A stretch of DNA of 64,000 nucleotides from Azospirillum lipoferum 4B (GTDB taxonomy: Bacteria; Pseudomonadota; Alphaproteobacteria; Azospirillales; Azospirillaceae): assembly GCF_000283655.1 (NCBI RefSeq), contig NC_016588.1, positions 62,001-126,000 of the forward strand, written 5' to 3'. Every line of letters begins with the position of its first letter. The first letter of the stretch is position 1. Position numbers and translations under genes: made by a program. Below the pieces are notes generated by a model, which made no database searches, had not been told where the DNA came from, and was given only the letters and a program-made list of their open reading frames with translations. Positions 1 to 64,000 of this stretch are shown piece after piece.

Positions 1-359
1 CCACCCTGCGCCTGCCCGCGGACGAGGCGAAGGCGCTGATCGCCCGCTGCGACGAGGCGCTGGAGCTGGGGCGGGAGCGCAACAAGATCCTGCACGGCTC
101 CTGGATCCAGGGGGAAACCGACGATGTCGCCATCCGCCTGAACTACCGCGCCCATGGCCGCGTTTCCGCCAACGCCCCGGTCATCTCCGCCCGCGAGATC
201 GCGGAGATCAGCGACCGCATCACCATGCTGACCGAAAGCTTCGCCCAGATCCTGCTGCGGCTGGGCCTGCTCGATCCGAAGAACCCGATGCGCAGCCCGG
301 GGCGCGCCGCCGGGGGAGCGGGTGGCGATGGCAAGCTGCGGGAAGCGGGAGAGGACTGA
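1..359 (+). CDS. Partial gene: C-terminal 118 residues of an unrecognised protein
   Basis: The frame is open from base 3 to a TGA at 357-359; the 5' end lies outside the window. The visible part is alpha-helical and charged, with a segment reading ERNKILHGSW followed by a short beta-like stretch, then a Gly/Ala-rich tail of low complexity. The NKILHGSW pattern is typical of small uncharacterised helical proteins (some HEPN-like), but I cannot assign a family. It ends 20 bases before the stop codon of the convergent fucosyltransferase-like gene. Confidence 0.6.
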   Translation, partial: TLRLPADEAKALIARCDEALELGRERNKILHGSWIQGETDDVAIRLNYRAHGRVSANAPVISAREIAEISDRITMLTESFAQILLRLGLLDPKNPMRSPGRAAGGAGGDGKLREAGED

Positions 360-378
360 GGCGCTCCCGCCGTTCTCC

Positions 379-1692
379 CTACCTCCAGGGATCGAACCTT
401 TCCAGGGCGGCGTTGCCGGGGGCGGGGCGCAGCAGCAGGCGCGGGGACGGGTTCAGGGCCGCGGCGGTGGCGGCGAAGGAACCGGTGCTGATCGCCAGGA
501 TGTCGGACCGGGTCAGGACATGGAAGTCCTGCAGATAGTCGAGCCCCTCCCAGCGGACCGGGAAATCGTCCTTCGTCACCGGGGAGAAGCGGGCGAATTC
601 CGGCACCACCTTCGGCTCGTCGGTGGCGACGAACAGCACCGGATCCTCCAGCGTCGGCCACAGCCCGTCCAGCCAGTCGAGATAGAGCGACAGCGGCGTG
701 TAGTCCTGGTTCCACCAGTCGGTCTGGCGGATGTGCACGGCGACCAGGGTGCGGCCGCGGCGGCGCAGCATCTCCACCGGCGGTTCCAGGAAGCGGTCCC
801 AGCAGGAGCGCGGCGTCAGCCAGGACAGGATGTCGGCCTGCCGCGCCTTCAGCATCGCGTCGACCGGCGAGCCGCCCAGGAACAGGTCGCGGTCGCGGAG
901 CGGATCGGCGACCCGTTCCGCGAAGCCGTCGGCGAACTCCCTGCGGCAGCGCAGCCAGCCCTGGAATTCCGGCAGGACCGCCGGATCGAGCCGGGGGTCG
1001 TCGAGGTCGAAGAAGGCATGGCCGACCCAGTCGGGGGTCAGGAACTCCATGCCGTAGGACTCGGCATAGAGGCGGACGGCGACATACTCGTTCACCGTCT
1101 GGGCGAAGCGGCCGTAATTGCCGAGCGAGGCCATGCTGAGCCAGGGGCGGTCGCCCCGCACCTCCCGCCGCCGGTTCCATCGGGCGTCCGGCGGCAGCGA
1201 CCGGTCGAAACGCATCAGCGAATAGGCGATGTAGGCCGGGGAGTGGTTGTTCTTCAACTCCACGGCCCGTTCCAGCAGCCCATAGGCGCCGTCCGCGTCT
1301 CCCTTCGCCTTGAGCACCTCGGCAAGCCCGGTCATCGCCTCGGCATAGTCGGACCGCGCGCCCATGGCGCTCCTGAAGGCCAGTTCCGCCCGGTCCAGAT
1401 CCCCGGACAGCAGCAGGGCCATGCCCAGGTGATGGGCGGTGTCGGGGGAGGCCGGGTTCCGGCGCAGCGCGAGGCTCAGGATCGGCACCGCCGCCGCCGG
1501 GTCGCGGGCCTTGTAGGCGGAGATGCCCTTGACCAGCAGCGCCTCGGGGTTTTCCGGAACGGCCGCCAGGATGCGGTCGCAGATGGCGGCGCTGATGTCG
1601 AGCCATCCGGAATTGCAGTAGTCGAGCGCCTGCCGCACGGCATCGGGCAGGGACAGCTGCTGTCCGGCTATGGTTTCGATCCGGATGGACAT
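379..1692 (-). CDS. TPR protein with fucosyltransferase-like C-terminal domain
   Basis: 437 residues, ATG start at 1692. Residues 20-155 form about four TPR-like helical pairs (alternating small and aromatic residues, with Asn-Pro turns). The C-terminal half carries HIRQTD at 320-325 and SDILAISTGSF at 396-406. These resemble the nucleotide-sugar-binding HxRxxD motif and the late D-x-x-x-x-S-x-S-F motif of GT11/GT23-type alpha-fucosyltransferases such as NodZ. The TPR part probably binds a protein substrate or partner. It is divergent from the next glycosyltransferase gene across 242 bases. No signal peptide, so cytoplasmic. Fucosyl specificity is an inference; only the GT-B-like fold and donor motif are supported. 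It could instead act on another GDP-sugar. Confidence 0.7.
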   Translation of the reverse strand: MSIRIETIAGQQLSLPDAVRQALDYCNSGWLDISAAICDRILAAVPENPEALLVKGISAYKARDPAAAVPILSLALRRNPASPDTAHHLGMALLLSGDLDRAELAFRSAMGARSDYAEAMTGLAEVLKAKGDADGAYGLLERAVELKNNHSPAYIAYSLMRFDRSLPPDARWNRRREVRGDRPWLSMASLGNYGRFAQTVNEYVAVRLYAESYGMEFLTPDWVGHAFFDLDDPRLDPAVLPEFQGWLRCRREFADGFAERVADPLRDRDLFLGGSPVDAMLKARQADILSWLTPRSCWDRFLEPPVEMLRRRGRTLVAVHIRQTDWWNQDYTPLSLYLDWLDGLWPTLEDPVLFVATDEPKVVPEFARFSPVTKDDFPVRWEGLDYLQDFHVLTRSDILAISTGSFAATAAALNPSPRLLLRPAPGNAALERFDPWR

Positions 1693-1934
1693 GGCGGTTC
1701 CGAAGGCTTCTGCCGAAGAGGTACCCCGTCTGGGCGGACCTCACTTGCACCCTTGCCCGCGAGGGGTCAAGTTGCCTCGTTGCAAAACCTCAAGATTTCA
1801 CCGATCTTCCCGGCCCCAGCCCCGCCCCATCCAACCCGATCGTCCCAGGCCCGATCCAGGTCCCGAGATCCAAATCCCGGGTTTGGCGGGCCGCTTCGCC
1901 AGCACCCGTTCCTCCCCAGGATGCCAGCCCTGAC

Positions 1935-3539
1935 ATGACCTCGATCCAAGACATCCTGCAGAAGGCCGTCGGCCTGCATCATGGCGCGGAGGCCGGCCGT
2001 GCGGCGGCGATCTACCGTTCCATCCTGGCGCTCGAGCCGGCCCAACCGGATGCCCTGCACCTGCTCGGCCTGCTGATCCGCCGCGACGGCAGGACGGCGG
2101 ACGGCGCGCTGTTGATGGAGCGCGCGCTGCTGCTGGAGCCGATGCATTCGGGGGCGCTTCTCAATCGCGCCCTCACCCTGCAGCAACTCGGGAAACCCGA
2201 CGAGGCCGCCGCGCATTTCCGGCGCAGTCTGGAACTGGACCCGGCATCCGACATCTCCCTGTCGCGTCTGGCCAATGAGGCGCTCGCCTGCGGGCGGTTG
2301 GCCGAGGCTGGCCGGCTTCTTCGCCGCTCCGCCGCCTTGGGGGTGGGCAGCGGGACCCCGGACGACCGGCAGCGCCGTGCGCTGGAGCGCCGTGCCACCG
2401 CCCGCGACCTGCGCGAGGATGCGGAGGATCGGACCCTGCCGCCTGGGCTGGTGGTGCGCGGGGTGTTCCGTGACAGCAGCGGCTATGCCTTCGCCGTCCG
2501 CCGCTTCGTCCGGGGGCTGGTGGAGGCGGGAATCCGGGTCCGGCTGGTCGACCTGAACTATGCCGACGCCGACAATCTTCCCGACGACCAGATCGATCCG
2601 CTGCTGCGCACGCTCGACCGGCCGGTGCGGGCCAAGGCGGTGCTGACCATCACCACCCCGCCGGCGGTGGAGGCCGTTCCCGGCCTGAAGACCATCAATT
2701 ACACCATGTTCGAGGCTCTCGACATTCCGCCCCTGTGGGCGGCGCAGAGCCGGCGCCACGACCATGTCGTCGTCGCCACCGGGTCCTCGCGCGAGGCATG
2801 GCTGCGTGCCGGCCATCCGCCGGACCGCGTCCATGTCAGCCCCGCCGGCGTCGACGCGGTGGAGGCCGGCAGCATCCCCCCCTCGGCCATCGTCGACAGC
2901 GCCGGCCGCCGCCTGTCCGATTACCGGGTGCGCGTCCTGAACGTCTCCGACTTCAACGACCGCAAGAACCTGGACGGGCTGCTGCGGGTCTGGCTGGGCA
3001 CGACGCGGGCGGAGGATTCCGCGGCCCTGCTGCTGAAGGTCGGCAAGGGCAGCGGGGTTTCCGACGGCATGCGCGACCTGCTGACGCGGGTGTCGGCACA
3101 GATCGGCCGGACGCTGGCCCAGGCGGCCCCGGTCTTCCTGGTGGAAGGCAAGCTGTCAGATGCGGACATGATGGGGCTGCATGCCGCCTCGACCCATTAC
3201 TGGAGCATGTCGCACGGCGAGGGCTGGGACCTGCCGATGGCGCAGGCCGGCGCCATGGGCCTGACCCTGCTGGCGCCCGATCACAGCGCCTACCATGCCT
3301 ATCTCGACGACCGGGTGGCGCACATGATCCCGAGCCCCGTCACGCCCGGCATCACCGCCTATGCCGGCCAGGACTGGTGGAGCCCCGACGAGGGCGAGGC
3401 CGCCCGGCTGCTGCGCGCGGTCATCGACGATCCCGACGGCACCCGCCGCTCGGCACAGGCCCACCTGCTGGAGCATTTCAGCTGGCAGGCCGCCACCCGC
3501 CGCCTGATCGACCTTCTGCGGGAGCTGGACGCGCTGTGA
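1935..3539 (+). CDS. TPR-containing GT4-type glycosyltransferase
   Basis: 534 residues, ATG at 1935. Residues 1-130 are three to four TPR units (A-E-A-G-R-A-A-A-I-Y type helices, PDALHLLGLL, NRALTLQQLGKPDEAAAHF). After a linker, residues 150-534 look like a GT-B glycosyltransferase. There is a loop reading NVSDFNDRKN before the C-terminal Rossmann domain, and SHGEGWDLPMAQAGA at 426-440 matches the conserved E-containing donor-binding loop of GT4 enzymes. Cytoplasmic, with no membrane segment. The stop codon overlaps the GTG of the next glycosyltransferase (GTGA), so the two are translationally coupled. TPR-fused glycosyltransferases often modify proteins; the acceptor here is unknown, but secreted repeat proteins are encoded just downstream. 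Confidence 0.8.
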   Translation: MTSIQDILQKAVGLHHGAEAGRAAAIYRSILALEPAQPDALHLLGLLIRRDGRTADGALLMERALLLEPMHSGALLNRALTLQQLGKPDEAAAHFRRSLELDPASDISLSRLANEALACGRLAEAGRLLRRSAALGVGSGTPDDRQRRALERRATARDLREDAEDRTLPPGLVVRGVFRDSSGYAFAVRRFVRGLVEAGIRVRLVDLNYADADNLPDDQIDPLLRTLDRPVRAKAVLTITTPPAVEAVPGLKTINYTMFEALDIPPLWAAQSRRHDHVVVATGSSREAWLRAGHPPDRVHVSPAGVDAVEAGSIPPSAIVDSAGRRLSDYRVRVLNVSDFNDRKNLDGLLRVWLGTTRAEDSAALLLKVGKGSGVSDGMRDLLTRVSAQIGRTLAQAAPVFLVEGKLSDADMMGLHAASTHYWSMSHGEGWDLPMAQAGAMGLTLLAPDHSAYHAYLDDRVAHMIPSPVTPGITAYAGQDWWSPDEGEAARLLRAVIDDPDGTRRSAQAHLLEHFSWQAATRRLIDLLRELDAL

Positions 3540-6500
3540 CCGGTCCCATCATGCCCAATGCGAACCTGCCCGATCCCGTCACCCTCTTCTGCTGTCTGGC
3601 ACCGCCCGGCTATTACCGCCGGCCGCTGTTCTCCGACCGGGAGGTGTTCTGCGGCCCCGACTGCCCGACGGTGGAGACGGGCGACGGCTTCTCCTCGCTG
3701 AACACACCGCACGGCGAATACGATCTGGCGGCGGTGGTCGCCCGGCTGCCGGCGCATCAGCGGCCGGAGCTGATCGTGGTGAAGGCCGACGCCACCCGGC
3801 GCAACCTTCCCCGCGGGCTGGACCGGCTGCCGGGAACCAAGCTTCTGCTGGTCGGCGACAGCCACCATCTCGCCGGTCCGCTGCGCACGCTGCTGGCCTA
3901 TGGCGCGATGGAGAGCTTCGACGCGGTGATGCTCGACCACACCCGCCAGCATGCCCACGCCTTCCTGGAGGCGGGGTTCGAGCGGGTCTATTGGATCCCG
4001 GCGGTCGATTATGCGTTGCGCCGGCGCGACATCCTGGCGGAGCCCCAGGGGAACTCCCTTGCGGAGTTCCGGTTCGACCTCACCTTCGTCGGGCAGATCG
4101 GCGTCTTCCACCCCTGGCGGCGCCATGTGCTTGACCGGCTGAGCGCGGCGGGGCTGCCGCTGGTGGGCATGCGGGCCGAGCCGGAGAAGGCGGCCGACGT
4201 CTATGCCGCCTCGCGCGTCACGCTGAACTGCTCGCTGAACGGCGACCTCAACCTGCGCGTCTTCGAAGCGCTGGGGGCCGGCGGCTTCCTGCTCACCGAC
4301 GCGCTGTCGCCGGACGCCGGGCTGGAGCGCTGCTTCACCCCCGGCCGCCATCTCGCGACATACCGCTCGCCGGACGAGCTGGTGGAACTGGCGCGCCATT
4401 ATCTCGACCACCCGGACGAGGCGATGGCGATCCGCCGGGCCGGGCAGGCGCATCTGCTGGAATTCCACAGCCCGCAGGTCAAGCGTGCCCAGTTCTTCGC
4501 CGCCGTGTTCGACGACCGTGTGGATCCGGCGCTGGAGCTGCGCTCCGAACGGCGCGGCCTGAGGGCGCTGCCGGTGCGTGGCATAGGGTTCCAGCGCCGT
4601 CTCGCCGCCTATGAGGCGTTGCAGCTGCTGCAACTGACGTCATCGCGGCTGATCGTTCATGCCGATGAGGATCGGGATGAGGGTGGCTTCGCCGCCGACC
4701 TGCGCGCCATGGCGCGCGACCTGCCCCGCGTGGTCTTCGCGGCTCCGGATGGGATGCCCGAGCCGGTGGCTTTGCCGCTGCCGCCGTCCTCCGACCGGGT
4801 GCGGGACGAGGCGGTGACGCTGCTGCCCTGGCCCGACCGGGCGGAGACCGACCGCCGGATGGCCCGGCTGCCCGGCGCCTCCGTCCTCTGCCCGACTCGG
4901 TCGTCGCGCGACCATGCCGCCGCGGTTGCCCATCTGGCCGATTGGGGCTTCGTGCCGACTGAGCCCGGCGGCATCCTGTTCCAATGCGCCGATGCCCTGC
5001 GCTATGCCGCACGCTCGCTGTCCGATCCGGCCCTCGCGGCGGCGCTGACGCCGGAGCTGAAGCGTGCGCGCCTCGCGGCGCTGGAGCCGCTGCTGCGGAC
5101 CGCCGACCAGATGATGGGGGTGGCCCAGCTCGCCAACCGGCTGGGCGACGCCGCCCTGACGGAGCGTTTCCTGCTGCGCTGCGTGGCATTGGACCGCCAG
5201 CAGCCGGACGCGCTCATCGGACTGGCCCGCCTGTGCGCGGCCGGCGGCCGGCGGGTCGAGGCCGCCATCTATCTTGCCGAGGCCCGGCGGGCCGCCCGGC
5301 TTGCCGACCTGCCCGATCCGGCTCCCGGCCTGGGCACCGATGCGCTTTTCGACGCTGCCGACCATCCGGCGTTCGAGCGCTATCGCAGCCTGTTCCGGCA
5401 GGCGACGGTCCCCTCGACCGGACGGCCGCGCCGCATCCTGGTGGTCACCAACCTGTTCCCGCCGCAGGAGTTCGGCGGCTACGGCCGCAAGCTGTGGGAG
5501 TTCTCGGCCGAGCTGATCCGCCGCGGCCATGCGGTCAAGGTGCTGACCGCCGACGTGCCTGAACTGGCGCGGCCGGGCATGGCCGGGACCGAGGACATCG
5601 AGGCGCATGTCGACCGTTCGCTGACCCTCTACGGCTATTGGAAGGAGGGGCGCGCCTTCACCCACGACGACAGGGCCCACTGCGCCGCCCTGATCCGCGC
5701 CAACATCCGCCGCGTGCTGGAGACCGCCCGCGACTTCCGTGCCGACGCCTGTCTGGTCGGCAACCTCGACATGCTGGCGACCGAGTTCCTCGACCCGCTG
5801 ACCCGGCAGATGGGTGTCCCGGTTCTGCATTGCCTGGGCAACCAGCATCCCGGCTACCCGCCGGAGGCGGCACCCCGCTCCCCCCTCTACCGTGCCGGGC
5901 CGGCCAGCGGCTGGGTGGCGGAGCGGCTGGCTGCCGGCGGCTACGGGCTGCCCGCCACGGTGATCCATCCCGGCGCCCGCGTCGATTACTTCCACCGTGC
6001 GGCGATGCCCGCGACCGACCGGCTGCGCATCGCCTTCGCCAGCCTGTTCGTCAACTACAAGGGGCCGCAGACGCTGGTCAACGCGCTTGCCATCCTGCAC
6101 CGCGAGGGCATCGACTTCGACTGCACCTTCGCCGGGGAGGCGCCGGACGCCGGCCTCGCGGCCCGCTGCCGCGACTTCGTGGAACGCAACGGCATGGCCG
6201 GCAAGGTGCGTTTCACCGGCTTTCTCGACCGCCGCGGCCTGTCCGACCTGTTCGCCCGCTGCAACGTGCTGGTCTTCCCCAGCGTCTTCCAGGAACCCTT
6301 CGGCATCTCGCAGGTGGAGGCGATGGCCGCCGGCCTGACCGTGATCGGCAGCGGCACCGGCGGCAGCGGCGAGGTGCTGCGCGACGGCGTCGACGGCCTG
6401 CTGTTCAAGGCGGAAGACCACGAGGCACTCGCCGGCTGCCTGCGCCGCCTGATCGGGGACCGTGCCGCCTGGCTGCGCATGGCCCTGTCCGGCCGCGACC

Positions 6501-6580
6501 GCGCCCGCGACTTCACCGTCGCCCGCTCCGTCGACCGCATCGAGGCGGTGTTCGAGGAACTGATCGGATTGAGGAACTGA
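3536..6580 (+). CDS. Large protein with two glycosyltransferase domains (CgeB-like and GT4)
   Basis: 1014 residues from a GTG at 3536 that overlaps the previous stop by four bases, with GGAG 11 bases upstream; ATG at 3551 is the alternative start. The open frame extends further upstream, but that part is the shadow of the preceding gene. Residues 1-330 resemble CgeB-type glycosyltransferases (LTFVGQIGVFHPWRRHVLDR, then SLNGDLNLRVFEALGAGGF). The middle (about 520-590) has TPR-like helices. Residues 630-1014 are a complete GT4 domain starting NLFPPQEFGGYGRKLWEF and carrying the E-x7-E donor motif at E920-E928 (EPFGISQVEA). Two catalytic domains in one chain suggest that two consecutive sugars are added. 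Substrate unknown. Confidence 0.8.
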   Translation: MTGPIMPNANLPDPVTLFCCLAPPGYYRRPLFSDREVFCGPDCPTVETGDGFSSLNTPHGEYDLAAVVARLPAHQRPELIVVKADATRRNLPRGLDRLPGTKLLLVGDSHHLAGPLRTLLAYGAMESFDAVMLDHTRQHAHAFLEAGFERVYWIPAVDYALRRRDILAEPQGNSLAEFRFDLTFVGQIGVFHPWRRHVLDRLSAAGLPLVGMRAEPEKAADVYAASRVTLNCSLNGDLNLRVFEALGAGGFLLTDALSPDAGLERCFTPGRHLATYRSPDELVELARHYLDHPDEAMAIRRAGQAHLLEFHSPQVKRAQFFAAVFDDRVDPALELRSERRGLRALPVRGIGFQRRLAAYEALQLLQLTSSRLIVHADEDRDEGGFAADLRAMARDLPRVVFAAPDGMPEPVALPLPPSSDRVRDEAVTLLPWPDRAETDRRMARLPGASVLCPTRSSRDHAAAVAHLADWGFVPTEPGGILFQCADALRYAARSLSDPALAAALTPELKRARLAALEPLLRTADQMMGVAQLANRLGDAALTERFLLRCVALDRQQPDALIGLARLCAAGGRRVEAAIYLAEARRAARLADLPDPAPGLGTDALFDAADHPAFERYRSLFRQATVPSTGRPRRILVVTNLFPPQEFGGYGRKLWEFSAELIRRGHAVKVLTADVPELARPGMAGTEDIEAHVDRSLTLYGYWKEGRAFTHDDRAHCAALIRANIRRVLETARDFRADACLVGNLDMLATEFLDPLTRQMGVPVLHCLGNQHPGYPPEAAPRSPLYRAGPASGWVAERLAAGGYGLPATVIHPGARVDYFHRAAMPATDRLRIAFASLFVNYKGPQTLVNALAILHREGIDFDCTFAGEAPDAGLAARCRDFVERNGMAGKVRFTGFLDRRGLSDLFARCNVLVFPSVFQEPFGISQVEAMAAGLTVIGSGTGGSGEVLRDGVDGLLFKAEDHEALAGCLRRLIGDRAAWLRMALSGRDRARDFTVARSVDRIEAVFEELIGLRN

Positions 6581-6726
6581 TTGCCCGGAAGGGATGAGCG
6601 GGAGGGGGAGCCGCAGCGCGCCGTCCGGTGAGAAAAATGGTCCGGGTCTCCGTCCCCTTTCGATTGGGGAATGAAAGGTTGTAGAGTGGCGGAGCCGCAG
6701 TCCGCGGCGCGGATTTCCTCCCGGCG

Positions 6727-9700
6727 ATGACGACCACCCTCTTCGATCTGCCCGATGTTTCGGCCGGCACCTTGCCAACCTGCTCCTGTCTGCTGTGCAG
6801 CGCTGCCGGCTGGAGCGCCGCCCCCATCGCCGCAGGGCCGGGCGCGCAGGGAGTGCCGCAGGGTGCCTCCTTCGCCACCATCTCGACCCTGCTGGCGACG
6901 GGGACGCCGCGCTGGGGCAGCGGCGGGGTCGGCAGCGGGGCGACGGTCAGCTACAGCTTCATGGAGCAGGCGCCGTCCTACGCCTCCAGCTCGGACAGGA
7001 CCGGCTTCGCACCGCTGTCGAGTACGCAGCGCGACGCGGTACGGCAGGCCTTCGCCGCCTGGAGCGCCGTCGCCAACATCTTCTTCGTCGAAACCTCCGA
7101 CAGCGCCAACAGCGGGCAGGGCGGGTCGATCCGCCTCGGCACCAACCGGCAAAGCTCCAGCGCCGCCTACGCCTACTATCCGACCGGATCGCTCTATGAC
7201 GGCGGCGGCGACATCTATCTCGCCAACAACAGCTCGACCAACACCAGCCCGACGCCGGGAACCTACGGCTACCTGACCATCCTGCACGAGATCGGCCACG
7301 CCATCGGGCTGAAGCATCCCGGCAACTACAACGCCACCGGCGGCGGGGGCGAGCCGCCCTATCTGTCCTCGGCCGAGGACAATTACCGCTACACGCTCAT
7401 GTCCTACAACCGGCATCCCAGCCTGGGCCTGAACGGGCTGGCGACGGGACCGGCGCTGTACGACATCGCGGCTGTCCAATACCTGTACGGAGCCAACACC
7501 GACACCCGCATCGGCGACGACCGCTATGCCTTCGCCAGCAACACCGTCGCAGTCAGCCAGGCCATCTGGGATACCGGCGGCACCGACAGCATCGACGCCA
7601 GCGGGCAGGCCTCGGCCGTCACCATCGACCTGACGCCCGGCGCCTTCAGCTCCATCGGTCCCAACGGATCGGGCGGGCTGGCGGTGGACAATGTGGCGAT
7701 CGCCGACGGCGTCACCATCGAGACCGCCATCGGCGGTGGCGGCAGCGACATCCTGATCGGCAACACCGCCAACAACCTGCTGACCGGCGGCGAGGGCTCC
7801 GACACGCTGACCGGCGGGTCGGGCGACGACACGTTGCAGGGCGGCGGCGGCACCGACACCGCGGTCTACAACGGCAGCCGCTCTTCCTACACCGTCACCG
7901 TCTCCGCCGACGGCGCCACCATCTCCGGCGGCAGCGAAGGCACCGACAGTCTGACCGACGTCGAATATGCCCTGTTCGCCGACACCCGCATCAGCCTGAT
8001 GCCCCCGGCGGTGACCGCCCGGACCGGCCGGGTTTCCATCGGCTCCTCGATCGGCCTCGCCAGCCTGGTGACGGCGACCGACCCGGCCGGCGGCCTCGTC
8101 ACCCAGTATGAGCTGGTCGACAACACCCAGGGCGCCGGCTCCATCATGGTCGGCGGGGTGGCCCAGGCGACGGGCGCCGTGGTCTCGCTGAGTGCGGCGG
8201 CCTTCGTCGGCGTCACCTTCGCCGCCTCCTCCCTGACCAGCCTCGACGAGCTGTCGGTGCGCGCCTACAACGGCGTGGCGTGGAGCCGCTGGATCGGCTT
8301 CATCGTTGCCTCCCGCCCGGCCAACCGGCCGCCGGCCGTCCAGTCGGACAGGACGCTGGTCGTGCGGGAAGGCGGGCCGGCCATATCGCTGGGCATCGAC
8401 CGGCCGAGCGATCCGGACGAGGGCGACAGCATGGTCGTGACCCTGGCCCGGCTGCCGACCGGCGGCATCCTGCGGCTGGCGAACGGCAACCCCGTCACCG
8501 CCGGCATGACGCTCGGCACAGCCGATCTGGCCGGACTGACCTATCAGGCGCCGTCCGGGACATCGGGAACGCCCGGCTCCTTCGCCTATACCGTCACCGA
8601 CAGCCAGGGTGCGGTCAGCGGCCAGACCGTGACGCTGCGGGTCACCTCGCTGGCCGAGACGATGGCCGGGTTCGACCCGCTGGCCTATCTCGCCTCCAAC
8701 CCCGACCTCGTCGCCGTCTTCGGCACCGACGAGGCGGCCGCGCGCGAGCATTACCTGCGCTCCGGCCGGGCAGAGGGGCGGGCGACCGGCTCCTTCGATC
8801 CGCTCTCCTATCTGGCGGCCAACCCGGACCTGGCCGCCGCCTTCGGGTACGACCGCAACGCGGCGACCCGGCATTATCTGGCCTTCGGCCGGCGGGAAGG
8901 GCGCAGCACCGGCAGCTTCGATCCGTTGGCCTATCTGGCTGCCAACGCCGATCTGGCCGCCGCCTTCGGCACCGATACCGTAGCCGCCACCCGCCATTAC
9001 CTGACCCACGGCCAGCGGGAGGGACGCGGCACCCGTTTCGACGGGTATGGCTATCTGGTGTCGAACCCGGATGTCACCGCCGCCTTCGGGCTCGATCCGG
9101 CGGCGGCGGTCCGCCATTACGTGTTCCACGGCCGACAGGAAGGGCGCGGCGTCGGCTTCGACAGCCTGGGCTATCTGGCCGCCAACACCGACCTCGCCGC
9201 CGCCTTCGGGCCCGACCCGGCGGCGGGGGTCCGCCATTACCTGTCCTACGGCCAGCAGGAAGGACGCGGCAGCAGCTTCGACGCGCTCTCCTATCTGGCG
9301 GCAAATCCCGATCTGGCCGCTGCCTTCGGCACCGATTCCACGCGGGCGGCGGAGCATTACATCCGCTATGGCCGGCTGGAGAACCGCAGCACCAGCTTCA
9401 ACGCCCATGACCATCTGCTGGCCAACCCGGACCTGCTGAGCGTCTTTTCGGGCAACGAGCGGCAGGTGAAGCTCTATGTCGTCCTCTACGGCAACACGCC
9501 GCGGCGCGACGCCGCCGGCTTCGACGCGCTGAGCTATCTGGCAGCCAACCCGGATCTGGCAGCAACCTTCGGCACCGATACCGCGGCAGCCACCGCCCAT
9601 TACCAGTCCACCGGACAGGCGGACGGGCGCCCGACCCGGTTCAACGCGTTCGCCTATCTGATGGCCAACCCCGATCTCAGCGCCGCCTTCGGCAGCGACC

Positions 9701-9834
9701 AGCAGCAGGCGCTGGTTCATTTCATCACCTACGGCCGCAACGAGCCGCGCCCCAACCCGATCGGCCATGGCCGCCCGCAATCGGCCGGCCTTGCCATGGC
9801 CGGCGACGGGATTCTGGCGGTGGGAATGGGATGA
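6727..9834 (+). CDS. Serralysin-like M10 metalloprotease with RTX and C-terminal repeats
   Basis: 1035 residues. The zinc site is complete: HEIGHAIGLKHPG with H187, E188, H191 and H197, and a Met-turn LMSYN at 224-228, as in peptidase family M10B. A short block of Gly-rich calcium-binding repeats (GGGGSDILIG, GGEGSDTLTGG, GGSGDDTLQGG) follows at about 338-380. Residues 430-640 look like cadherin/Ig-like beta domains, and nine repeats of about 40 residues fill 649-1013. There is no cleavable signal peptide, as usual for RTX proteases exported in one step. The gene is convergent with the M50/HlyD exporter gene 27 bases away, so it is a candidate substrate of that exporter, or a protease acting on the adhesin. 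No protease inhibitor or ABC exporter gene is adjacent. Confidence 0.85.
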   Translation: MTTTLFDLPDVSAGTLPTCSCLLCSAAGWSAAPIAAGPGAQGVPQGASFATISTLLATGTPRWGSGGVGSGATVSYSFMEQAPSYASSSDRTGFAPLSSTQRDAVRQAFAAWSAVANIFFVETSDSANSGQGGSIRLGTNRQSSSAAYAYYPTGSLYDGGGDIYLANNSSTNTSPTPGTYGYLTILHEIGHAIGLKHPGNYNATGGGGEPPYLSSAEDNYRYTLMSYNRHPSLGLNGLATGPALYDIAAVQYLYGANTDTRIGDDRYAFASNTVAVSQAIWDTGGTDSIDASGQASAVTIDLTPGAFSSIGPNGSGGLAVDNVAIADGVTIETAIGGGGSDILIGNTANNLLTGGEGSDTLTGGSGDDTLQGGGGTDTAVYNGSRSSYTVTVSADGATISGGSEGTDSLTDVEYALFADTRISLMPPAVTARTGRVSIGSSIGLASLVTATDPAGGLVTQYELVDNTQGAGSIMVGGVAQATGAVVSLSAAAFVGVTFAASSLTSLDELSVRAYNGVAWSRWIGFIVASRPANRPPAVQSDRTLVVREGGPAISLGIDRPSDPDEGDSMVVTLARLPTGGILRLANGNPVTAGMTLGTADLAGLTYQAPSGTSGTPGSFAYTVTDSQGAVSGQTVTLRVTSLAETMAGFDPLAYLASNPDLVAVFGTDEAAAREHYLRSGRAEGRATGSFDPLSYLAANPDLAAAFGYDRNAATRHYLAFGRREGRSTGSFDPLAYLAANADLAAAFGTDTVAATRHYLTHGQREGRGTRFDGYGYLVSNPDVTAAFGLDPAAAVRHYVFHGRQEGRGVGFDSLGYLAANTDLAAAFGPDPAAGVRHYLSYGQQEGRGSSFDALSYLAANPDLAAAFGTDSTRAAEHYIRYGRLENRSTSFNAHDHLLANPDLLSVFSGNERQVKLYVVLYGNTPRRDAAGFDALSYLAANPDLAATFGTDTAAATAHYQSTGQADGRPTRFNAFAYLMANPDLSAAFGSDQQQALVHFITYGRNEPRPNPIGHGRPQSAGLAMAGDGILAVGMG
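8671..9765 (+). repeat. Nine in-frame ~120-bp repeats in the protease C-terminus
   Basis: Nine consecutive units of 39-41 residues follow the pattern F-D-x-L-x-Y-L-A-A-N-P-D-L-A-A-A-F-G, then A-x-x-H-Y, then G-R-x-E-G-R. Units 6 and 8 match this pattern closely; unit 7 (from FNAHDHLL) is the most diverged. Nucleotide identity between units is moderate, so the expansion is not very recent. The pattern predicts helical hairpins rather than beta-roll RTX repeats. The function is not known to me; a binding or spacer role is plausible. Confidence 0.85.
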
Positions 9835-9861
9835 TCCCGGAAGTTCCTGCTGGCCGTCCGG

Positions 9862-12096
9862 TCAGAAACCCGTCTCGCGGATCAGCACCGACGCGGCGAT
9901 GCGCCAGAAGCGTTCGGCGATGCTGCGGGCCTCGCCCGCCACGCGGACGATGCCGCGGGTCACGCGCTCCGGTCCCTCCTGTACGGCACCGGGCCCCCCG
10001 GGCTCCGGCTCGACGTCCAGGGTGATGCGGTAGACCGCCTCCACCGGGGCGAGCGCGCTACGGCCGGCACTGCCATGCGGCTGGCCCGGTTGCGGTCCGG
10101 CCTGCCCCTCCACCGCCACCGGGCCGCCATTGACCGAGGCGAGCGCCGGCACGTCCAGAACCGAGACGGCGACCGGATCGACCGCGCGAACCCGCGCCGC
10201 GCGCCGGGGAGCCAGCGGGTCGTCGGGGTGGAACTCCGCCCCGGCGCCCGGGCTCAGCCGGTCGAAATCGCCCTCTCCGACATAGCCGACCAGTTCGCCG
10301 CTGCCGGGCGCCACCACCATCGCCAGCGGCAGCTTCGGCCCGATCCAGCGGCCGGGGGTCAGCGCATCCTCCATGTCGCGCACGGTGCCCGACAGGGGAG
10401 CGCGCACCACCAGCCGCTCGCGGTTGTCGAGAAGCCCCTGCCGCTCGGCGAGCGCGGCGGCCAGATCCTCCTCCATCGCCCGCACGCGGTCGAGCTGCTC
10501 GCGGCTGGCGGTCAGGCGGGCGATCTGCTCCTGCATCCAGTCGATGCGCAGCTCCGCCTGGCGCAGCTTGCCCTCCAGGTCGGGGGCGGTCAGGCGGAAC
10601 AGCGGCTCGCCCTCCACCACGCTCTGGCCGCGGGCGACCAGCGTCTCCTCCAGCCGGGCGGGGAAGGGGGCGTAGACGGTGGCGAATCCGGATGCCCGCC
10701 AGACCACCGGCACCGACACGGTGGCGGTCACCGGCAGCAGGGTCAGCCCGACCGCCGCCGCCAGCCAGGCCAGCGTCAGCCCGGTGCGCAGGTTGACCCG
10801 GAAGCGGTCGCGCAAGGACCACCAGACCTTCGCCTCGTGCAGCAGGGGCCGGGCGATGAACCAGCCGATCTCGATGACGAACAACAGGATCCCCAATACC
10901 TTGATGGCGACGTGGTAGACCAGCAGCGCGATGCCGAGGAACAGCACCAGCCGGTAGACCCAGGTGACGTAGGAATAGACCAGCAGGATGCGGCGCCGCG
11001 CCGCCGGCATCTCCTCCGGCGGGGCCATGCCCAGGCCGAACAGCCATTCCCGCAGCTTCCAGCGCGCCATGGCGAAGCCGCGTTCCTGCAGGTTGGGCAC
11101 GTCCAGCGCGTCGGACAGCAGGTAATAGCCGTCGAAGCGCATGAAGGGGCTGAGGTTGATCGCCAGCGTGGTGATCCAGCTGACCGTCGCCAGGAAATAG
11201 GCGGCGCTGCGCAGCGGCCCGTCGGGCAGGAAGCTCCAGGCCAGCGTGGCGAAGACGGCGATCGTCAGCTCGGTCAGCATGCCGGCCGCCCCCACCGCCA
11301 GCCGCTGCCGGCGCGAGACCAGCCTCCAGGCGTCGGTGGTGTCGGTGTAGAGCACCGGCCACATCACCAGGAAGGCCAGCCCCATGGTCGGCACCCGGCA
11401 GCCGTAGCGCTTGGCGGTGTAGGCATGGCCCAGTTCGTGGCAGATCTTGGTGCCCAGCAGCGTGACGCCGTAGAGCGCCAGCCCTTCGGGCGAGAAGAAA
11501 TGCTGGAAGGTGTGGAGGAAGGCGTCCCACTGCCGCGCCACCAGCAGCCCGGCCAGGACCGCGGTCAGCAGCACCAGGACCAGCCAGGCCCGGCTGTAGA
11601 AGGGCGCCACCAGCCCCACCGTCGCCGACAGGAAACGGTCGGGCCGCACCAGCGGGATGCGGAAGAACAGGTAGTTGTGGACCAGCCACCAGAACCAGCC
11701 GGTCTTCCGCGCCGCCGCCTGACGGGCCAGAAAGGCGGTGTCGACGGTGACGGTCAGGTTGTTGGCCGCCAGGAACTGGTAGAAGGCCATGACGTCGTCG
11801 ACCGTCGGCTCGAACAGGCTCTCCTCCGCCACCGCCGCGGCGATGGCGGCCGGGTTGGCGTGGTGCCAGTGCGCGATCAGCGCGAAGGCCTCCGGCCCGA
11901 TGCGGAAATAGCGGTTGCGCACCGGATCGTGGATGGTCCAGCCCGGCGCCCCGTCCTGCCCCGCCGGCGCCGGCAGCAGAGCCAGATCGTCGCGCAGCCC
12001 CGGCAGCCGCATGGCGGCCCGCGGGTCGGCGGGGGCGGAAGCGGCGGCGCGGAGGCTGGCAGAGGGACCGGCGGGGGGCGTGAGGGCGATGGACAC
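9862..12096 (-). CDS. M50-type membrane metalloprotease fused to a HlyD/lipoyl-like domain
   Basis: 744 residues, GTG start. Residues 50-115 resemble a PqqD-like wing. Several membrane segments follow (about 133-185, 205-215, 265-315, 370-410, 437-460). The site-2 protease motif HELGH is at 220-224 and the second motif N314-L-S-P then F321-D322-G is intact, so the metalloprotease should be active or at least bind zinc. Residues 465-740 form a HlyD/biotinyl-lipoyl-like periplasmic adaptor region with a coiled-coil hairpin (about 505-560). I infer it is the inner-membrane component of the exporter formed with the three upstream minus-strand genes; a mazEF pair separates it from them. The SD (AAGGA) is about 12 bases from the start, so the start is uncertain. 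Confidence 0.8.
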   Translation of the reverse strand: MSIALTPPAGPSASLRAAASAPADPRAAMRLPGLRDDLALLPAPAGQDGAPGWTIHDPVRNRYFRIGPEAFALIAHWHHANPAAIAAAVAEESLFEPTVDDVMAFYQFLAANNLTVTVDTAFLARQAAARKTGWFWWLVHNYLFFRIPLVRPDRFLSATVGLVAPFYSRAWLVLVLLTAVLAGLLVARQWDAFLHTFQHFFSPEGLALYGVTLLGTKICHELGHAYTAKRYGCRVPTMGLAFLVMWPVLYTDTTDAWRLVSRRQRLAVGAAGMLTELTIAVFATLAWSFLPDGPLRSAAYFLATVSWITTLAINLSPFMRFDGYYLLSDALDVPNLQERGFAMARWKLREWLFGLGMAPPEEMPAARRRILLVYSYVTWVYRLVLFLGIALLVYHVAIKVLGILLFVIEIGWFIARPLLHEAKVWWSLRDRFRVNLRTGLTLAWLAAAVGLTLLPVTATVSVPVVWRASGFATVYAPFPARLEETLVARGQSVVEGEPLFRLTAPDLEGKLRQAELRIDWMQEQIARLTASREQLDRVRAMEEDLAAALAERQGLLDNRERLVVRAPLSGTVRDMEDALTPGRWIGPKLPLAMVVAPGSGELVGYVGEGDFDRLSPGAGAEFHPDDPLAPRRAARVRAVDPVAVSVLDVPALASVNGGPVAVEGQAGPQPGQPHGSAGRSALAPVEAVYRITLDVEPEPGGPGAVQEGPERVTRGIVRVAGEARSIAERFWRIAASVLIRETGF

Positions 12097-12174
12097 GGGA
12101 GGACGGCGTCCTTTTCGGGAAAGCGGGTCAGAAATGGCGTGAAGCTGTGGAGCGGCGCCGAGCCTGCATCGCCG

Positions 12175-12213
12175 TTGACGGTATGGGCGAAAGCGCCCAG
12201 GTTACATGTAACC
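12175..12213 (+). promoter_or_regulatory. Probable autoregulatory operator of the mazEF-like pair
   Basis: A perfect 14-bp palindrome GGTTACATGTAACC (12200-12213) lies 17 bases before the antitoxin start. Immediately upstream is a second inverted repeat, TGGGCG-AAAG-CGCCCA (12184-12199), and a TTGACG that could be a -35 box (12175-12180). Toxin-antitoxin pairs usually repress themselves at such palindromes. The -10 box is not clear. Confidence 0.55.
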
Positions 12214-12230
12214 GACGACAGGAGTCTGAC

Positions 12231-12458
12231 ATGCCTGCAATCCGCCAGACCTCGCGCGAAAAGGTGAAGGCGCACCGTGCGCGGCTTCGGGCGCAGGGGC
12301 TGCGTCCGGTGCAGATTTGGGTCCCCGACGTCCGCAGCCCGTCCTTCGTCGCCGAAGCCCGGCGCCAGTCCCTGGCCGTCGCCCGCAGCCCGCAGGAGGC
12401 CGACGACCAGGGCTTCGTCGATGCCGCGGGCTGGGCTTCGCTGGATGACGGCGAATGA
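12231..12458 (+). CDS. MazE-like antitoxin (DUF3018 type)
   Basis: 75 residues from ATG 12231, chosen over an upstream in-frame ATG because GGAG lies at 12221-12224 and a palindromic operator lies just before it. The N-terminus (REKVKAHRARLRAQGLRPVQ) is the basic DNA-binding region typical of DUF3018 antitoxins. The middle, IWVPDVRSPSFVAEARRQ, is the signature of this family, and the acidic C-terminus would bind and block the toxin. It overlaps the toxin gene by four bases (ATGA). Confidence 0.85.
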   Translation: MPAIRQTSREKVKAHRARLRAQGLRPVQIWVPDVRSPSFVAEARRQSLAVARSPQEADDQGFVDAAGWASLDDGE

Positions 12459-12832
12459 AGCGGGGCGAGATCTGGACGGTGGCCGGCGGGGCCGACCATG
12501 CGGGAAAGCCGCGGCCGGTCGTCATCCTGCAGGACGACCGCTTTTCCGGCACCGCCTCGGTCACCGTCTGTCCGTTCACGACCGATCCGACCGACGCGCC
12601 GCTGTTCCGCCGGCCGGTCCAGCCGACCGGCGGCAACGGCCTGAGCCAGTCCTCCCGCATCATGGCGGACAAGATCATGACGGTTCCGCGGGCCAAGGTC
12701 GGGCATCGGATCGGCGTGCTCGAAGCCGCCCATCTGGCCTGGATCGGCAAGGCCGTCCTCGTGTTTCTCGGTCTGGCCGGAGGCGGCTTTTCCGAAGAAG
12801 GGGCGGAATCCGATCCGGCTCTTGCCGGCTGA
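12455..12832 (+). CDS. MazF/PemK-like endoribonuclease toxin
   Basis: 125 residues. The start MKRGEIWTVAGG and the KPRPVVILQDDRF segment are the classic MazF/PemK beta-barrel signature. The later SSRIMADKIMTVPRAKVG corresponds to the strand carrying catalytic residues. Members cleave mRNA at short sequences and are blocked by the partner antitoxin encoded immediately upstream. The pair lies on the plus strand, convergent with the HlyD gene 37 bases downstream, inside an otherwise minus-strand secretion block. Confidence 0.88.
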   Translation: MKRGEIWTVAGGADHAGKPRPVVILQDDRFSGTASVTVCPFTTDPTDAPLFRRPVQPTGGNGLSQSSRIMADKIMTVPRAKVGHRIGVLEAAHLAWIGKAVLVFLGLAGGGFSEEGAESDPALAG

Positions 12833-12869
12833 TGGAGGGGGCGGGCTTTCCATCCCCGGCCGCTTCCCC

Positions 12870-14324
12870 TCAAATCCCCAGCGACTGGCGCAGCAGGGCC
12901 AGCGGGCGGCGGAACAGGTAGAGCGCCAGCGGCACGCGGTCGCCCAGGATCTTGGCGGTGCCACGCAGGCCGATGCGCGGCGGGGCCTCCCCCGGGTTCT
13001 GGCCCGGTTCCAGCGCCGCCTTGACGCGGTAGGACAGCACGCCGGCGGCAGACAGGCCGGCCTCGTAGCTGGCATGGGTCAGGCGGGCCCGGAGGGGGTG
13101 GAGCGGATCGACGTTCAGGAACAGCTCCACCGGCGAGCCCGGCTCCAGGACCAGGGCGTCGCCGACCGGCACCATGATGTCGATCTCCGGCGCCTGCGGG
13201 TCGGCCAGCGTCAGCACGCGCTCGCCCACCGACAGCGGCTTGCCCAGCCAGTCGTTGACATCGGTGAAGACGGCGATGCCGGCGCGCTCGGCCTTCACCG
13301 TGACCCGGTCCAGCAGGTCGCGGGCGAGCGCCAGCTCGGCCCGGCGCAGCTCCACCTGGGCGCGGAGCTGGGCGACGCGGGCCTTGGTCTGCGGATCGGC
13401 GAAGGCGGCCTGCGAGGCGGTCAGCAGTTCGGCCTCCGCCTGGGTCAGCCCCTTGCGCGCCACCTCGAAGCGGCTGCGCAGCACGGTGGAATCGAAGCTG
13501 AACAGCGGCTGTCCGGCCGCCACCGCCTGGTTCGGCTGCACATGGAAGCGCTCGATCACGCCGTCCAGCGGGGCGGCGACGATCACCGGGTTGCTGGTCT
13601 GGATCTCGGCCGGGGCCAGGGTCGACATCGGCACCGGGATGGCGAGCGCGCCGGCGGCGGCCAGCAGGACCAGCAGCGGCAGCAGGGCGCGGCGCAGCCC
13701 GCGCCGCTTGGCACGCTTGCCCGACAGCGCCCACCAGGCATGGCCGTAGCCCTCCGCCAGATGGCTCAGCAGCAGGATTTCGCCGTCGGTCCACGGCTCG
13801 TCGCGGCCCAGCCACAGGCCGGCCAGCGGCGGGGCGGCCTTGTCCCGGCTTTCCGCCGGGGCGCCGGGCACGGTTTCCCGCTGGGGTTCCGGCTTGCGCA
13901 GCGGGCACCACAGGACCTGTGCCGGCCCCCATTCGCCCCAGGCGCCGCGGACCTCGGCGGGCAGGGCGGCGGGATCGACGACATGGACCTTATCGGCCCC
14001 GGCCCCGGCGGCGACGGCGCGCACCGCCTGCTCCAGCCATTGGGCGAAGGGGGCGTTCGGTTCCAGGACCGCGATGTTGGACACCGCCTCCAGCGTCGGC
14101 CGGCCCCGGTCCGCCAGGGTCAGGAAGGCGGCCTGCCGGTAGGCGATCAGCCGGCGGGTCTGGTTGACGATGTGATAGCGCAGCTCCGGCACCGTCGCCT
14201 GCTGCCACGCCAGCCGCTGCAGTTCCAGCAGCATCAGCAGGCCGTTGACCGGCTGCGGTGCTGCCTGTGGAGCCGCCTGGGGCGCAGCCTGCTGGGGCGG
14301 GGGCTGGGCCATCGCGGCGCTCAT
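12870..14324 (-). CDS. HlyD-family adaptor with cytoplasmic GAF-like domain
   Basis: 484 residues from ATG 14324, which overlaps the upstream stop by four bases (ATGA); the open frame continues further upstream, but that is the neighbour's shadow. After a Gln/Ala/Pro-rich tail, residues 35-195 resemble a GAF domain (QNATVPEL-type helix, YRQAAFLTL, then a strand pattern). One membrane helix lies at about 212-230. Residues 235-484 form the HlyD adaptor: lipoyl half-motifs around APLDGVIERFHVQPNQAV, a coiled-coil hairpin at about 290-350, and a beta-barrel part. The protein therefore puts a potential sensor domain in the cytoplasm and an adaptor in the periplasm, next to an outer-membrane channel gene. 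Small-molecule sensing is not shown. Confidence 0.8.
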   Translation of the reverse strand: MSAAMAQPPPQQAAPQAAPQAAPQPVNGLLMLLELQRLAWQQATVPELRYHIVNQTRRLIAYRQAAFLTLADRGRPTLEAVSNIAVLEPNAPFAQWLEQAVRAVAAGAGADKVHVVDPAALPAEVRGAWGEWGPAQVLWCPLRKPEPQRETVPGAPAESRDKAAPPLAGLWLGRDEPWTDGEILLLSHLAEGYGHAWWALSGKRAKRRGLRRALLPLLVLLAAAGALAIPVPMSTLAPAEIQTSNPVIVAAPLDGVIERFHVQPNQAVAAGQPLFSFDSTVLRSRFEVARKGLTQAEAELLTASQAAFADPQTKARVAQLRAQVELRRAELALARDLLDRVTVKAERAGIAVFTDVNDWLGKPLSVGERVLTLADPQAPEIDIMVPVGDALVLEPGSPVELFLNVDPLHPLRARLTHASYEAGLSAAGVLSYRVKAALEPGQNPGEAPPRIGLRGTAKILGDRVPLALYLFRRPLALLRQSLGI

Positions 14325-15193
14325 GGCTTCGCGGTTCCGGGCTTGGCAGTCCCCTGCGGAGTCCCCTGGTTCCCGGCCGGCAGCGCCGACAGCGCCGGTT
14401 CGGGGAAGATGGCGGTGCCGCTCATGCCGGCGACAAGCCCCTGGGCAGGAGCGTCGCCGGTCAGCTTCGCGGTCACCTTCACCGACTGGCTGGCCGGATC
14501 GACCTTGGCGCCGGGCAGCACCACCTCGCCCGGCAGGGTGGCCCCGGTCTCGTCGACCCGCAGGTCGAAGCGCTGCCCCGGCTTCAGCCACACCAGCCAG
14601 GAGGAGGGGACGATCAGCTCCACCTTCAGGTCGCGGTCGGACAGGATCTCCAGCAGCGGCGCGCCGGCGGCGACCGACTCATGCTCCTGGATCCGGCGTT
14701 CGACCGCGCGGCCGTCGAAGGGTGCCTTGATCTCGCAGCGCCGGGCCTGCACCTCCGCCTTGCGGACGTCGGCGCGGGCGACCTGGACCTTCGCCTCGGC
14801 CAGCTGCACCTCCGCCTCGCCGATGGAGCGCAGGCTGTTCAGGCGCCGGTTGACCCGCGCCGTCACGTCCGCAGCGTTCAGTTGGGCGCGGGCGGCGTCC
14901 AGTTCCGCCTGATAGCTGGCGCAGTCGAAGGCGACCAGCAGGTCGCCGGCCTTGAAGCTCTGGCCGGCATCGACGCTCATGCGGGCGATGCGGCCGGGGA
15001 TCTCGGAGGACAGGACCGCATGCCGCCTCGCCTCGATCAGCGCGCGGACCTGCCCCTGCGAGGTGTCCTGGGCGACCGCCGGGTTGGAGGCGAGCCCCCC
15101 GCCCAGCAGGACGGCCACGAGTGCGGCTGCCTGTGCGGCGGCCTGGGCGGCAGCTAGTGCGGCGGCTTTCGCCGCCGCGCCGGGATGGATCAC
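14321..15193 (-). CDS. Periplasmic adaptor (membrane fusion) subunit of the exporter
   Basis: 290 residues from a GTG at 15193 overlapping the TolC-like gene's stop (GTGA). The N-terminus is a long Ala-rich hydrophobic stretch ending in AVA-QD, a good signal-peptidase site near residue 42. Then come lipoyl-like half-motifs (SSEIPGRIARMSVDAGQSFK), a helical hairpin (AELDAARAQLNAADV to VARADVRKAEVQ), the second half-motif (IKAPFDGRAVERRIQEHESV), and a beta-barrel end. This is RND/HlyD adaptor architecture. Its position between TolC-like and HlyD-like genes, with overlaps on both sides, makes it part of one export complex. Confidence 0.85.
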   Translation of the reverse strand: MIHPGAAAKAAALAAAQAAAQAAALVAVLLGGGLASNPAVAQDTSQGQVRALIEARRHAVLSSEIPGRIARMSVDAGQSFKAGDLLVAFDCASYQAELDAARAQLNAADVTARVNRRLNSLRSIGEAEVQLAEAKVQVARADVRKAEVQARRCEIKAPFDGRAVERRIQEHESVAAGAPLLEILSDRDLKVELIVPSSWLVWLKPGQRFDLRVDETGATLPGEVVLPGAKVDPASQSVKVTAKLTGDAPAQGLVAGMSGTAIFPEPALSALPAGNQGTPQGTAKPGTAKP

Positions 15194-17403
15194 AGCGACG
15201 CGACCTTGCCCATCGGCAGGCTGTCGGACTGGGTTTCCTGAGCAGAGAGGGTACGAACGGTGCATTCCCGCTGCTTGTCCTTCACACGATGACAGAACCG
15301 CTCGGCCGCGGCGCGGTCCGCGAAACCTCCGGCGCGCAGCTGGACAATCGGCTTGCCGTCCTCGCTGCGCCGGGTGGTGACGTACAGGGCGCCGGCCCCG
15401 TCCATTCCCGTTCCCAGACGTTTGGCGATCATACCCCATTCGCGCTCGGCAAGCCTGTGGCTTGCGTAAGCCCCAAGATCGACCTGGATGACAGGAGAGA
15501 AGGACGCTGTCGCAACCGGAGCGGGGGCAGGGGCCGGAACCGGAGCCGGAACGGGGGCCGCAACCGGAGCCGGAGCCGCAACCGGAGCCGCGGCGGGTGT
15601 TGTGGCGGGTGCTGCGGAAGATGCCAGAACGAAGGGCGTGGAGGCCGGAGCCGGTTCGGTCGCCACGGCCGTCGGCGCTTCCGCAGCTGCAACAGGGGCA
15701 GCAACGGAGGTCGGGGCCGGAGCGGGGGCAGCAACGGGGCCGGGGACCGGGGCCGGAGCGGCCGCCATGGGCACCGCCGCCTTGGCGGGCTCGGGCTTGA
15801 CCGGCTCCGCCTTGGCCGGTTCCGTCTTGTCGGCCTTGGCCGCGTCCTTCGCCACCAGATCCTTGACGCGCAGCACGCTGTTGGCGCGCTCCTGCCAGGA
15901 GGACAGGCCCTTGGCCACCGCCTGGGTCAGGGTGGGCAGGTCGTCGGCGGCCATCGTCTCGGGCAGCGGATCGACGCCGGCCGACACCATGACGCGGGCA
16001 TAGGCGTTGTGCAGGTCGGCCAGCACCAGGTCGCGGCGCAGGTCGGACAGCAGCGCCGTCACCTCCGACTGGATCACGCCCAGCTCGCCCACCTGGCCGG
16101 CCTCGCCGACGTTGGTGTATTGCGAGCGGATGCGGGTGTCGAGGTCGGCCTGCTCGGCGGTCAGAGCGAATTCCTGCTTCAGTTCGCGGAACTGCAGCAC
16201 CGCCACATGCACCTGGCTCAGCACCGCCATGCTCAGCGCCTGACGGCGGAAGGCGACCAGCTCCTCCTGCGCATCGGCGTAGGACTTGGTGGCGGGGGCG
16301 GAGACCAGATTGATCAGGTTCCAGCTGATCCGCGCGCCGTAATCGGCCCAGCGCTGGTTCAGCAGGAAGCTGTTGCTGTCATAGCGCAGGGCGGCGTTGA
16401 CGTCGATGCCCGGCAGCAGCTTCAGCAGCGACCGCCAGGTCTCGTCGGTGGAGATGCGCTGGTTGTAGCTCTCCTCCAGCAGCTCCGGCCGGTTCAGCAG
16501 GGCGTAGGTCTCCAGCGCCTCGACCGCGACGTCCAGCTTGGGCGGCGCCTTCATGATGCTGGCCGGCGGCAGCTCGATCTCGAACGGCTCGCCCGGCGGC
16601 AGCCCCATCAGCGCGCCCAGCTGCGACTTCGCCGCCACCAGCTCGCGCCGCAGCGACTGCAGCTGGCGCAGCGTTTCCACCAGGGTGCGGGTGTAGGTCA
16701 GCGCCTGCAGCGGGGCCTGTACGCGCAGCGCCTCCAGCGTGCGGGCGTCGCGGCGCGCGCCCTCCACCCGCTTCTCCACCGGCTCCAGCCGCTTCAGCAG
16801 CCGTTCGGCGGCCACGGCGCGCCAATAGGCGGTGCGCACGTCCTGCATGATGCCCTGGACGACGCGGCGTCGGCGCTCGTCGGCGATCAGCACCAGATTG
16901 GCGTTCTGCCGCGCCCGCAGATAGCTGACGCCGAAATCCAGCACGTTCCAGGTGAAGGCGAGGTCGCCGGTGCGGCGGTGCTTGTCGGTGGCGGTGGTGC
17001 TCTCGCCCGTCCGCCTGCCGGTGGCGAGGTTCAGGCTTTCCGATCCGGCATCGTTGTTGCGCCCGACATAGCCGGCGGCGGCCACGACGCGCGGCAGCAT
17101 GTCGTAGCGCGACAGGTCCAGCTGATCGGTGGCGACCGCCACCTCCATCAGCTTCACGCGTTCGTCGAGGTTGTACTTGATGGCGCGCGCCATCGCCTCG
17201 TCCATCGAGACTGCCTTGGTCAGCGGCTCCTGCGGGGACAGCACGACGCCCAGATCCTTGCGCACGCGCGCCAGATTCTCCTCGGCCGTCAGCGGCTCGG
17301 GTTTGACCGCGCAGCCCGCGGCCAGCAGGGATACCGTCAGGACGGCGACGGGAACCACCGAAGAAAGCAAGCGGCGGCGGAAGCGGACTGTCGAAGTCTT
17401 CAT
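15190..17403 (-). CDS. TolC-family outer-membrane lipoprotein with C-terminal SPOR-like domain
   Basis: 737 residues, ATG 17403. A lipobox LLAAGC puts the lipidated Cys at residue 31. Residues 50-490 have the duplicated helical layout of TolC/OEP channels (repeats around ALETYALLNRPELLEE and AYWRAVAAERLLKRLE). Residues 500-635 are a Pro/Ala-rich linker with many PAPAPV units, long enough to reach peptidoglycan. The last ~100 residues (QVDLGAYASHRLAEREW, then VQLRAGGFADRAAAERFC) look like a SPOR domain, which binds denuded peptidoglycan. A TolC channel with its own SPOR anchor is unusual. It is followed, with a GTGA overlap, by the adaptor gene. Confidence 0.85.
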   Translation of the reverse strand: MKTSTVRFRRRLLSSVVPVAVLTVSLLAAGCAVKPEPLTAEENLARVRKDLGVVLSPQEPLTKAVSMDEAMARAIKYNLDERVKLMEVAVATDQLDLSRYDMLPRVVAAAGYVGRNNDAGSESLNLATGRRTGESTTATDKHRRTGDLAFTWNVLDFGVSYLRARQNANLVLIADERRRRVVQGIMQDVRTAYWRAVAAERLLKRLEPVEKRVEGARRDARTLEALRVQAPLQALTYTRTLVETLRQLQSLRRELVAAKSQLGALMGLPPGEPFEIELPPASIMKAPPKLDVAVEALETYALLNRPELLEESYNQRISTDETWRSLLKLLPGIDVNAALRYDSNSFLLNQRWADYGARISWNLINLVSAPATKSYADAQEELVAFRRQALSMAVLSQVHVAVLQFRELKQEFALTAEQADLDTRIRSQYTNVGEAGQVGELGVIQSEVTALLSDLRRDLVLADLHNAYARVMVSAGVDPLPETMAADDLPTLTQAVAKGLSSWQERANSVLRVKDLVAKDAAKADKTEPAKAEPVKPEPAKAAVPMAAAPAPVPGPVAAPAPAPTSVAAPVAAAEAPTAVATEPAPASTPFVLASSAAPATTPAAAPVAAPAPVAAPVPAPVPAPAPAPVATASFSPVIQVDLGAYASHRLAEREWGMIAKRLGTGMDGAGALYVTTRRSEDGKPIVQLRAGGFADRAAAERFCHRVKDKQRECTVRTLSAQETQSDSLPMGKVASL

Positions 17404-17476
17404 GGCGGGAGCAATTCCGTTCGGCGGAAAAGGATTGGACGAGGAAACGGTGCGGGAAGAAGGGGAGGTTGGGAAG

Positions 17477-17498
17477 CGGGCCGCCGTCAGGCGGCCCG
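17477..17498 (-). terminator. GC hairpin at the 3' end of the adhesin gene
   Basis: A 9-bp perfect stem (17477-17485 with 17490-17498) has the tetraloop GTCA, and the adhesin stop codon (TCA on the plus strand, 17487-17489) lies inside the loop. No T-run follows on the minus strand, only a pyrimidine-rich stretch. It may act as a partial terminator or mRNA-stability element that lowers expression of the channel genes relative to the adhesin. Confidence 0.5.
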
Positions 17499-20400
17499 GC
17501 TGTCGGGCAGGATGTGGCTGGCGAGTGCCGCCAGCAGGTCGGCGGCACCGGCCGGACCGCCATGGGCGCGGGCGACCTGACGGGCGAAGCCGGGGGAGGC
17601 CGGCATGATCTCGGCACGGTCGTCCGCCCCACGATCCGCCGGCTGTCCGGCCCCGTCCGCCGGGGTGCCGCCGCCATCCTGGGGGGCGTCCTGGTTCTGG
17701 GGCTGGTTCTGGTTTTGCGGCTGGTTCTGGGGTTGGCCCTGCGGCTGGCCCTGACCTTGGCCTTGCTGGCCCTGACCCTGCTGGCCCTGCGGACCCTGGG
17801 TCCCCGGCTGTCCGGTCGTCGAGCCGCGGCCCTGTCCGGTGCCGAGGCCGTTGCCCCGCTCCTGGCCCAAGCCTTGGCCTTGGCCCTGACCCTGACCGTT
17901 GTTCAGGCCGTTGCCCTGCGTGCCGGTCTGGCCGGGAGTGCTTTGGCCGGGAGTGCCCTGGCCGCCGGTATTGGTGCCCGTGCCCGTGCCCGTGCCGGTC
18001 CCTCCGGGCGTGCCGCCGGTACCGAGACCGCTGCCCAGACCATTGCTGCCAAGGCCATTGCCGCCCAAACCGCCGCCGGCAAGGCCGCCGCCACCCAGGC
18101 TGCCACCCAGGCCGCCGCCCAGGCCGCCGCCCAGACCACCGCCGAGGCCGCTTCCTCCCAGCCCGCTGCCGGAGCCGCTGTTGGAACCGGAGCTGGACGA
18201 ACCGCCGCCGATGCTGTTCAGCGTCACTGACCGGCCGGCATCCGTGCTGGACGAACCGCCGCCGATGTTGTTCAGCGTCACCGACCGGCCGGCGTCCGTG
18301 CTGGACGAACCGCCGCCGATGTTGTTCAGCGTGACCGACCGGCCGGCATCCGTGCTGGACGAGCTGCCGGGGGTTCCGCCGCTGGTACCGCTGGCGCCGC
18401 CGCCCGGCAGCGTCGGTCCGGAGCCGGTGCCGCCGGTGCCGCCCAACGGGCTGTTCGAGGAGCTGCTGGAGGACGGGCCGTTGGACGAGGAGCCGGTCGT
18501 CGAACTGCCGGACAGCGACGGGCCGTTGCCGCTGACGGTGACGGGTGTGGTCGTCGCCGGTGTGGTCGTCGCCGGTGTGGTGGGCGCCGTGGTGGTCGTG
18601 CTGGCGCGGGCCACCGCGACCGTCACCGTCGCCGCGGTCGAGCTGTTGCCGGCGAGGTCGCGGCCCTGGATGCTGATCGACCGGCTGGTCGCCGTGCCGG
18701 CGAAGCTCGGGTCGGAGGCGGTCGACCGCAGCCCGATCGCCTGCACCGCCGCCTGATAGTCGGCGGCCGACGCCGTGCCGGTCAGCACGATGCTGTTGCC
18801 GTCGCGGGTCGCGGTGATGCCGGCCGGCAGGGCGCCGATCACCAGCTCGTCGCCGCTGCGGGCATCGGTCAGGGTGACGGTCACCCGGTTCAGCGAACTG
18901 GCGTCCGACAGCGAGACGGCGGACCCCAGCGTCGCCGTGCCGCCGGCGCTCAGCGTCGGAGCGGTCCCGCCGGCGGACACCGTCGGGGCCTGGGTGTCGA
19001 CCGTCAGGCTCAGCGTTCCCGACCGGCCGATGTTGCCGGCGCTGTCGGTGGCGGTGGTCACCACGCTGTGGGCGCCGTCGGTCAGCGGGGTGGTGACGGC
19101 GAAGCTCCAGGACCCGTCGCTGCCGGCGGTGGCCGTTCCGACGGTGACGCCGTCGATGATGACGGTGACCGTGCTGTTCGGATCGGCGGTGCCGGTCAGG
19201 GTCGGCCGGTTGACCGGGGTGACGTTGGCGCTGTTGTCGATGCCGCCGGCAATCGCCGGGGTCGACAGCACCGGCGGCGTGGCGTCGACGGTCAGCGTCA
19301 GTGCCGCCGAGGTGCCGCTGTCGTTGCCGGCCGGGTCGGTCGCCCGGCTGGTGACGGCATGGGTGCCGTTGGCCAGCGGGGTGGTGGGCGTGAAGCTCCA
19401 GTTGCCGTCGGACCCGGCGATGGTGGTGCCGGCCGCGACGCCGTCGATCAGGACGGTGACGGTGGAGCCGGGCTCCGCCGTGCCGCCGACGGTCGGACGG
19501 CTGATGTTGGTCAGCCCGTCGGTGGCGGAGACGCCGGTGTCCTGTCCGGACGCCAGCACCGGGACCGAGGGGGTGGCCGGGGCGACGGTGTCGACCAGGA
19601 CGTTCTGCAGGCCCGGCATGCCGGTCAGCGTCGCCGGGAGCGGGATGCGGGCACGGTCGGTGATGCTGCCGCCGTTGTAGTTCAGTCCGGTGACGGCGAT
19701 GCCGTCGGCGTCGGCGTCGCCCGCCTGCACCACATAATCGAAGCGCAGGACCGTCCCGCTGCTGGCCGTGGCGTTGTAGACCGCTTGACGGGTCTGGCCG
19801 CCGACGTCCAGCGTGATGGTCGGGACACCGTTGACGATCACCACCTCGCTGGTCTGGATGTAGAAGCTCAGCGTCCGGCCGACGCCGTAGGTGCCGTCGA
19901 TGGGCGCAACGATGCTGCGGATCGTCGGCGCCGTGGTGTCGATGGCGATGTTCTTGTTCAGCCCCAGCGACCGCACGTCGCCCGGCATCGTCAGGGTCAG
20001 GACCCCGGCATTGCCGGCGATGTCCGTGATCGAACCGGCAAGTGCCGTCGTGCCGATCGCGTCCAGGTCGGCGGCGGTGTCGCCGGCCTGCACCGTGTAG
20101 GTGAAGGTCAGCGTGTTGGTGCCGGCCCCGCTGCTGTAGGTGGCGGTGCGGCCGGTGTTCAGCGCCAGCGTCGGGGTGCCGTTGACGGTCACCGCCTCGC
20201 TGAAGGTCACCTGGATCGAGATGGTCTCGCCGGTGGTGTAGGTGCCGTTCTCGGTGCTGGCGGTGACGTTGGTGACGGTGGGATGGACGCTGTCGACGCG
20301 CACGGCCCCCATGCCGGCGACGCTGTTCAGCGTGCGGATCGCGCTGTTGCCGATCAGGTCGGCGATGCTGCCGCCGCTGATCGATCCGCCGATGCCGATG

Positions 20401-23400
20401 CCGTCGGCATCGGTCAGGTTGGTGCCCACGGTGTAGCGGAAGGTCAGCGCGGTGCCGCCCGACCCCGACAGGTAGGTCGCCTGCACCACCGTGCCGTTGT
20501 CGAGCGTGATTCCGAAGGTCGGCGTGCCGGTGACGGTGACCGCTTCCGAGAAGGTGACGGTGACGTCGATGGTCTCGCCGGCCCGGTAGGTGCCGTTCAC
20601 CGCCGAGACGGAACTGACCGTCGGGGCCGCGGTGTCGATGACGATCGCCTTGTTGGCGCCCAGCGAGTTGGCCGCCCCCGGCGCCGCCAGCGTCAGGATC
20701 GCGTCCAGGCTGGTGGAGCTGTCGGCGATGCTGCCGCCGTTCAGCGTCAGCGCACCCGTCGAGGCATAATCGAGGTCGGCCGAGTTGTCGCCGTCCTGCA
20801 CCGTGTAGGTGAAGGTCAGCGTGGTCGTCCCCGATCCGCCGGTGTAGGTGGCGTTGCGGCCGATGTTCAGCGCCAGCGTCGGCGTGCCGGTGACCGTCAC
20901 CGCCCGGTTGAAGGTGACGGTGACGGTGACGGTGCTGCCGGCCTTGTAGGTGCCATCGGCGGTGGTGGTGGTGACCGACGAGACGGTCGGGTTGACGAGC
21001 GAGGTCACGACGAGGTCGTTGCCGGTGCCGCCGACGTAATCGACGGTGTAGAGGTCGCCGTTCGTGCTCAGCGTGTCGCCCTGCGCCAGCCCGGACAGGG
21101 TGCTGGACACCGCACCGCTGCCGGTCTGGTCGATCACCTTGTAGGTGGCGGCGTTGACGGCGGCGAAGCTGTTGACCCGGGCGACGGTGACGGCGCTCGA
21201 CCCGCTGGCCAGCGTGACGGTGCCGCTGACGATCACCTGATCGTAGCTGCCAGCCGCCGTGCCGGCGATCTCCACCGCCAGGGTGCCGCTCATCGACAGG
21301 TTGCCGTTGACGGTCAGCGAACCGATGCCGTTGTTGGTCCCGGCGACGCCGGGGGCCAGCGTGGCGCCGGAGGCCACCGTCAGCGTGTTGGAGGAGCCGC
21401 TGGCGAAGATGCTGCCGGTGCCGCCCAGCGTGGCGCCGGAGGCCACCGACACCCCGCTGGTGTCGCCCAGCGCTCCAGTCACCAGCACCGTCCCTGCCGA
21501 CACGGTGGTGCTGCCGCTGTAGGTGCTGCTGCCTGACAGGGTCAGCGTGCCGGTCCCCGACTTGGTCAGGTCGAAGGAGCCGTCGATGGTGTTGCTGAGG
21601 GTGGCGGTGTATCCCGAGCCGACGTCGATGGTGGCGGCGCCGCTCAGTTGGATGTAGTTGCCGAAACTCCCCGTCACCGCGAAGCTCAGCGTCGTGCCGG
21701 CGGCCAGATCGACGCCGGATGCGCCCAGACCGCCGGTGGAGGCGGCGATGATCGTGCCGGCGAAAATGCTGGTGCCGCCGTTGTGGGTGTTGGTTCCCGA
21801 CAGGGTCAGCGTGCCGCTGCCCTGCTTGATGAGCGTCACGCCGCCGGAGCCGCTGATGACGCCGCTGAACTCCGTCGACGTGTTGTTGCCGCCGGCCGTC
21901 AGAGTCCCGCCCAGCACGATGGCGCCGGCGCCGGCGATCGACCCCACCGTTTCCGTGTCCGGCACCGACAGCGTCGCCCCGCTCGCCACCGTCACCGCGC
22001 TGCTGTCGCTGATCGCCGAGCCGCCCGACGCGGTCAGCGTGCCGCCGGATACGGTGGTGGCACCGGTGTAGGTGTTGGCCCCCGAGAGGGTCAGGCTGCC
22101 GGCCCCCGACTTGGTCAGGCCGCCGGTGCCAGACAGCACGCCGGAGAAGCTGGTGGAGCCGCTCGACGGGCTGACGGTCAGGGTGTTGGCGCCCAGCGTG
22201 ACGTTGCCGGCACCGCTCAGCGAACCGATGGTCTCTGCGGCAGAGAGTGCCAGGGTGGCGCCGGAGCTGACCGACACCGCGTTGTCGTCGGCGATGGCCG
22301 AGCCGCCCGACACCGTCAGCGTGCCGGCCGACACGGTGGTGGCGCCGGTGTAGCTGTTGGCCCCCGACAGGGTCAGCGTGCCGGTGCCCGACTTGGTCAG
22401 GCCGCCGGTGCCGGACAGGACGCCCGACAGGGTGGCGCTGTTGGTGGTGTTGATCGTGGCGCCATTGCTGCCGGCGGTGATGGCGTTGGAGACGGTGGCG
22501 CCGGTGCCGGTGATCGCCAGCGTGGCGCCGTTGAGCGTCACGCTGCCGCTGCCCAGGTTGCTGCCGCCGGTCACCGACAGGGTGCCGGCGGTGACGCCGG
22601 TGGTGCCGGTGTAGCTGTTGGTGCCCGACAGCGTCAGGGTGCCGGTGCCGGTCTTCGCCAGATTGCCGGTGCCGGACAGCACGCCGGAGAAGGTGGTGGA
22701 GCTGTTGTCGCCGCCGGCCGTCAGGGTGTTGGCGCCCAGCGTCACCGAGCCGGCACCGGCGAGCGAGCCGATGGTCTCAGCCGCCGACAGGGTCAGCGTG
22801 GCGCCGCTGTCCACCGTCACCGCGCTGCTGTCGGCGATGGCCGAGCCGCCGGACACGGTCAGCGTGCCGGCCGACACCGTGGTGGCGCCGGTGTAGCTGT
22901 TGGCCCCCGACAGGGTCAGCGTGCCGGTGCCCGACTTGGTCAGGCCGCCGGTGCCGGACAGCACGCCGGAGAAGCTGGTGGTGCTGTTGTCCGCACCGGT
23001 GGTCAGGGTGTTGGCGCCCAGCGTCACCGAGCCGGCACCGGCGAGCGAGCCGATGGTCTCAGCCGCCGACAGGGTCAGCGTGGCGCCGCTGTCCACCGTC
23101 ACCGCGCTGCTGTCGGCGATGGCCGAGCCGCCGGACACGGTCAGCGTGCCGGCCGACACCGTGGTGCTGCCGGTGTAGGTGTTGGCTCCCGACAGGGTCA
23201 GCGTGCCGGAACCCGACTTGGTCAGGCCGCCGGTGCCGGACAGCACGCCGGAGAAGCTGGTGCTGGTGTTGTCCGCACCGGCCGTCAGGGTGTTGGCGCC
23301 CAGCGTGACGTTGCCGGCACCGGTGAGCGAGCCGATGGTCTCAGCGGCAGAGAGCGCCAGCGTGGCGCCGGTGCCGACCGACACGGCGCTGCTGTCGCTG

Positions 23401-26400
23401 ATCGCCGAGCCGCCGGACACGGTCAGCGTGCCGGCCGACACGGTGGTGGTGCCGGTATAGGTGTTGGCGCCCGACAGGGTCAGCGTGCCGGTGCCCGACT
23501 TGGTCAGGCCGCCGGTGCCGGACAGCACGCCGGAGAAGCTGGTGCTGGTGTTGTCCGCACCGGCCGTCAGGGTGTTGGCGCCCAGCGTGACCGAACCGGC
23601 ACCGGCGAGCGAGCCGATGGTCTCGGCGGCAGAGAGTGCCAGGGTGGCGCCGGTGCCGACCGACACGGCGCTGCTGTCGCTGATCGCCGAGCCGCCCGAC
23701 ACCGTCAGCGTGCCGGCCGACACGGTGGTGGCACCGGTGTAGCTGTTGGCTCCCGACAGGGTCAGCGTGCCGGTGCCCGACTTGGTCAGGCCGCCGGTGC
23801 CGGACAGGACGCCGGAGAAGCTGGTGCTGGTGTTGTCGCCACCGGCGGTCAGGGTGTAGCTGTCCAGCGTGACCGAACCGGCGCCGGTGAGCGAGCCGAT
23901 CGTCTCGGCTGCCCCCAGCGCCAGCGTGGCGCCGGAGTCGACCGTCATGGCGCCGGTATCGGCGATGGCGCTGCCGCCGTTCAGCGTCAGCGTACCGGCG
24001 CTGACGGTGGTGGCGCCGCTGCGGGTGTTGGTGCCGGACAGGGTCAGGGTGCCGGCACCGCCCTTGGTCAGGGCGCCGCTGCCGCTGATCACGCCAGTCA
24101 GGGTGGCGGTGTTGGATGCGGTGACGGTGGCGCCGAAGGTGCCGACGGTGATGAGGTTGGCGAGGCTGACGCCGGTGCCGGTGATCGCCAGCGTGCCGTT
24201 GTCGATCGTCAGCGCGCCTGTGCTGATGTTGGTGGCGTCGGTCACCGACAGGGTGCCGCCCCTGACGGCGGTGGTGCCGGTGTAGGTGTTGGCGCCCGAC
24301 AGCGTCATCGTGCCGCTGCCGGTTTTGACGATGTTTCCGGTCTGGTTTTGCTCGATGACGCCGGAGAACTCAGTCGACGTGTTGTCCCCGCCCATGGTCA
24401 GGGTGCCGTTGTTCAGACTGACCGTGCCGCTGCCGGACAGGGAGCCGATCGTCTCGCTCACGCTGTCGTCGAACCACAGGGTCGCCCCGGACGACACCGT
24501 CACGGCGGAGCTGTCCGCGATGGACGCGCCGCCTTGAAGCGCCAGGGTGCCGGCCGACACGGTGGTGGCGCCGCTGTAGGTGTTGGCGCCTGACAGAGTC
24601 AGGGTGCCGCTGCCGGCCTTGGTCAGCCCGCCGGTGCCGGACAGCACGCCGGAGAAGGTGGTGTTGGTGCCGTCGCCGGCCGTCAGGATATAGCTGCCCA
24701 GCGTGACCGAACCGGATCCGGCCAGCGAGCCGATGGTCTCGCTGGCGTCGAGCGCCAGGGTGGCGCCGGTCGACACCGTGACGGCGCTGCCGTTGCCGAT
24801 GGCACTGCCACCCGACGCCGTCAGGGTGCCGGCGGAAACGGTGACCGACCCGCTGTGGGTGTTGGTGCCGGACAGGGTGACCGTGCCGCTGCCGTCCTTG
24901 GTCAGGGCGCCGGTGCCGCTGACGACGCCGGACAGGGTGAGGGCGTTGGCGGTCTTCACCGTGCCGGTGCCGGTCAGGGCGATGGCGTTGGTCAGCGTCT
25001 GGCTGGCCGCCGTGGTGCTCAGCGTGCCGCCGTTCAGGGTGATGGTGCCGCTGCCGATGGTGCCGGATGCGCCCAGTTCCACCTCGCCGCTGCGGATGGT
25101 GGTGCCGCCGGACCAGGTGTTGTTGGCACCGCTCAGCGTCAGCTTGCCGGCACTCGACTTGGTCAGGCCGCCGGTGCCGGTGACATCGCCCGACAGGGTG
25201 ACGGCGTTGGCGTTGTCGATGGTGGAGCTGGACGACAGGGCGATGGCGTTGTCGATGGTGGTGGCGCCGGTGACGGTCAGGGTGCCGCCGCCCATCGTCA
25301 CCGTGCCGGTGCCCAGGTTGGCATCGCCCGCCACCGACAGCGTGCCGGCGCTGACGGTGATCGTGTTGATGCCGGTGTTGCCGCTGGCGGTGTTGTTGGT
25401 GCCGCCCAGCACCAGCGTGCCGGTGCCGCTCTTGGTCAGTGCCGCGCTGTCGGTGCCGTTGTCGGCCAGGGTGGAGTCGATGGTCAGCGTGTCGCCTTCG
25501 CCGACGCTGACGCCGAAGCTGTTGCCCAGCGTGAAGCCGTTGGCGGCGATGGTGATCGACCGGCTGTCGGTGTCGCTGTCCATCGCCAGCGTCACCCCGT
25601 CGCGCACCGTCAGGGTGGCGGGCAGCGTGATGGTGCCGCCCAGCGTGGTGGCGAAGCGGATGGTGATGTTGCCGCTCACGGCGTTGGCAAGGGCGATGGC
25701 CTCCTTCAGGTCCAGGCCGCCGCCGTCGCCCTTGTCGGCCGTATAGGTGCCGGCCGGTGCGCTGCTGTCGATGGCGGTGACGTCGACCGTCAGGTCGTTC
25801 GTCACGCTGATGCTGAACACCTCCTCATAGGTGGCAGTGCCGTCGCTGACCTGGATGCGGACCGAGTAGCTCTGCCCGGCGGTCAGGGTGCTGGCGTTGT
25901 TCGCCTGAAGCGACGTGCCGGAGATGTTGAACAGGGCGTTGTCGGTGTCGCCGGTGCCGCTGACCAGCGTATAGGTGAAGGTCTGGCCGGTGTCGGCATC
26001 GGTCTTCGACAGGGTGCCGACCACCGCATTGGTGCCGTCGAAGATGGTGACGGAGCTGTTCGACAGGGCGATGTCGGTCGGCGCGTCGTTGATCGAGGTG
26101 GCGGTGACGACCGTGCTGCTGTTGGCGCTGCTGCTGCTGATGCCGTCGCCGGCGGTCAGGCTGAAGGTGGTCTGCACCGTGCTGCCGGGCACCACCTGGT
26201 TGTTGGTGGGGGTGAAGACCAGCGCCTGCAGCAGGGTCTGCAGCCCGCCGGGCGTGGTGGCGGTCAGCGTGTAGTTGCCGGCCGTGCCGGTCAGCCCGCC
26301 GCCGGCGCTGGACAGCGTGCCGTTGGCCGCGGTGTAGGCGATGAGGACGGTGAAGGTCCCGGTGTTGTCGTCGGCATCCGTCACCGTCACGTTGGCGAAG

Positions 26401-29400
26401 GGCGTGGTGGTGGCGTTGTCGTCGACGGTGCCGGCGGTGGTGAAGGTGCCGGCCAGCGCCGGGGCCTGGTTGACCGGTCCGGTCAGCACGACGTCGTTGC
26501 TGTTGCTGCCGGCGGCATAGCTGATCGTGATCGTCCCGCTGTTCAGGCTCAGCGTGGCGCCCGAGGCCAGCCCGGTGAAGGTGCCGGTGACGGCGTCGCT
26601 GCCGTCGTTGGAGATGATGGCGAAGCTGTCGCCGCTGGCGGTCTTGGCCGGGGTGTAGCTGCCGCCGGCGGTCAGGGTGGCGCTGCTGACGTCCACCGCC
26701 CCGGTGACCGCCACCTGGTCATGGCTGCTGGTGCTGACCAGATCGACCGCCAGGGTGCCGCCCGACTGGATGGTCAGGCCCCCGTTGACGGTCAGGGTGC
26801 CGACGCCGTTGTTGGTGCCGGCGATGCCGGGGGACAGCGTGCCGCCGGACTGTACGGTCAGGCCGCCGTTGACGGTGCCCGTGCCGGCCAGCGTGCCGCC
26901 GCTGCCCACCGTGACCGCGCCGGCCGACGACCCGTTCAGGGTGCCGGTGACGATCAGGGAGCCGGCCGACAGGCTGGTGGTGCCGGTGTAGGTGCCGGTG
27001 GCGGACAGGGTCAGCGTGCCGGCGCCCGACTTGGTCAGGCCGCCGGAGCCGCTGATGACGCCCGACAGGGTCAGGGCGTTGCCGGTGTCGACGCTGACGG
27101 TGCCGTGGCTGCTGCCGAGCGCGACGGCGTTGGCCAGCGTGAGGGTGCCGGTGGAGGCCAGCGTGCCGCCGTTCAGCGTGACGGTGCCGGTGCCGAGGTT
27201 GGCGGCCGCACCGACCGCCAGCGTGCCGCCGTTCACCGTGGCGGCCCAGGCGGTGGAGTTGTTGGTGCCGGTCAGGGTCAGCGTGCCGCTGCCGCTCTTG
27301 GTCAGCGTGTTGGTTCCGGCGGCGATGGTGCCGGACAGGGTCAGCGCGTCGGCCGTGCTGACCGTGCCGCCGCCGGTGCTGACGGTCAGGCCGTTGGCCA
27401 GCGTGACGTTGCTGCCGGTCACCTCCAGCGTGCCGCCGCCGCTCAGCGTGATGCCGGCGCTGCTGATGTTGCCGGAGCCGGCGATCGACAGGGTGCCGGC
27501 GCCGACCGTGGTGGTGCCGGTGTAGCTGTTGGCGCCCGACAGCGCCACCGTGCCCGCCCCCACCTTGGTCAGGTTGAAGCCGCCGGAGATCGCGCCGGAG
27601 ATCGTCAGCGTGTCGCCGGCGGTGTAGGACCCGATGCCGGCGTCGGCGGCCAGCGTGACGGTGCCGCTGAGGGTGGCGCTGCCGGTGCCGCCCCCGTTGA
27701 CCTTCACGGCCCCGACATCCGAGCCGGAGATCGAGACCCCGTTGCCGCTGATCGTCAGGTTCTCGGCGACGGTCAGGCCGCTGTCGATGCGCAGGGTGGC
27801 GCCGCTGGCCACCGTGGTGGCGCCCGCCGTGGTTCCCAGCGCGTTGGCGTGGGTGATGTAGACGATGTTGGCGTTGATGTTGGTGGCGCCGGTGTAGGTG
27901 TTGTTCCCGCCGAGCGTCAGCATCTGCCCGCCGGTCTTGGTCAGCGAGCCCGACCCGCTGATGATGCCCGACAGGGTGGCGCCGCTGCTGGCGACGTTGA
28001 TCGTGCCGCCCGACGCCCCCAGCGCGATGGCGTTGTCGATGGTGCCGTTCACGTTGGCGAGGACGAGCGTGCCGCCGTCCAGCGTCAGCGTGCCGCCCAT
28101 CAGGTGATCGTCGTTGCCGATCGACAGCGTTCCTTCCGACACCGTGAGGCCGCCGGTCAACCCGGCCTCGTTGCCGGTGTTGGACAGGGTCAGGGTGCCG
28201 GCGCCGCTCTTGGTCAGCGCCTGCGCGCCGCCGGAGAAGGCGCCCGACATGGTGACCGCGGCGCTGTTGGAGATCGTGGCATTGCCCGACAGCGCCACGG
28301 CGTTGTCGATGGTGGTGGCGTCGGTGACCGCCAGCGTGGTTCCTGTCGCCAGCGTGACCGTGCCGCCCACCAGCGCGTTGTCGTCGGCCACCGCAAGCGT
28401 GCCGGCCGACACCGTGAGGCCGCCGGTCAGCCCGGCCTCGTTGCCGGTGTTCGACAGGGTCAGGGTGCCGGTGCCGCTCTTGGTCAGCGCCTGCGCGCCG
28501 CCGGAGAAGGCGCCCGACATGGTGACCGCGGCGTCGGTCTGGACGGTGGCCGCACCCGACAGCGCGACGGCGTTGTCGATGGTGGTGGCGCCGGTGACCT
28601 GCAGCGTGGTTCCCGCCGCCAGCGTGACCGTGCCGGCGACCAGCGCGTTATCGTCGGCCACCGCAAGCGTGCCGGCCGACACCGTGACGCCGCCGGTCAG
28701 CCCGGCCTCGTTGCCGGTGTTCGACAGGGTCAGGGTGCCGGTGCCGCTCTTGGTCAGCGCCTGCGCGCCGCCGGAGAAGGCGCCCGACATGGTGACCGCG
28801 GCGTCGGTCCGGACGGTGGCGGCACCCGACAGCGCCACGGCGTTGTCGATGGTGGTGGCGCCGGTGACCTGCAGCGTGGTTCCGGCGGCCAGCGTGACCG
28901 TGCCGGCGACCAGCGCGTCGTCGTCGGCCACCGCAAGCGAGCCGGCCGACACCGTGACGCCGCCGGTCAGCCCGGCCTCGTTGCCGGTGTTCGACAGGGT
29001 CAGGGTGCCGGTGCCGCTCTTGGTCAGCGCCTGCGCGCCGCCGGAGAAGGCGCCCGACATGCTGACCGCGGCGTCGGTCTGGACGGTGGCCGCACCCGAC
29101 AGTGCCACGGCGTTGTCGATGGTGGTGGCGCCGGTGACCTGCAGCGTGGTTCCGGCGGCCAGCGTGACCGTGCCGCCCACCAGCGCGTCGTCGTCGGCCA
29201 CCGCAAGCGTGCCGTCCGACACCGTGACGCCGCCGGTCAGCCCGGCCTCGTTGCCGGTGTTGGACAGGGTCAGGGTGCCGGTGCCGCTCTTGGTCAGCGC
29301 CTGCGCGCCGCCGGAGAAGGCGCCCGACATGGTGACCGCGGCGTCGGTCCGGACGGTGGCGGCACCCGACAGCGCTACGGCGTTGTCGATGGTGGTGGCG

Positions 29401-32400
29401 CCGGTGACCTGCAGCGTGGTTCCGGCCGCCAGCGTCACCGCGCCGCCGCCCAGGTTGCCGTCGCCGGAGACGGCCAGCGTGCCGCCGGTGACGGAGGTGG
29501 TGCCGGAATAGCTGTTGGTTCCCGACAGGGTCAGCGTGCCCGACCCGCTCCGCGCCAGGTTGCCCGACCCGGCGATCACGTTGCCGATAGACTGGGTGTC
29601 CCCCGATCCGCCGGAGATGGTCAGCGTCTTGCCGCTGGCGATCGAGATGGTGTCGCCGGCGGCCGCCGCCGACAGGGCCAGCGTGTTGATCGAATCGGCG
29701 TCGAAGGTGATATTTTCCGAGATGGCGAGCGAGCCGAGCGACAGCTGGATGCCCCCGACGTTGAACGAGATGGTGGCGCCGCCGTTGGCGTTGGCGATGG
29801 CCACCGCCTCGCGCAGCGACAGGCCGGTGTCGTCGTTCAGTTCCGTGGTGTAGCTCGTCGTCCCCGCCGCCTCGTCCGTCGCCGTGGTGACGATCAGCGA
29901 GCTGGAGACGGTGACCGTCAGCGTCTGGTCGGTGGTCGCGCTGTTGGCGTCGGTCGCCCGCACCACCAGCGTGTAGGTTCCCGGCGTCAGGTTGGCGGCG
30001 TTGCCGGCGGTGACCGCCCCGCCGGCGCTGACCGAGAACAGGGTGAACGGGCTGCCCGAGGTGGTGCTGTTGACGCTGACCAGCGAATAGGAGATCGCGT
30101 CGCTTTCCGGATCGGTCGCGGTCAGCGTCTTCACCGCAGCGCTGGTCCCGTCGAAGGTGCTGACCGACGCGGTGTTCGTCGAGGTGAAGGTCGGCGCGCC
30201 GTTGACCGCGGTGACGGCGACGGTGCGGGTCGCCGCCGTGGCGGCGTTGCCGGCGCCGTCGGTCAGGTTGAAGGTGACCGTGCGGTTCGAGGTGCCGGGA
30301 TTGTTGGAGGTGTTGTTGTACCGGATGGCGGCGACGGTGTCCTGGATGTTCTGCGCCGTCGCCGAGGACAGGAAGGTGATGGTCCAGGTGGTGCCGTTGG
30401 TGACGCTGGAGGTGGTCACCGTGCCGATGTTGGTGGTGCCCGACCGCAGGTCGGTGCCGTTGATGTTGATGCCGGTGCTGGTGCCGGTCGGCAGCGACAG
30501 CGTGTCGGCCGCTTCGTTGTTGGCGGTGATCCGCACGGTCAGCACCGACCCGCCGGGGGTTCCCGCCTCCGTCAGCGTGGCGGTGGAAGCGAGCGCGGTC
30601 GCCGCGTCATTTTCGGTGTAGGCGAGCGCCGTCCCGTTGGAGATGGTCAGTACCGGCGCGGTGGTGTCGATGGTGATGCTGTTGGAGGATGCGGCACTGA
30701 CGTTGCCCGCCGCGTCCACGGAGTAGATCTTGTAGGTGCCGTCGGCCAGCCCGGTGGTGGCGATGCTGGTGTTGGTGTTGGCGGTGGCGACCGTGGCCTT
30801 CTTCGCCGTGGCGGCGGTGACCAGCGTCTCCAGCGAGGCCTGATCGGTGATGGTGGCGGAGGACAGCACGAGATAGACCGTGCCGGTCTCCGTGCTCTGC
30901 GCCGTGCTGACGCCCGCGCTGTTCTGGATCGTCGCCGTGGTCACCGACGCGGTGGGGGCGGCGGAATCGACCAGGACGTTCGTGGTGGACCCGATGCTGT
31001 TCAGCGTCGTGGTCAGGTCGTTGCCGCCGTTCTTCAGCGTGCCGCCGTTGGCATCCAGGCTGCTGACGGCGATGCCGTCGCTGTCGGTCAGGTTCCCTTC
31101 GACGGTGTAGCTGAACACCAGCGCCGTCGTGCCGGAGCCCGACTGGTAGGTGGCGTATTTGGTGGTGCCGCCGATGTCCAACGCCAGCCGCGGCGTACCG
31201 CCGGTGGTATCGACGGTGATGGCGGCCGATGTGTTGACCGTGAAGCTGAGGGTCTGCCCCTGGACATAGGTGGCGTTCGACGGCACCGAGACGGACGACA
31301 CGGTGGGACCGGCGGCAACGTTGAAGGCGCCGTCCTGGTTGATGGTGGGGTCGTCGGTGCTGGTTCCGTTGTCGGCGCCACGCAGGCCATTCGCCGCACC
31401 GGTCGAAACCGAGTCGGTGACGGTCTGGCCGGTGGTTTCGTTCAGCTTGTAGTAATGCAGCAGCCCGCTTTCCGAGCCGGTCAACTCGCTGTTGCGATTG
31501 TTGCTGATTTCGTTTGCTGTGCGGGCCGTGTTCCAGATGCGGATGTCGTCGACGACGCCGTTGAGGGAAAGACCTGCTTGGTCTGTTAGATCGGCGCCGA
31601 ATATCATGTTCAGGCCGGAATAATTCTGGAAATTCCCGCCGCCTGATGGGGTGAACACCTGAGTTCCCAGAGAAGAACCATTAACGATCATCTGAATATT
31701 TACGGATGTCGCATCGTTAACGGAAAAAACTGCGGCAATATGCGTCCATTGTCCGGTGCTTATTGTCGCCGCAACACCGGTAGAGCTACCACTAGGGGCT
31801 TCTGTTGAGGTTGTGCCAAGTAGTTTTCCATTAGCTTGATCGTAATACAAGGATAGTCCTCTGGACTCCGAAATTCCAAGGACGGAGTCAAGGGGGACAT
31901 CACTTGTAAACAGTGCAGTATATCCAGACCAGCTTGCCGGCTTAACCCAGAATTCAACCGTGAATGCAGTAAGGGCATTCAAGTCGTTGACTGCGTTGGT
32001 GAGCGTGAGCTTGTCGCCGCCATCGAAAGAATAAGCCCTGTTGGAGCCGGTATTCAGTTCGGTCGCGAAGAGCGATCGTGCGTCCGCTGTGAAGGGAGTG
32101 TCGGTTTCGATCGAACCGGTCTGCTCTTCCAGCGTCCAATCGCCGGTGACGTTCCGTCCACCGGTGACGTCGTTGGAGGCGGCGACATCGGCGCCGGTGG
32201 CGGAGGACAGGGCGTCGAGGAAGGTGGTGCTGCCGGGTTCCGCGACATCGCAGCCGTACAGCAGCAGGTCGCCGCCGGGGCTCAGCGCGCGTCCCCATTG
32301 TGCCAGAGAGTCGCGCAGGCCGTCGATGGCGGCGGCATCGACGCGGTCGGCCCCCAGCGTCACGAACCCGGAACCACCGTGCGACACGATGTGGATGGCG

Positions 32401-32879
32401 TCGTAGCCGCTGTGGGTCTGCGCCCATTGGGCGATCTGGGCGACGCCGCTGGAATTGCCGTCCAGCAGAACGACCTCCACCCCCGCCTTGGCCCCGTCGA
32501 TCAACGTCTGGTAATCGGCGACGTTCGATTCGATGAAGACGACTTCGCGTCTGCCATCGTTCTGCGCCGGGTCGGCGGCGCGGATTTCCACCGGGGGCGG
32601 AACCGGGGCGGCGGCCTGCGGCGCTTCGGAGGATGGCTGCCCGGCCGGATGGTCGAGGCCGGAGTCCGCCGGGTCGGCGGCATGGTCGGTGACGGGATCG
32701 GGGGGCGCCACCGTGGCCGGATCGGCGACGGCGGCCCCCGCGGCGTCGAACATGAATCGGGGTTCCAGCGCGAAGGCCATCGGGGCCTTGCCCGCCGTCC
32801 GCAGCACCTTGCCGTCCGCCCTGCCGCCTGCGGCACCGGTCTTCGCAGCACCCGTCTTCCGCCCGAACATCGATTTCAT
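17487..32879 (-). CDS. Giant DUF4347 repeat adhesin
   Basis: 5130 residues from ATG 32879; an ATG at 33041 with AAGGGAG upstream would add 54 residues of atypical composition. Near the N-terminus is LEPRFMFDA (38-46), a motif common at the start of exported DUF4347 proteins. DUF4347 spans about 110-240, with IHIVSHG (His167) and LLLYGC (Cys210), a layout like caspase-clan peptidases. A LamG-like domain follows (about 280-490), then Ig/cadherin-like modules. Dozens of autotransporter-type beta-strand repeats come next (GxLTKxGxGTLTLSGxNTYTG), then more Ig-like domains. A Ser/Gly/Gln-rich low-complexity tail precedes a final helix (ADLLAALASHILPD). No beta-barrel autotransporter domain and no RTX block is present, so export probably uses the channel and adaptor genes directly downstream. 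Predicted role: surface adhesion. Confidence 0.88.
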   Translation of the reverse strand: MKSMFGRKTGAAKTGAAGGRADGKVLRTAGKAPMAFALEPRFMFDAAGAAVADPATVAPPDPVTDHAADPADSGLDHPAGQPSSEAPQAAAPVPPPVEIRAADPAQNDGRREVVFIESNVADYQTLIDGAKAGVEVVLLDGNSSGVAQIAQWAQTHSGYDAIHIVSHGGSGFVTLGADRVDAAAIDGLRDSLAQWGRALSPGGDLLLYGCDVAEPGSTTFLDALSSATGADVAASNDVTGGRNVTGDWTLEEQTGSIETDTPFTADARSLFATELNTGSNRAYSFDGGDKLTLTNAVNDLNALTAFTVEFWVKPASWSGYTALFTSDVPLDSVLGISESRGLSLYYDQANGKLLGTTSTEAPSGSSTGVAATISTGQWTHIAAVFSVNDATSVNIQMIVNGSSLGTQVFTPSGGGNFQNYSGLNMIFGADLTDQAGLSLNGVVDDIRIWNTARTANEISNNRNSELTGSESGLLHYYKLNETTGQTVTDSVSTGAANGLRGADNGTSTDDPTINQDGAFNVAAGPTVSSVSVPSNATYVQGQTLSFTVNTSAAITVDTTGGTPRLALDIGGTTKYATYQSGSGTTALVFSYTVEGNLTDSDGIAVSSLDANGGTLKNGGNDLTTTLNSIGSTTNVLVDSAAPTASVTTATIQNSAGVSTAQSTETGTVYLVLSSATITDQASLETLVTAATAKKATVATANTNTSIATTGLADGTYKIYSVDAAGNVSAASSNSITIDTTAPVLTISNGTALAYTENDAATALASTATLTEAGTPGGSVLTVRITANNEAADTLSLPTGTSTGININGTDLRSGTTNIGTVTTSSVTNGTTWTITFLSSATAQNIQDTVAAIRYNNTSNNPGTSNRTVTFNLTDGAGNAATAATRTVAVTAVNGAPTFTSTNTASVSTFDGTSAAVKTLTATDPESDAISYSLVSVNSTTSGSPFTLFSVSAGGAVTAGNAANLTPGTYTLVVRATDANSATTDQTLTVTVSSSLIVTTATDEAAGTTSYTTELNDDTGLSLREAVAIANANGGATISFNVGGIQLSLGSLAISENITFDADSINTLALSAAAAGDTISIASGKTLTISGGSGDTQSIGNVIAGSGNLARSGSGTLTLSGTNSYSGTTSVTGGTLAVSGDGNLGGGAVTLAAGTTLQVTGATTIDNAVALSGAATVRTDAAVTMSGAFSGGAQALTKSGTGTLTLSNTGNEAGLTGGVTVSDGTLAVADDDALVGGTVTLAAGTTLQVTGATTIDNAVALSGAATVQTDAAVSMSGAFSGGAQALTKSGTGTLTLSNTGNEAGLTGGVTVSAGSLAVADDDALVAGTVTLAAGTTLQVTGATTIDNAVALSGAATVRTDAAVTMSGAFSGGAQALTKSGTGTLTLSNTGNEAGLTGGVTVSAGTLAVADDNALVAGTVTLAAGTTLQVTGATTIDNAVALSGAATVQTDAAVTMSGAFSGGAQALTKSGTGTLTLSNTGNEAGLTGGLTVSAGTLAVADDNALVGGTVTLATGTTLAVTDATTIDNAVALSGNATISNSAAVTMSGAFSGGAQALTKSGAGTLTLSNTGNEAGLTGGLTVSEGTLSIGNDDHLMGGTLTLDGGTLVLANVNGTIDNAIALGASGGTINVASSGATLSGIISGSGSLTKTGGQMLTLGGNNTYTGATNINANIVYITHANALGTTAGATTVASGATLRIDSGLTVAENLTISGNGVSISGSDVGAVKVNGGGTGSATLSGTVTLAADAGIGSYTAGDTLTISGAISGGFNLTKVGAGTVALSGANSYTGTTTVGAGTLSIAGSGNISSAGITLSGGGTLEVTGSNVTLANGLTVSTGGGTVSTADALTLSGTIAAGTNTLTKSGSGTLTLTGTNNSTAWAATVNGGTLAVGAAANLGTGTVTLNGGTLASTGTLTLANAVALGSSHGTVSVDTGNALTLSGVISGSGGLTKSGAGTLTLSATGTYTGTTSLSAGSLIVTGTLNGSSAGAVTVGSGGTLAGTGTVNGGLTVQSGGTLSPGIAGTNNGVGTLTVNGGLTIQSGGTLAVDLVSTSSHDQVAVTGAVDVSSATLTAGGSYTPAKTASGDSFAIISNDGSDAVTGTFTGLASGATLSLNSGTITISYAAGSNSNDVVLTGPVNQAPALAGTFTTAGTVDDNATTTPFANVTVTDADDNTGTFTVLIAYTAANGTLSSAGGGLTGTAGNYTLTATTPGGLQTLLQALVFTPTNNQVVPGSTVQTTFSLTAGDGISSSSANSSTVVTATSINDAPTDIALSNSSVTIFDGTNAVVGTLSKTDADTGQTFTYTLVSGTGDTDNALFNISGTSLQANNASTLTAGQSYSVRIQVSDGTATYEEVFSISVTNDLTVDVTAIDSSAPAGTYTADKGDGGGLDLKEAIALANAVSGNITIRFATTLGGTITLPATLTVRDGVTLAMDSDTDSRSITIAANGFTLGNSFGVSVGEGDTLTIDSTLADNGTDSAALTKSGTGTLVLGGTNNTASGNTGINTITVSAGTLSVAGDANLGTGTVTMGGGTLTVTGATTIDNAIALSSSSTIDNANAVTLSGDVTGTGGLTKSSAGKLTLSGANNTWSGGTTIRSGEVELGASGTIGSGTITLNGGTLSTTAASQTLTNAIALTGTGTVKTANALTLSGVVSGTGALTKDGSGTVTLSGTNTHSGSVTVSAGTLTASGGSAIGNGSAVTVSTGATLALDASETIGSLAGSGSVTLGSYILTAGDGTNTTFSGVLSGTGGLTKAGSGTLTLSGANTYSGATTVSAGTLALQGGASIADSSAVTVSSGATLWFDDSVSETIGSLSGSGTVSLNNGTLTMGGDNTSTEFSGVIEQNQTGNIVKTGSGTMTLSGANTYTGTTAVRGGTLSVTDATNISTGALTIDNGTLAITGTGVSLANLITVGTFGATVTASNTATLTGVISGSGALTKGGAGTLTLSGTNTRSGATTVSAGTLTLNGGSAIADTGAMTVDSGATLALGAAETIGSLTGAGSVTLDSYTLTAGGDNTSTSFSGVLSGTGGLTKSGTGTLTLSGANSYTGATTVSAGTLTVSGGSAISDSSAVSVGTGATLALSAAETIGSLAGAGSVTLGANTLTAGADNTSTSFSGVLSGTGGLTKSGTGTLTLSGANTYTGTTTVSAGTLTVSGGSAISDSSAVSVGTGATLALSAAETIGSLTGAGNVTLGANTLTAGADNTSTSFSGVLSGTGGLTKSGSGTLTLSGANTYTGSTTVSAGTLTVSGGSAIADSSAVTVDSGATLTLSAAETIGSLAGAGSVTLGANTLTTGADNSTTSFSGVLSGTGGLTKSGTGTLTLSGANSYTGATTVSAGTLTVSGGSAIADSSAVTVDSGATLTLSAAETIGSLAGAGSVTLGANTLTAGGDNSSTTFSGVLSGTGNLAKTGTGTLTLSGTNSYTGTTGVTAGTLSVTGGSNLGSGSVTLNGATLAITGTGATVSNAITAGSNGATINTTNSATLSGVLSGTGGLTKSGTGTLTLSGANSYTGATTVSAGTLTVSGGSAIADDNAVSVSSGATLALSAAETIGSLSGAGNVTLGANTLTVSPSSGSTSFSGVLSGTGGLTKSGAGSLTLSGANTYTGATTVSGGTLTASGGSAISDSSAVTVASGATLSVPDTETVGSIAGAGAIVLGGTLTAGGNNTSTEFSGVISGSGGVTLIKQGSGTLTLSGTNTHNGGTSIFAGTIIAASTGGLGASGVDLAAGTTLSFAVTGSFGNYIQLSGAATIDVGSGYTATLSNTIDGSFDLTKSGTGTLTLSGSSTYSGSTTVSAGTVLVTGALGDTSGVSVASGATLGGTGSIFASGSSNTLTVASGATLAPGVAGTNNGIGSLTVNGNLSMSGTLAVEIAGTAAGSYDQVIVSGTVTLASGSSAVTVARVNSFAAVNAATYKVIDQTGSGAVSSTLSGLAQGDTLSTNGDLYTVDYVGGTGNDLVVTSLVNPTVSSVTTTTADGTYKAGSTVTVTVTFNRAVTVTGTPTLALNIGRNATYTGGSGTTTLTFTYTVQDGDNSADLDYASTGALTLNGGSIADSSTSLDAILTLAAPGAANSLGANKAIVIDTAAPTVSSVSAVNGTYRAGETIDVTVTFSEAVTVTGTPTFGITLDNGTVVQATYLSGSGGTALTFRYTVGTNLTDADGIGIGGSISGGSIADLIGNSAIRTLNSVAGMGAVRVDSVHPTVTNVTASTENGTYTTGETISIQVTFSEAVTVNGTPTLALNTGRTATYSSGAGTNTLTFTYTVQAGDTAADLDAIGTTALAGSITDIAGNAGVLTLTMPGDVRSLGLNKNIAIDTTAPTIRSIVAPIDGTYGVGRTLSFYIQTSEVVIVNGVPTITLDVGGQTRQAVYNATASSGTVLRFDYVVQAGDADADGIAVTGLNYNGGSITDRARIPLPATLTGMPGLQNVLVDTVAPATPSVPVLASGQDTGVSATDGLTNISRPTVGGTAEPGSTVTVLIDGVAAGTTIAGSDGNWSFTPTTPLANGTHAVTSRATDPAGNDSGTSAALTLTVDATPPVLSTPAIAGGIDNSANVTPVNRPTLTGTADPNSTVTVIIDGVTVGTATAGSDGSWSFAVTTPLTDGAHSVVTTATDSAGNIGRSGTLSLTVDTQAPTVSAGGTAPTLSAGGTATLGSAVSLSDASSLNRVTVTLTDARSGDELVIGALPAGITATRDGNSIVLTGTASAADYQAAVQAIGLRSTASDPSFAGTATSRSISIQGRDLAGNSSTAATVTVAVARASTTTTAPTTPATTTPATTTPVTVSGNGPSLSGSSTTGSSSNGPSSSSSSNSPLGGTGGTGSGPTLPGGGASGTSGGTPGSSSSTDAGRSVTLNNIGGGSSSTDAGRSVTLNNIGGGSSSTDAGRSVTLNSIGGGSSSSGSNSGSGSGLGGSGLGGGLGGGLGGGLGGSLGGGGLAGGGLGGNGLGSNGLGSGLGTGGTPGGTGTGTGTGTNTGGQGTPGQSTPGQTGTQGNGLNNGQGQGQGQGLGQERGNGLGTGQGRGSTTGQPGTQGPQGQQGQGQQGQGQGQPQGQPQNQPQNQNQPQNQDAPQDGGGTPADGAGQPADRGADDRAEIMPASPGFARQVARAHGGPAGAADLLAALASHILPDSRAA
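18193..18354 (-). repeat. Three 54-bp tandem repeats in the adhesin tail
   Basis: Units start at 18193, 18247 and 18301, each 54 bp and nearly identical. They encode 18-residue units containing SSSTDAGRSVTLNNIGGG. They sit in the Ser/Gly-rich stalk just before the Gly-rich and Gln/Asn-rich tail. Confidence 0.9.
22040..23980 (-). repeat. ~282-bp tandem repeats in the adhesin beta-strand region
   Basis: Equivalent points recur at about 22321, 22582 (diverged), 22865, 23146, 23428 and 23710, so the period is 281-282 bp (94 residues). Each unit contains FSGVLSGTGGLTKSGTGTLT, then SYTGATTVSAGTLTVSGG, then AAETIGSLAGAGSVTLGA. The near identity at DNA level points to recent unequal crossing-over. 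Confidence 0.88.
28141..29460 (-). repeat. 270-bp tandem repeats in the adhesin
   Basis: Five units start at 28141, 28411, 28681, 28951 and 29221, exactly 270 bp apart and nearly identical. Each encodes 90 residues including GGAQALTKSGTGTLTLSNTG, NEAGLTGGVTVSAGTLAVAD and TGATTIDNAVALSG. This is a different repeat family from the 282-bp units, although both contain the TLTLS beta-strand motif. Confidence 0.92.
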
Positions 32880-33845
32880 CCCCGCACCCGTAGGAAACCC
32901 GAGAATTAGCACTTTACGATCAATTGTAGATTGATATTGGAAAGCGACGTCAGGCACAACATGCATGCATGCGTCGAAATGTGACTTTTTCACGGGGGCG
33001 CCGTCTGGCGCGGCAGCCGGAAAGGGAAATCTCCGCAACATTTTCTCCCTTATCCCCGTAAGAGAAGCGGGTGGGACAGTGCGCGCTCATCTCATCCGGT
33101 CGAGGACGGGTGCCGTAATGCCGCGGGCGGTGCCGGGACTGGCTGTGTATTGCAATGCAAAATCATTAATAACGGCTTTTCATATACGCGTTAAATTGTG
33201 ACATTTTCCGAAACAGATGGATCTTCCCCTGCCAAGCCGATAACTTTGCAACCAATGAGTATCGGGCAGCGGCATGGGTTTCGGTCCGAAGGCGTGTGCG
33301 GCGCGGCATTGACCGCCGCGGCCTAGGTCAACGAGGCGAGGGTAAGAGGAAGAGTATCGGTAGCAAGTTTATATATCGATGAGCAACGATCTTCCTCGCC
33401 ATCTCCGCGAAAGCAGGATCCAATGCGAGCCTCCACGAGCCACATGAATCTTTTGCGGAACAGTGGGTATGCCGCCGCAGACGCGGCTCACGCTGGATTC
33501 CCGTTTTCGCAGGAATGACGATGATGGCTGTTTACTTTCACTATATTACCGACCCGCCGCATATGTGCATGCGCGATGCGTCTTCGTGAGGATGACGGAA
33601 TGGCGGGGGTGATGGTGGACAGTTCCGCCCGTTTCGACAAAACCCAACAAGTTGTGTCGAAATGCGACTTATAATCTGATGAGATAACAATAGAGCACAG
33701 GATCTCTTGTTGGGAGAGACTCATAGATTGCATTGACTTCTAAGGGAATTGATATTATCGAGGACTCGGACGGCGGGTATTTCATCGCATATTTTCTCCC
33801 ATCCATTGCCGTTCCTGCAAATAATCAACCTTAAGGAGAGACGCC
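32880..33845. other. Divergent intergenic control region, AT-richer than its surroundings
   Basis: 966 bases separate the adhesin start (minus) from the tail-collar gene (plus). The region is visibly AT-richer than the genes on either side, for example AATCATTAATAACGGCTTTT near 33160, and has an odd-centred palindrome TTGCAATGCAA (33150-33160). An open frame to 33041 would extend the adhesin; otherwise no gene is evident. A REP-like inverted element occupies 33399-33528. Both flanking genes are expected to have promoters here, but I cannot assign boxes confidently. Confidence 0.6.
33399..33528. repeat. Degenerate REP-like inverted repeat
   Basis: One arm reads CTCCGCGAAAGCAGGATCCA (33402-33421). 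The opposite arm (33493-33520) reads TGGATTCCCGTTTTCGCAGG followed by AATGACG. The arms match the widespread proteobacterial palindrome of the type TTCCCGCGAAAGCGGGAATCC, in opposite orientation and with mismatches. A further fragment (GAGGATGACGGAATGGCGGG, 33589-33608) resembles the flank of the same elements. It may form a hairpin or be a relic of an interspersed repeat. Confidence 0.45.
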
Positions 33846-34544
33846 GTGGATCCGATGCTTGGCATGATATTCATGGTTCCCTGGAGCTGGGCGCCGTACA
33901 ACTACCAGCTCTGCCAGGGCCAGGTCGTCAACCTCCAGCAGTATGAGGCACTCTTTTCGCTGACGGGCACGGTGTTCGGCGGCAACGGCACCACCACCTT
34001 CGCTCTGCCCAATCTAGCGACGCGCGCACCGGTCGGCACCGGGCTCCTGAACGGCACTTCTTATACACTCGGGGCATTTGGCGGAACCCCGACCACCACA
34101 CTCCTTGTGAACAACCTCCCGCTCCACAACCATTCGGCAAGCTTTGCCCCTGTTTCCGGCCCGCAGGTCGTCAGCATCCCGGCGACCAGCGGCAATCTGG
34201 GCGTCGGCGTGACGATCAACGCCACCGCCAACGCCGGCACCAAGGCGACCCCCCAGACGGGCTTCAACCAGTTGGGCCAGGTGTCGACCGGGACCGGCGC
34301 CCCCTCGCCGAGCGCCCTGCTCTATGCCGCTCCCGCCGGCACGCAGGTCCCGCTGGCCGGCGTCAGCGCCTCGCTCACCGGCACTGCCGGCAGCGGTGCC
34401 GCCACCGTGACGATCAACGCCGTCACCGGCGGCACCGTGACGACCGGGATGACCGGCTCCAACACACCGTTCACCAACATGCCGCCCTATCTGGCGATGA
34501 GCTTCGTCATCGCCATGAACGGCCTGTATCCGGACCGGCCGTGA
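33846..34544 (+). CDS. Phage tail collar domain protein (MdpB-like)
   Basis: 232 residues from GTG 33846, with AAGGAGAG at 33833-33840. The N-terminus (IFMVPWSWAPYNYQLCQGQ, then FGGNGTTTFALPNLATRAPVG) is the tail-collar domain found in phage fibres and in bacterial microcystin-dependent-protein homologues. The rest is Ala/Thr/Gly-rich and ends in the typical NMPPYLAMSFVIAMNGLYP. No other phage structural gene is nearby, so this is a host-adapted member and possibly an exported surface protein. It overlaps the next gene by four bases (GTGA). It is the first gene of a plus-strand series. Confidence 0.85.
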   Translation: MDPMLGMIFMVPWSWAPYNYQLCQGQVVNLQQYEALFSLTGTVFGGNGTTTFALPNLATRAPVGTGLLNGTSYTLGAFGGTPTTTLLVNNLPLHNHSASFAPVSGPQVVSIPATSGNLGVGVTINATANAGTKATPQTGFNQLGQVSTGTGAPSPSALLYAAPAGTQVPLAGVSASLTGTAGSGAATVTINAVTGGTVTTGMTGSNTPFTNMPPYLAMSFVIAMNGLYPDRP

Positions 34545-34867
34545 CCGAGCTGCGCGCCCTGTCCTCCGCCCTCTTCGGCCCCCACCTGAACACCGTCTTC
34601 ACGATGGTATCGGAAGAGGGGCTGGAGATCGCCGCCACCCTGGTCGCCTGCAACGAACACCCGCGCAACACCATGCGCGGGACCTTGCGGACGGCCTTCG
34701 ACCTGCTGCTGGAATGCCCCGCGGAAGAGGTGCCGCACTTCAACGGCGCCTCCTTCACGATCAGCCATCCGGCAGTCGGAAGTTTCGGCCCGGTCTATGT
34801 GGAACGGATCAATCCGGCCACCCCCGCCGGGGCTGACAAGGCGGTGTTCCAGATCATCTTCAACTGA
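34541..34867 (+). CDS. DUF6916-like small protein
   Basis: 108 residues, GTG start overlapping the collar gene stop (GTGA). The sequence alternates short strands (TVFTMVSEEGLEIAATLVAC, SFGPVYVERI, AVFQIIF). It matches my recollection of the DUF6916 family, which is usually encoded right after tail-collar proteins. The translational overlap suggests that the two products work together, perhaps as a chaperone or partner. A GC hairpin follows the stop codon. Confidence 0.65.
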   Translation: MTELRALSSALFGPHLNTVFTMVSEEGLEIAATLVACNEHPRNTMRGTLRTAFDLLLECPAEEVPHFNGASFTISHPAVGSFGPVYVERINPATPAGADKAVFQIIFN

Positions 34868-34876
34868 CGCCGCGGC

Positions 34877-34908
34877 CCGCCGCCGCTCCGGAACCGGGGC
34901 GGCGGCGG
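34877..34908 (+). terminator. GC-rich hairpin after the DUF6916-like gene
   Basis: A perfect 10-bp stem CCGCCGCCGC (34877-34886) pairs with GCGGCGGCGG (34899-34908) around a 12-base loop, nine bases after the stop codon. There is no T-run, so it may attenuate rather than fully terminate transcription into the acetyltransferase gene. Confidence 0.45.
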
Positions 34909-34944
34909 ACCGTCCGGCGTTCCGAACCAGGGATTTGCCGACGC

Positions 34945-35547
34945 ATGGCCGGTTTCGCCGGATCCTTTGCCCTGCCGGGCAACCTGTCGCTGCGCTTCGC
35001 CGCCCCCTCCGACGAGACCTTCCTCTTGGAGCTGTTCATCGAGGCCCGCCCCTGGCTGTCCTGGGCGGAGGGCGACCGGGACTTCCTGCGCTCCCTGTAC
35101 GAACAGCAATACAAGGCGATGCGCGCCGGGCAGGAGGCGATCTATCCCGAGCATGTCGACCTCGTCATCGAAAAATCCTCCGACCGGGTGGGGCGGCTGG
35201 TGATCGACCTCGGCCGTGCCGACTGGCGGGTGTCTGAACTCCAGATCCTGGCCAAGGCGCGGGGCAAGGGCATCGGCTCCGACGTGCTGCGCGGCATCCA
35301 GGCGGCGGCGGCCAGCATGCTGGTGCCGATCACGCTGTCCACCCCGATCGCCGGCTCGCACGGGCGGCAGGTCTACGAACGGCTGGGCTTCCGCGTCACC
35401 GCCGTCGATCCTCCGCATTTCCACATGGCCTGGGCCCCGGTGGGCCACCCGCTGCACGCGGCACTCAGCGCGATCCCGGTGACCGCGGATCCGCTTGCCG
35501 GCTTCGCTCCTCCCGGCATGCCGGCCTCCCCGGGCGCCCCGGCCTGA
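34945..35547 (+). CDS. GNAT-family N-acetyltransferase
   Basis: 200 residues, ATG 34945. The acetyl-CoA motif is clear: ELQILAKARGKGIGSDVLRG (R-G-K-G-I-G at about 111-116), followed by the beta-bulge region and YERLGFRVT near 150. The N-terminus (LSLRFAAPSDETFLLELF) starts the fold in the usual way. The Pro/Ala-rich C-terminal tail is probably disordered. GNAT genes of this type frequently accompany tail-collar protein genes, perhaps modifying them or a linked peptide; the substrate is unknown. Confidence 0.82.
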   Translation: MAGFAGSFALPGNLSLRFAAPSDETFLLELFIEARPWLSWAEGDRDFLRSLYEQQYKAMRAGQEAIYPEHVDLVIEKSSDRVGRLVIDLGRADWRVSELQILAKARGKGIGSDVLRGIQAAAASMLVPITLSTPIAGSHGRQVYERLGFRVTAVDPPHFHMAWAPVGHPLHAALSAIPVTADPLAGFAPPGMPASPGAPA

Positions 35548-35575
35548 CCGCCGGCCCGCTCGCCCGCTTGCAGCC

Positions 35576-37444
35576 GTGAGTCTCCCGTCCTCCCTTCCTC
35601 CGCCCCGCTTTCCCGTCGACGCCGTTCTGCCCGGCCTGTTCGATGTCCTGCGCCGGCACGGCGGCGCGGTGCTCCAGGCGCCGCCGGGTGCCGGCAAGAC
35701 GCTGCGGGTTCCGCCGGCCCTGCTGGAGCAGCCCTGGCTGCCTGGCCACCACATCCTCGTGGTGGCCGCCGACGGGCTGGCCGCCCGCGCCGCCTGCCTG
35801 CGGATGGCCGCCCTGCTGGGGGAGGAGCCCGGCGTTACCGTCGGCTTCCACACCCTGTCGGGCGGCGTGGCCGGCCCCCGCACGCGGATCGAGCTGCTGC
35901 CGGCCGCCTTGTTCCTGCGCCGCATCCAGGATTCCCCCGAGCTGGCGGATGTCGGCGCGGTGCTGTTCGACGGCCTCGACGGACAGCGCAGCGATGGCTT
36001 TCCGGGTGACGGCCTGCTGGGTGCCGCCTTCGCGCGGGAGGCACGCGAGGCGCTGTGCGGCCGCACCCTGCTGCTGGCGATGACGGACCCGATGGGGACG
36101 GCCCCGGCTCCCCTGGCCGCCCTGCTGGGCGGCGGAACCGGCCCGGTCCCCGTGGTGACCTGCGGCGCCGCCGGCTTCCCGGTGGAGATCCGCCCCATCG
36201 AGGCCTCCGTGCCGGGGGCCGCCCCGGAGACCGCCGTGGCGACGGCGGTCCGGCGCGCCCTGCGGGAGGAGCGCGGCGGCGTGCTGGCCATCCTGCCCGA
36301 CGGTGGCGCCGTCTGCCGGGCCGCCGCCCTGCTCCGGGAGGCGGGGGAGGTCGGTCCGGACATCCTTCTCCTCTCGCTGTGCGACGAGGCGGCGTCCGAC
36401 CTGCCGGCCGCCGTCGCCCCGGCACCGCCCGGCCTGCGCAAGCTGGTGCTGGCCACGCCGTCGGCCGAGGCGGGACTCGGGATCGCCGATGTCCGCATCG
36501 TGGTCGATTGCGGCCTGACCCGGCTGCCGCGCCACGACCGCAACCGGGGCATGGCATACCCGCTCATGCTGCCCACCGGCCGGGACGCGGCGCAGCGCCG
36601 GGCCATCGCCGCCGGCCGGCATGAGCCGGGGGTCTGCTACCGTCTTTCGCCGTCCCGTGTCTTGCCGGAGCCGTCCGCCTGCGATCCGGCGGCGCCGGCG
36701 GCGCCGGCGGCGGAACTGGCCCTGGAACTGGCAGCGTGGGGGGAAAAGGACACCGGTGCAGCCCTCGGCCCCGGCACCGCTGGCGCCCAGGCATCCTCCC
36801 TGCTCGTCCTGCTGGGAGCCATCGGCGCCGACGGGGCGATCACCCCGCTGGGGCAGCGCATGGCCCGGCTCGGCCTGCCTCCCCGGCTGGCCCGCCTGAT
36901 CTTGTGCGGGGCGGACATCGGCTTGGGCGGGCTCGCCTGCACGGTGGCCGCCCTGCTGGCGGAACCGGACCATCCCGGCGGCGGAGACGGCACCGACCTG
37001 CGGGAACGGGTCGACCGGCTGTTGGCCGCGGAAGGCGAGGGGGCCTGCGACCCGGATCGCGACTTGCCGATTCTGGTGCGCGCGCAGGCCTGGCGGTGGC
37101 GGATCGGCATCCACCAGCCGGTGGACCGCGCCGGCTGCGCCCGCATCGGGGAACTGCTGGCGCTCGCCTATCCCGACCGCATCGCCCGCCGCCAGCCGGC
37201 CGCCCCTGGAGCCATCGAGGAGGGCGAGCCGGTGCGTTACGGCTTGGCCGACGGCAGCTTCGCCCGCTTGCCGGCTGGCGATCCGCTGGCGGCGGAGGCG
37301 CGGCTGGCGGTCGCCTTCCTCGATGACTCCAGGGGCGATGACACCAGGGTCGATGACTCCAGGGGCGGCCCTGCCGACGATCCGCGGATCGCCTTGGCGG
37401 CCGCATTGCCCGAACCGGACCCGCAGCGGGATGCCAGCCCATGA
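35576..37444 (+). CDS. Degenerate HrpB-like (DEAH) helicase homologue
   Basis: 622 residues from GTG 35576; the in-frame ATG at 35495 lies inside the GNAT gene. It follows HrpB closely over residues 12-600. The P-loop APPGAGKT is intact (35-42), and GPRTRIELLPAALFLRRIQD matches the HrpB segment. However, motif Ia has AADGL for EPRR, the DEFHE box has become DGLDG (132-136), the SAT motif is MTD, and the final QRAGRAGR is QRRAIAAGR. The HrpB C-terminal region of about 200 residues is absent. It may bind nucleotide but should not unwind nucleic acid. Tandem 15-bp and 14-bp repeats lie at its 3' end. A repurposed regulator is my best guess. Confidence 0.75.
   Translation: MSLPSSLPPPRFPVDAVLPGLFDVLRRHGGAVLQAPPGAGKTLRVPPALLEQPWLPGHHILVVAADGLAARAACLRMAALLGEEPGVTVGFHTLSGGVAGPRTRIELLPAALFLRRIQDSPELADVGAVLFDGLDGQRSDGFPGDGLLGAAFAREAREALCGRTLLLAMTDPMGTAPAPLAALLGGGTGPVPVVTCGAAGFPVEIRPIEASVPGAAPETAVATAVRRALREERGGVLAILPDGGAVCRAAALLREAGEVGPDILLLSLCDEAASDLPAAVAPAPPGLRKLVLATPSAEAGLGIADVRIVVDCGLTRLPRHDRNRGMAYPLMLPTGRDAAQRRAIAAGRHEPGVCYRLSPSRVLPEPSACDPAAPAAPAAELALELAAWGEKDTGAALGPGTAGAQASSLLVLLGAIGADGAITPLGQRMARLGLPPRLARLILCGADIGLGGLACTVAALLAEPDHPGGGDGTDLRERVDRLLAAEGEGACDPDRDLPILVRAQAWRWRIGIHQPVDRAGCARIGELLALAYPDRIARRQPAAPGAIEEGEPVRYGLADGSFARLPAGDPLAAEARLAVAFLDDSRGDDTRVDDSRGGPADDPRIALAAALPEPDPQRDASP
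37322..37366 (+). repeat. Three 15-bp tandem repeats
   Basis: The units GATGACTCCAGGGGC, GATGACACCAGGGTC and GATGACTCCAGGGGC follow one another and encode DDSRG-DDTRV-DDSRG near the C-terminus of the HrpB-like protein. They look like a recent slippage product. Confidence 0.85.
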
Positions 37445-37458
37445 ATGCCAGCCCATGA
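37431..37458 (+). repeat. 14-bp tandem duplication at a gene junction
   Basis: ATGCCAGCCCATGA occurs at 37431-37444 and again at 37445-37458. The first copy supplies the stop codon of the HrpB-like gene and the second carries the ATG used by the TPR glycosyltransferase gene. Confidence 0.9.
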
Positions 37459-38816
37459 CCATGCACCCGTTCCAGCCACAGCCTGCCGTCACCCTCGCGG
37501 AGGTCTGGCGGCTTCTGGTCGAGCACCCCGGCGATCCCGACCTTCTGAACTCGCTGGGCGTCCTGCTGGACCGGGAAGGGAAGCGCGAGGCGGCCCTCCT
37601 GCAGTACCGCCGCGCCCTGGCCGTCGCCCCCGACCATGCCGTGGCCTGGAGCAACCTGGCCCTTGTCCTGGCGATGCGGGGCCGGCACGCCCGGGCCATC
37701 GCCTGCGCCCACGTGGCGGTGGCGCTCGCTCCCGACAACCCGACCACCTGCCTCAACCTGACCGCGGCGCTGTACAGGTCCGGTGACTTCGCGAGCGATC
37801 TCACGGTGCTGGACCGTCTGGTCCGCCTGCAGCCGGACAATCCCAGCCTGACCTGGGGGCGGGCGCAGGTCCGCCTGCACCAGGGCGATTATGCACGGGG
37901 CTTCGTCGATTACGAGGGGCGCTACTGGCTTCGGGAATATCATTACCGCATCCACCGCGGACCGCGCTGGGACGGCGGGCCGCTGGACGGGCGCTTCGTC
38001 ATGGTGACGCTGGAGCAGGGCTTCGGCGACACGCTGCTGATGGCCCGCTACCTGCCGATGCTGAAGGCGCGCGGCGCGCGGCGTGTGATCGTCGAGCTTC
38101 GCGACGAGCTGCGCCGCCTGTTCGCGCCGATGGACGGGGTGGACGCCTTCATCGCGGAGAATGCGGCGCCGACGCCGATCTACCACGTCCACAGCTCGAT
38201 CATGAGCCTGCCGCTGCATTTCGGCACCACCATCGACAGCGTGCCGCCGCCGGTGCGCCTGAGCGTCCCGGACGAAGCTCGGGCCAAGGCCGCGCGGCTG
38301 CTGGGACCCGAGGATGGCCGGCTGAAGGTCGGCATCGTCTGGTCGGGCAGCGCCGCCTTCACCGACAACGCGATCCGCGCCACCTCGCTGGAGCGCTTCC
38401 TGCGTTTCGCCGGGATCCCCGGCGTCCGCCTCTACAGCCTGCAGAAAGGACCGCCGGAGGAGGAGCTGCGCGCTCTTCCTCCCGGCACGCCGATCACGGC
38501 ACTGGGGCCGGAACTGGACGATTTCGCCGATACGGCGGCGGTGGTGGAGCAACTCGATCTGGTCGTCATGACCGACAGCTCGGTCGCCCATCTCGCCGGT
38601 TCGCTGGGGGTGCCGGTGTGGGTCCTGCTCCAGCATGTGCCGTACTGGGTCTATGGCATGTCCGGTGCGACGACCCCCTGGTATCCGTCGATGCGCCTCT
38701 ACCGCCAGGGTCCCGAGGAGGAGTGGGAGCCGGTGTTCGACGCGGTCGAACGGGATCTGCGTGCCCTGGCCGCGCGCCGGGCGGCGGCCCTGTCCGAGCC
38801 CTGCTGCAATCCTTGA
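37455..38816 (+). CDS. TPR protein with GT9-like (heptosyltransferase-type) domain
   Basis: 453 residues, ATG 37455 (ATG 37461 also possible). Residues 15-150 are TPR units (LLNSLGVLLDREGKREAALL, AWSNLALVLAMRGRHARAIA, CLNLTAALYRSGDFASDLTV). The C-terminal half is GT-B-like. KVGIVWSGSAAFTDNAIRAT and LDLVVMTDSSVAHLAGSLG (about 372-390) match the donor-binding region of family 9 ADP-heptose transferases and their TPR-fused relatives. Cytoplasmic. It sits in the tail-collar series, so it may glycosylate a protein encoded here. The start lies in a 14-bp duplication. Confidence 0.8.
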   Translation: MTMHPFQPQPAVTLAEVWRLLVEHPGDPDLLNSLGVLLDREGKREAALLQYRRALAVAPDHAVAWSNLALVLAMRGRHARAIACAHVAVALAPDNPTTCLNLTAALYRSGDFASDLTVLDRLVRLQPDNPSLTWGRAQVRLHQGDYARGFVDYEGRYWLREYHYRIHRGPRWDGGPLDGRFVMVTLEQGFGDTLLMARYLPMLKARGARRVIVELRDELRRLFAPMDGVDAFIAENAAPTPIYHVHSSIMSLPLHFGTTIDSVPPPVRLSVPDEARAKAARLLGPEDGRLKVGIVWSGSAAFTDNAIRATSLERFLRFAGIPGVRLYSLQKGPPEEELRALPPGTPITALGPELDDFADTAAVVEQLDLVVMTDSSVAHLAGSLGVPVWVLLQHVPYWVYGMSGATTPWYPSMRLYRQGPEEEWEPVFDAVERDLRALAARRAAALSEPCCNP

Positions 38817-38831
38817 TGAAGAGAGACACCG

Positions 38832-39593
38832 ATGTCCCAGACCATGCCCGTCCTGTTCCAGACCGACCTGTTCATGCCCACCTACCAGCCGCGCGAGGGG
38901 GCCAACTGGTTCCTGTCGGTGTCGCCCCTCAATCTCGGCGTCGGCTATTGGAGCGGCGGCGTCCTCATGCAGAACATGGCGGTCCTGGCGCGCAAGGAGG
39001 CCGAAGGGCGTTCCAGCACCTGGATGTCCCTGTCGGCCCGCGAGGTCGAAAGCCAGGAGCTCGGCTGCCGCGCCGCCGTCGGGGATACGGTGGTGATGGG
39101 GCTCGGCATGGGGTGGGCGGCGGCCAACACCGCCTTGCGGCCGGAGGTGACGCGGGTCACCGTCATCGAGCAGGATGCGGAGGTCATCGGGCTGATCGAC
39201 GAGCTCGGCATCTTCGCCCAGCTGCCGGCGGAGGCCGCGGCGAAGATCGTGGTGGTCCAGGGCGACGCGCTGTCCTACACCCCGGCCACCCCGGCGGACA
39301 CGCTGCTGGCCGACATCTGGATGCCGCTGAACGGCCCGGGCCGCGTGGCCCAGGTCCAGCGCATGACCGCCAACACCGGGGCCGGCCGCGTCTATTTCTG
39401 GGGCCAGGAGATGGACATCGCCCGCCATGCCCGGGCGTTGGGGCTGGGGCTGGATCCGCTGGATGCCGCCGGTCTCGCCCGCGTCCTCGACGAGTTCGCC
39501 CTGCCGCTGATCGGCCCGGAGCTGCCGGCCTATCCGGCGATGATCTCGGAAGCCGCGAGGAAGTGGCTGAAGGACGTCGACGACGCTCCCTGA
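38832..39593 (+). CDS. Spermidine-synthase/methyltransferase-like Rossmann protein
   Basis: 253 residues, ATG 38832 with AAGAGAG upstream. GDTVVMGLGMGWAAAN (about 83-98) and VTRVTVIEQDAEVIG are the glycine loop and acidic residue of a class I SAM-type fold. ADTLLADIWMPL occupies the position of the D-x-x-x-P-like segment of spermidine synthases. The aminopropyl-transfer residues are not convincing, so the actual reaction is unknown. It directly follows the TPR glycosyltransferase gene by 15 bases and probably shares its transcript. Confidence 0.65.
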   Translation: MSQTMPVLFQTDLFMPTYQPREGANWFLSVSPLNLGVGYWSGGVLMQNMAVLARKEAEGRSSTWMSLSAREVESQELGCRAAVGDTVVMGLGMGWAAANTALRPEVTRVTVIEQDAEVIGLIDELGIFAQLPAEAAAKIVVVQGDALSYTPATPADTLLADIWMPLNGPGRVAQVQRMTANTGAGRVYFWGQEMDIARHARALGLGLDPLDAAGLARVLDEFALPLIGPELPAYPAMISEAARKWLKDVDDAP

Positions 39594-39623
39594 CGGCGCT
39601 GGGGGAGGCAAGGAACGGGCGGC

Positions 39624-39652
39624 TGCACAAACGGCGCCGCCTGCGCTATAAC
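39624..39652 (+). promoter_or_regulatory. Candidate sigma-70-type promoter of the glycine-zipper gene
   Basis: TGCACA (39624-39629) and TATAAC (39647-39652) are 17 bases apart and lie 37 bases before the ATG at 39689. The -10 box matches five of six consensus bases and the -35 box four of six. Confidence 0.4.
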
Positions 39653-39688
39653 CGGTGGGACAACCCTCGGATAAGAAGAGAGCCTCCG

Positions 39689-40180
39689 ATGCGTGCCCAC
39701 ACCAGCTTCCCCCGGATCGCAGCCGTCGCGGTGCTTGCGCTGTCCACCACGCTGGCCGGCTGCCAGACCGGCTCGATGGGCACCAAGGAGGGGTTCGGCA
39801 CCGTCGGCGGCGCCGTCGCCGGCGGCCTGATCGGCTCGCGCTTCGGCGGCGGTTCGGGCAAGCTGGTGGCGGTCGGCATCGGCACGCTCCTGGGCGCCTT
39901 CGCCGGGCGGGAACTCGGCGCTTCGCTCGACCGCGCCGACCAGGTCTATGCCGACCGTGCCGCGACCCAGGCCTACAGCGCCCCCATCGGCCAGCGGATC
40001 AGCTGGAACAACCCGCAGTCCGGCAACCAGGGCGTCATCGTGCCGGTGCGCGACGGCTATGACGACTCCGGCTCCTACTGCCGCGAGTTCCAGCAGACCA
40101 TCGTCGTCGGCGGCCGCACCGAACAGGCCTTCGGTACCGCCTGCCGCCAGCCCGACGGATCGTGGAAGATCGTGGGGTAG
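39689..40180 (+). CDS. Glycine-zipper outer-membrane lipoprotein (17-kDa-antigen type)
   Basis: 163 residues, ATG 39689. The signal peptide ends in a lipobox LAGC (Cys near residue 25). A glycine-zipper segment follows: FGTVGGAVAGGLIGSRFGGG and VGIGTLLGAFAGRELGASLD. The C-terminal half ends with CREFQQTIVVGGRTEQAFGT and CRQPDGSWKIV, the conserved tail of the rickettsial 17-kDa surface-antigen family. It has its own likely promoter and a downstream hairpin, so it is probably a single-gene unit involved in outer-membrane integrity. Confidence 0.85.
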   Translation: MRAHTSFPRIAAVAVLALSTTLAGCQTGSMGTKEGFGTVGGAVAGGLIGSRFGGGSGKLVAVGIGTLLGAFAGRELGASLDRADQVYADRAATQAYSAPIGQRISWNNPQSGNQGVIVPVRDGYDDSGSYCREFQQTIVVGGRTEQAFGTACRQPDGSWKIVG

Positions 40181-40192
40181 AGGGGACGGTAT

Positions 40193-40226
40193 GGGGAGCT
40201 GGAGGGCTTGGCCCCTCAGTCTCCCC
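40193..40226. terminator. Two-tier hairpin between convergent genes
   Basis: Outer arms GGGGAG (40193-40198) and CTCCCC (40221-40226) enclose inner arms GAGGG and CCCTC. The element lies between the glycine-zipper gene and the cytidylyltransferase gene, overlapping the last codons of the latter. It could serve both strands. No T-run. Confidence 0.4.
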
Positions 40227-40926
40227 GCCCCGCCAGGCGTTCCATCAGAATTTCGACGATCTCGAAATCGAACTCGCTGTCGATGTCGAACAGCGTCCAG
40301 TCCGGCATGACGTACAGGCGCGTTCCATCCATATGGACCGGTGCCCCGGCGTCGAAGAAGGCGGCGCGGCTCCACCCATAGATGGACGCGTTCATGTCGA
40401 AGGTGGGCGGTGCATCCTGACGGCGGACGATCGGCGGGTCCATCGGCTTGCACAAACGCGGGACGCCATCCGGTCCGGTTTCAACCAAGTTGAAGTAGGG
40501 GGAGCGTCGCGCCGGGCAGACGGAATAGATGTTGGTGGCTTTGCTGTCCTCCAGCAGGGCCACAGCCTCGCGGATATGCTCCGGGGTACGGAGCGGGGCC
40601 GTCGCGTCGAGGTCGAAGAAGCTGTCGAAGCGCAGGCCGGTAAGCCGTTCGACCTCCTGCCCGCAATGGACGATGGCGGGACTCTTGTCCACCGTATCGC
40701 TGGCCAGTTCGGCCGGGCGCAGGATGGCCCGTGACGCACCGGCCTCCAATGCCGCCTTGAGGATCGCTTCGGAATCGCTGCTGACGGCAATCTCGTCGAA
40801 CAGGCCGGTGGCGGCGGCCTGCATCACCGTGTGGGCGATCAGCGGCCGCCCAGCCAGGGGGCGCAGGTTCTTGTTCGGAACGCCCTTCGAACCACCGCGG
40901 GCACACACGCTGCACAGGCGCTTCAT
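40216..40926 (-). CDS. neuA/legF-like: Acylneuraminate cytidylyltransferase (CMP-nonulosonate synthetase)
   Basis: 236 residues from ATG 40926, which overlaps the upstream stop (ATGA); an in-frame start at 40938 is less likely. The nucleotide-binding signature CARGGSKGVPNKNLRPLAGR (8-27) is intact, and FFDLDATAPLRTPEHI carries the metal-binding aspartates. It activates a nonulosonic acid with CTP to give the CMP-sugar donor. With LegB-, LegC-, NeuC- and NeuB-type genes in the same cluster and a non-inverting dehydratase, CMP-legionaminate or a derivative is the expected product, but sequence alone does not exclude neuraminate or pseudaminate. Last gene of a coupled minus-strand series. Confidence 0.88.
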   Translation of the reverse strand: MKRLCSVCARGGSKGVPNKNLRPLAGRPLIAHTVMQAAATGLFDEIAVSSDSEAILKAALEAGASRAILRPAELASDTVDKSPAIVHCGQEVERLTGLRFDSFFDLDATAPLRTPEHIREAVALLEDSKATNIYSVCPARRSPYFNLVETGPDGVPRLCKPMDPPIVRRQDAPPTFDMNASIYGWSRAAFFDAGAPVHMDGTRLYVMPDWTLFDIDSEFDFEIVEILMERLAGRGD

Positions 40927-41876
40927 CGATACACCCATCGTTTATCTCGAGCTGCCGTCTCGGCGGCGTCAATCATGGCGACGACCTCTTCGGCCTCGCC
41001 GATCGAACAGCATCCGTCACCATTGTTCAGCATTGCGCGGTGCTGGGCGATATAGGGGGCATCCAGCGCCGCCGGATCGGCCGACCGGACAAGGCGCCCG
41101 TTCTCGCTCAGCGTCGCGGCAACGAGGTCGGCCCGCCATGATCGGCCTTCGGCCGTGTTCACTGCGATCCAGCGCTCTTCCGCTCCATGATCGATATAGC
41201 TGAGAGAGATGGAGACGACCGGGCAGCGCTCGGTTTCGGCCAGCAGGATGAAGGCCTCGTCGCTGTCGATCTCCAGGCAGCCGAGATGCCCCCCCAGCGC
41301 GGTCAGGCGCCGCCAGCGTCCGAACAGCCAGGTCACATAGTCCAGTTCGTGGCTGAGATCGCGCAGAACGCCGCCGCCTGCCGCCTTGGATGCGGATTCG
41401 GTGGCGCGATAATCCCGGCCCGCTCGCCAGGACGGCAGCCAACTGGCGGCGCGCACCTCGACCGTCAGCGGCCTGCAGCCCTCCAGCGCCTCGCGCAATG
41501 CAAGAAGGATGGGATCGAAGCGCAGATGGTACCCGACACGGACCGCATTGAAATTTGCTTCAGGAACATGCTCGCCAGCCTGCCCCAGCGGCTTCTCGAT
41601 CAGGATCCGTCCGGTGAAACCCGCAGAATGCAGGGATCGGACGGCCTGATGGTGCAGGCTGGTCTCCGTACACACCACGGCATAGTCGGCCGGACCACAG
41701 GCGAGTGCGGCGGCGATGTCGGGAAAGGCGCCGGGCAGCTGCGGCGCCCGGCGGCTCACCACCGCCACCTCAAGCCCCAGGGCGCGGAGCAGGCGGGCGT
41801 GGCGTGCGCCGATGGAGCCGTGACCGACGACCAGGGCGCGTGACGGACGGGCAGACGGGGCGGACGGTGGAGACAC
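40923..41876 (-). CDS. Gfo/Idh/MocA-family oxidoreductase (PtmF-like position)
   Basis: 317 residues from a GTG at 41876; the start is uncertain because the frame is open further upstream. The NAD-binding loop ALVVGHGSIGARHARLLRAL is followed by the typical ILIEKPLGQ (the EKP motif) and a C-terminal alpha/beta domain with GGGVLRDLSHELDYVTWLFG, whose His and Asp are the usual catalytic region. It overlaps the CMP-sugar synthetase gene by four bases. A Gfo/Idh enzyme next to a LegF/PtmB-type gene and a PtmA-like SDR is a recurring arrangement in flagellin-glycan loci. Confidence 0.82.
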   Translation of the reverse strand: MSPPSAPSARPSRALVVGHGSIGARHARLLRALGLEVAVVSRRAPQLPGAFPDIAAALACGPADYAVVCTETSLHHQAVRSLHSAGFTGRILIEKPLGQAGEHVPEANFNAVRVGYHLRFDPILLALREALEGCRPLTVEVRAASWLPSWRAGRDYRATESASKAAGGGVLRDLSHELDYVTWLFGRWRRLTALGGHLGCLEIDSDEAFILLAETERCPVVSISLSYIDHGAEERWIAVNTAEGRSWRADLVAATLSENGRLVRSADPAALDAPYIAQHRAMLNNGDGCCSIGEAEEVVAMIDAAETAARDKRWVYR

Positions 41877-42001
41877 GGTGTCGGCGGGTCCTGTGCATGC
41901 GGGGGGCGCTGTGGGAGGCCTTGACGGCGTTCGGATGATAGCGGGTTGGCGGCTATGCGCATGCCTTTTCGGCGTCTTCCGGCATGCTCCGTCCCATGCC
42001 C

Positions 42002-43171
42002 TTATCCCGGACCGCCGGCGATACGACCCGGATGGGAGGCCGACAGGGCGCCGAGATCGTCGAGAATATGGCGGATCACCGTGTCCGGGGCCGTCTGCGC
42101 CGGCTCCAGTCGCGAGCGGATCCGCTCCCATGCACGCCGGCGCGCCGGTTCCGCGATGGCCGCGGCCAGCCGGTCCGGCAGGTCGGCGGCGGACAGGGCC
42201 GCCTCCGCCAAGCCGTCGTGGGCCGGCCACGGTACCGGCAGGCCGGTCTCCCGCTCCAGCCTGTCGCGCAGGTCGGCTTCGGTCATCACGAACACCACTC
42301 CACCCAGCGGGGTGGGGGAGCGGCGCTGGAGATGGACATGATCGATGCCGCAGGTCGAAAAGCAGGTCGTCACCAGATCGACCGCGCAGAGCGACTGCTC
42401 GATCGCCGGATTGGGATCGGCGACAGCCGCCAATCCCGCAGAGGCGAAGATGTCGAGGCTCCGGCTTCGTTCCGCCGCGCTCTCCTTGGGGTGCGGGCGG
42501 TAAACGACGATCGCCGAGGGCAGCCGTACCGCGAGACTTTGCGCGAGATGGATGATGGAGCGTTCATAGCCCGGCCATTGCCAGGCCGGCTGTCCGTAGA
42601 AGCCAACCAGCGGCCGGTCCCGATGGGGAAGTGCGGCCCTTCCCGTCCTGCGCAGGGCCGTCGGATCGAGCATCCCGTAATGGCTGTGCTTCAGCGATCC
42701 CACGACGACCGTGCGAATGCCGCCGAACCGTTCCGCCTGCCGCCGGGTCCGGTCGGCGGCTCCGGGATCGGCGACGAAATAGGTCGGAGCCGGCCGGCCG
42801 AAGCCGGGCACCACCCATCCTTCGAAATCCTGGATGCTGTAGCACGGCCGATCGACTGCGCAATGGAGCAGCGCTTCGTCGATCCCTGCCCCGGGGCCCG
42901 AGAGTCCGGTCACCACGGCGTCTGGATTTTCGCCTTCCAGCAGGCTCCCGGCAGCCTCCAGCAGGGCGTCGCGCCCGGGCGCGTCCGGGGCAGGAAGGGC
43001 CGGAAGATCCAGGATGCGGACAGGCAGTCCGGCCGCGGCGAGGATCTCCGCCGCCGGCCCCTGCGCCCAGACGACGGGATCGACCTGTGGATGGGACAGG
43101 GCGCAACGGATCACCGGCACCACCGCCTGGGCCGCTCCCGGATCCCGGGCGGAAAACAGGATGCGGGGCAT
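42002..43171 (-). CDS. Predicted GT-B-fold surface-carbohydrate protein
   Basis: 389 residues from ATG 43171 (GTG 43180, overlapping the SDR stop, is an alternative). It begins RILFSARDPGAAQAVVPVI, a Rossmann start, and contains RPLVGFYGQPAWQWPGYERS, AIVVYRPHPKESAAERSRSL and DLVTTCFSTCGIDHVH. This is the order seen in the C-terminal half of capsule/teichoic-type and 2-epimerase-like GT-B proteins (HPKE and TxxST-like motifs). I do not recognise a characterised family. Its place between the SDR and Gfo/Idh genes suggests a role in surface-glycan synthesis. Confidence 0.6.
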   Translation of the reverse strand: MPRILFSARDPGAAQAVVPVIRCALSHPQVDPVVWAQGPAAEILAAAGLPVRILDLPALPAPDAPGRDALLEAAGSLLEGENPDAVVTGLSGPGAGIDEALLHCAVDRPCYSIQDFEGWVVPGFGRPAPTYFVADPGAADRTRRQAERFGGIRTVVVGSLKHSHYGMLDPTALRRTGRAALPHRDRPLVGFYGQPAWQWPGYERSIIHLAQSLAVRLPSAIVVYRPHPKESAAERSRSLDIFASAGLAAVADPNPAIEQSLCAVDLVTTCFSTCGIDHVHLQRRSPTPLGGVVFVMTEADLRDRLERETGLPVPWPAHDGLAEAALSAADLPDRLAAAIAEPARRRAWERIRSRLEPAQTAPDTVIRHILDDLGALSASHPGRIAGGPG

Positions 43172-43176
43172 CCCTG

Positions 43177-44028
43177 TCACCACGCGCTGAGGCCGCCGTC
43201 GACCATCAGGCATTGGCCGGTCACATAAGAGGAGGCATCGGCGACCAGATAGACGACCGTGCCGGCGATCTCGTGGCGGTGGGCCATGCGGCCCATTGGA
43301 ATGCGTGCGGAGTAGCGTTTGGTGAAGGCTTCGTTCTCTCCGCTGAACACCCCGCCGGGGGCGACGGCATTGACGCGGATTCCGCGATCGGCCCAATAGG
43401 TGGACAGCCAGCGGGTCAAGCCGACGACGCCGGCTTTGCTGGCGGAATATATGGCTGGATTGTTGATGGCATAGCCGCGGTACTCCGAACCCTCGTAGAT
43501 CCGGTTGTCTGATGCCATCACGCCATAGATCGACGAGGTCTGCACGATGGCGCCGCCGCGGCCCTGCGCCGCCATTTGGCGGCCGACGGCCTGAGCCACC
43601 AGGAAATAGCCGTCGAGGTTGATTCCCATGATCCGGCGCCATTCGGAGAGATCGTAATCTTCGAACGGGGCAAAGAACGTGCCCGGCTCCACGACGGGAG
43701 CCACATGATTGTTGATCAGGAAGTCTATGCCGCCGAAGCGCTCCACAGCCGCCTGGACGAGTTGTGCGACAGAGACGGGATCGGCGGCGTCGAAGGTGAC
43801 CGCGGCCACACGGCCAACATGGACGGTATCGAGCCGGTTGGTCAAAGCCTCCGCTGCGTCTCCTTCGATGTCGGCAACGACCACGTTTGCGCCATGGGCG
43901 AGCAATGCCTCGACGAAGGTGGTGCCCAAAATGCCCGCTCCCCCCGTGACGATGCCGGTGCGGCCGGTCAGGTCGAACAGCATGCGGGGATCAAAGGCGG
44001 GGCGAGAGGAGGGGTCGGGACGCGACAT
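43177..44028 (-). CDS. ptmA-like: SDR oxidoreductase, PtmA-like
   Basis: 283 residues, ATG 44028. Cofactor motif TGGAGILG (28-35), NNHVAP in the NNAG position, Ser 165/166, and Y194-x3-K198 of the catalytic YSASK are all present. SSIYGVMASDNRIYEG and VNAVAPGGVF resemble flagellin-modification protein A (PtmA) of Campylobacter more than fatty-acid reductases. Probable NAD(P)H-dependent conversion of a sugar or sugar-nucleotide precursor. The gene has tight spacing (5-12 bases) to its neighbours. Substrate unproven. Confidence 0.82.
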   Translation of the reverse strand: MSRPDPSSRPAFDPRMLFDLTGRTGIVTGGAGILGTTFVEALLAHGANVVVADIEGDAAEALTNRLDTVHVGRVAAVTFDAADPVSVAQLVQAAVERFGGIDFLINNHVAPVVEPGTFFAPFEDYDLSEWRRIMGINLDGYFLVAQAVGRQMAAQGRGGAIVQTSSIYGVMASDNRIYEGSEYRGYAINNPAIYSASKAGVVGLTRWLSTYWADRGIRVNAVAPGGVFSGENEAFTKRYSARIPMGRMAHRHEIAGTVVYLVADASSYVTGQCLMVDGGLSAW

Positions 44029-44039
44029 GGAAACCTTCG

Positions 44040-45011
44040 TCAGCTTGCGGATACCGGTGGATGATTGCGGGCGGTCGCCATCTTATCGGCATTGCCCCCA
44101 TAAAAGAGGGCCACACTGTCCCATGCGGCGCTTTCCGACCAGCCGAGGGCATGTCCATCGATGCGGTCGGTGTTGAGGCGAACGGCCGGTTCGGTGAACT
44201 CCGTCTGCTCCAGCAGTTCCAATGGGCAATCCATCGCCAGGCGCGGCGCCAGTTCGCGGGCGAAGCGCTGGGCGAAGGCGCCCTGGCTTTCGACGTAGCC
44301 GCTGGGATTCAGCTTCGTCACTCCTTGGCTGCTGGCGACCCGTTCGGCGAACTTGGCATAGGCGCAGGCCAGAAGGCTGACATGGATATTGTCCCGAACA
44401 TAGAGCGGGGTGCGGACACGCGGAACCTCCCCACGCTGCCAGCACCCTACCAGATAGGCGCAAAAGCGCGGCTCTTCGAAGGGGCCAAAGGGGTTGGCAA
44501 TGACGAACTTGCCGAACGGAACGCCGAGCACACCGCACCAATAATCGAAAACCTGTGCGGTCAGTCCTTTGGACAAGCCATAAGGGGAGAAGGCGCGCAA
44601 CGGCGTATCGCCCGCGCCTTCATTCTGTTCGAATACGCTGCCGGTCAGCACAATGCCGCGCAGTCCGCGTTTGAGCAGGGTGCGCAATATCTGGGGCAAT
44701 GCAAGGCTGTTTTCCGCCACCGCTGCAGCGACATCGAAGTCGGGGCTGCGATAATTCCCGACGTGTGCCGCGTGATGACACAGCAGATCCCACCTGCCGT
44801 CGGCAAGCTCAAGGAAACGCGTTCCGCCGAACGGACAGTCCCAGACGACCTCCGCAACGCGGGCCAACTCGGAGACGCGCGTGCCGCGCAAGCCGCTATA
44901 CTCGACGGCGGAACGCCGCAGGGGGGCTGTCACCTCGTGCCCCGCCGCGCTGAGTGCCTGGGCAAACCAGAGGCCGGTGAAGGAACTGGCTCCGGTCAGC
45001 AGAATTCTCAC
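44040..45011 (-). CDS. NAD-dependent sugar epimerase/dehydratase (extended SDR)
   Basis: 323 residues, ATG 45011 overlapping the RmlC-like stop (ATGA). TGASSFTG (6-13) is the cofactor loop, and catalytic Y144-x3-K148 sits in SPYGLSKG. NPFGPFEEPRFCAYLVG and LYVRDNIHVSLLACAYAKF are typical substrate-domain segments of nucleotide-sugar reductases and epimerases. Its coupling with an RmlC-type 3,5-epimerase suggests they act in turn on one nucleotide-sugar, with this enzyme as the reductase step. The exact sugar is unknown. Confidence 0.82.
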   Translation of the reverse strand: MRILLTGASSFTGLWFAQALSAAGHEVTAPLRRSAVEYSGLRGTRVSELARVAEVVWDCPFGGTRFLELADGRWDLLCHHAAHVGNYRSPDFDVAAAVAENSLALPQILRTLLKRGLRGIVLTGSVFEQNEGAGDTPLRAFSPYGLSKGLTAQVFDYWCGVLGVPFGKFVIANPFGPFEEPRFCAYLVGCWQRGEVPRVRTPLYVRDNIHVSLLACAYAKFAERVASSQGVTKLNPSGYVESQGAFAQRFARELAPRLAMDCPLELLEQTEFTEPAVRLNTDRIDGHALGWSESAAWDSVALFYGGNADKMATARNHPPVSAS

Positions 45012-45574
45012 AACAGCCCCCGCAACCGCTCCACACCATGAAAGTCCGGATCAAAGTCAGGCCAACTCTGGTCCTTGACCGACATCTCGGTCGGCTGCAG
45101 TGGCCAGTCGACGCCAAATCTAGGATCGTCGAAGCGCACCCCTCGCTCATTTTGGGGGCTATAGGCCTCACTCACCAGATAGACCACCTCGGTCTCATCA
45201 GCCAAGGTGAGAAAAGCGTGGGCGCAACCGCGGGGAACATACATCATCGAACGGTTCTCCGCGCTCAATTCGGCCCCGAACCACTTTCCATAGCTGGGCG
45301 AATCGGGGCGCAGATCGAGGACCACGTCATAAAGAGCCCCGCGGACGCAGCGGATCAGCTTGATCTCTGCCGCCGGAGCCAATTGATAATGAAACCCGCG
45401 CAATGTGCCCGCTTTGCTGGTTACCGAATTGTTAAGCTGAACCACCGAGATGGGCCAGCCAGCCTCACCGAATTCCCGTTCGCAGAACATCCGGGCGAAG
45501 AAACCGCGCTCATCCCCACGTTTCTCCAGTTCGACGAGGCAGGCTCCGGTCAGCGGGGTGGCGTGGAACTTCAT
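45008..45574 (-). CDS. rmlC-like: dTDP-4-dehydrorhamnose 3,5-epimerase-like protein
   Basis: 188 residues from ATG 45574, preceded by GAGGGG. KRGDERGFFARMFCEREFGE, LRGFHYQ (catalytic His), KLIRCVRGALYDVVLDLR (Lys and Arg), and MYVPRGCAHAFLTL follow the RmlC cupin order; the usual GFAHGF is CAHAF here. Length matches RmlC (180-190). RmlA, RmlB and RmlD are not in the window, so it either uses dTDP-sugars made elsewhere or epimerises another 4-keto sugar. A structured leader lies just upstream. Confidence 0.85.
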   Translation of the reverse strand: MKFHATPLTGACLVELEKRGDERGFFARMFCEREFGEAGWPISVVQLNNSVTSKAGTLRGFHYQLAPAAEIKLIRCVRGALYDVVLDLRPDSPSYGKWFGAELSAENRSMMYVPRGCAHAFLTLADETEVVYLVSEAYSPQNERGVRFDDPRFGVDWPLQPTEMSVKDQSWPDFDPDFHGVERLRGLL

Positions 45575-45598
45575 GATCCCCTCACGGCTTGGCGATAG

Positions 45599-45670
45599 GC
45601 TGGGGCAACAGGAACCGGGACGAGGGCAAGGCAGCCTTGCTGCAAGTGCCCTCTGAAACTTGCCCCAAGC
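45599..45670. other. Nested inverted repeats in a divergent leader
   Basis: Outer arms TGGGGCAA (45601-45608) and TTGCCCCA (45660-45667) enclose GAGGGCA (45622-45628) and TGCCCTC (45647-45653). A second, mutually exclusive hairpin GCAAGG-CAG-CCTTGC (45626-45640) overlaps the inner arm. The element starts 25 bases upstream of the RmlC-like start and would be in its leader RNA, or act as a DNA operator for both divergent genes. Confidence 0.5.
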
Positions 45671-45778
45671 TGCCGGTCGCCAGAAGCGGATTCTGTGTGT
45701 GGCCACCGGATTTGCCGATCGGCTTGGTCTCGTCTAGAAAAAGCCCAGCGACCGATCATTGGAAAGGAAGGGTGCAGC

Positions 45779-46186
45779 ATGATGCGGGTCCTAGATGATG
45801 TGGCTCATCTGCCGTCGACCGTTCCGCTGTTCGTATTCGGCGCCGGACAGGGAGGACATCTGGTGGTTCGGGCCATCCGGCGTCGGCCGCAGATGCGTAT
45901 CGAGGCTGTGATCGATACCTATAAGCGTGGTGAGGTTAACGGCATTCCCGTCATCACGCCGGCTGAGTTCTTCGAGCGCGCCAAGCCGGACACGCCGGTC
46001 GTAATTGCCAGCATGTATATGGACGAGATCAAGCTCCAATTGGCAGCTCATGGTGTCCGCAACCTTTACAATCTTTATCCCTTCGTTCGCAATCAACTGG
46101 CGGAAGCTCGCTACAGGAGGGACCGGCTGCGTGCCGCCCTGATTCTGACCGCCACGGTGGCCGCAGCTTGGTTTTTGGCTGCTTGA
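45779..46186 (+). CDS. Stand-alone FGAG Rossmann-like module with C-terminal membrane segment
   Basis: 135 residues from ATG 45779 with GGAAGG upstream. Residues 16-110 hold a small nucleotide-binding-like fold: PLFVFGAGQGGHLVVRAI (GAGQGG at 21-26), then RIEAVIDTYKRGEVNGIPVI and TPVVIASMYMDEIKLQLAA. A hydrophobic helix ends the protein (ALILTATVAAAWFLAA). The same module forms the C-terminus of two other proteins in this cluster and resembles the N-terminal sugar-nucleotide-binding domain of PglD. No catalytic acetyltransferase domain follows. Lone plus-strand gene among minus-strand neighbours; lower GC than they are. Confidence 0.65.
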   Translation: MMRVLDDVAHLPSTVPLFVFGAGQGGHLVVRAIRRRPQMRIEAVIDTYKRGEVNGIPVITPAEFFERAKPDTPVVIASMYMDEIKLQLAAHGVRNLYNLYPFVRNQLAEARYRRDRLRAALILTATVAAAWFLAA

Positions 46187-46203
46187 CAAAAGAGCTCATC
46201 CCT

Positions 46204-46239
46204 CCGCTCCTGCAACCGCTCAAATCCCTTCAGGAGCGG
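46204..46239. terminator. Inverted repeat between convergent genes
   Basis: A perfect 9-bp pair CCGCTCCTG (46204-46212) and CAGGAGCGG (46231-46239) encloses an 18-base loop that contains the stop codon of the radical SAM gene. It may terminate transcription from either side. Confidence 0.45.
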
Positions 46240-47779
46240 CCGCTTCGATGAAATCGTTGCTCTCCGCGGCGTTCATACCCTTCTTGTAGCGGACGAATTT
46301 CGAATCGTTGACCCGTTCCCAGGCACTGCGCCGGATGTCTTCCAATTCGGCCGGCGAAACCAAGGTGTTGACCATGCTGGCCCGGCTCCAGTTCAGCCGG
46401 TCGGGATCGTACTCTTCCGACAAGTGGCCGCCGGCGATGGCCATATCGAACAGCCGTGTTCCAGGCAGCGGGATCACCAGCATGAAGCTGGCGGCATCGA
46501 GACCGCAGTCGCGATGCCATTGTGCCATAGCGATGGTGGCCTCGATTTCCTCCCTCGTCTCGTCGGGATAACCGATCATGTAGTTGCCGGTGACCCCAAG
46601 GCCATGATCCTTGCAGGCGCGGATCAGGCCTTCGATGTCGCAGCGTTCCACATTCCATTTGGAGGAGGCATAGCGGGAAATGATCCGCTGAGAGGCCGAT
46701 TCGAACGGCAGGGCAACCTGCTTGAATCCCGATTCGACGAGCAGTTCGATCAGTTCGATGTCCGGTTCCAGCCGGTTGCCGGTGCCGCTCTTGCGCAGCA
46801 GATGGATGATGTTGACGCCGTTGACGTCGAAAATTTCAAAACCTGACGTTCGGACGCTGCGGATCAGATCGATGCCACGCCGTTTCATGCCGAACAGGGA
46901 ATCGTCCTCGATGAAAACCTGCTTCACGCCGAGATCGCGCAGGCGGTCGAGTTCCACCATGACCCGCTCGGTCGACTTGACGCGGAACTTGCCGATGGGG
47001 CCAGCGACATCGCCATCCGCCTCGCCCGAGATGTGGCAGTAGCTGCACGTGAAGACGCAGCCCAGAGATGTCATCATAGAGGCGTAACGGAGTTCCTGCC
47101 CCTCCTTGAAATGACCGCCATGCGGACGGGCGATCTTCCAGTATCGCTCGTTGGGCAGCAGTTCCCATGCCGGGATCGGCAGATCATCCAGGTTCCAGAC
47201 GACATCGCCGGCCGAAGCCGGGGTCGACAGAATCCGATCGCCCGCCATGAAAGCGAGTCCGGGGATCGCCCCCCAGTCCCTGTCACCGCGGCGAACGGCA
47301 TCGACAATCGCGACGATCGTGCGCTCCGCCTCCGACAAGCAGACGAGATCGACACCGGCGGCGAAGAATACCTTCAACCGGTTACGCGCATTCACACCAC
47401 CGGACACCACCAGCTTATCGGGGAAGTGCCGCTTGATGAGCCGCACCGTCGACAGGACCATCGTCTCCTGATCGGTGAAGATGGATGTGATGCCGATAAT
47501 GTCTGCGCCGGCAACCTCTTCCAGGATTCTGTCTTCGGAAACCCCGGTTCGCAGCAGGCCGCTCGGCAGGCTGCTGGAGCGGTAGAAGACCTGGTCCAGT
47601 TCATCCTTCTCATTGCCGACGCAGGCGTCGAACACGCGCACCTCGATACCGGCCTGCAGCAAGGCCCCCCCCAGGCTGGGATAGGCCAGGGAGCCGTTAG
47701 GCTTGCACATGTACCCTGGCCATGCCTGATGCGGCGGATAGAGCAAAAGGACTTTGGGAGCTCTGATGGCTTCCGACAT
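46220..47779 (-). CDS. B12-binding-type radical SAM protein
   Basis: 519 residues from ATG 47779 (AAAGAG five bases before it). The N-terminal 200 residues form the Rossmann-like domain of B12-dependent radical SAM enzymes (VLLLYPPHQAWPG, ADIIGITSIFTDQETMVLS, VVSGGVNA). The iron-sulfur motif is C241-x3-C245-x2-C248 in SLGCVFTCSYCHIS, followed by a TIM-barrel-like region (KQVFIEDDSLFGM, GNYMIGYPDETREEIEATI). The usual DxHxxG of cobalamin binding is not evident, so cobalamin may be absent or loosely bound. Such proteins methylate or rearrange sugars and many other substrates; a modification of the surface glycan is likely from context only. Confidence 0.82.
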   Translation of the reverse strand: MSEAIRAPKVLLLYPPHQAWPGYMCKPNGSLAYPSLGGALLQAGIEVRVFDACVGNEKDELDQVFYRSSSLPSGLLRTGVSEDRILEEVAGADIIGITSIFTDQETMVLSTVRLIKRHFPDKLVVSGGVNARNRLKVFFAAGVDLVCLSEAERTIVAIVDAVRRGDRDWGAIPGLAFMAGDRILSTPASAGDVVWNLDDLPIPAWELLPNERYWKIARPHGGHFKEGQELRYASMMTSLGCVFTCSYCHISGEADGDVAGPIGKFRVKSTERVMVELDRLRDLGVKQVFIEDDSLFGMKRRGIDLIRSVRTSGFEIFDVNGVNIIHLLRKSGTGNRLEPDIELIELLVESGFKQVALPFESASQRIISRYASSKWNVERCDIEGLIRACKDHGLGVTGNYMIGYPDETREEIEATIAMAQWHRDCGLDAASFMLVIPLPGTRLFDMAIAGGHLSEEYDPDRLNWSRASMVNTLVSPAELEDIRRSAWERVNDSKFVRYKKGMNAAESNDFIEAAAPEGI

Positions 47780-47997
47780 GAGCACTCTTTCGCAAGGAAA
47801 CCCGATGAACCGCCCCAGAGCCTCCCCCGTCGGTAATCTTCTGGAGGACCGGATGGCTGATGAGGGGATGGACAGAGTAGCAGGCTTGTCGTGTCAGAAC
47901 CATAAAGGCGGCGGTCGCCAGTCGGTCGGAGCGTTAATTCGCAATCGGAGCGACGGGAGGACCGACTGCTTATGGAAATCAGAACCGTTGACGATCC

Positions 47998-49230
47998 TCA
48001 GAGCCTTTGGTCGAGGTTTCGCCCAGTTTCGATATGGCGGAAATGCGGCACAACCGCAGAGATCCGCTCCAGGGCCATGGCCTTGTCGAATGCCGCCCCG
48101 CCGTGCAGGACGCTTTCCAGCATGACCAGCAACCGTTCAACGCTCTTCGGTGGGGCAGATGTGTAACTGACTCCTCGTAGGGCATCGAAACCAAGATCAA
48201 TTATGGTTTCGTCATTACCAACGAACTCCTCGTAGGGCTTTTCCCCACTGGTGTCGCGAGCGGTGATGAGTACAGGATAGCGTCCCACAGCCATATCATG
48301 ATCGACGATTTGACATGCAGAACGCTCATCTTCATAAAATTCAGCTTTTAAGCCAAAGCGCGCCAAAAAAGCTTTGGCAATGTCGGACAGGTCGCGCAGA
48401 TGCGTTTCTGGCATCAGGTCGGGAACGATGATGGTGCGGTGTGGCGCCCGGAAGGCTGCCAGCAGGCAGATATGCCCGGCCTCCTCCGGCGACACGAAAT
48501 AGCGGCGGGTCTCCTGAGGCACAGCCAGCGGCTGGCGCTTCAGCATGCGCTGAAAGAAACCGTGGAGAAGGCTGCCGTCGGAAAAGGCGACATTCGCGAA
48601 GCGGGCCGAGGTGGCATGGGCAAGGGTCTGTCCCGGCGCCCCATCGAACACGATATGCTCGGCAACCCGCTTGCTGGCCCCCATCAGGTTGACCGGATTG
48701 GCCGCCTTGTCGGTGGACACGGAGAAATAGCGGCGGTCATGGCCGTAGCGCCGCAGCCATGACAGGAACCGCGCCTGCTTGACCAGATTGGTATCGAGCA
48801 TCTGAAGCAGGGACCAGGGGTCCTTCTCGGAGCGCACATGCTTGAGGGCTGCGAAGTTCAGCACGGCATCGTAGGGAGGCTGCTCGCTCAGGAACAGGCG
48901 GGTCGGGGTGGCGCCATAGTCGATCGGGAAGGTGCGGAAGTCGGCGACCGGCAGCCCGGCCGGCCGGCCCCTCAGCGTTCGCACCAGTTCCACGAGATTG
49001 TTCTCGCTCTGGTCGATGACATGCAGGGCGGCCGGTGCGCGGGCGGCAAGTTCCGTGACCACCTGGGAGCCGATGCTGCCGGCGCCGCCGACGACAAGGA
49101 TGCGCCGGCCGGCGACCGCATCCTCGATCTCCAGCCGGTTGCGGGCGATGTCCGCCGCGAACAGGCTGTCGCTTCGGCCGGTGGCGACCTCGGCCAGAGT
49201 GGAGGGATCGAAGGGTCGGAACTCAGGCAT
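47998..49230 (-). CDS. legB-like: UDP-GlcNAc-type 4,6-dehydratase (non-inverting, LegB-like)
   Basis: 410 residues from ATG 49230, overlapping the 2-epimerase gene by eight bases. The cofactor loop GGAGSIGS (48-55) is intact. The active-site segment is SVSTDKAANPVNLMGASKR: Asp174, Lys175 and Lys187 are present, and Met183 replaces the Tyr of the inverting enzymes (PseB/FlaA1). This is the pattern of WbpM/PglF/LegB dehydratases, which keep C5 configuration. A ~45-residue N-terminal extension is normal for this subgroup. It would give the 4-keto-6-deoxy sugar that the LegC-type aminotransferase uses. First enzyme of the predicted legionaminic-type pathway. Confidence 0.88.
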   Translation of the reverse strand: MPEFRPFDPSTLAEVATGRSDSLFAADIARNRLEIEDAVAGRRILVVGGAGSIGSQVVTELAARAPAALHVIDQSENNLVELVRTLRGRPAGLPVADFRTFPIDYGATPTRLFLSEQPPYDAVLNFAALKHVRSEKDPWSLLQMLDTNLVKQARFLSWLRRYGHDRRYFSVSTDKAANPVNLMGASKRVAEHIVFDGAPGQTLAHATSARFANVAFSDGSLLHGFFQRMLKRQPLAVPQETRRYFVSPEEAGHICLLAAFRAPHRTIIVPDLMPETHLRDLSDIAKAFLARFGLKAEFYEDERSACQIVDHDMAVGRYPVLITARDTSGEKPYEEFVGNDETIIDLGFDALRGVSYTSAPPKSVERLLVMLESVLHGGAAFDKAMALERISAVVPHFRHIETGRNLDQRL

Positions 49231-50401
49231 TATCGACCGCCATCGGGAAAAGATCATGGAAAGGCTTGCGGATCAGGGCCGGGAAGTCCGGCACCTCCCG
49301 CAGGACACCGACGATCCGTTCAGCGGCATGGCCGTCGCCGAACGGATTGACCACGCCGGACGTGTCGAGCGTGAAGGCCTGCCGGATTGCCACCGCGATG
49401 GCGTCGGCCTGCGGGGGCACGTCGATCACAGATGTGGCGCGCGGCCGCCCCTTCTGGCGGTCGCCGATATTGACGGTCGGCTTGCCAAAGCTTGGTACTT
49501 CGGCCAGGCCACTCGAAGAGTTGCCGACCACGGCGTCCACCGCGGCGATTGCCGAGCAGTAGCGCCGGTGACCGAGCGAGGCGACGGCGACGGCATTGGA
49601 ATGTTCGCGGACGAACTCCTCCACCATGCCGGCCAGCAGGCGCCCCTCATTGTCGGCATTGGGCAGGGTGAACAGCAGTCCGACCTCATCACCCAACCCG
49701 TGAAGCGCATTCAGCAACTGGGCGAACTCCGCCGCCGACTCGCCGGGCCGGAGCGTGACCGGATGGTGGGTGACCAGCAGATTGCGGGCGCGCGGGCTGA
49801 GCTTCACCTCGCGCCAGAACATTTCCGGTGGCAGGCGCTCCACCCGCAACAGGGTGTCCAGGCTGGGGCTGCCGACCGCATGGACCCTCCAGGGCTCCTC
49901 GCCCAACTGGATGACGCGGCGGCGCGAGGCGACGGTGGCGGTGAAATGCAGATGCGCCATCTTGGTCAGGGCATGGCGGATCGCCTCGTCATAGGCCCCT
50001 TCCGTCGTGTCGCCGCCATAGAGATGGGCCATCGGAATGCGAGCCAGCAGCCCGGCCTGCGCGGCAGCCAGGATCTCGAAGCGGTCGCCCAGCACGAGCA
50101 GAAGATCGGGGCGCAGACGATCCAGCACGTCGGCAAAGCCGATGATGCCAAGACCGACGGATTTGGCCACGCCGACACCGGTATCGCTGGACAGAAGCAT
50201 CTCCACCCGGGCGTCGATCGCAAAGCCGTCGTCTTCGATCTCCCGATGGGTCAATCCATAGTCCGGCGACAGGTGCATGCCTGTTGCCACCACCTGCAGG
50301 ATCATCCCGGCCTCGGCACGGATGGCGGTCATGACCGGCGCAAGGTGGCCGTAATCCGCACGCGAACCGGTGACCACGCAGATACGCCGGACATCGGGCA
50401 T
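49223..50401 (-). CDS. legG/neuC-like: Hydrolysing UDP-sugar 2-epimerase (LegG/NeuC)
   Basis: 392 residues from ATG 50401 with AAAGGAA six bases upstream. It contains VVTGSRADYGHLAPVM, LVLGDRFEILAAAQAG, HLYGGDTTEGAYDEAIRHA, LVTHHPVT, and the closing VVGNSSSGLAEVPSFGKPTV plus NIGDRQKGR, all standard for the NeuC group of hydrolysing 2-epimerases. It removes UDP while inverting C2 to give the free mannose-type sugar used by NeuB/LegI. It is a NeuC-type protein and not the unrelated PseG hydrolase, which points to legionaminic rather than pseudaminic synthesis. Confidence 0.9.
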   Translation of the reverse strand: MPDVRRICVVTGSRADYGHLAPVMTAIRAEAGMILQVVATGMHLSPDYGLTHREIEDDGFAIDARVEMLLSSDTGVGVAKSVGLGIIGFADVLDRLRPDLLLVLGDRFEILAAAQAGLLARIPMAHLYGGDTTEGAYDEAIRHALTKMAHLHFTATVASRRRVIQLGEEPWRVHAVGSPSLDTLLRVERLPPEMFWREVKLSPRARNLLVTHHPVTLRPGESAAEFAQLLNALHGLGDEVGLLFTLPNADNEGRLLAGMVEEFVREHSNAVAVASLGHRRYCSAIAAVDAVVGNSSSGLAEVPSFGKPTVNIGDRQKGRPRATSVIDVPPQADAIAVAIRQAFTLDTSGVVNPFGDGHAAERIVGVLREVPDFPALIRKPFHDLFPMAVDNA

Positions 50402-50453
50402 GCTATTCCTTTCTCGCGTCTCGCCGAGCCATCGAATGGCCTGCTTCGGGCTT

Positions 50454-51986
50454 TCAGCCATTCCCCGGTACTGGCCCGGTATCGGGCGGGATCATACCGG
50501 CCGGCTTTCCGTCCGCACAAGCGCGGTTCCGTTCTCGCACCCCGCTGGCATCGCCTGCCGGCTCCCTGTGCGCGTCCTCCACCCCGCACAGCCGATCAAC
50601 CAGCGCGAGAAGCCGGGAAGCGTTCCCCCCGTCGAACAGGGCCCAGCGATCCTTTACTTCGGCCTGCGCCGCGACAGCCGCCTCGTAGAATGCCCGATCG
50701 GTGGTCAGGCGCTGCAGAACATCGGTATACTCCGCGGCGGTTTCCACATGGTAGACACCCGGCACCTCGCGATAGTCCGAGTAACGGCAGGCGTAGGCGT
50801 CGTAGTTCACGCATGGAATGCCGCAGGCGATGGCCCAACGGATGGTTGCCGACACGCAGGCGACATACAGGGCGCTCAAGGGAACGAGGGATGCCGTGTC
50901 CTGCCGGGCGATGCGGACGCCGTCGCGCTCGAGCCATGCGCAAGCCTCGATGGGCAGCATCGGATGCAGGCACAACACGACGTTCCAATCGCCGGCGCGC
51001 GCGGCCTCCGCAACCAGGACCTCCAGCCATTCGTCATGCAAAATGAATTCGCAATCCCGTCCCTCGATCTGGATCGGCGGGGGAAGGGAGACCAGAATCA
51101 TCGGTTTGCCTGCTGGCAAGCCCAACTCGGCATAGAGCGCCTCCCGGCGCTGGTCGGCTTCGGTCAGGACTTGGCACAGGAGGTCGTTGTAGAGGGCTCC
51201 AGTCAGAACGAGGCGGCCCTCGTCCAGTCCGCTGCGCCGGTAGTAGTCCAGCATCGCCAGGCTCTCGACCGTCACCGCATCGGCCTGGCTGCTGTTCTGC
51301 ACCCAAGGGAGAGGCGGAGCCAGACCCAGCAGTTCCAGGGCCAGAGCGAACGAGGCGCGCTCGCGCAGGACGGAGCGGCCGCGCAACCGCATGCGCCAAC
51401 GCGGAAACAGCCAACCGACGACGCGGTTGGTCCAGACCCGGTCGCTGCGCTCGATGTCATGGCCGTAGGCGCACAGTGCCTCTTCATGATTGGCAATGGA
51501 AAACGGCACGATCACCGACGGCACCCCCGCATCGTGTCCGGCGCGGATGAATTCCGCCGAACCACAGCCGGGGTAATCCACGGCGAACACCAGCAGAGCC
51601 GGAGCCTGTTCGGCGATCAGACGGCGGGCATGCGACAAGCGGCGGGACAGGGCGACCAGAAGCCCCGGCAGCGTCTGCAGGCCGGCGTGCCCTCCCCCCG
51701 GCACAGGCGGTGCCTCGAAACAGAGCCAGGACACCTTCGCTTCGCGGCAGACTGCCTGATCCCGGGCGAGCGCAGCGTAGCGGTAAGCGAAGACGATGAC
51801 GGGCCGATAATGCTCCGTTCCCATGAGCAGCGCCGCCACACGCCAGAGTTCCCGGAAATGGGACTCGCCGAACACCACCAGAAGAACGCTGCGCCGATGG
51901 CCTGAAGCCCGTGTCCGGTCATGCCGGGGATCAGGGACCAATTCAGTCGACGGGACGGCATCGAGTCGGGGGCGGAGCCGGATCAT
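50454..51986 (-). CDS. Unrecognised GT-B-like capsule/polysaccharide protein
   Basis: 510 residues, ATG 51986, no good SD. Two Rossmann-like halves are visible: RSVLLVVFGESHFRELWRVA near the N-terminus, and KPMILVSLPPPIQIEGRDCE, NVVLCLHPMLPIEACAWLER and VACVSATIRWAIACGIPCVN in the second half, resembling the donor half of 2-epimerase and capsule transferases. The C-terminal 40 residues are charged and probably disordered. Its gene is 52 bases upstream of the LegG/NeuC gene. Probably a transferase or synthase for surface glycan; no characterised relative is recognised. Confidence 0.6.
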   Translation of the reverse strand: MIRLRPRLDAVPSTELVPDPRHDRTRASGHRRSVLLVVFGESHFRELWRVAALLMGTEHYRPVIVFAYRYAALARDQAVCREAKVSWLCFEAPPVPGGGHAGLQTLPGLLVALSRRLSHARRLIAEQAPALLVFAVDYPGCGSAEFIRAGHDAGVPSVIVPFSIANHEEALCAYGHDIERSDRVWTNRVVGWLFPRWRMRLRGRSVLRERASFALALELLGLAPPLPWVQNSSQADAVTVESLAMLDYYRRSGLDEGRLVLTGALYNDLLCQVLTEADQRREALYAELGLPAGKPMILVSLPPPIQIEGRDCEFILHDEWLEVLVAEAARAGDWNVVLCLHPMLPIEACAWLERDGVRIARQDTASLVPLSALYVACVSATIRWAIACGIPCVNYDAYACRYSDYREVPGVYHVETAAEYTDVLQRLTTDRAFYEAAVAAQAEVKDRWALFDGGNASRLLALVDRLCGVEDAHREPAGDASGVRERNRACADGKPAGMIPPDTGPVPGNG

Positions 51987-52183
51987 ACGAGACTGGATTC
52001 CAAAACGTTCCCGAGGCTGCGGCAGAGTGGACTCTGGCCGATTAAGGCAAGTTTAATAGGATGAAGCTCTTAGTCGCCTGCAAGGGCGCCTACACCCCCC
52101 ATGCGTTGTCGGGGCTGACCGGACAGAAGGAAAGCCGGCACGAACGGGGCGCTACGGATGGATGACAGACCGGAGGAAAGACC

Positions 52184-53479
52184 GTGCCCAATCTGTACCT
52201 GCATGACGATCGTCCACCGGAGGTCGCCGCCAGCTTCTCCGGCCTGCCGAATCCATGGGCCGCCGTGCAGACCTACGATGTCTTTCCCGCTGGCGAGGTC
52301 ACGCCGGCGTTGCGCGATGCATACCGCCGCTATGGCATCGTCAAGCTGACCAATGTCCTCTCGCGGGAGGAAAACGCCTGCTACCGCGGGATCGCCCAAA
52401 CCTTGAGCGGGATCGAGGATCGCGATTTCCCCGAGATCGCGGCAGGGCGACGCGCCAATTACGTCAAACCCGGCATCGTCGGCCATGTACCGGAACTTTG
52501 GCCGCTTGTCGACCATCCCCGCATCCGCCCCGCCTTGGACACGATCTTCGAGCGACCCTTCGGCCTGATCAACAGCTCCGTCGGCGTGAACTTTGCCGCC
52601 TCCGGTCTGCATCGCGACGGCGACTATTTCGGTATGGACGATCGGCCCCACAATCTGATCGACGATCCGGAGAACACGAATACCCAGGTCATTCTGTCCT
52701 TCAGCCCACCGGGGCGGCAGGCTGCCCGGCTCGGCATCATTCCATTCACCCACCAGAAATCGATCTACGACAGGATGGCGGCTGAGATCGGCCTGGATGT
52801 GCCGTTCGAATATTATGCCACCCATGGCGCGGTGAAGAACCGGGCATTGGCGACAGGGGACTTGCGTCCGTTGTACGAGATCGAACGCTATGCGGTGTTC
52901 ATCGACATCCATCCAGGAGAGGCGCTGCTGTTCGACGGCCGCCTGCTGCATTACGGCGAGCTGATGAGTGGACCGAAGTGCATCAGCATCCTCAGCTATT
53001 CGACCGAGGATGACATCCAGCTCGAACGCATTCACCGGCTCCTGCGGCGGCATGCCGACGGCGGCGACGGGGATTTCCCGCCCCCCTTCCGCAGTTACCT
53101 GAAAGAGCACGGCCTGTTCTGGCCGCGTATGGAGGAAACGATCGAAGCGGCCCTGCGCGGCCGGCTGGAGCGGCTGGAGGATCTCCGGCGCGATGCCCCG
53201 ATCTTCATCTATGGCGCCGGTTCCTCGGGCACCCGGCTGCAGGAGAGGTTGGCCGCCCTGAACCTGCCTGCGGTGAGCGGCTTCATCGATACCGAACGGT
53301 CGGGAAGCTTCAACGGCCTACCGCTTCATGCCGTGGCGGACTATGCGGCCCTGCATGATCCGGCACACCAGATTCTGATCGCCTCGCAATATTATGATGC
53401 CATCGAGAAGACCCTGATTCGCCACGGCATCAGGTCCTTCCATACCGTCTTCCACCTGATGCAGCGTCAGGTGGACTGA
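52184..53479 (+). CDS. 2-oxoglutarate/Fe(II) oxygenase fused to a YGAG Rossmann-like module
   Basis: 431 residues from GTG 52184 with GGAGGA seven bases upstream. Residues 30-275 match the phytanoyl-CoA dioxygenase fold: H143-x-D145 in GLHRDGDYF and the distal His256 in GRLLHYGE are the iron ligands. Residues 338-430 are a separate module starting PIFIYGAGSSGTRLQERLAA and continuing VSGFIDTERSGSFNGLPLH and HQILIASQYYDAIEKTLI. The same module occurs at 45779-46186 and at the end of the GT2 protein. Predicted to hydroxylate or desaturate a sugar or lipid-linked sugar. The 3' end overlaps the convergent aminotransferase gene by 13 bases. Confidence 0.75.
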   Translation: MPNLYLHDDRPPEVAASFSGLPNPWAAVQTYDVFPAGEVTPALRDAYRRYGIVKLTNVLSREENACYRGIAQTLSGIEDRDFPEIAAGRRANYVKPGIVGHVPELWPLVDHPRIRPALDTIFERPFGLINSSVGVNFAASGLHRDGDYFGMDDRPHNLIDDPENTNTQVILSFSPPGRQAARLGIIPFTHQKSIYDRMAAEIGLDVPFEYYATHGAVKNRALATGDLRPLYEIERYAVFIDIHPGEALLFDGRLLHYGELMSGPKCISILSYSTEDDIQLERIHRLLRRHADGGDGDFPPPFRSYLKEHGLFWPRMEETIEAALRGRLERLEDLRRDAPIFIYGAGSSGTRLQERLAALNLPAVSGFIDTERSGSFNGLPLHAVADYAALHDPAHQILIASQYYDAIEKTLIRHGIRSFHTVFHLMQRQVD

Positions 53480-54636
53480 AAAGCCTGGAGAAGGGCGGCA
53501 ATCACCCGGTCCTGCTCGGCGTCCGTCAGCCCGGCCGAGCAGGGAAGGGTGAGCACGCGGAGCCACAGCTCTTCACAGACCGGCATTTCCGTGCACGGCG
53601 CATTGCGATAGGGAGCCTGGAGATGGACAGGCTTCCAGAAAGGCCGGCTGTCGATTCCCAGTTCCCGCAACCTGCTGCGCAAGACGGCCTCCCTTCCCTC
53701 CCACGTCGGGGAACGCAGGACGATCCCGGAGAACCAGCAGGCGCCTTCGACCCAAGGCGGGGCGGGAAAGGGCTCCACTCCCTCCAGACCGGCAAAGGCT
53801 TGGTCGTAGCGGTGGCGAATGCGCCGCTTCGCGGCAACCAGACTTTCCCAACGCTCCATCTGGGCGCATCCGACAGCGGCCTGGAGATTGGTCATCCGGT
53901 AATTGAATCCGGGCCGGTCGTGGTCGTAGTCCTGGCCGACGCGGGCCGTGGAGGACAGATGGCGCACCAGCGCCAGAAGCTCCGGATCATCGCCGACCAC
54001 CGCGCCGCCGGCCCCGGCGGTGACGGTCTTGTTGCCATTGAAGGACAGGACGGACAGGTCGGCACCGAGAGCCCCCGGCGGCTTCCCGCGGCAGGTGGCA
54101 CCAAGGGCCGCGGCGGAGTCGGCGACGACGGGCAAACCGTAACGTCGGGCGACCGGGACAATGGCGTGCATGTCCGCCGGCAGGCCAAGCGTATGGACCG
54201 GCATCACCGCGGCAATCCGGCGGCCGCTGGGGCGATGGAACAGCCCTTCCGGCCGACGCTCCGTGTCCGCGGCAAGGCGGCGTTCCAGCAACTCCGGATC
54301 GAGGGTCCAGCTTTCCTGCGTGACGTCGAACAGCCAGGGCTGCGCACCGCATTGGGCGATCGCATTGGCGCTTGCGATGAAGGTCAGGGACGGCAGGACC
54401 ACCAGATCATTTTGCCCGACCCCCAGCGCGGTCAGCGCGACATGCAGACCGGCTGTTCCGCTGCAGGTCGCCACCGCGCCACGGCTCCCGATCGCTGCGG
54501 CGACCTGCTCCTCGAAGCGTGGAACGAAAGGTCCGACGGTCGAAACGAAGGTGCTGGCGATGCACGCGCGCAGATACTCCTCCTCACGCCCGGAAAGATC
54601 GGGAACGGCAAGAGGAATCAGAGGCTCGGTCGTCAT
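53467..54636 (-). CDS. legC-like: DegT/DnrJ-type aminotransferase (LegC-like)
   Basis: 389 residues from ATG 54636, overlapping the GT2 stop (ATGA). The PLP lysine is K203 in LSFNGNKTVTAGAGGAVV, with cofactor Asp173 in VVADSAAALGATC. The C-terminus (DSRPFWKPVHLQAPY) is typical of LegC-type enzymes. It should convert UDP-4-keto-6-deoxy-GlcNAc to the 4-amino sugar, the second step of the predicted pathway. The usual next step, N-acetylation by a LegH enzyme, has no gene here; a formyltransferase is encoded nearby. Confidence 0.88.
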   Translation of the reverse strand: MTTEPLIPLAVPDLSGREEEYLRACIASTFVSTVGPFVPRFEEQVAAAIGSRGAVATCSGTAGLHVALTALGVGQNDLVVLPSLTFIASANAIAQCGAQPWLFDVTQESWTLDPELLERRLAADTERRPEGLFHRPSGRRIAAVMPVHTLGLPADMHAIVPVARRYGLPVVADSAAALGATCRGKPPGALGADLSVLSFNGNKTVTAGAGGAVVGDDPELLALVRHLSSTARVGQDYDHDRPGFNYRMTNLQAAVGCAQMERWESLVAAKRRIRHRYDQAFAGLEGVEPFPAPPWVEGACWFSGIVLRSPTWEGREAVLRSRLRELGIDSRPFWKPVHLQAPYRNAPCTEMPVCEELWLRVLTLPCSAGLTDAEQDRVIAALLQAFQST

Positions 54637-55934
54637 GGAAGCATGGCCCGGAAATAGGCGACACGGTAATTGGTGATGCCGGCCTCGTCGAGGCCGCGCC
54701 GGATCTCGCCATGCATGCAGGATGCGATCAGCACCAAGTCATCTGGCCGGTGAACGGCGCGATAGTCCTGAAGGGTCAGGCACGGGCGCCCCTCGACCGT
54801 TCCGCCATGGAAGCTGTCGATGTATCCCGCGACCGGCAGGCCCAATCCGTCGAGACGGGCAGCCAGAGCGCGGCCGGCGTTACCGGCTCCGTAGATATGA
54901 ATCGGCTGGCTCGCATCCAGTTCGGTGAAATCGTCGAGAATGGCCGCATCCAAGCCGCATTTCTCGTGTTTCCAGGCCAGCTGCGCCATCGCCGCGATGT
55001 CGCGGAGCGCGCCGCCGCCCCAGTCGGGCCAGCAGGACGCCTCCATTTCAATGCGCATCAGGTCGCGATGAAAAACCCCTGGCTCCGCCATCTGGCGGAT
55101 CAGGTCGGCCTCATTGGCCAGATAGGCTTCGATACAACGAACCGTGTGCCGCCTTCCGTCTCCACGCTCCATTCCCGCGGTCTCCTGCAGGATGTCGGCG
55201 CAGATGTCGAGAAATTGCTCGTATTGCTGCGGGTCGGCGCCATCCTCGTGAAGCTGCCTCAGGTTGGGATAGCCGGTCCCCAGGCTGCGGCTCCAGGAAT
55301 CGAGAATGTCCTGGCGTGCTTGGTAGAAGATCGGCAGGGTCCGGTGCCGCCCCCCCGCCGTCACGGACAGGCCGACCACGAATTCCATCAGTTCACTGTT
55401 GTGCAGGCGGCCATCCATCAGGCCGTAAGCCCGCCGAAGCAAGGGGGTTCGCTGCACCGCGTACATCTGATGCATGTAGTTGGACATCAGGTGGAGCTGA
55501 CGGTCCCGGGGATCGTCCTGTGCGACCTGCCAGTCATGACGCGCCCAGTAGGCGCGCAGGCCCCACACCCGGTTGGGGCTGCGCAGGAAGAACAGGAAGT
55601 GGCCATGGACCGAACTGTGGCCGGGATGGGCGTCCAGGAACGCCACGCACTCGGCCAAGGCGTCCAGACGGATCATGTCGTCATCGGCGCTCAACACGAC
55701 ATAGGGCGTGTCGACGGTCAACAGGCACTCGTGCAGCTTCGTTGCGAAGGGAACGCCGGGCCGATGGCGGTAGTCGACGCTAGGATAAGCGGCGGCCTCG
55801 AAGACGATGGGATCGGCACTGGAATCCACGACCACGCAGTGGTAGGGACCGTTCCCGTAATGCTCCAGCGTCCGCTGCAGGAAGGCGGGGCGGTTGTGGC
55901 TGGGAACCACGATGGTCAGGGACGCGGCCGTCAT
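54633..55934 (-). CDS. GT2-type glycosyltransferase with C-terminal YGAG module
   Basis: 433 residues from ATG 55934 (overlaps the downstream-encoded oxidoreductase stop by four bases). LTIVVPSHNRPAFLQRTLEH starts a GT-A fold, and YVVLSADDDMIRLDALAEC has the DxD-type metal site. The family with SADDD and NSELMEFVVGL-like segments is the TIGR00180-type GT2 group. Residues 342-433 carry the module QPIHIYGAGNAGRALAARLD, VAGYIDSFHGGTVEGRP and LVLIASCMHGEIRRGLDEAG, also found in two other cluster proteins. It may help bind or recognise a nucleotide-sugar. Cytoplasmic. Confidence 0.8.
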   Translation of the reverse strand: MTAASLTIVVPSHNRPAFLQRTLEHYGNGPYHCVVVDSSADPIVFEAAAYPSVDYRHRPGVPFATKLHECLLTVDTPYVVLSADDDMIRLDALAECVAFLDAHPGHSSVHGHFLFFLRSPNRVWGLRAYWARHDWQVAQDDPRDRQLHLMSNYMHQMYAVQRTPLLRRAYGLMDGRLHNSELMEFVVGLSVTAGGRHRTLPIFYQARQDILDSWSRSLGTGYPNLRQLHEDGADPQQYEQFLDICADILQETAGMERGDGRRHTVRCIEAYLANEADLIRQMAEPGVFHRDLMRIEMEASCWPDWGGGALRDIAAMAQLAWKHEKCGLDAAILDDFTELDASQPIHIYGAGNAGRALAARLDGLGLPVAGYIDSFHGGTVEGRPCLTLQDYRAVHRPDDLVLIASCMHGEIRRGLDEAGITNYRVAYFRAMLP

Positions 55935-56923
55935 CCGGCGACCTTGCCGGAACCGTCCCCGCCCAGGGTCTCATCGCCATAGATGGCGGCGATCAGCCGC
56001 ATGGTTGCCAGGGAGTCCTCCAGGGTTGGGAGGCCGTCGGACGGGCCGCCTACGGCCGCCTGGACCGCCAGTTCGGCCTGGCGGCGGAAACCGGGTTTGA
56101 AGGCTTGGTCCCAGGGGTGAAGCGGGGCGGGATTCAGCGTGCGTTCCCCGGCGTTCTGGAACACGGCCTTCTCGAGCGGGCGGACCTCCCAGCGGCGTTC
56201 CGGGGTGGTCACCGTGCAGGCCCAGGGGGCTGGCCCGTTCCACACCGCTTCGTAGAGCCCCAGGTCGCCGCTGGAGAACTCGATCCTGGCCAGCACGATG
56301 CCCGGACGCTCCGGATCCCATGGCTGGACAGGTGTGACCGATGTCACGGTCCCCCGACCGAAGACCGGCAGATAGTCGACCATATGGACGGCATTCGCGT
56401 ACATCCAGTTGCGCACCACCGGCTCCGGATGGCCGATGGCCGCCGCCTGCGCCATCGATTCCTGGTCCTGGACATGGATGAAGCGCGGTTCCGGCCGGGC
56501 ATCCAGATCCTCCAGCATGGCGCGGGTGCTGGACAGGTGGCGGCGGTTCAGCGCGACATGGACCCGGGATTCGGCGGCACGGGCAGCCTCGGCAATGCCG
56601 ATCGCATCCGCCAGATCGTAGCCGGCCGGCTTTTCCAGCAGGACCATCCATGGAAAGGCGAAGCAGGCCTTGGCGACGGCGGCCATCGACAGCTCGGTGA
56701 CGGTGACCACCACCAGATCCGCCTGGGTAGCCGCATGCAGGCTGGCGATGTCATCGCATACGGTCGCAATGCCGAACTCGGCGGCGAGAGCCTCTGCGCG
56801 CGAGCGGGTACGGCTGTGGATCCCTGCCAACACCACGCCAGGCACATCGGCAAAGGCGCGGATATGTTCGCGCGCCATGGAGCCGGCTCCGATCACAGCC
56901 ACCCGACACTGATTTTGCGGCAC
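55931..56923 (-). CDS. Gfo/Idh/MocA-family oxidoreductase
   Basis: 330 residues from GTG 56923, preceded by GAGAGGA. RVAVIGAGSMAREHIRAFAD is the cofactor loop and VLLEKPAGYDLADAIGIAE carries the EKP motif. The C-terminal substrate domain holds NWMYANAVHMVDYLPVFGRG, with the His/Asp pair of the family. It overlaps the GT2 gene by four bases and lies 67 bases from a second oxidoreductase of the same family, suggesting two related redox steps on one sugar. Confidence 0.83.
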   Translation of the reverse strand: MPQNQCRVAVIGAGSMAREHIRAFADVPGVVLAGIHSRTRSRAEALAAEFGIATVCDDIASLHAATQADLVVVTVTELSMAAVAKACFAFPWMVLLEKPAGYDLADAIGIAEAARAAESRVHVALNRRHLSSTRAMLEDLDARPEPRFIHVQDQESMAQAAAIGHPEPVVRNWMYANAVHMVDYLPVFGRGTVTSVTPVQPWDPERPGIVLARIEFSSGDLGLYEAVWNGPAPWACTVTTPERRWEVRPLEKAVFQNAGERTLNPAPLHPWDQAFKPGFRRQAELAVQAAVGGPSDGLPTLEDSLATMRLIAAIYGDETLGGDGSGKVAG

Positions 56924-56989
56924 AATTCCTCTCAGATTTTCAATGCTCTATAGGGAAAGGACCTTGCCGGATGAAGGCAAGCGCGACGA

Positions 56990-58006
56990 TTACGCCCAGC
57001 TGAACATGCGACTTCCCGGCAACGTCTCACGGTCCAGGTCGATCTCGCGCCCTCCCGCCTCGTGCGAGACCATGGCAGCCAGCAGGACACGCACCGCCAT
57101 GCGCCCCACTTCCCCGTCCGGGTAATCCTCTCCCTTCAGAAGTGCCTGCAGGACGGCCCGGGTCGGCTCCAGGGCATCCGCCGGCGGGATGGCGCTTTCC
57201 TCAACCAACGGGGAAGTGCCGTAGCGTGTGGTCGGCAGCTCCCTGTCCTGCGGTGCGCGGGTCGACAGCCGCATCCGGCCCGTCAGCTCGTCGACCTCCA
57301 ATCGTCCATTGCGCCCGGCATAGACGGCCATCATGCCGTGCCCCTGTTCGGTTCCGGCCTCGAGATAGAAACGACGCCCGGACGGCGTGGTCAGGCGCAT
57401 ACAGCCGCCCACGTCGGAAAACTCGGCACCACGCGGGTTCGGGACCACTTCGTCCGACAGCCAGGCGGCAACCCGGCACGGCGCCTCCCCGGTCATGAAG
57501 CGGAATGCTTCGACATAGTGGGAGCCGTTCATCGCCAGGCCGAAATTCCCGGCAATCACGGTCATGCTGGCCAGCCCGCCGAAAGCCGGCGTGCCGACGA
57601 TGTCGCGAGGGCGAGTGTACTGCTCCATGAAACGCATCTGGTGATTGACGGCCAGCCGCACACCTGCATCACTGCAGCGGTCGATCATCAGGTTGCAGTC
57701 GTCAAGCGACACCGCCATCGGCTTCTCGCACAGGATCATGCGGGCGCCTGCCTCAACGGCGGCGCAGGTCAGCCGGGCGTGGGCGGGAGCCGTGGAGGCG
57801 ACCACGACGCAATCCGGTCGCGTGCGGGCCAGCATGGCCTCGGCATCCTCGAACAACGTCTCATCGGCAAGCCCGAACTGGGCTTTCGCCACGGTGCGCG
57901 CGTCGGTTCGCGGATCGGCTGCGCCGACCACCTCCAGCCCCAGTTCGCGTGCAACCGCAACATGACGAAGCCCCATCCGGCCCAGACCGATGATCGCAGC
58001 CTTCAC
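56990..58006 (-). CDS. Gfo/Idh/MocA-family oxidoreductase
   Basis: 338 residues from GTG 58006, with AGGGGAG eight bases upstream (a TTG at 58012 is possible). KAAIIGLGRMGLRHVAVARE is the cofactor loop, ILCEKPMAVSLDDCNLMIDR has the EKP motif, and AMNGSHYVEAFRFMTGEA the catalytic His region. The substrate domain is longer than that of the neighbouring paralogue. It is one of three members of this family in the cluster. Its gene begins 56 bases after the formyltransferase stop. Substrate unknown. Confidence 0.85.
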   Translation of the reverse strand: MKAAIIGLGRMGLRHVAVARELGLEVVGAADPRTDARTVAKAQFGLADETLFEDAEAMLARTRPDCVVVASTAPAHARLTCAAVEAGARMILCEKPMAVSLDDCNLMIDRCSDAGVRLAVNHQMRFMEQYTRPRDIVGTPAFGGLASMTVIAGNFGLAMNGSHYVEAFRFMTGEAPCRVAAWLSDEVVPNPRGAEFSDVGGCMRLTTPSGRRFYLEAGTEQGHGMMAVYAGRNGRLEVDELTGRMRLSTRAPQDRELPTTRYGTSPLVEESAIPPADALEPTRAVLQALLKGEDYPDGEVGRMAVRVLLAAMVSHEAGGREIDLDRETLPGSRMFSWA

Positions 58007-58061
58007 AACCAAGGCTCCCCTTTCAAATGGATGCGTGCGGCAAGGTAACCCTCTCTTCGGG

Positions 58062-58754
58062 TTACGCCAAGGGGCGGCGTTGCGGGACCGGAGCGGTGAA
58101 GGGAATGCCGCCCAGTTCCAGCACCGCTCCCGGATAGCCCGGATAGCTGGTGGCGCGGACGCGGCGGCGGATTTCCTCCACCGATGCGTCCGGAGCGATC
58201 CGGCACAGCATGTTCAACTCCCGGCGGGTGAAAGGCCGGCGGGTCCAGGACCGCGTCGCAGCCGGCAAGGGAGCCCCGGTCGCCAGCCGGCCCGCCACTT
58301 CGTGAAACATGTCCAGCATCGTCACCATGGTGCGCAGCTTCAGTGACTCCACGCTGTCCTGCGGCAGGACCGGGAACAGCCGCTCGGCAACGACCGACCC
58401 GGTGTCCACCCGCGGCGCCATATGATGGCACACCGCCCCATACGTGACAGCCTCCTCGTACAGCGCGAAGTTGTAGCAGCCGATTCCCGGATAGTCGCAG
58501 GATCCGGGGTGAAAGTTGAGCGCCAGGGATGCGTGCTCAAGCACCGCCGCGGGAACGATCCAGGGGGACAGAAAGGACAGGACCACCAGCCGTCTCGACA
58601 GGGCCGCCGGCTCCGACAGGCAAGCGGGCAGGGGATCGCCGACGGTGCCGGCCTCGGAGCGCAGCCGGTCCCCGAACAGGACATGGGCCAAGCTCGCCGC
58701 CTGTTCGCTCCAGAGATCGCGTTTGCACAACAGAACGAAGAGGGTGTCGTCCAT
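58062..58754 (-). CDS. Sugar N-formyltransferase
   Basis: 230 residues, ATG 58754. The formyltransferase triad is present: N80 and H82 in LALNFHPGSCDYPGIG and D117 in PRVDTGSVVAER. RELNMLCRI is the typical later segment. The length and short N-terminus fit sugar N-formyltransferases that use N10-formyltetrahydrofolate on an amino sugar, such as VioF or WlaRD, rather than Met-tRNA formyltransferase. It lies six bases downstream of the NeuB-like gene on the same strand. With no LegH gene in the cluster, I infer that it formylates the 4-amino group made by the LegC-like enzyme, or a later amino sugar. Confidence 0.82.
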   Translation of the reverse strand: MDDTLFVLLCKRDLWSEQAASLAHVLFGDRLRSEAGTVGDPLPACLSEPAALSRRLVVLSFLSPWIVPAAVLEHASLALNFHPGSCDYPGIGCYNFALYEEAVTYGAVCHHMAPRVDTGSVVAERLFPVLPQDSVESLKLRTMVTMLDMFHEVAGRLATGAPLPAATRSWTRRPFTRRELNMLCRIAPDASVEEIRRRVRATSYPGYPGAVLELGGIPFTAPVPQRRPLA

Positions 58755-58759
58755 CCCGG

Positions 58760-59812
58760 CTACTCCAGCATGTCCATCGCCAGCAATGTTCCGGCTGGGA
58801 TGTCCTGTCGTGTCCGACGGCCGAGCACCCGGTCGAGGTCGGCAGGCGGCAAACCGGTCCCCGGTCGCAGGGCGATCAGGTGGCTGCGTTCCAGCACGGT
58901 GCCGGCGGCCAGTGAAATGGCGGCGGTCAGGCTCTTGCGCGCGATGGCACGGGTGTCCCGTTCGCTGTCCATGCAGCGCTTGCGCCCGTCGCCGAGGGCG
59001 CTTTCGACGGATCGGATCGCGCGCACCATCGCGGACAATTCATCCGGCGTCAGCGACGCCGCATGGTCCGGTCCCGGCAACGACCGGTCCAGCGTGAAAT
59101 GCTTCTCGACGACCGCAGCCCCCAAGGCCACGGCGGCGGTGGCGATGGCGATGCCCTCGGTATGGTCGGAATAGCCGACCGGACGGTCGAAAGCCGCTTC
59201 CAGCGTGGCCATCGCCCGCAGGTTGGTTTCAGCCGGGTCGGCGGGATAGTTGCTCAGGCAGTGGAGCAGAACGACATCCGCTGCCCCTGCCCGTTCGATC
59301 GTCTCCAGGGCCACTGCGACCTCGGCCAGATCCGCCATACCAGTGGACAGGATCAACGGCAGCTTCAGTCGTGCACAATGATCCAGGAAGGGCAGGTTAA
59401 CCAGTTCACCGGATGGAATCTTCAGGGCAGGAACACCGATGTCCGCCAGAAAATCAGCGGATTCTTCGTCGAAGGGAGAGGACAGGAAGAGAATGCCGGC
59501 CTCCCGGCAATGGGCCTGCAGCTCATGATGCGTTTCAGGGGACAACTCCAGACTGCGCAGCATGCCGTATTGGGGATCGTCCCGACCGGTGTTGACCTTC
59601 TGGTAGGACGCCTTCGGCGCGTCCGCCGTGACCAGCCGGTCGGCGACAAAGGTCTGGAACTTCACCGCATCGGCCCCGGCTTCGCAGGCGACATCGATGA
59701 GGCGGTGGGCCAAGGTGACGTTACCGTTGTGGTTGACCCCGGCCTCTGCGATGACAAAACATGGGCAGCCTGGGCCGATGTGGCGGGTGCCGATGGAAAC
59801 GGGGTTTGGCAT
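58760..59812 (-). CDS. legI/neuB-like: N-acylneuraminate/legionaminate synthase (NeuB/LegI)
   Basis: 350 residues, ATG 59812. FVIAEAGVNHNGN, VKFQTFVADRLVT, LKIPSGELVNLPFLDHCA, ILSTGMADLAEV, LLHCLSNYPA and GYSDHTEG form the TIM barrel with its metal-binding His residues. The last 60 residues (SLTAAISLAAGTVLERSHL, RPGTGLPPADLDRVLGRRT) are the SAF/antifreeze-like lid. It condenses phosphoenolpyruvate with a mannose-type amino sugar. Which sugar depends on the upstream enzymes; the cluster favours a 2,4-diamino-6-deoxymannose derivative. Confidence 0.9.
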   Translation of the reverse strand: MPNPVSIGTRHIGPGCPCFVIAEAGVNHNGNVTLAHRLIDVACEAGADAVKFQTFVADRLVTADAPKASYQKVNTGRDDPQYGMLRSLELSPETHHELQAHCREAGILFLSSPFDEESADFLADIGVPALKIPSGELVNLPFLDHCARLKLPLILSTGMADLAEVAVALETIERAGAADVVLLHCLSNYPADPAETNLRAMATLEAAFDRPVGYSDHTEGIAIATAAVALGAAVVEKHFTLDRSLPGPDHAASLTPDELSAMVRAIRSVESALGDGRKRCMDSERDTRAIARKSLTAAISLAAGTVLERSHLIALRPGTGLPPADLDRVLGRRTRQDIPAGTLLAMDMLE

Positions 59813-59815
59813 AGG

Positions 59816-60484
59816 TCATGATCCTTGTCCGGAAGATGCCGGGGTCTGCAAAACAGCCATCGTCTGCTCGACCATCGAGACATATTTCGTGATGAACAGG
59901 GCATCGACACGCAGCTGTGCCGTCTGCTCCAGCATCGGAGCCGTCAAGGCGGCGGCAAAGCGCAGGCCCCGCTCGAGGTCGGGACAGCGAACCGCAACCA
60001 CATCCATCACTCCGCTGGCCGGCATCCTTTCCGGCGGAGGACCGATCCTGGTCGGCACCCAGCCGGCAAGGCCGGGCATGGCCTCCTCGAGAACATCCAG
60101 GCCAAGCCTTCCGTGGGGAAAACGATACCTGCTGTCACCAAGCACCGCCCGCAGCGGCTGCCAGAGCGCAACGCTTGGGGAAAACCCTAGCAGTTCCAGC
60201 GCGTCCAACCCATCCTGCGCAACGGATCCGGCAGGAACCCCCAGCCACAGCACGGCTTTGACCGTCGGTTCGGCAGCAGCATCGCGCAGGGTGGAAAACG
60301 AGTGGGCACCAACCCCACAGACGGCCGGAGCCTCGCTGCCGCCTTTCCGCCAGCCACCCTGGGCCATGCCCTGCCACCAACTGTCGGGCATCGTACCGAG
60401 CAGCCGCAGCGGCATACTGCCGGAGCGCAGGGCCGGTAGCCGCAGAGCCGGCCCATCCCTCAGAAGGGGAAGCGTGTCATCCAT
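59816..60484 (-). CDS. Unrecognised protein of the nonulosonate cluster
   Basis: 222 residues from ATG 60484, overlapping the upstream gene's stop by eight bases and ending three bases before the NeuB-like start. It has alternating strands and helices (AVLWLGVPAGSVAQDGLDAL, VMDVVAVRCPDLERGLRFAA, RVDALFITKYVSMVEQTMAV) with no motif I know. Tight coupling on both sides implies a role in the same pathway or in coordination with the DUF115-like protein. Confidence 0.6.
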   Translation of the reverse strand: MDDTLPLLRDGPALRLPALRSGSMPLRLLGTMPDSWWQGMAQGGWRKGGSEAPAVCGVGAHSFSTLRDAAAEPTVKAVLWLGVPAGSVAQDGLDALELLGFSPSVALWQPLRAVLGDSRYRFPHGRLGLDVLEEAMPGLAGWVPTRIGPPPERMPASGVMDVVAVRCPDLERGLRFAAALTAPMLEQTAQLRVDALFITKYVSMVEQTMAVLQTPASSGQGS

Positions 60485-61742
60485 GGCGAAATCGTGATGC
60501 CAAGCAGGGGATGTGAGTGGGTGTGAGGCTGCGGACCGGAATCCCGGCCTGTTCCAATGCCGCGACCTGCCGATCCAACCACAGGTAATGCAGCATGACC
60601 TCCCGCTGATCATAGGGTAGGAACACCAGTTTGGCCCGCTGTTCCCAGTCACGGCGGTCCTGATTCTTGCTTCCGGCGGCGTGTGCCCAATCCAATGCCT
60701 CGACATCCCAGCGCCGCCCGTCGCAGCCCATCAGGATCACTTGACCACCACCGCGGGCAAAAAGCCGAGCCAGCGGCAGCATCAGGGTCGTCAGCACATT
60801 GTTGGTCGGATTTAGCCAGTATTCCTGCCACAGGTCGCCATCGACCTGCCGCTCCACCGTCAGCGGGATCCCAAGCAGACGGTGATGCTGCACCTCCGGT
60901 AGCAGATCCTCCAGAAAAGGGACGTAGGCGGCCGGAGTGACCAGGATCAGCCTGTCGAACCGAGTCATGGTGGCGACAAGGGCTTGACGGAAGCCGGCTG
61001 TCCAGCAACGCGCTCCAAGGAGGTCGTCGTCGTAGATCGCAAGGATGTCCGGGGACAGCGTCTCCAGGAAACTGGTCTTGAAGACGATGTTGTTGCAAAC
61101 GATGGTTAGGCTTCCGGGAGGAGGCGGAGGGGTTTGATCGATCGACGGTCCCATACCGATCAGGAAAACCTCGCGCGCCTGGCCAAAACGCCGGCAGATT
61201 GCTTCGAAGCGTGACTGTGATCGTCGGATATGCTGGATGCGGCGGGTGTCGGCCTGCCAAGCGGCCAGAAGAAAATCTGCGGTGGCGAAAAAGGCGAAAT
61301 CCAGCGAGGCGTTGCCTCCGGCTGGTCGAACCGAAGCAGGCCCAAGCTCCAGGCTGCGCCCGCCATTCGCCAACTCCTTCGCCTCGTCCAGCCTGTCCGG
61401 ATCAGGTTTCCAGATCAACACCTGCCGAGGTCCGGGCGGCGACGGGACTGCGCTTTGAGGATACACATGCAGCTTGCCGCGCCAGCGACCGAGCAAAGGC
61501 AAAACGGCCGGGTCCGTGGCAGCGTCGAGTTTCCCACCACCGTCCGCAAGAGTTTCGGCCAGCCCCGGATCGGGTTGGAAGTCGCATGTAAAGATGACGG
61601 AGGAGATCAGCGTGCTGACGCCCCGATAGTGCCAGGCAAGCTCGATGAAACACCGCCGCAGGCAGTCCGGATCCGGGAATGGCGGATGGAAAAGCAACTG
61701 CATGCCGTCGGAAGCTGACGGAAGGGCCGGCGGACTGCTCAT
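60477..61742 (-). CDS. DUF115/MAF-like candidate glycan transferase
   Basis: 421 residues, ATG 61742. The N-terminal 190 residues are an alpha/beta region (VYPQSAVPSPPGPRQVLIWK). From about 196, EVFLIGMGPSIDQ, LTIVCNNIVFK, ILAIYDDDLLG and VILMGCDGRRWDVEA follow the order of the DUF115/MAF_flag10 domain, including the G-x-G-P-S loop also seen in GT42 sialyltransferases. MAF proteins transfer pseudaminic or legionaminic acid to flagellin, so this is the best candidate in the window for the final transfer of the CMP-sugar. Function not shown. It overlaps the next gene. Confidence 0.65.
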   Translation of the reverse strand: MSSPPALPSASDGMQLLFHPPFPDPDCLRRCFIELAWHYRGVSTLISSVIFTCDFQPDPGLAETLADGGGKLDAATDPAVLPLLGRWRGKLHVYPQSAVPSPPGPRQVLIWKPDPDRLDEAKELANGGRSLELGPASVRPAGGNASLDFAFFATADFLLAAWQADTRRIQHIRRSQSRFEAICRRFGQAREVFLIGMGPSIDQTPPPPPGSLTIVCNNIVFKTSFLETLSPDILAIYDDDLLGARCWTAGFRQALVATMTRFDRLILVTPAAYVPFLEDLLPEVQHHRLLGIPLTVERQVDGDLWQEYWLNPTNNVLTTLMLPLARLFARGGGQVILMGCDGRRWDVEALDWAHAAGSKNQDRRDWEQRAKLVFLPYDQREVMLHYLWLDRQVAALEQAGIPVRSLTPTHIPCLASRFRHG

Positions 61743-61751
61743 GGGCGTGGA

Positions 61752-62504
61752 TCAATCCGTCAGCTTCAGGCGCCGCAGATACCCTCCACGGTTCGACGTC
61801 ATCACCAGCTTGTCGTCGATCTCGGTGTCGACGGCAAAATCCTGGCACTCCGCAAGAAACGCGTTTCGGGCGGTCAGCGGGCTGTTGCCCGGCCCCCAGG
61901 GACGGGGCCTACGGGGGGGCGGGACGATATGGTCGGCAATGGTGTCGCACACCACCAGATACTGCCCAGGCGTAACAAGCGGGGCGTACAGGCGGAGTTC
62001 GGCCAGGACATGGTCGTGCGAGTGGTTGCTGTCGAGAACCACCATGACCCTGTCGTCCGGAGCGATCCGGTCCTGCAGCCGTGTAACCACCTCCGGATCG
62101 GTGGACGATCCATCGATAATCTCGAGATCCGCACCGAATGGATGATCGGCCAAACGCTTGCGGTTTTCGGGCCGCAGGGCGACCTCCACCCCGACCACCC
62201 GGCCGCCACCCAAAAGACGCATCATGGACGCGTAGAAGATCAGAGACCCGCCGCGTGCCACGCCGGTTTCGACGATCACTGTCGGACGGCAGTTCCAAAT
62301 GATTTCCTGCAACGCCATCACGTCGGGAGGCAACTGGATGAACGGCATCCCGAGCCAACGCCACTGGTAGCTGCTGTCGTAGTCGAAGGACCGAATCAGG
62401 ATGTCGTGGGCACGGGCAGCGAAATCGGCGTCGGCCGCCATAGCAGCGGCTTGAACCCGAACTTCACGGGAAAACTCTCGGTCCTCGTCCCAATTCTCGG
62501 TCAC
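61752..62504 (-). CDS. CmcI-like (cephalosporin hydroxylase family) protein
   Basis: 250 residues, GTG 62504. FDYDSSYQWRWLGMPFIQLP, VIVETGVARGGSLIFYASMM (the glycine loop of a Rossmann fold), VVGVEVALRPENRKRLADHP, and VMVVLDSNHSHDHVLAELRL match the CmcI family. These are SAM-binding-type folds often found in polysaccharide and rhamnan clusters, where they probably methylate sugars. The conserved Asp/His pair (DSNHSHDHV) is intact. The gene ends ten bases before the DUF115-like start. Confidence 0.82.
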   Translation of the reverse strand: MTENWDEDREFSREVRVQAAAMAADADFAARAHDILIRSFDYDSSYQWRWLGMPFIQLPPDVMALQEIIWNCRPTVIVETGVARGGSLIFYASMMRLLGGGRVVGVEVALRPENRKRLADHPFGADLEIIDGSSTDPEVVTRLQDRIAPDDRVMVVLDSNHSHDHVLAELRLYAPLVTPGQYLVVCDTIADHIVPPPRRPRPWGPGNSPLTARNAFLAECQDFAVDTEIDDKLVMTSNRGGYLRRLKLTD

Positions 62505-62595
62505 GTGCCAGTCCTCTGATTCAACCTACGGCGAAGTATAGGTGTCATTTCCCGACGTGAGAAGGTTCTCCCTCCCAAGCCTTCCCCTTGCTCCA

Positions 62596-63690
62596 TCACA
62601 CCGCGAGCACCGGATAGCCGTCGGGCAGATCCACCACCTGCGGCTCCGGCATCGGCCCCAGCTCCGCCACCATGGCGCCCCAGGACCAGCCCACGCCGAA
62701 GCCGGCCATCAGCGTCTTCACCGGCCCGGCCGCCAGCTGCGCCCCCATGCTGTGGCAGATCGCCAGCGGGATGGAGGCGGAGCTGGTGTTGCCGAAGCCC
62801 TGCATGTCGATGACGAAGCGGTCGGCCGGCGCCTTGATGCGCTTGCGCAGATGCTCCAGCATGAAGGCGTTGGCCTGGTGCAGGACGAAGCGGTCGATGC
62901 CGTCGACGTCGGTGCCGGCATGCTCCATCGCCTCGCGCAAGAGCGGCGGCACGGCGCGCAGCGTGAAGGAGAACACCTCCGCCCCGTTCAGGGTCAGGCG
63001 CGAGTCGCGCTCCAACTGGGCGGCGGCCTCCTCGTCGGCGATCCGGCCGGCGGTGCCGACCGGCGGGATCAGGCAATGGCGCTTGCCGCCGGCCTTGACG
63101 AAGATGTGCGGCGCGCCGGCGCCGTCGGTGCCGATCACCACCGGAATCGGCGGTGCCGCCGCGTCGACCTCCAGCGCCGTCGCGGATCCGGCATCGCCGA
63201 ACAGCGGCAGGGTGGCGCGGTCTTCGGGGTGCAGGTGGCGGGTCGGATTGTCGCCGCACAGCACCAGCGCCCGTTTGGCCGTCGACCCGCCCAGCAGCTT
63301 CGCCGCGATCCACAGGCCGTAGACATAGCCCGAGCAGCCGAGCGGCACGTCGAAGGCCGCCGCACTGGTCGGCAGCCCCAGCCGGTGCTGCATGATGCAG
63401 GCGGTGGCCGGCAGCACGTAATCGGCATCCTGCGAGACGAAGACCAGCACCTCCACCGTCGCCGGGTCCCAGCCCAGCTGCTGCATCAGCCCTTCCGCCG
63501 CGGCGAGGCAGAGGTCGGACGCGCAATAGGGCGGCGGCAGCACGCGGCGTTCCTGCACGCCGATGGTGGCGGCCAGCTTCTTCGCCTCCTCCACCGTGAA
63601 CATGCCCGGATCCTCGACGAAGGAATGGCGCTGGGGCGGCACCACCGCGCGCAGGCCGGCGATCCGGATGCCGTCGATGATGGCTTTCAT
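62596..63690 (-). CDS. 3-oxoacyl-ACP synthase III-like enzyme
   Basis: 364 residues from ATG 63690 with AGGACAGGA upstream. The KAS III triad is complete: C119 in VPLGCSGYVYG, H271 in VLHQANAF and N301 in GFGNTSSASIP. The final segment GFGVGWSWGAMVAEL is also standard. It condenses a starter acyl-CoA with malonyl-ACP. No other fatty-acid gene is adjacent; such stand-alone members often lie in glycan clusters and may acylate or supply an unusual acyl group. A 91-base gap separates it from the CmcI-like gene. Confidence 0.88.
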   Translation of the reverse strand: MKAIIDGIRIAGLRAVVPPQRHSFVEDPGMFTVEEAKKLAATIGVQERRVLPPPYCASDLCLAAAEGLMQQLGWDPATVEVLVFVSQDADYVLPATACIMQHRLGLPTSAAAFDVPLGCSGYVYGLWIAAKLLGGSTAKRALVLCGDNPTRHLHPEDRATLPLFGDAGSATALEVDAAAPPIPVVIGTDGAGAPHIFVKAGGKRHCLIPPVGTAGRIADEEAAAQLERDSRLTLNGAEVFSFTLRAVPPLLREAMEHAGTDVDGIDRFVLHQANAFMLEHLRKRIKAPADRFVIDMQGFGNTSSASIPLAICHSMGAQLAAGPVKTLMAGFGVGWSWGAMVAELGPMPEPQVVDLPDGYPVLAV

Positions 63691-63817
63691 GGCAGTCCTG
63701 TCCTTCGCGTGTTCGCGGCCCCGCAAGGGCCTCTTCGGAAATCGGTGGCCGGCACCATAGCGCACAGTGACGCCGGATTGGTTTCCGGAAGATTGATTGC
63801 GGCACATGGCCCCGCCG

Positions 63818-64000
63818 TTATCGCTCCGGCTCCTTTGCGCCAAGTTCCCTTGCAGGAGGCTCCGGGATCAGGCCGACGGTCAGCCCGAAGGGCCGGGCCA
63901 GCCGCTCCAGCGTCGCCACCGTCGGGTTGGCGGCCCCGGTCTCCAGTTGCGAGACCTGCCGGGTGGTGAGGCCGAAGCTTCGCCCGAACTCCGCCTGGGT
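63818..64000 (-). CDS. Partial XRE-type helix-turn-helix protein
   Basis: The frame runs from the window edge to a TAA at 63818-63820 and shows the last 60 residues. TQAEFGRSFGLTTRQVSQLE is the HTH with its recognition helix, followed by ANPTVATLERLARPFGLTVG, the rest of the Cro/C1 domain. A short charged tail follows. Its start is outside the window. It may regulate itself or the neighbouring KAS III gene. Confidence 0.8.
   Translation of the reverse strand, partial: TQAEFGRSFGLTTRQVSQLETGAANPTVATLERLARPFGLTVGLIPEPPARELGAKEPER

Follow-up and report, generated by a model that had tools for sequence, protein, structure and literature searches.

A conserved M50 protease, HlyD and TolC gene cassette as a candidate ABC-less export machine for LEPR-tagged giant adhesins

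Genes at the locus

The window, which is the whole 64,000-nucleotide stretch of Azospirillum lipoferum 4B DNA that was analysed, carries on its minus strand a gene for a giant adhesin, followed by genes for a TolC-type channel, two HlyD-type adaptors and a protein in which an M50 protease is joined to an adaptor domain (M50-HlyD). The features are as follows.

17487..32879, minus strand: giant adhesin of 5130 residues, start assumed at the ATG at 32879; PF14252 and PF13385 in the N-terminal part
32739..32768, minus strand: LEPR tag of the adhesin, LEPRFMFDAA; L, E, R and D invariant in 23/23 rows of alignment A5
32067..32543, minus strand: DUF4347 domain of the adhesin, predicted caspase-like fold with His/Cys dyad (PF14252, 1.1e-51)
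17574..17591, minus strand: C-terminal F-x-x-Q-V element of the adhesin, recurring in relatives
15190..17403, minus strand: TolC-type channel with lipobox-like N-terminus and SPOR tail (PF02321, 1.6e-22; PF05036, 3.6e-6)
14321..15193, minus strand: HlyD1 adaptor with N-terminal hydrophobic segment, start uncertain; GTGA overlap with TolC
12870..14324, minus strand: HlyD2, with GAF-like cytosolic part, one TM and HlyD adaptor; ATGA overlap with HlyD1
12455-12832, plus strand: PemK/MazF toxin (PF02452, 1.8e-19)
12231-12458, plus strand: MazE-like antitoxin (PF11455, 9e-26)
9862..12096, minus strand: M50-HlyD, with PqqD/RRE-like domain, membrane protease and adaptor (PF02163 and PF13437 over cut-off)
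11752..11997, minus strand: PqqD/RRE-like domain of M50-HlyD, about residues 34-115, from the predicted model and alignment with PqqD-containing relatives
11425..11439, minus strand: HELGH zinc-binding motif of M50-HlyD, residues 220-224, present in 43/43 relatives

The original prediction had placed a TolC-SPOR channel, two HlyD adaptors with GTGA and ATGA overlaps, and an M50-HlyD protein with an HELGH motif beside an adhesin of 5130 residues; all of these are present, on the minus strand. Its claim that the window encodes no ABC, RND or autotransporter protein also holds among the 34 distinct ORFs scanned with Pfam, and these include no energised RND, MFS or MacB pump. An ABC protein hidden in the window was rejected by a pattern scan, the combination of Walker A and ABC signature being absent from every window ORF of at least 60 aa. 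The description of the second adaptor as GAF-HlyD stands in part: the HlyD adaptor is there, whereas Pfam finds no GAF domain in the window HlyD2. In the relative at locus L021 a GAF match is borderline (22.5 against a cut-off of 22.4), and the HlyD2 profile aligns with GAF-HlyD proteins of the sister system described below (hhalign 99.9%).

The ORF of the adhesin extends over 17487-33041 (5184 codons), the ATG at residue 55 giving the protein of 5130 residues. Its first 330 residues contain no hydrophobic segment. The last 399 residues of the adhesin match no Pfam or NCBIfam family, whether for a T1SS signal, RTX repeats or an autotransporter barrel. By its predicted model, the DUF4347 domain has a clan CD-type caspase-like fold with a His/Cys dyad; in alignment A5 the Cys is present in 23/23 sequences and the His in 22/23. 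The 773-bp gap between HlyD2 and M50-HlyD was considered as the site of a missing gene of the system, a possibility rejected on finding that the gap is taken up by the MazEF toxin–antitoxin pair (12231-12832, plus strand), which sits antisense between the two genes. In A. ramasamyi, HlyD2 and M50-HlyD lie 42 bp apart.

M50-HlyD has the hallmarks of an M50 site-2 protease in sequence and model, with HExxH and a third Asp ligand in a membrane domain. Every aligned relative keeps the zinc site (43/43 and 8/8), so that a processing role is plausible. The N-terminus is modelled as three strands followed by three helices, an arrangement which fits PqqD/RRE and suggests a likely peptide-reading domain. 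This region aligns with that of PqqD-containing relatives, including the protein of L108, whose Pfam PqqD match is over cut-off; that of L109 is just under. Pfam lists no PqqD match for the window M50-HlyD or for A2, and a fold search with the whole M50-HlyD model returned a list filled by adaptor matches, PqqD structures not being among them. Among NCBIfam models, the M50 part comes closest to that of a daptide protease, at 158 bits against a cut-off of 300.

Distribution of the cassette, the tag and ABC genes

A scan with seven M50-HlyD proteins (A1) yielded at least 592 confirmed relatives. The best 80 of these were taken as genome loci, which biases the sample towards close relatives; the window and six plasmid loci bring the total to 87. 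Cassette genes were sought in all 87 with HMMs derived from five cassettes, and HlyD2 turned up in 83 loci, HlyD1 in 71 and TolC in 60. The original prediction had called for a survey of co-occurrence, and M50-HlyD, HlyD2, HlyD1 and TolC do occur together in 59 of these 87 loci, or 56 of the 70 in which the stretch upstream of the M50 gene measures 4.3 kb or more; Azospirillum, Nitrospira and E. coli plasmids are all represented among them. Judged by the titles of their records, the best 80 relatives span Alpha-, Beta- and Gammaproteobacteria, Nitrospira, SAR11, Desulfobacterota, Campylobacterota and Magnetococcales. The HMM search did not find TolC in several loci with room for it, including SAR11 L027, L038, L039 and L057. 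Gene order also varies: in L017 and L032, TolC and HlyD1 are encoded on the opposite strand, and the giant gene is placed between HlyD1 and HlyD2 in L047 and L069. Among complete E. coli genomes, cassette DNA was matched in 24/5426, in 22 of them over at least 80% of its length and mostly on plasmids; plasmids of Citrobacter and other enterobacteria carry it too. In a class-wide draw of 190 genomes, ten have M50-HlyD-like matches (193-312 bits), which are read as members of subfamily 1.

The original prediction had also called for a check on whether an ABC gene is always missing from such cassettes. As regards exporters of the type I secretion system (T1SS), a motif pattern scan found no ABC protein of this type in any of the 87 loci. 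ORFs with an ABC signature occur in seven, all of them stand-alone ATPases of 261-375 aa. The same pattern does detect large ABC ORFs next to HlyD genes in L098 and L101. These observations support M50-HlyD, the adaptors and TolC as a conserved unit which accompanies giant adhesins and, in the stretches scanned, is without a T1SS-type ABC protein.

T1SS-like ABC genes were also sought elsewhere in the genomes. The LssB model was matched over cut-off in 14/30 cassette genomes and in 0/18 of a further set, and the PrtD model in 3/5 and 4/18, or 7/23. Both T1SS ABC models were searched in these 23 genomes, PrtD having been run on them and not on the other 25; five of the 23 were chosen for lacking full-length LssB-like matches. 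Ten of the 23, several of them incomplete, have no LssB or PrtD match at E 1e-110 or better (G009, G014, G300-G306 and G308), among them a Nitrospira represented by a whole-chromosome record (G009) and all seven SAR11 genomes searched. Another seven, comprising six Nitrospira MAGs and one Nitrosospira (G294-G299 and G307), hold a full-length LssB-like match of 565-581 bits, under cut-off.

A tag, LExRxxFD[AG]A, is common to the N-termini of the giants. A pattern written after the giant ORFs had been read, LE.R..[FLYMI]D[AGS][AG], is matched by 31 ORFs in 30/87 loci, with the match beginning at residues 4-116; a single shuffle of these ORFs gave one match. The large repeat-type ORFs of L040 and L056 have no tag. 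L042 carries two tagged giants in tandem (13367-15652 and 16227-20531). An independent test of the tag was provided by NF012209 (LEPR-XLL; curated cut-off 17 bits) in 82 genomes of one order, that of G001. M50-HlyD is present in 54 of these, NF012209 over cut-off in 46 and both in 44, an association with a Fisher value of 4e-11, uncorrected for kinship. Individual genomes depart from it in both directions. A draft contig of G099 bears a tagged giant over the NF012209 cut-off and G082 one below it, full M50-HlyD being found in neither, and the over-cut match in G089, which has no M50-HlyD, is on a 256-aa frame and is probably noise. Ten M50-positive genomes are without an over-cut LEPR match, several having sub-threshold matches on giant ORFs, and the match of G104 sits on a frame of 199 aa. 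In some cases the tagged giant and the M50 gene are separated by hundreds of kb or more. The window adhesin itself has no NF012209 match listed at E 0.01; the LEPR motif is present in it. Many giants of subfamily 1 score near the cut-off of 17.

At the other end of the giants, the C-terminal element seen as F-x-x-Q-V in the window adhesin was found in 26/38 against 7% in shuffles, the pattern having been chosen after looking. In Nitrosomonas and Nitrospira loci L046, L053 and L077, some giant-like ORFs end with a hydrophobic stretch and a polar tail in place of an F/L-x-x-Q-L/V element.

DUF4347 was also named in the survey that the original prediction called for, and in the 82 genomes of the one order a strong match (E <1e-35) is found in 54/54 M50-positive genomes and in 6/28 others. 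Of 20 DUF4347 genes picked away from M50-HlyD, 17 have no tag and three do (L089, L093 and L102). DUF4347 is thus shared with other routes of export, and it is the tag that accompanies M50-HlyD. The untagged include those of L098 and L101, which stand beside a large ABC ORF and HlyD.

A sister system was reached from weaker plasmid matches, opened via the M50 gene. Its loci, L107-L110, hold a giant gene (out of view in L107), GAF-HlyD and PqqD-M50-HlyD, with a DUF3467 gene in three. A SecA-like protein of 638-674 residues is encoded in all four (PF07517, 9.5e-85 to 1e-103). In a comparison of the two systems, profiles A4 and A7 align over nearly their full length (hhalign 100%). The giants of the sister system, of about 8,850, 10,500 and 12,900 residues by annotated coordinates, carry the LEPR-XLL tag in the three N-termini read (ALEPRFLLSAD, TLEPRVLLNAD and ALEPRLLLSAD) and match NF012209 at 36 bits. 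Among 30 cassette genomes the short SecA-like gene was found in four, each time beside the sister M50 gene, only SecA of housekeeping size being seen in the other 26. Of the 82 genomes, G083 and G101 alone have it. In each of these two the gene directly adjoins a sister M50 gene and shares its contig with a 36-bit LEPR-XLL match, neither of which was seen in any other of the 82. No SecA-like ORF was found in the window or in the other 86 loci. Public records label the SecA-like proteins of L107-L110 variously as prepilin peptidase, DEAD/DEAH helicase or hypothetical protein. In L109 a SapC family protein (13867-14688; PF07277, 1e-72) adjoins the SecA-like gene.

A proposed export route and its alternatives

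Taken with the conservation of the genes, the tag association, the intact active-site residues and the predicted folds, the gene content of the locus leads us to favour, with reasonable though far from full confidence, a dedicated ABC-less machine for the export and processing of the LEPR-tagged giant adhesin. The original prediction of a different export machine stands as regards a conserved ABC-less unit accompanying giants; its role in export is what we infer from gene content. In the proposed scheme M50-HlyD would be the inner-membrane hub. RRE domains read and bind the leader peptides of RiPPs, and the cytosolic PqqD/RRE-like domain of M50-HlyD would bind the LEPR tag of the adhesin in the same manner. 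The site-2-type protease may then trim the leader, cleaving the adhesin, or gate the machine at the membrane. The adaptor domain of M50-HlyD, together with HlyD1 and HlyD2, would build a periplasmic duct to TolC-SPOR, and the caspase-like DUF4347 domain, which follows closely on the tag, may mature the adhesin or set it free after export. Pushing by a SecA-type motor is the first choice, because a dedicated SecA-like ATPase is part of the sister system. The window version, without an ATPase of its own, would borrow housekeeping SecA or another source of energy. Since this version lacks an ATPase and 26 of 30 cassette genomes have only SecA of housekeeping size, the proposed motor rests on the sister system, and SecA as the motor of the window version is on the doubtful side of possible. 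More generally, we tentatively entertain, at somewhat under even chances, a separate Gram-negative secretion pathway in which an RRE-type domain would read the LEPR tag on proteins of up to ~13,000 residues, dedicated or housekeeping SecA-type ATPases would drive transport, and a fused site-2 protease-adaptor would feed a TolC duct without an ABC protein.

The giant adhesins LapA, SiiE and BapA are secreted by type I secretion. Like them, the window protein is a giant repeat adhesin without a Sec signal beside TolC- and HlyD-type genes. In contrast to theirs, its locus has no ABC gene and includes an N-terminal LEPR tag, M50 and PqqD-like domains and three adaptor domains. The HlyD-type adaptor and TolC-type channel of a T1SS are present, but its defining inner-membrane ABC protein was sought in the window and the 87 loci without being encountered, and T1SS membership was set aside. 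A related explanation is that an unlinked ABC exporter works with these adaptors and TolC to export the adhesin, M50-HlyD serving only in processing or regulation. Most cassette genomes own T1SS-like ABC genes, one of which could be dedicated to this task, and the six Nitrospira MAGs and the Nitrosospira share their full-length LssB-like gene; unlinked T1SS genes are, moreover, known for Legionella RTX proteins, according to the accessible text of PMC7730722. We nevertheless consider this explanation improbable, given the lack of T1SS-type ABC genes across the 87 loci, the ten genomes (several incomplete) without an LssB or PrtD match at the threshold used, and the untagged state of the DUF4347 proteins beside ABC and HlyD genes in L098 and L101.

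Equally improbable in our estimation is a complex for processing, quality control or surface anchoring, the adhesin being exported by Sec or another route. A protease intact in all relatives aligned, a SPOR domain on the channel and a cassette without an ATPase would all suit such a complex, whereas the adhesin N-terminus has no Sec-type hydrophobic signal, duct-type parts (three adaptor domains and TolC) are linked to giants across phyla, and the sister cassette does include a SecA-like ATPase. An exporter or maturation system for RiPP-like peptides which merely neighbours the adhesin would account for the PqqD-like domain and the sub-threshold resemblance of the M50 part to a daptide protease. 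This is very improbable, and was set aside as the main role: no small precursor or RiPP enzyme gene was noticed in the annotated cassettes L002-L005, and the recurring neighbour is a giant tagged protein.

The favoured export and processing machine can be compared with several further systems. With the leader proteases of RiPPs (daptide MpaP and YydH/LiaK) it has in common a related M50 part and, beside the protease, a putative PqqD-like leader-reading domain; unlike theirs, its substrate is thousands of residues long, and adaptor, TolC and GAF-HlyD parts are added. The adaptor differs from those of the MacAB, EmrAB and RND tripartite pumps in being fused to a membrane protease rather than paired with an energised pump. 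In accessory SecA2 systems a short SecA paralogue is found next to a giant surface protein, an arrangement repeated in the sister system, although there the SecA is joined to M50-HlyD and TolC in Gram-negatives, and it is absent from the window version.

In PMC10868602 a giant protein of Vibrio is reported to carry a LEPR-XLL domain N-terminally, and no tie of this domain to an export route was found in the accessible parts of the open-access literature. The accepted view, as given in the abstract of PMC8277102, is that a tripartite TolC exporter requires an energised transporter of the ABC, RND or MFS type in the inner membrane. No description of the present system was found in the accessible parts of the open-access literature, a body of work that leaves most subscription papers and bioRxiv outside and includes PMC13274458, PMC7730722, PMC10868602, PMC12322963, PMC8277102 and PMC8262886. 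A gene set recurring across several phyla looks like an undescribed export route for giant tagged proteins, with a tag that looks universal on the giant substrates and a SecA-like ATPase in the sister system. If so, bacteria would have a further secretion route, built on a widespread TolC/HlyD cassette with a protease as its hub, the LEPR-XLL domain would gain a function and the exit of LEPR-XLL giants from the cell an explanation, and RiPP-style leader recognition would be extended to the export of giant proteins.

Close relatives and surroundings of the locus

The closest named relative is a plasmid of A. ramasamyi, where M50-HlyD is 95.7% identical over residues 53-744. Azospirillum brasilense carries the cassette as well (L002). 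In Azospirillum sp. B510 (NC_013860.1), M50-HlyD (146606-148681) lies ~23 kb from TolC-HlyD1-HlyD2 (171385-175755) and is immediately preceded by a MazEF-like match. Convergent to M50-HlyD in the window is a gene on the plus strand (6727-9834) for a serralysin-like M10 protease with RTX repeats and a tail of repeated FDxxxYLAxNPDLxxAFG; an M10 protein is annotated at the corresponding place beside M50-HlyD in A. ramasamyi. Further along the window, on the minus strand (44040-59812), is a glycan operon encoding NeuB, UDP-GlcNAc 2-epimerase, a DegT aminotransferase and a dTDP-sugar epimerase.
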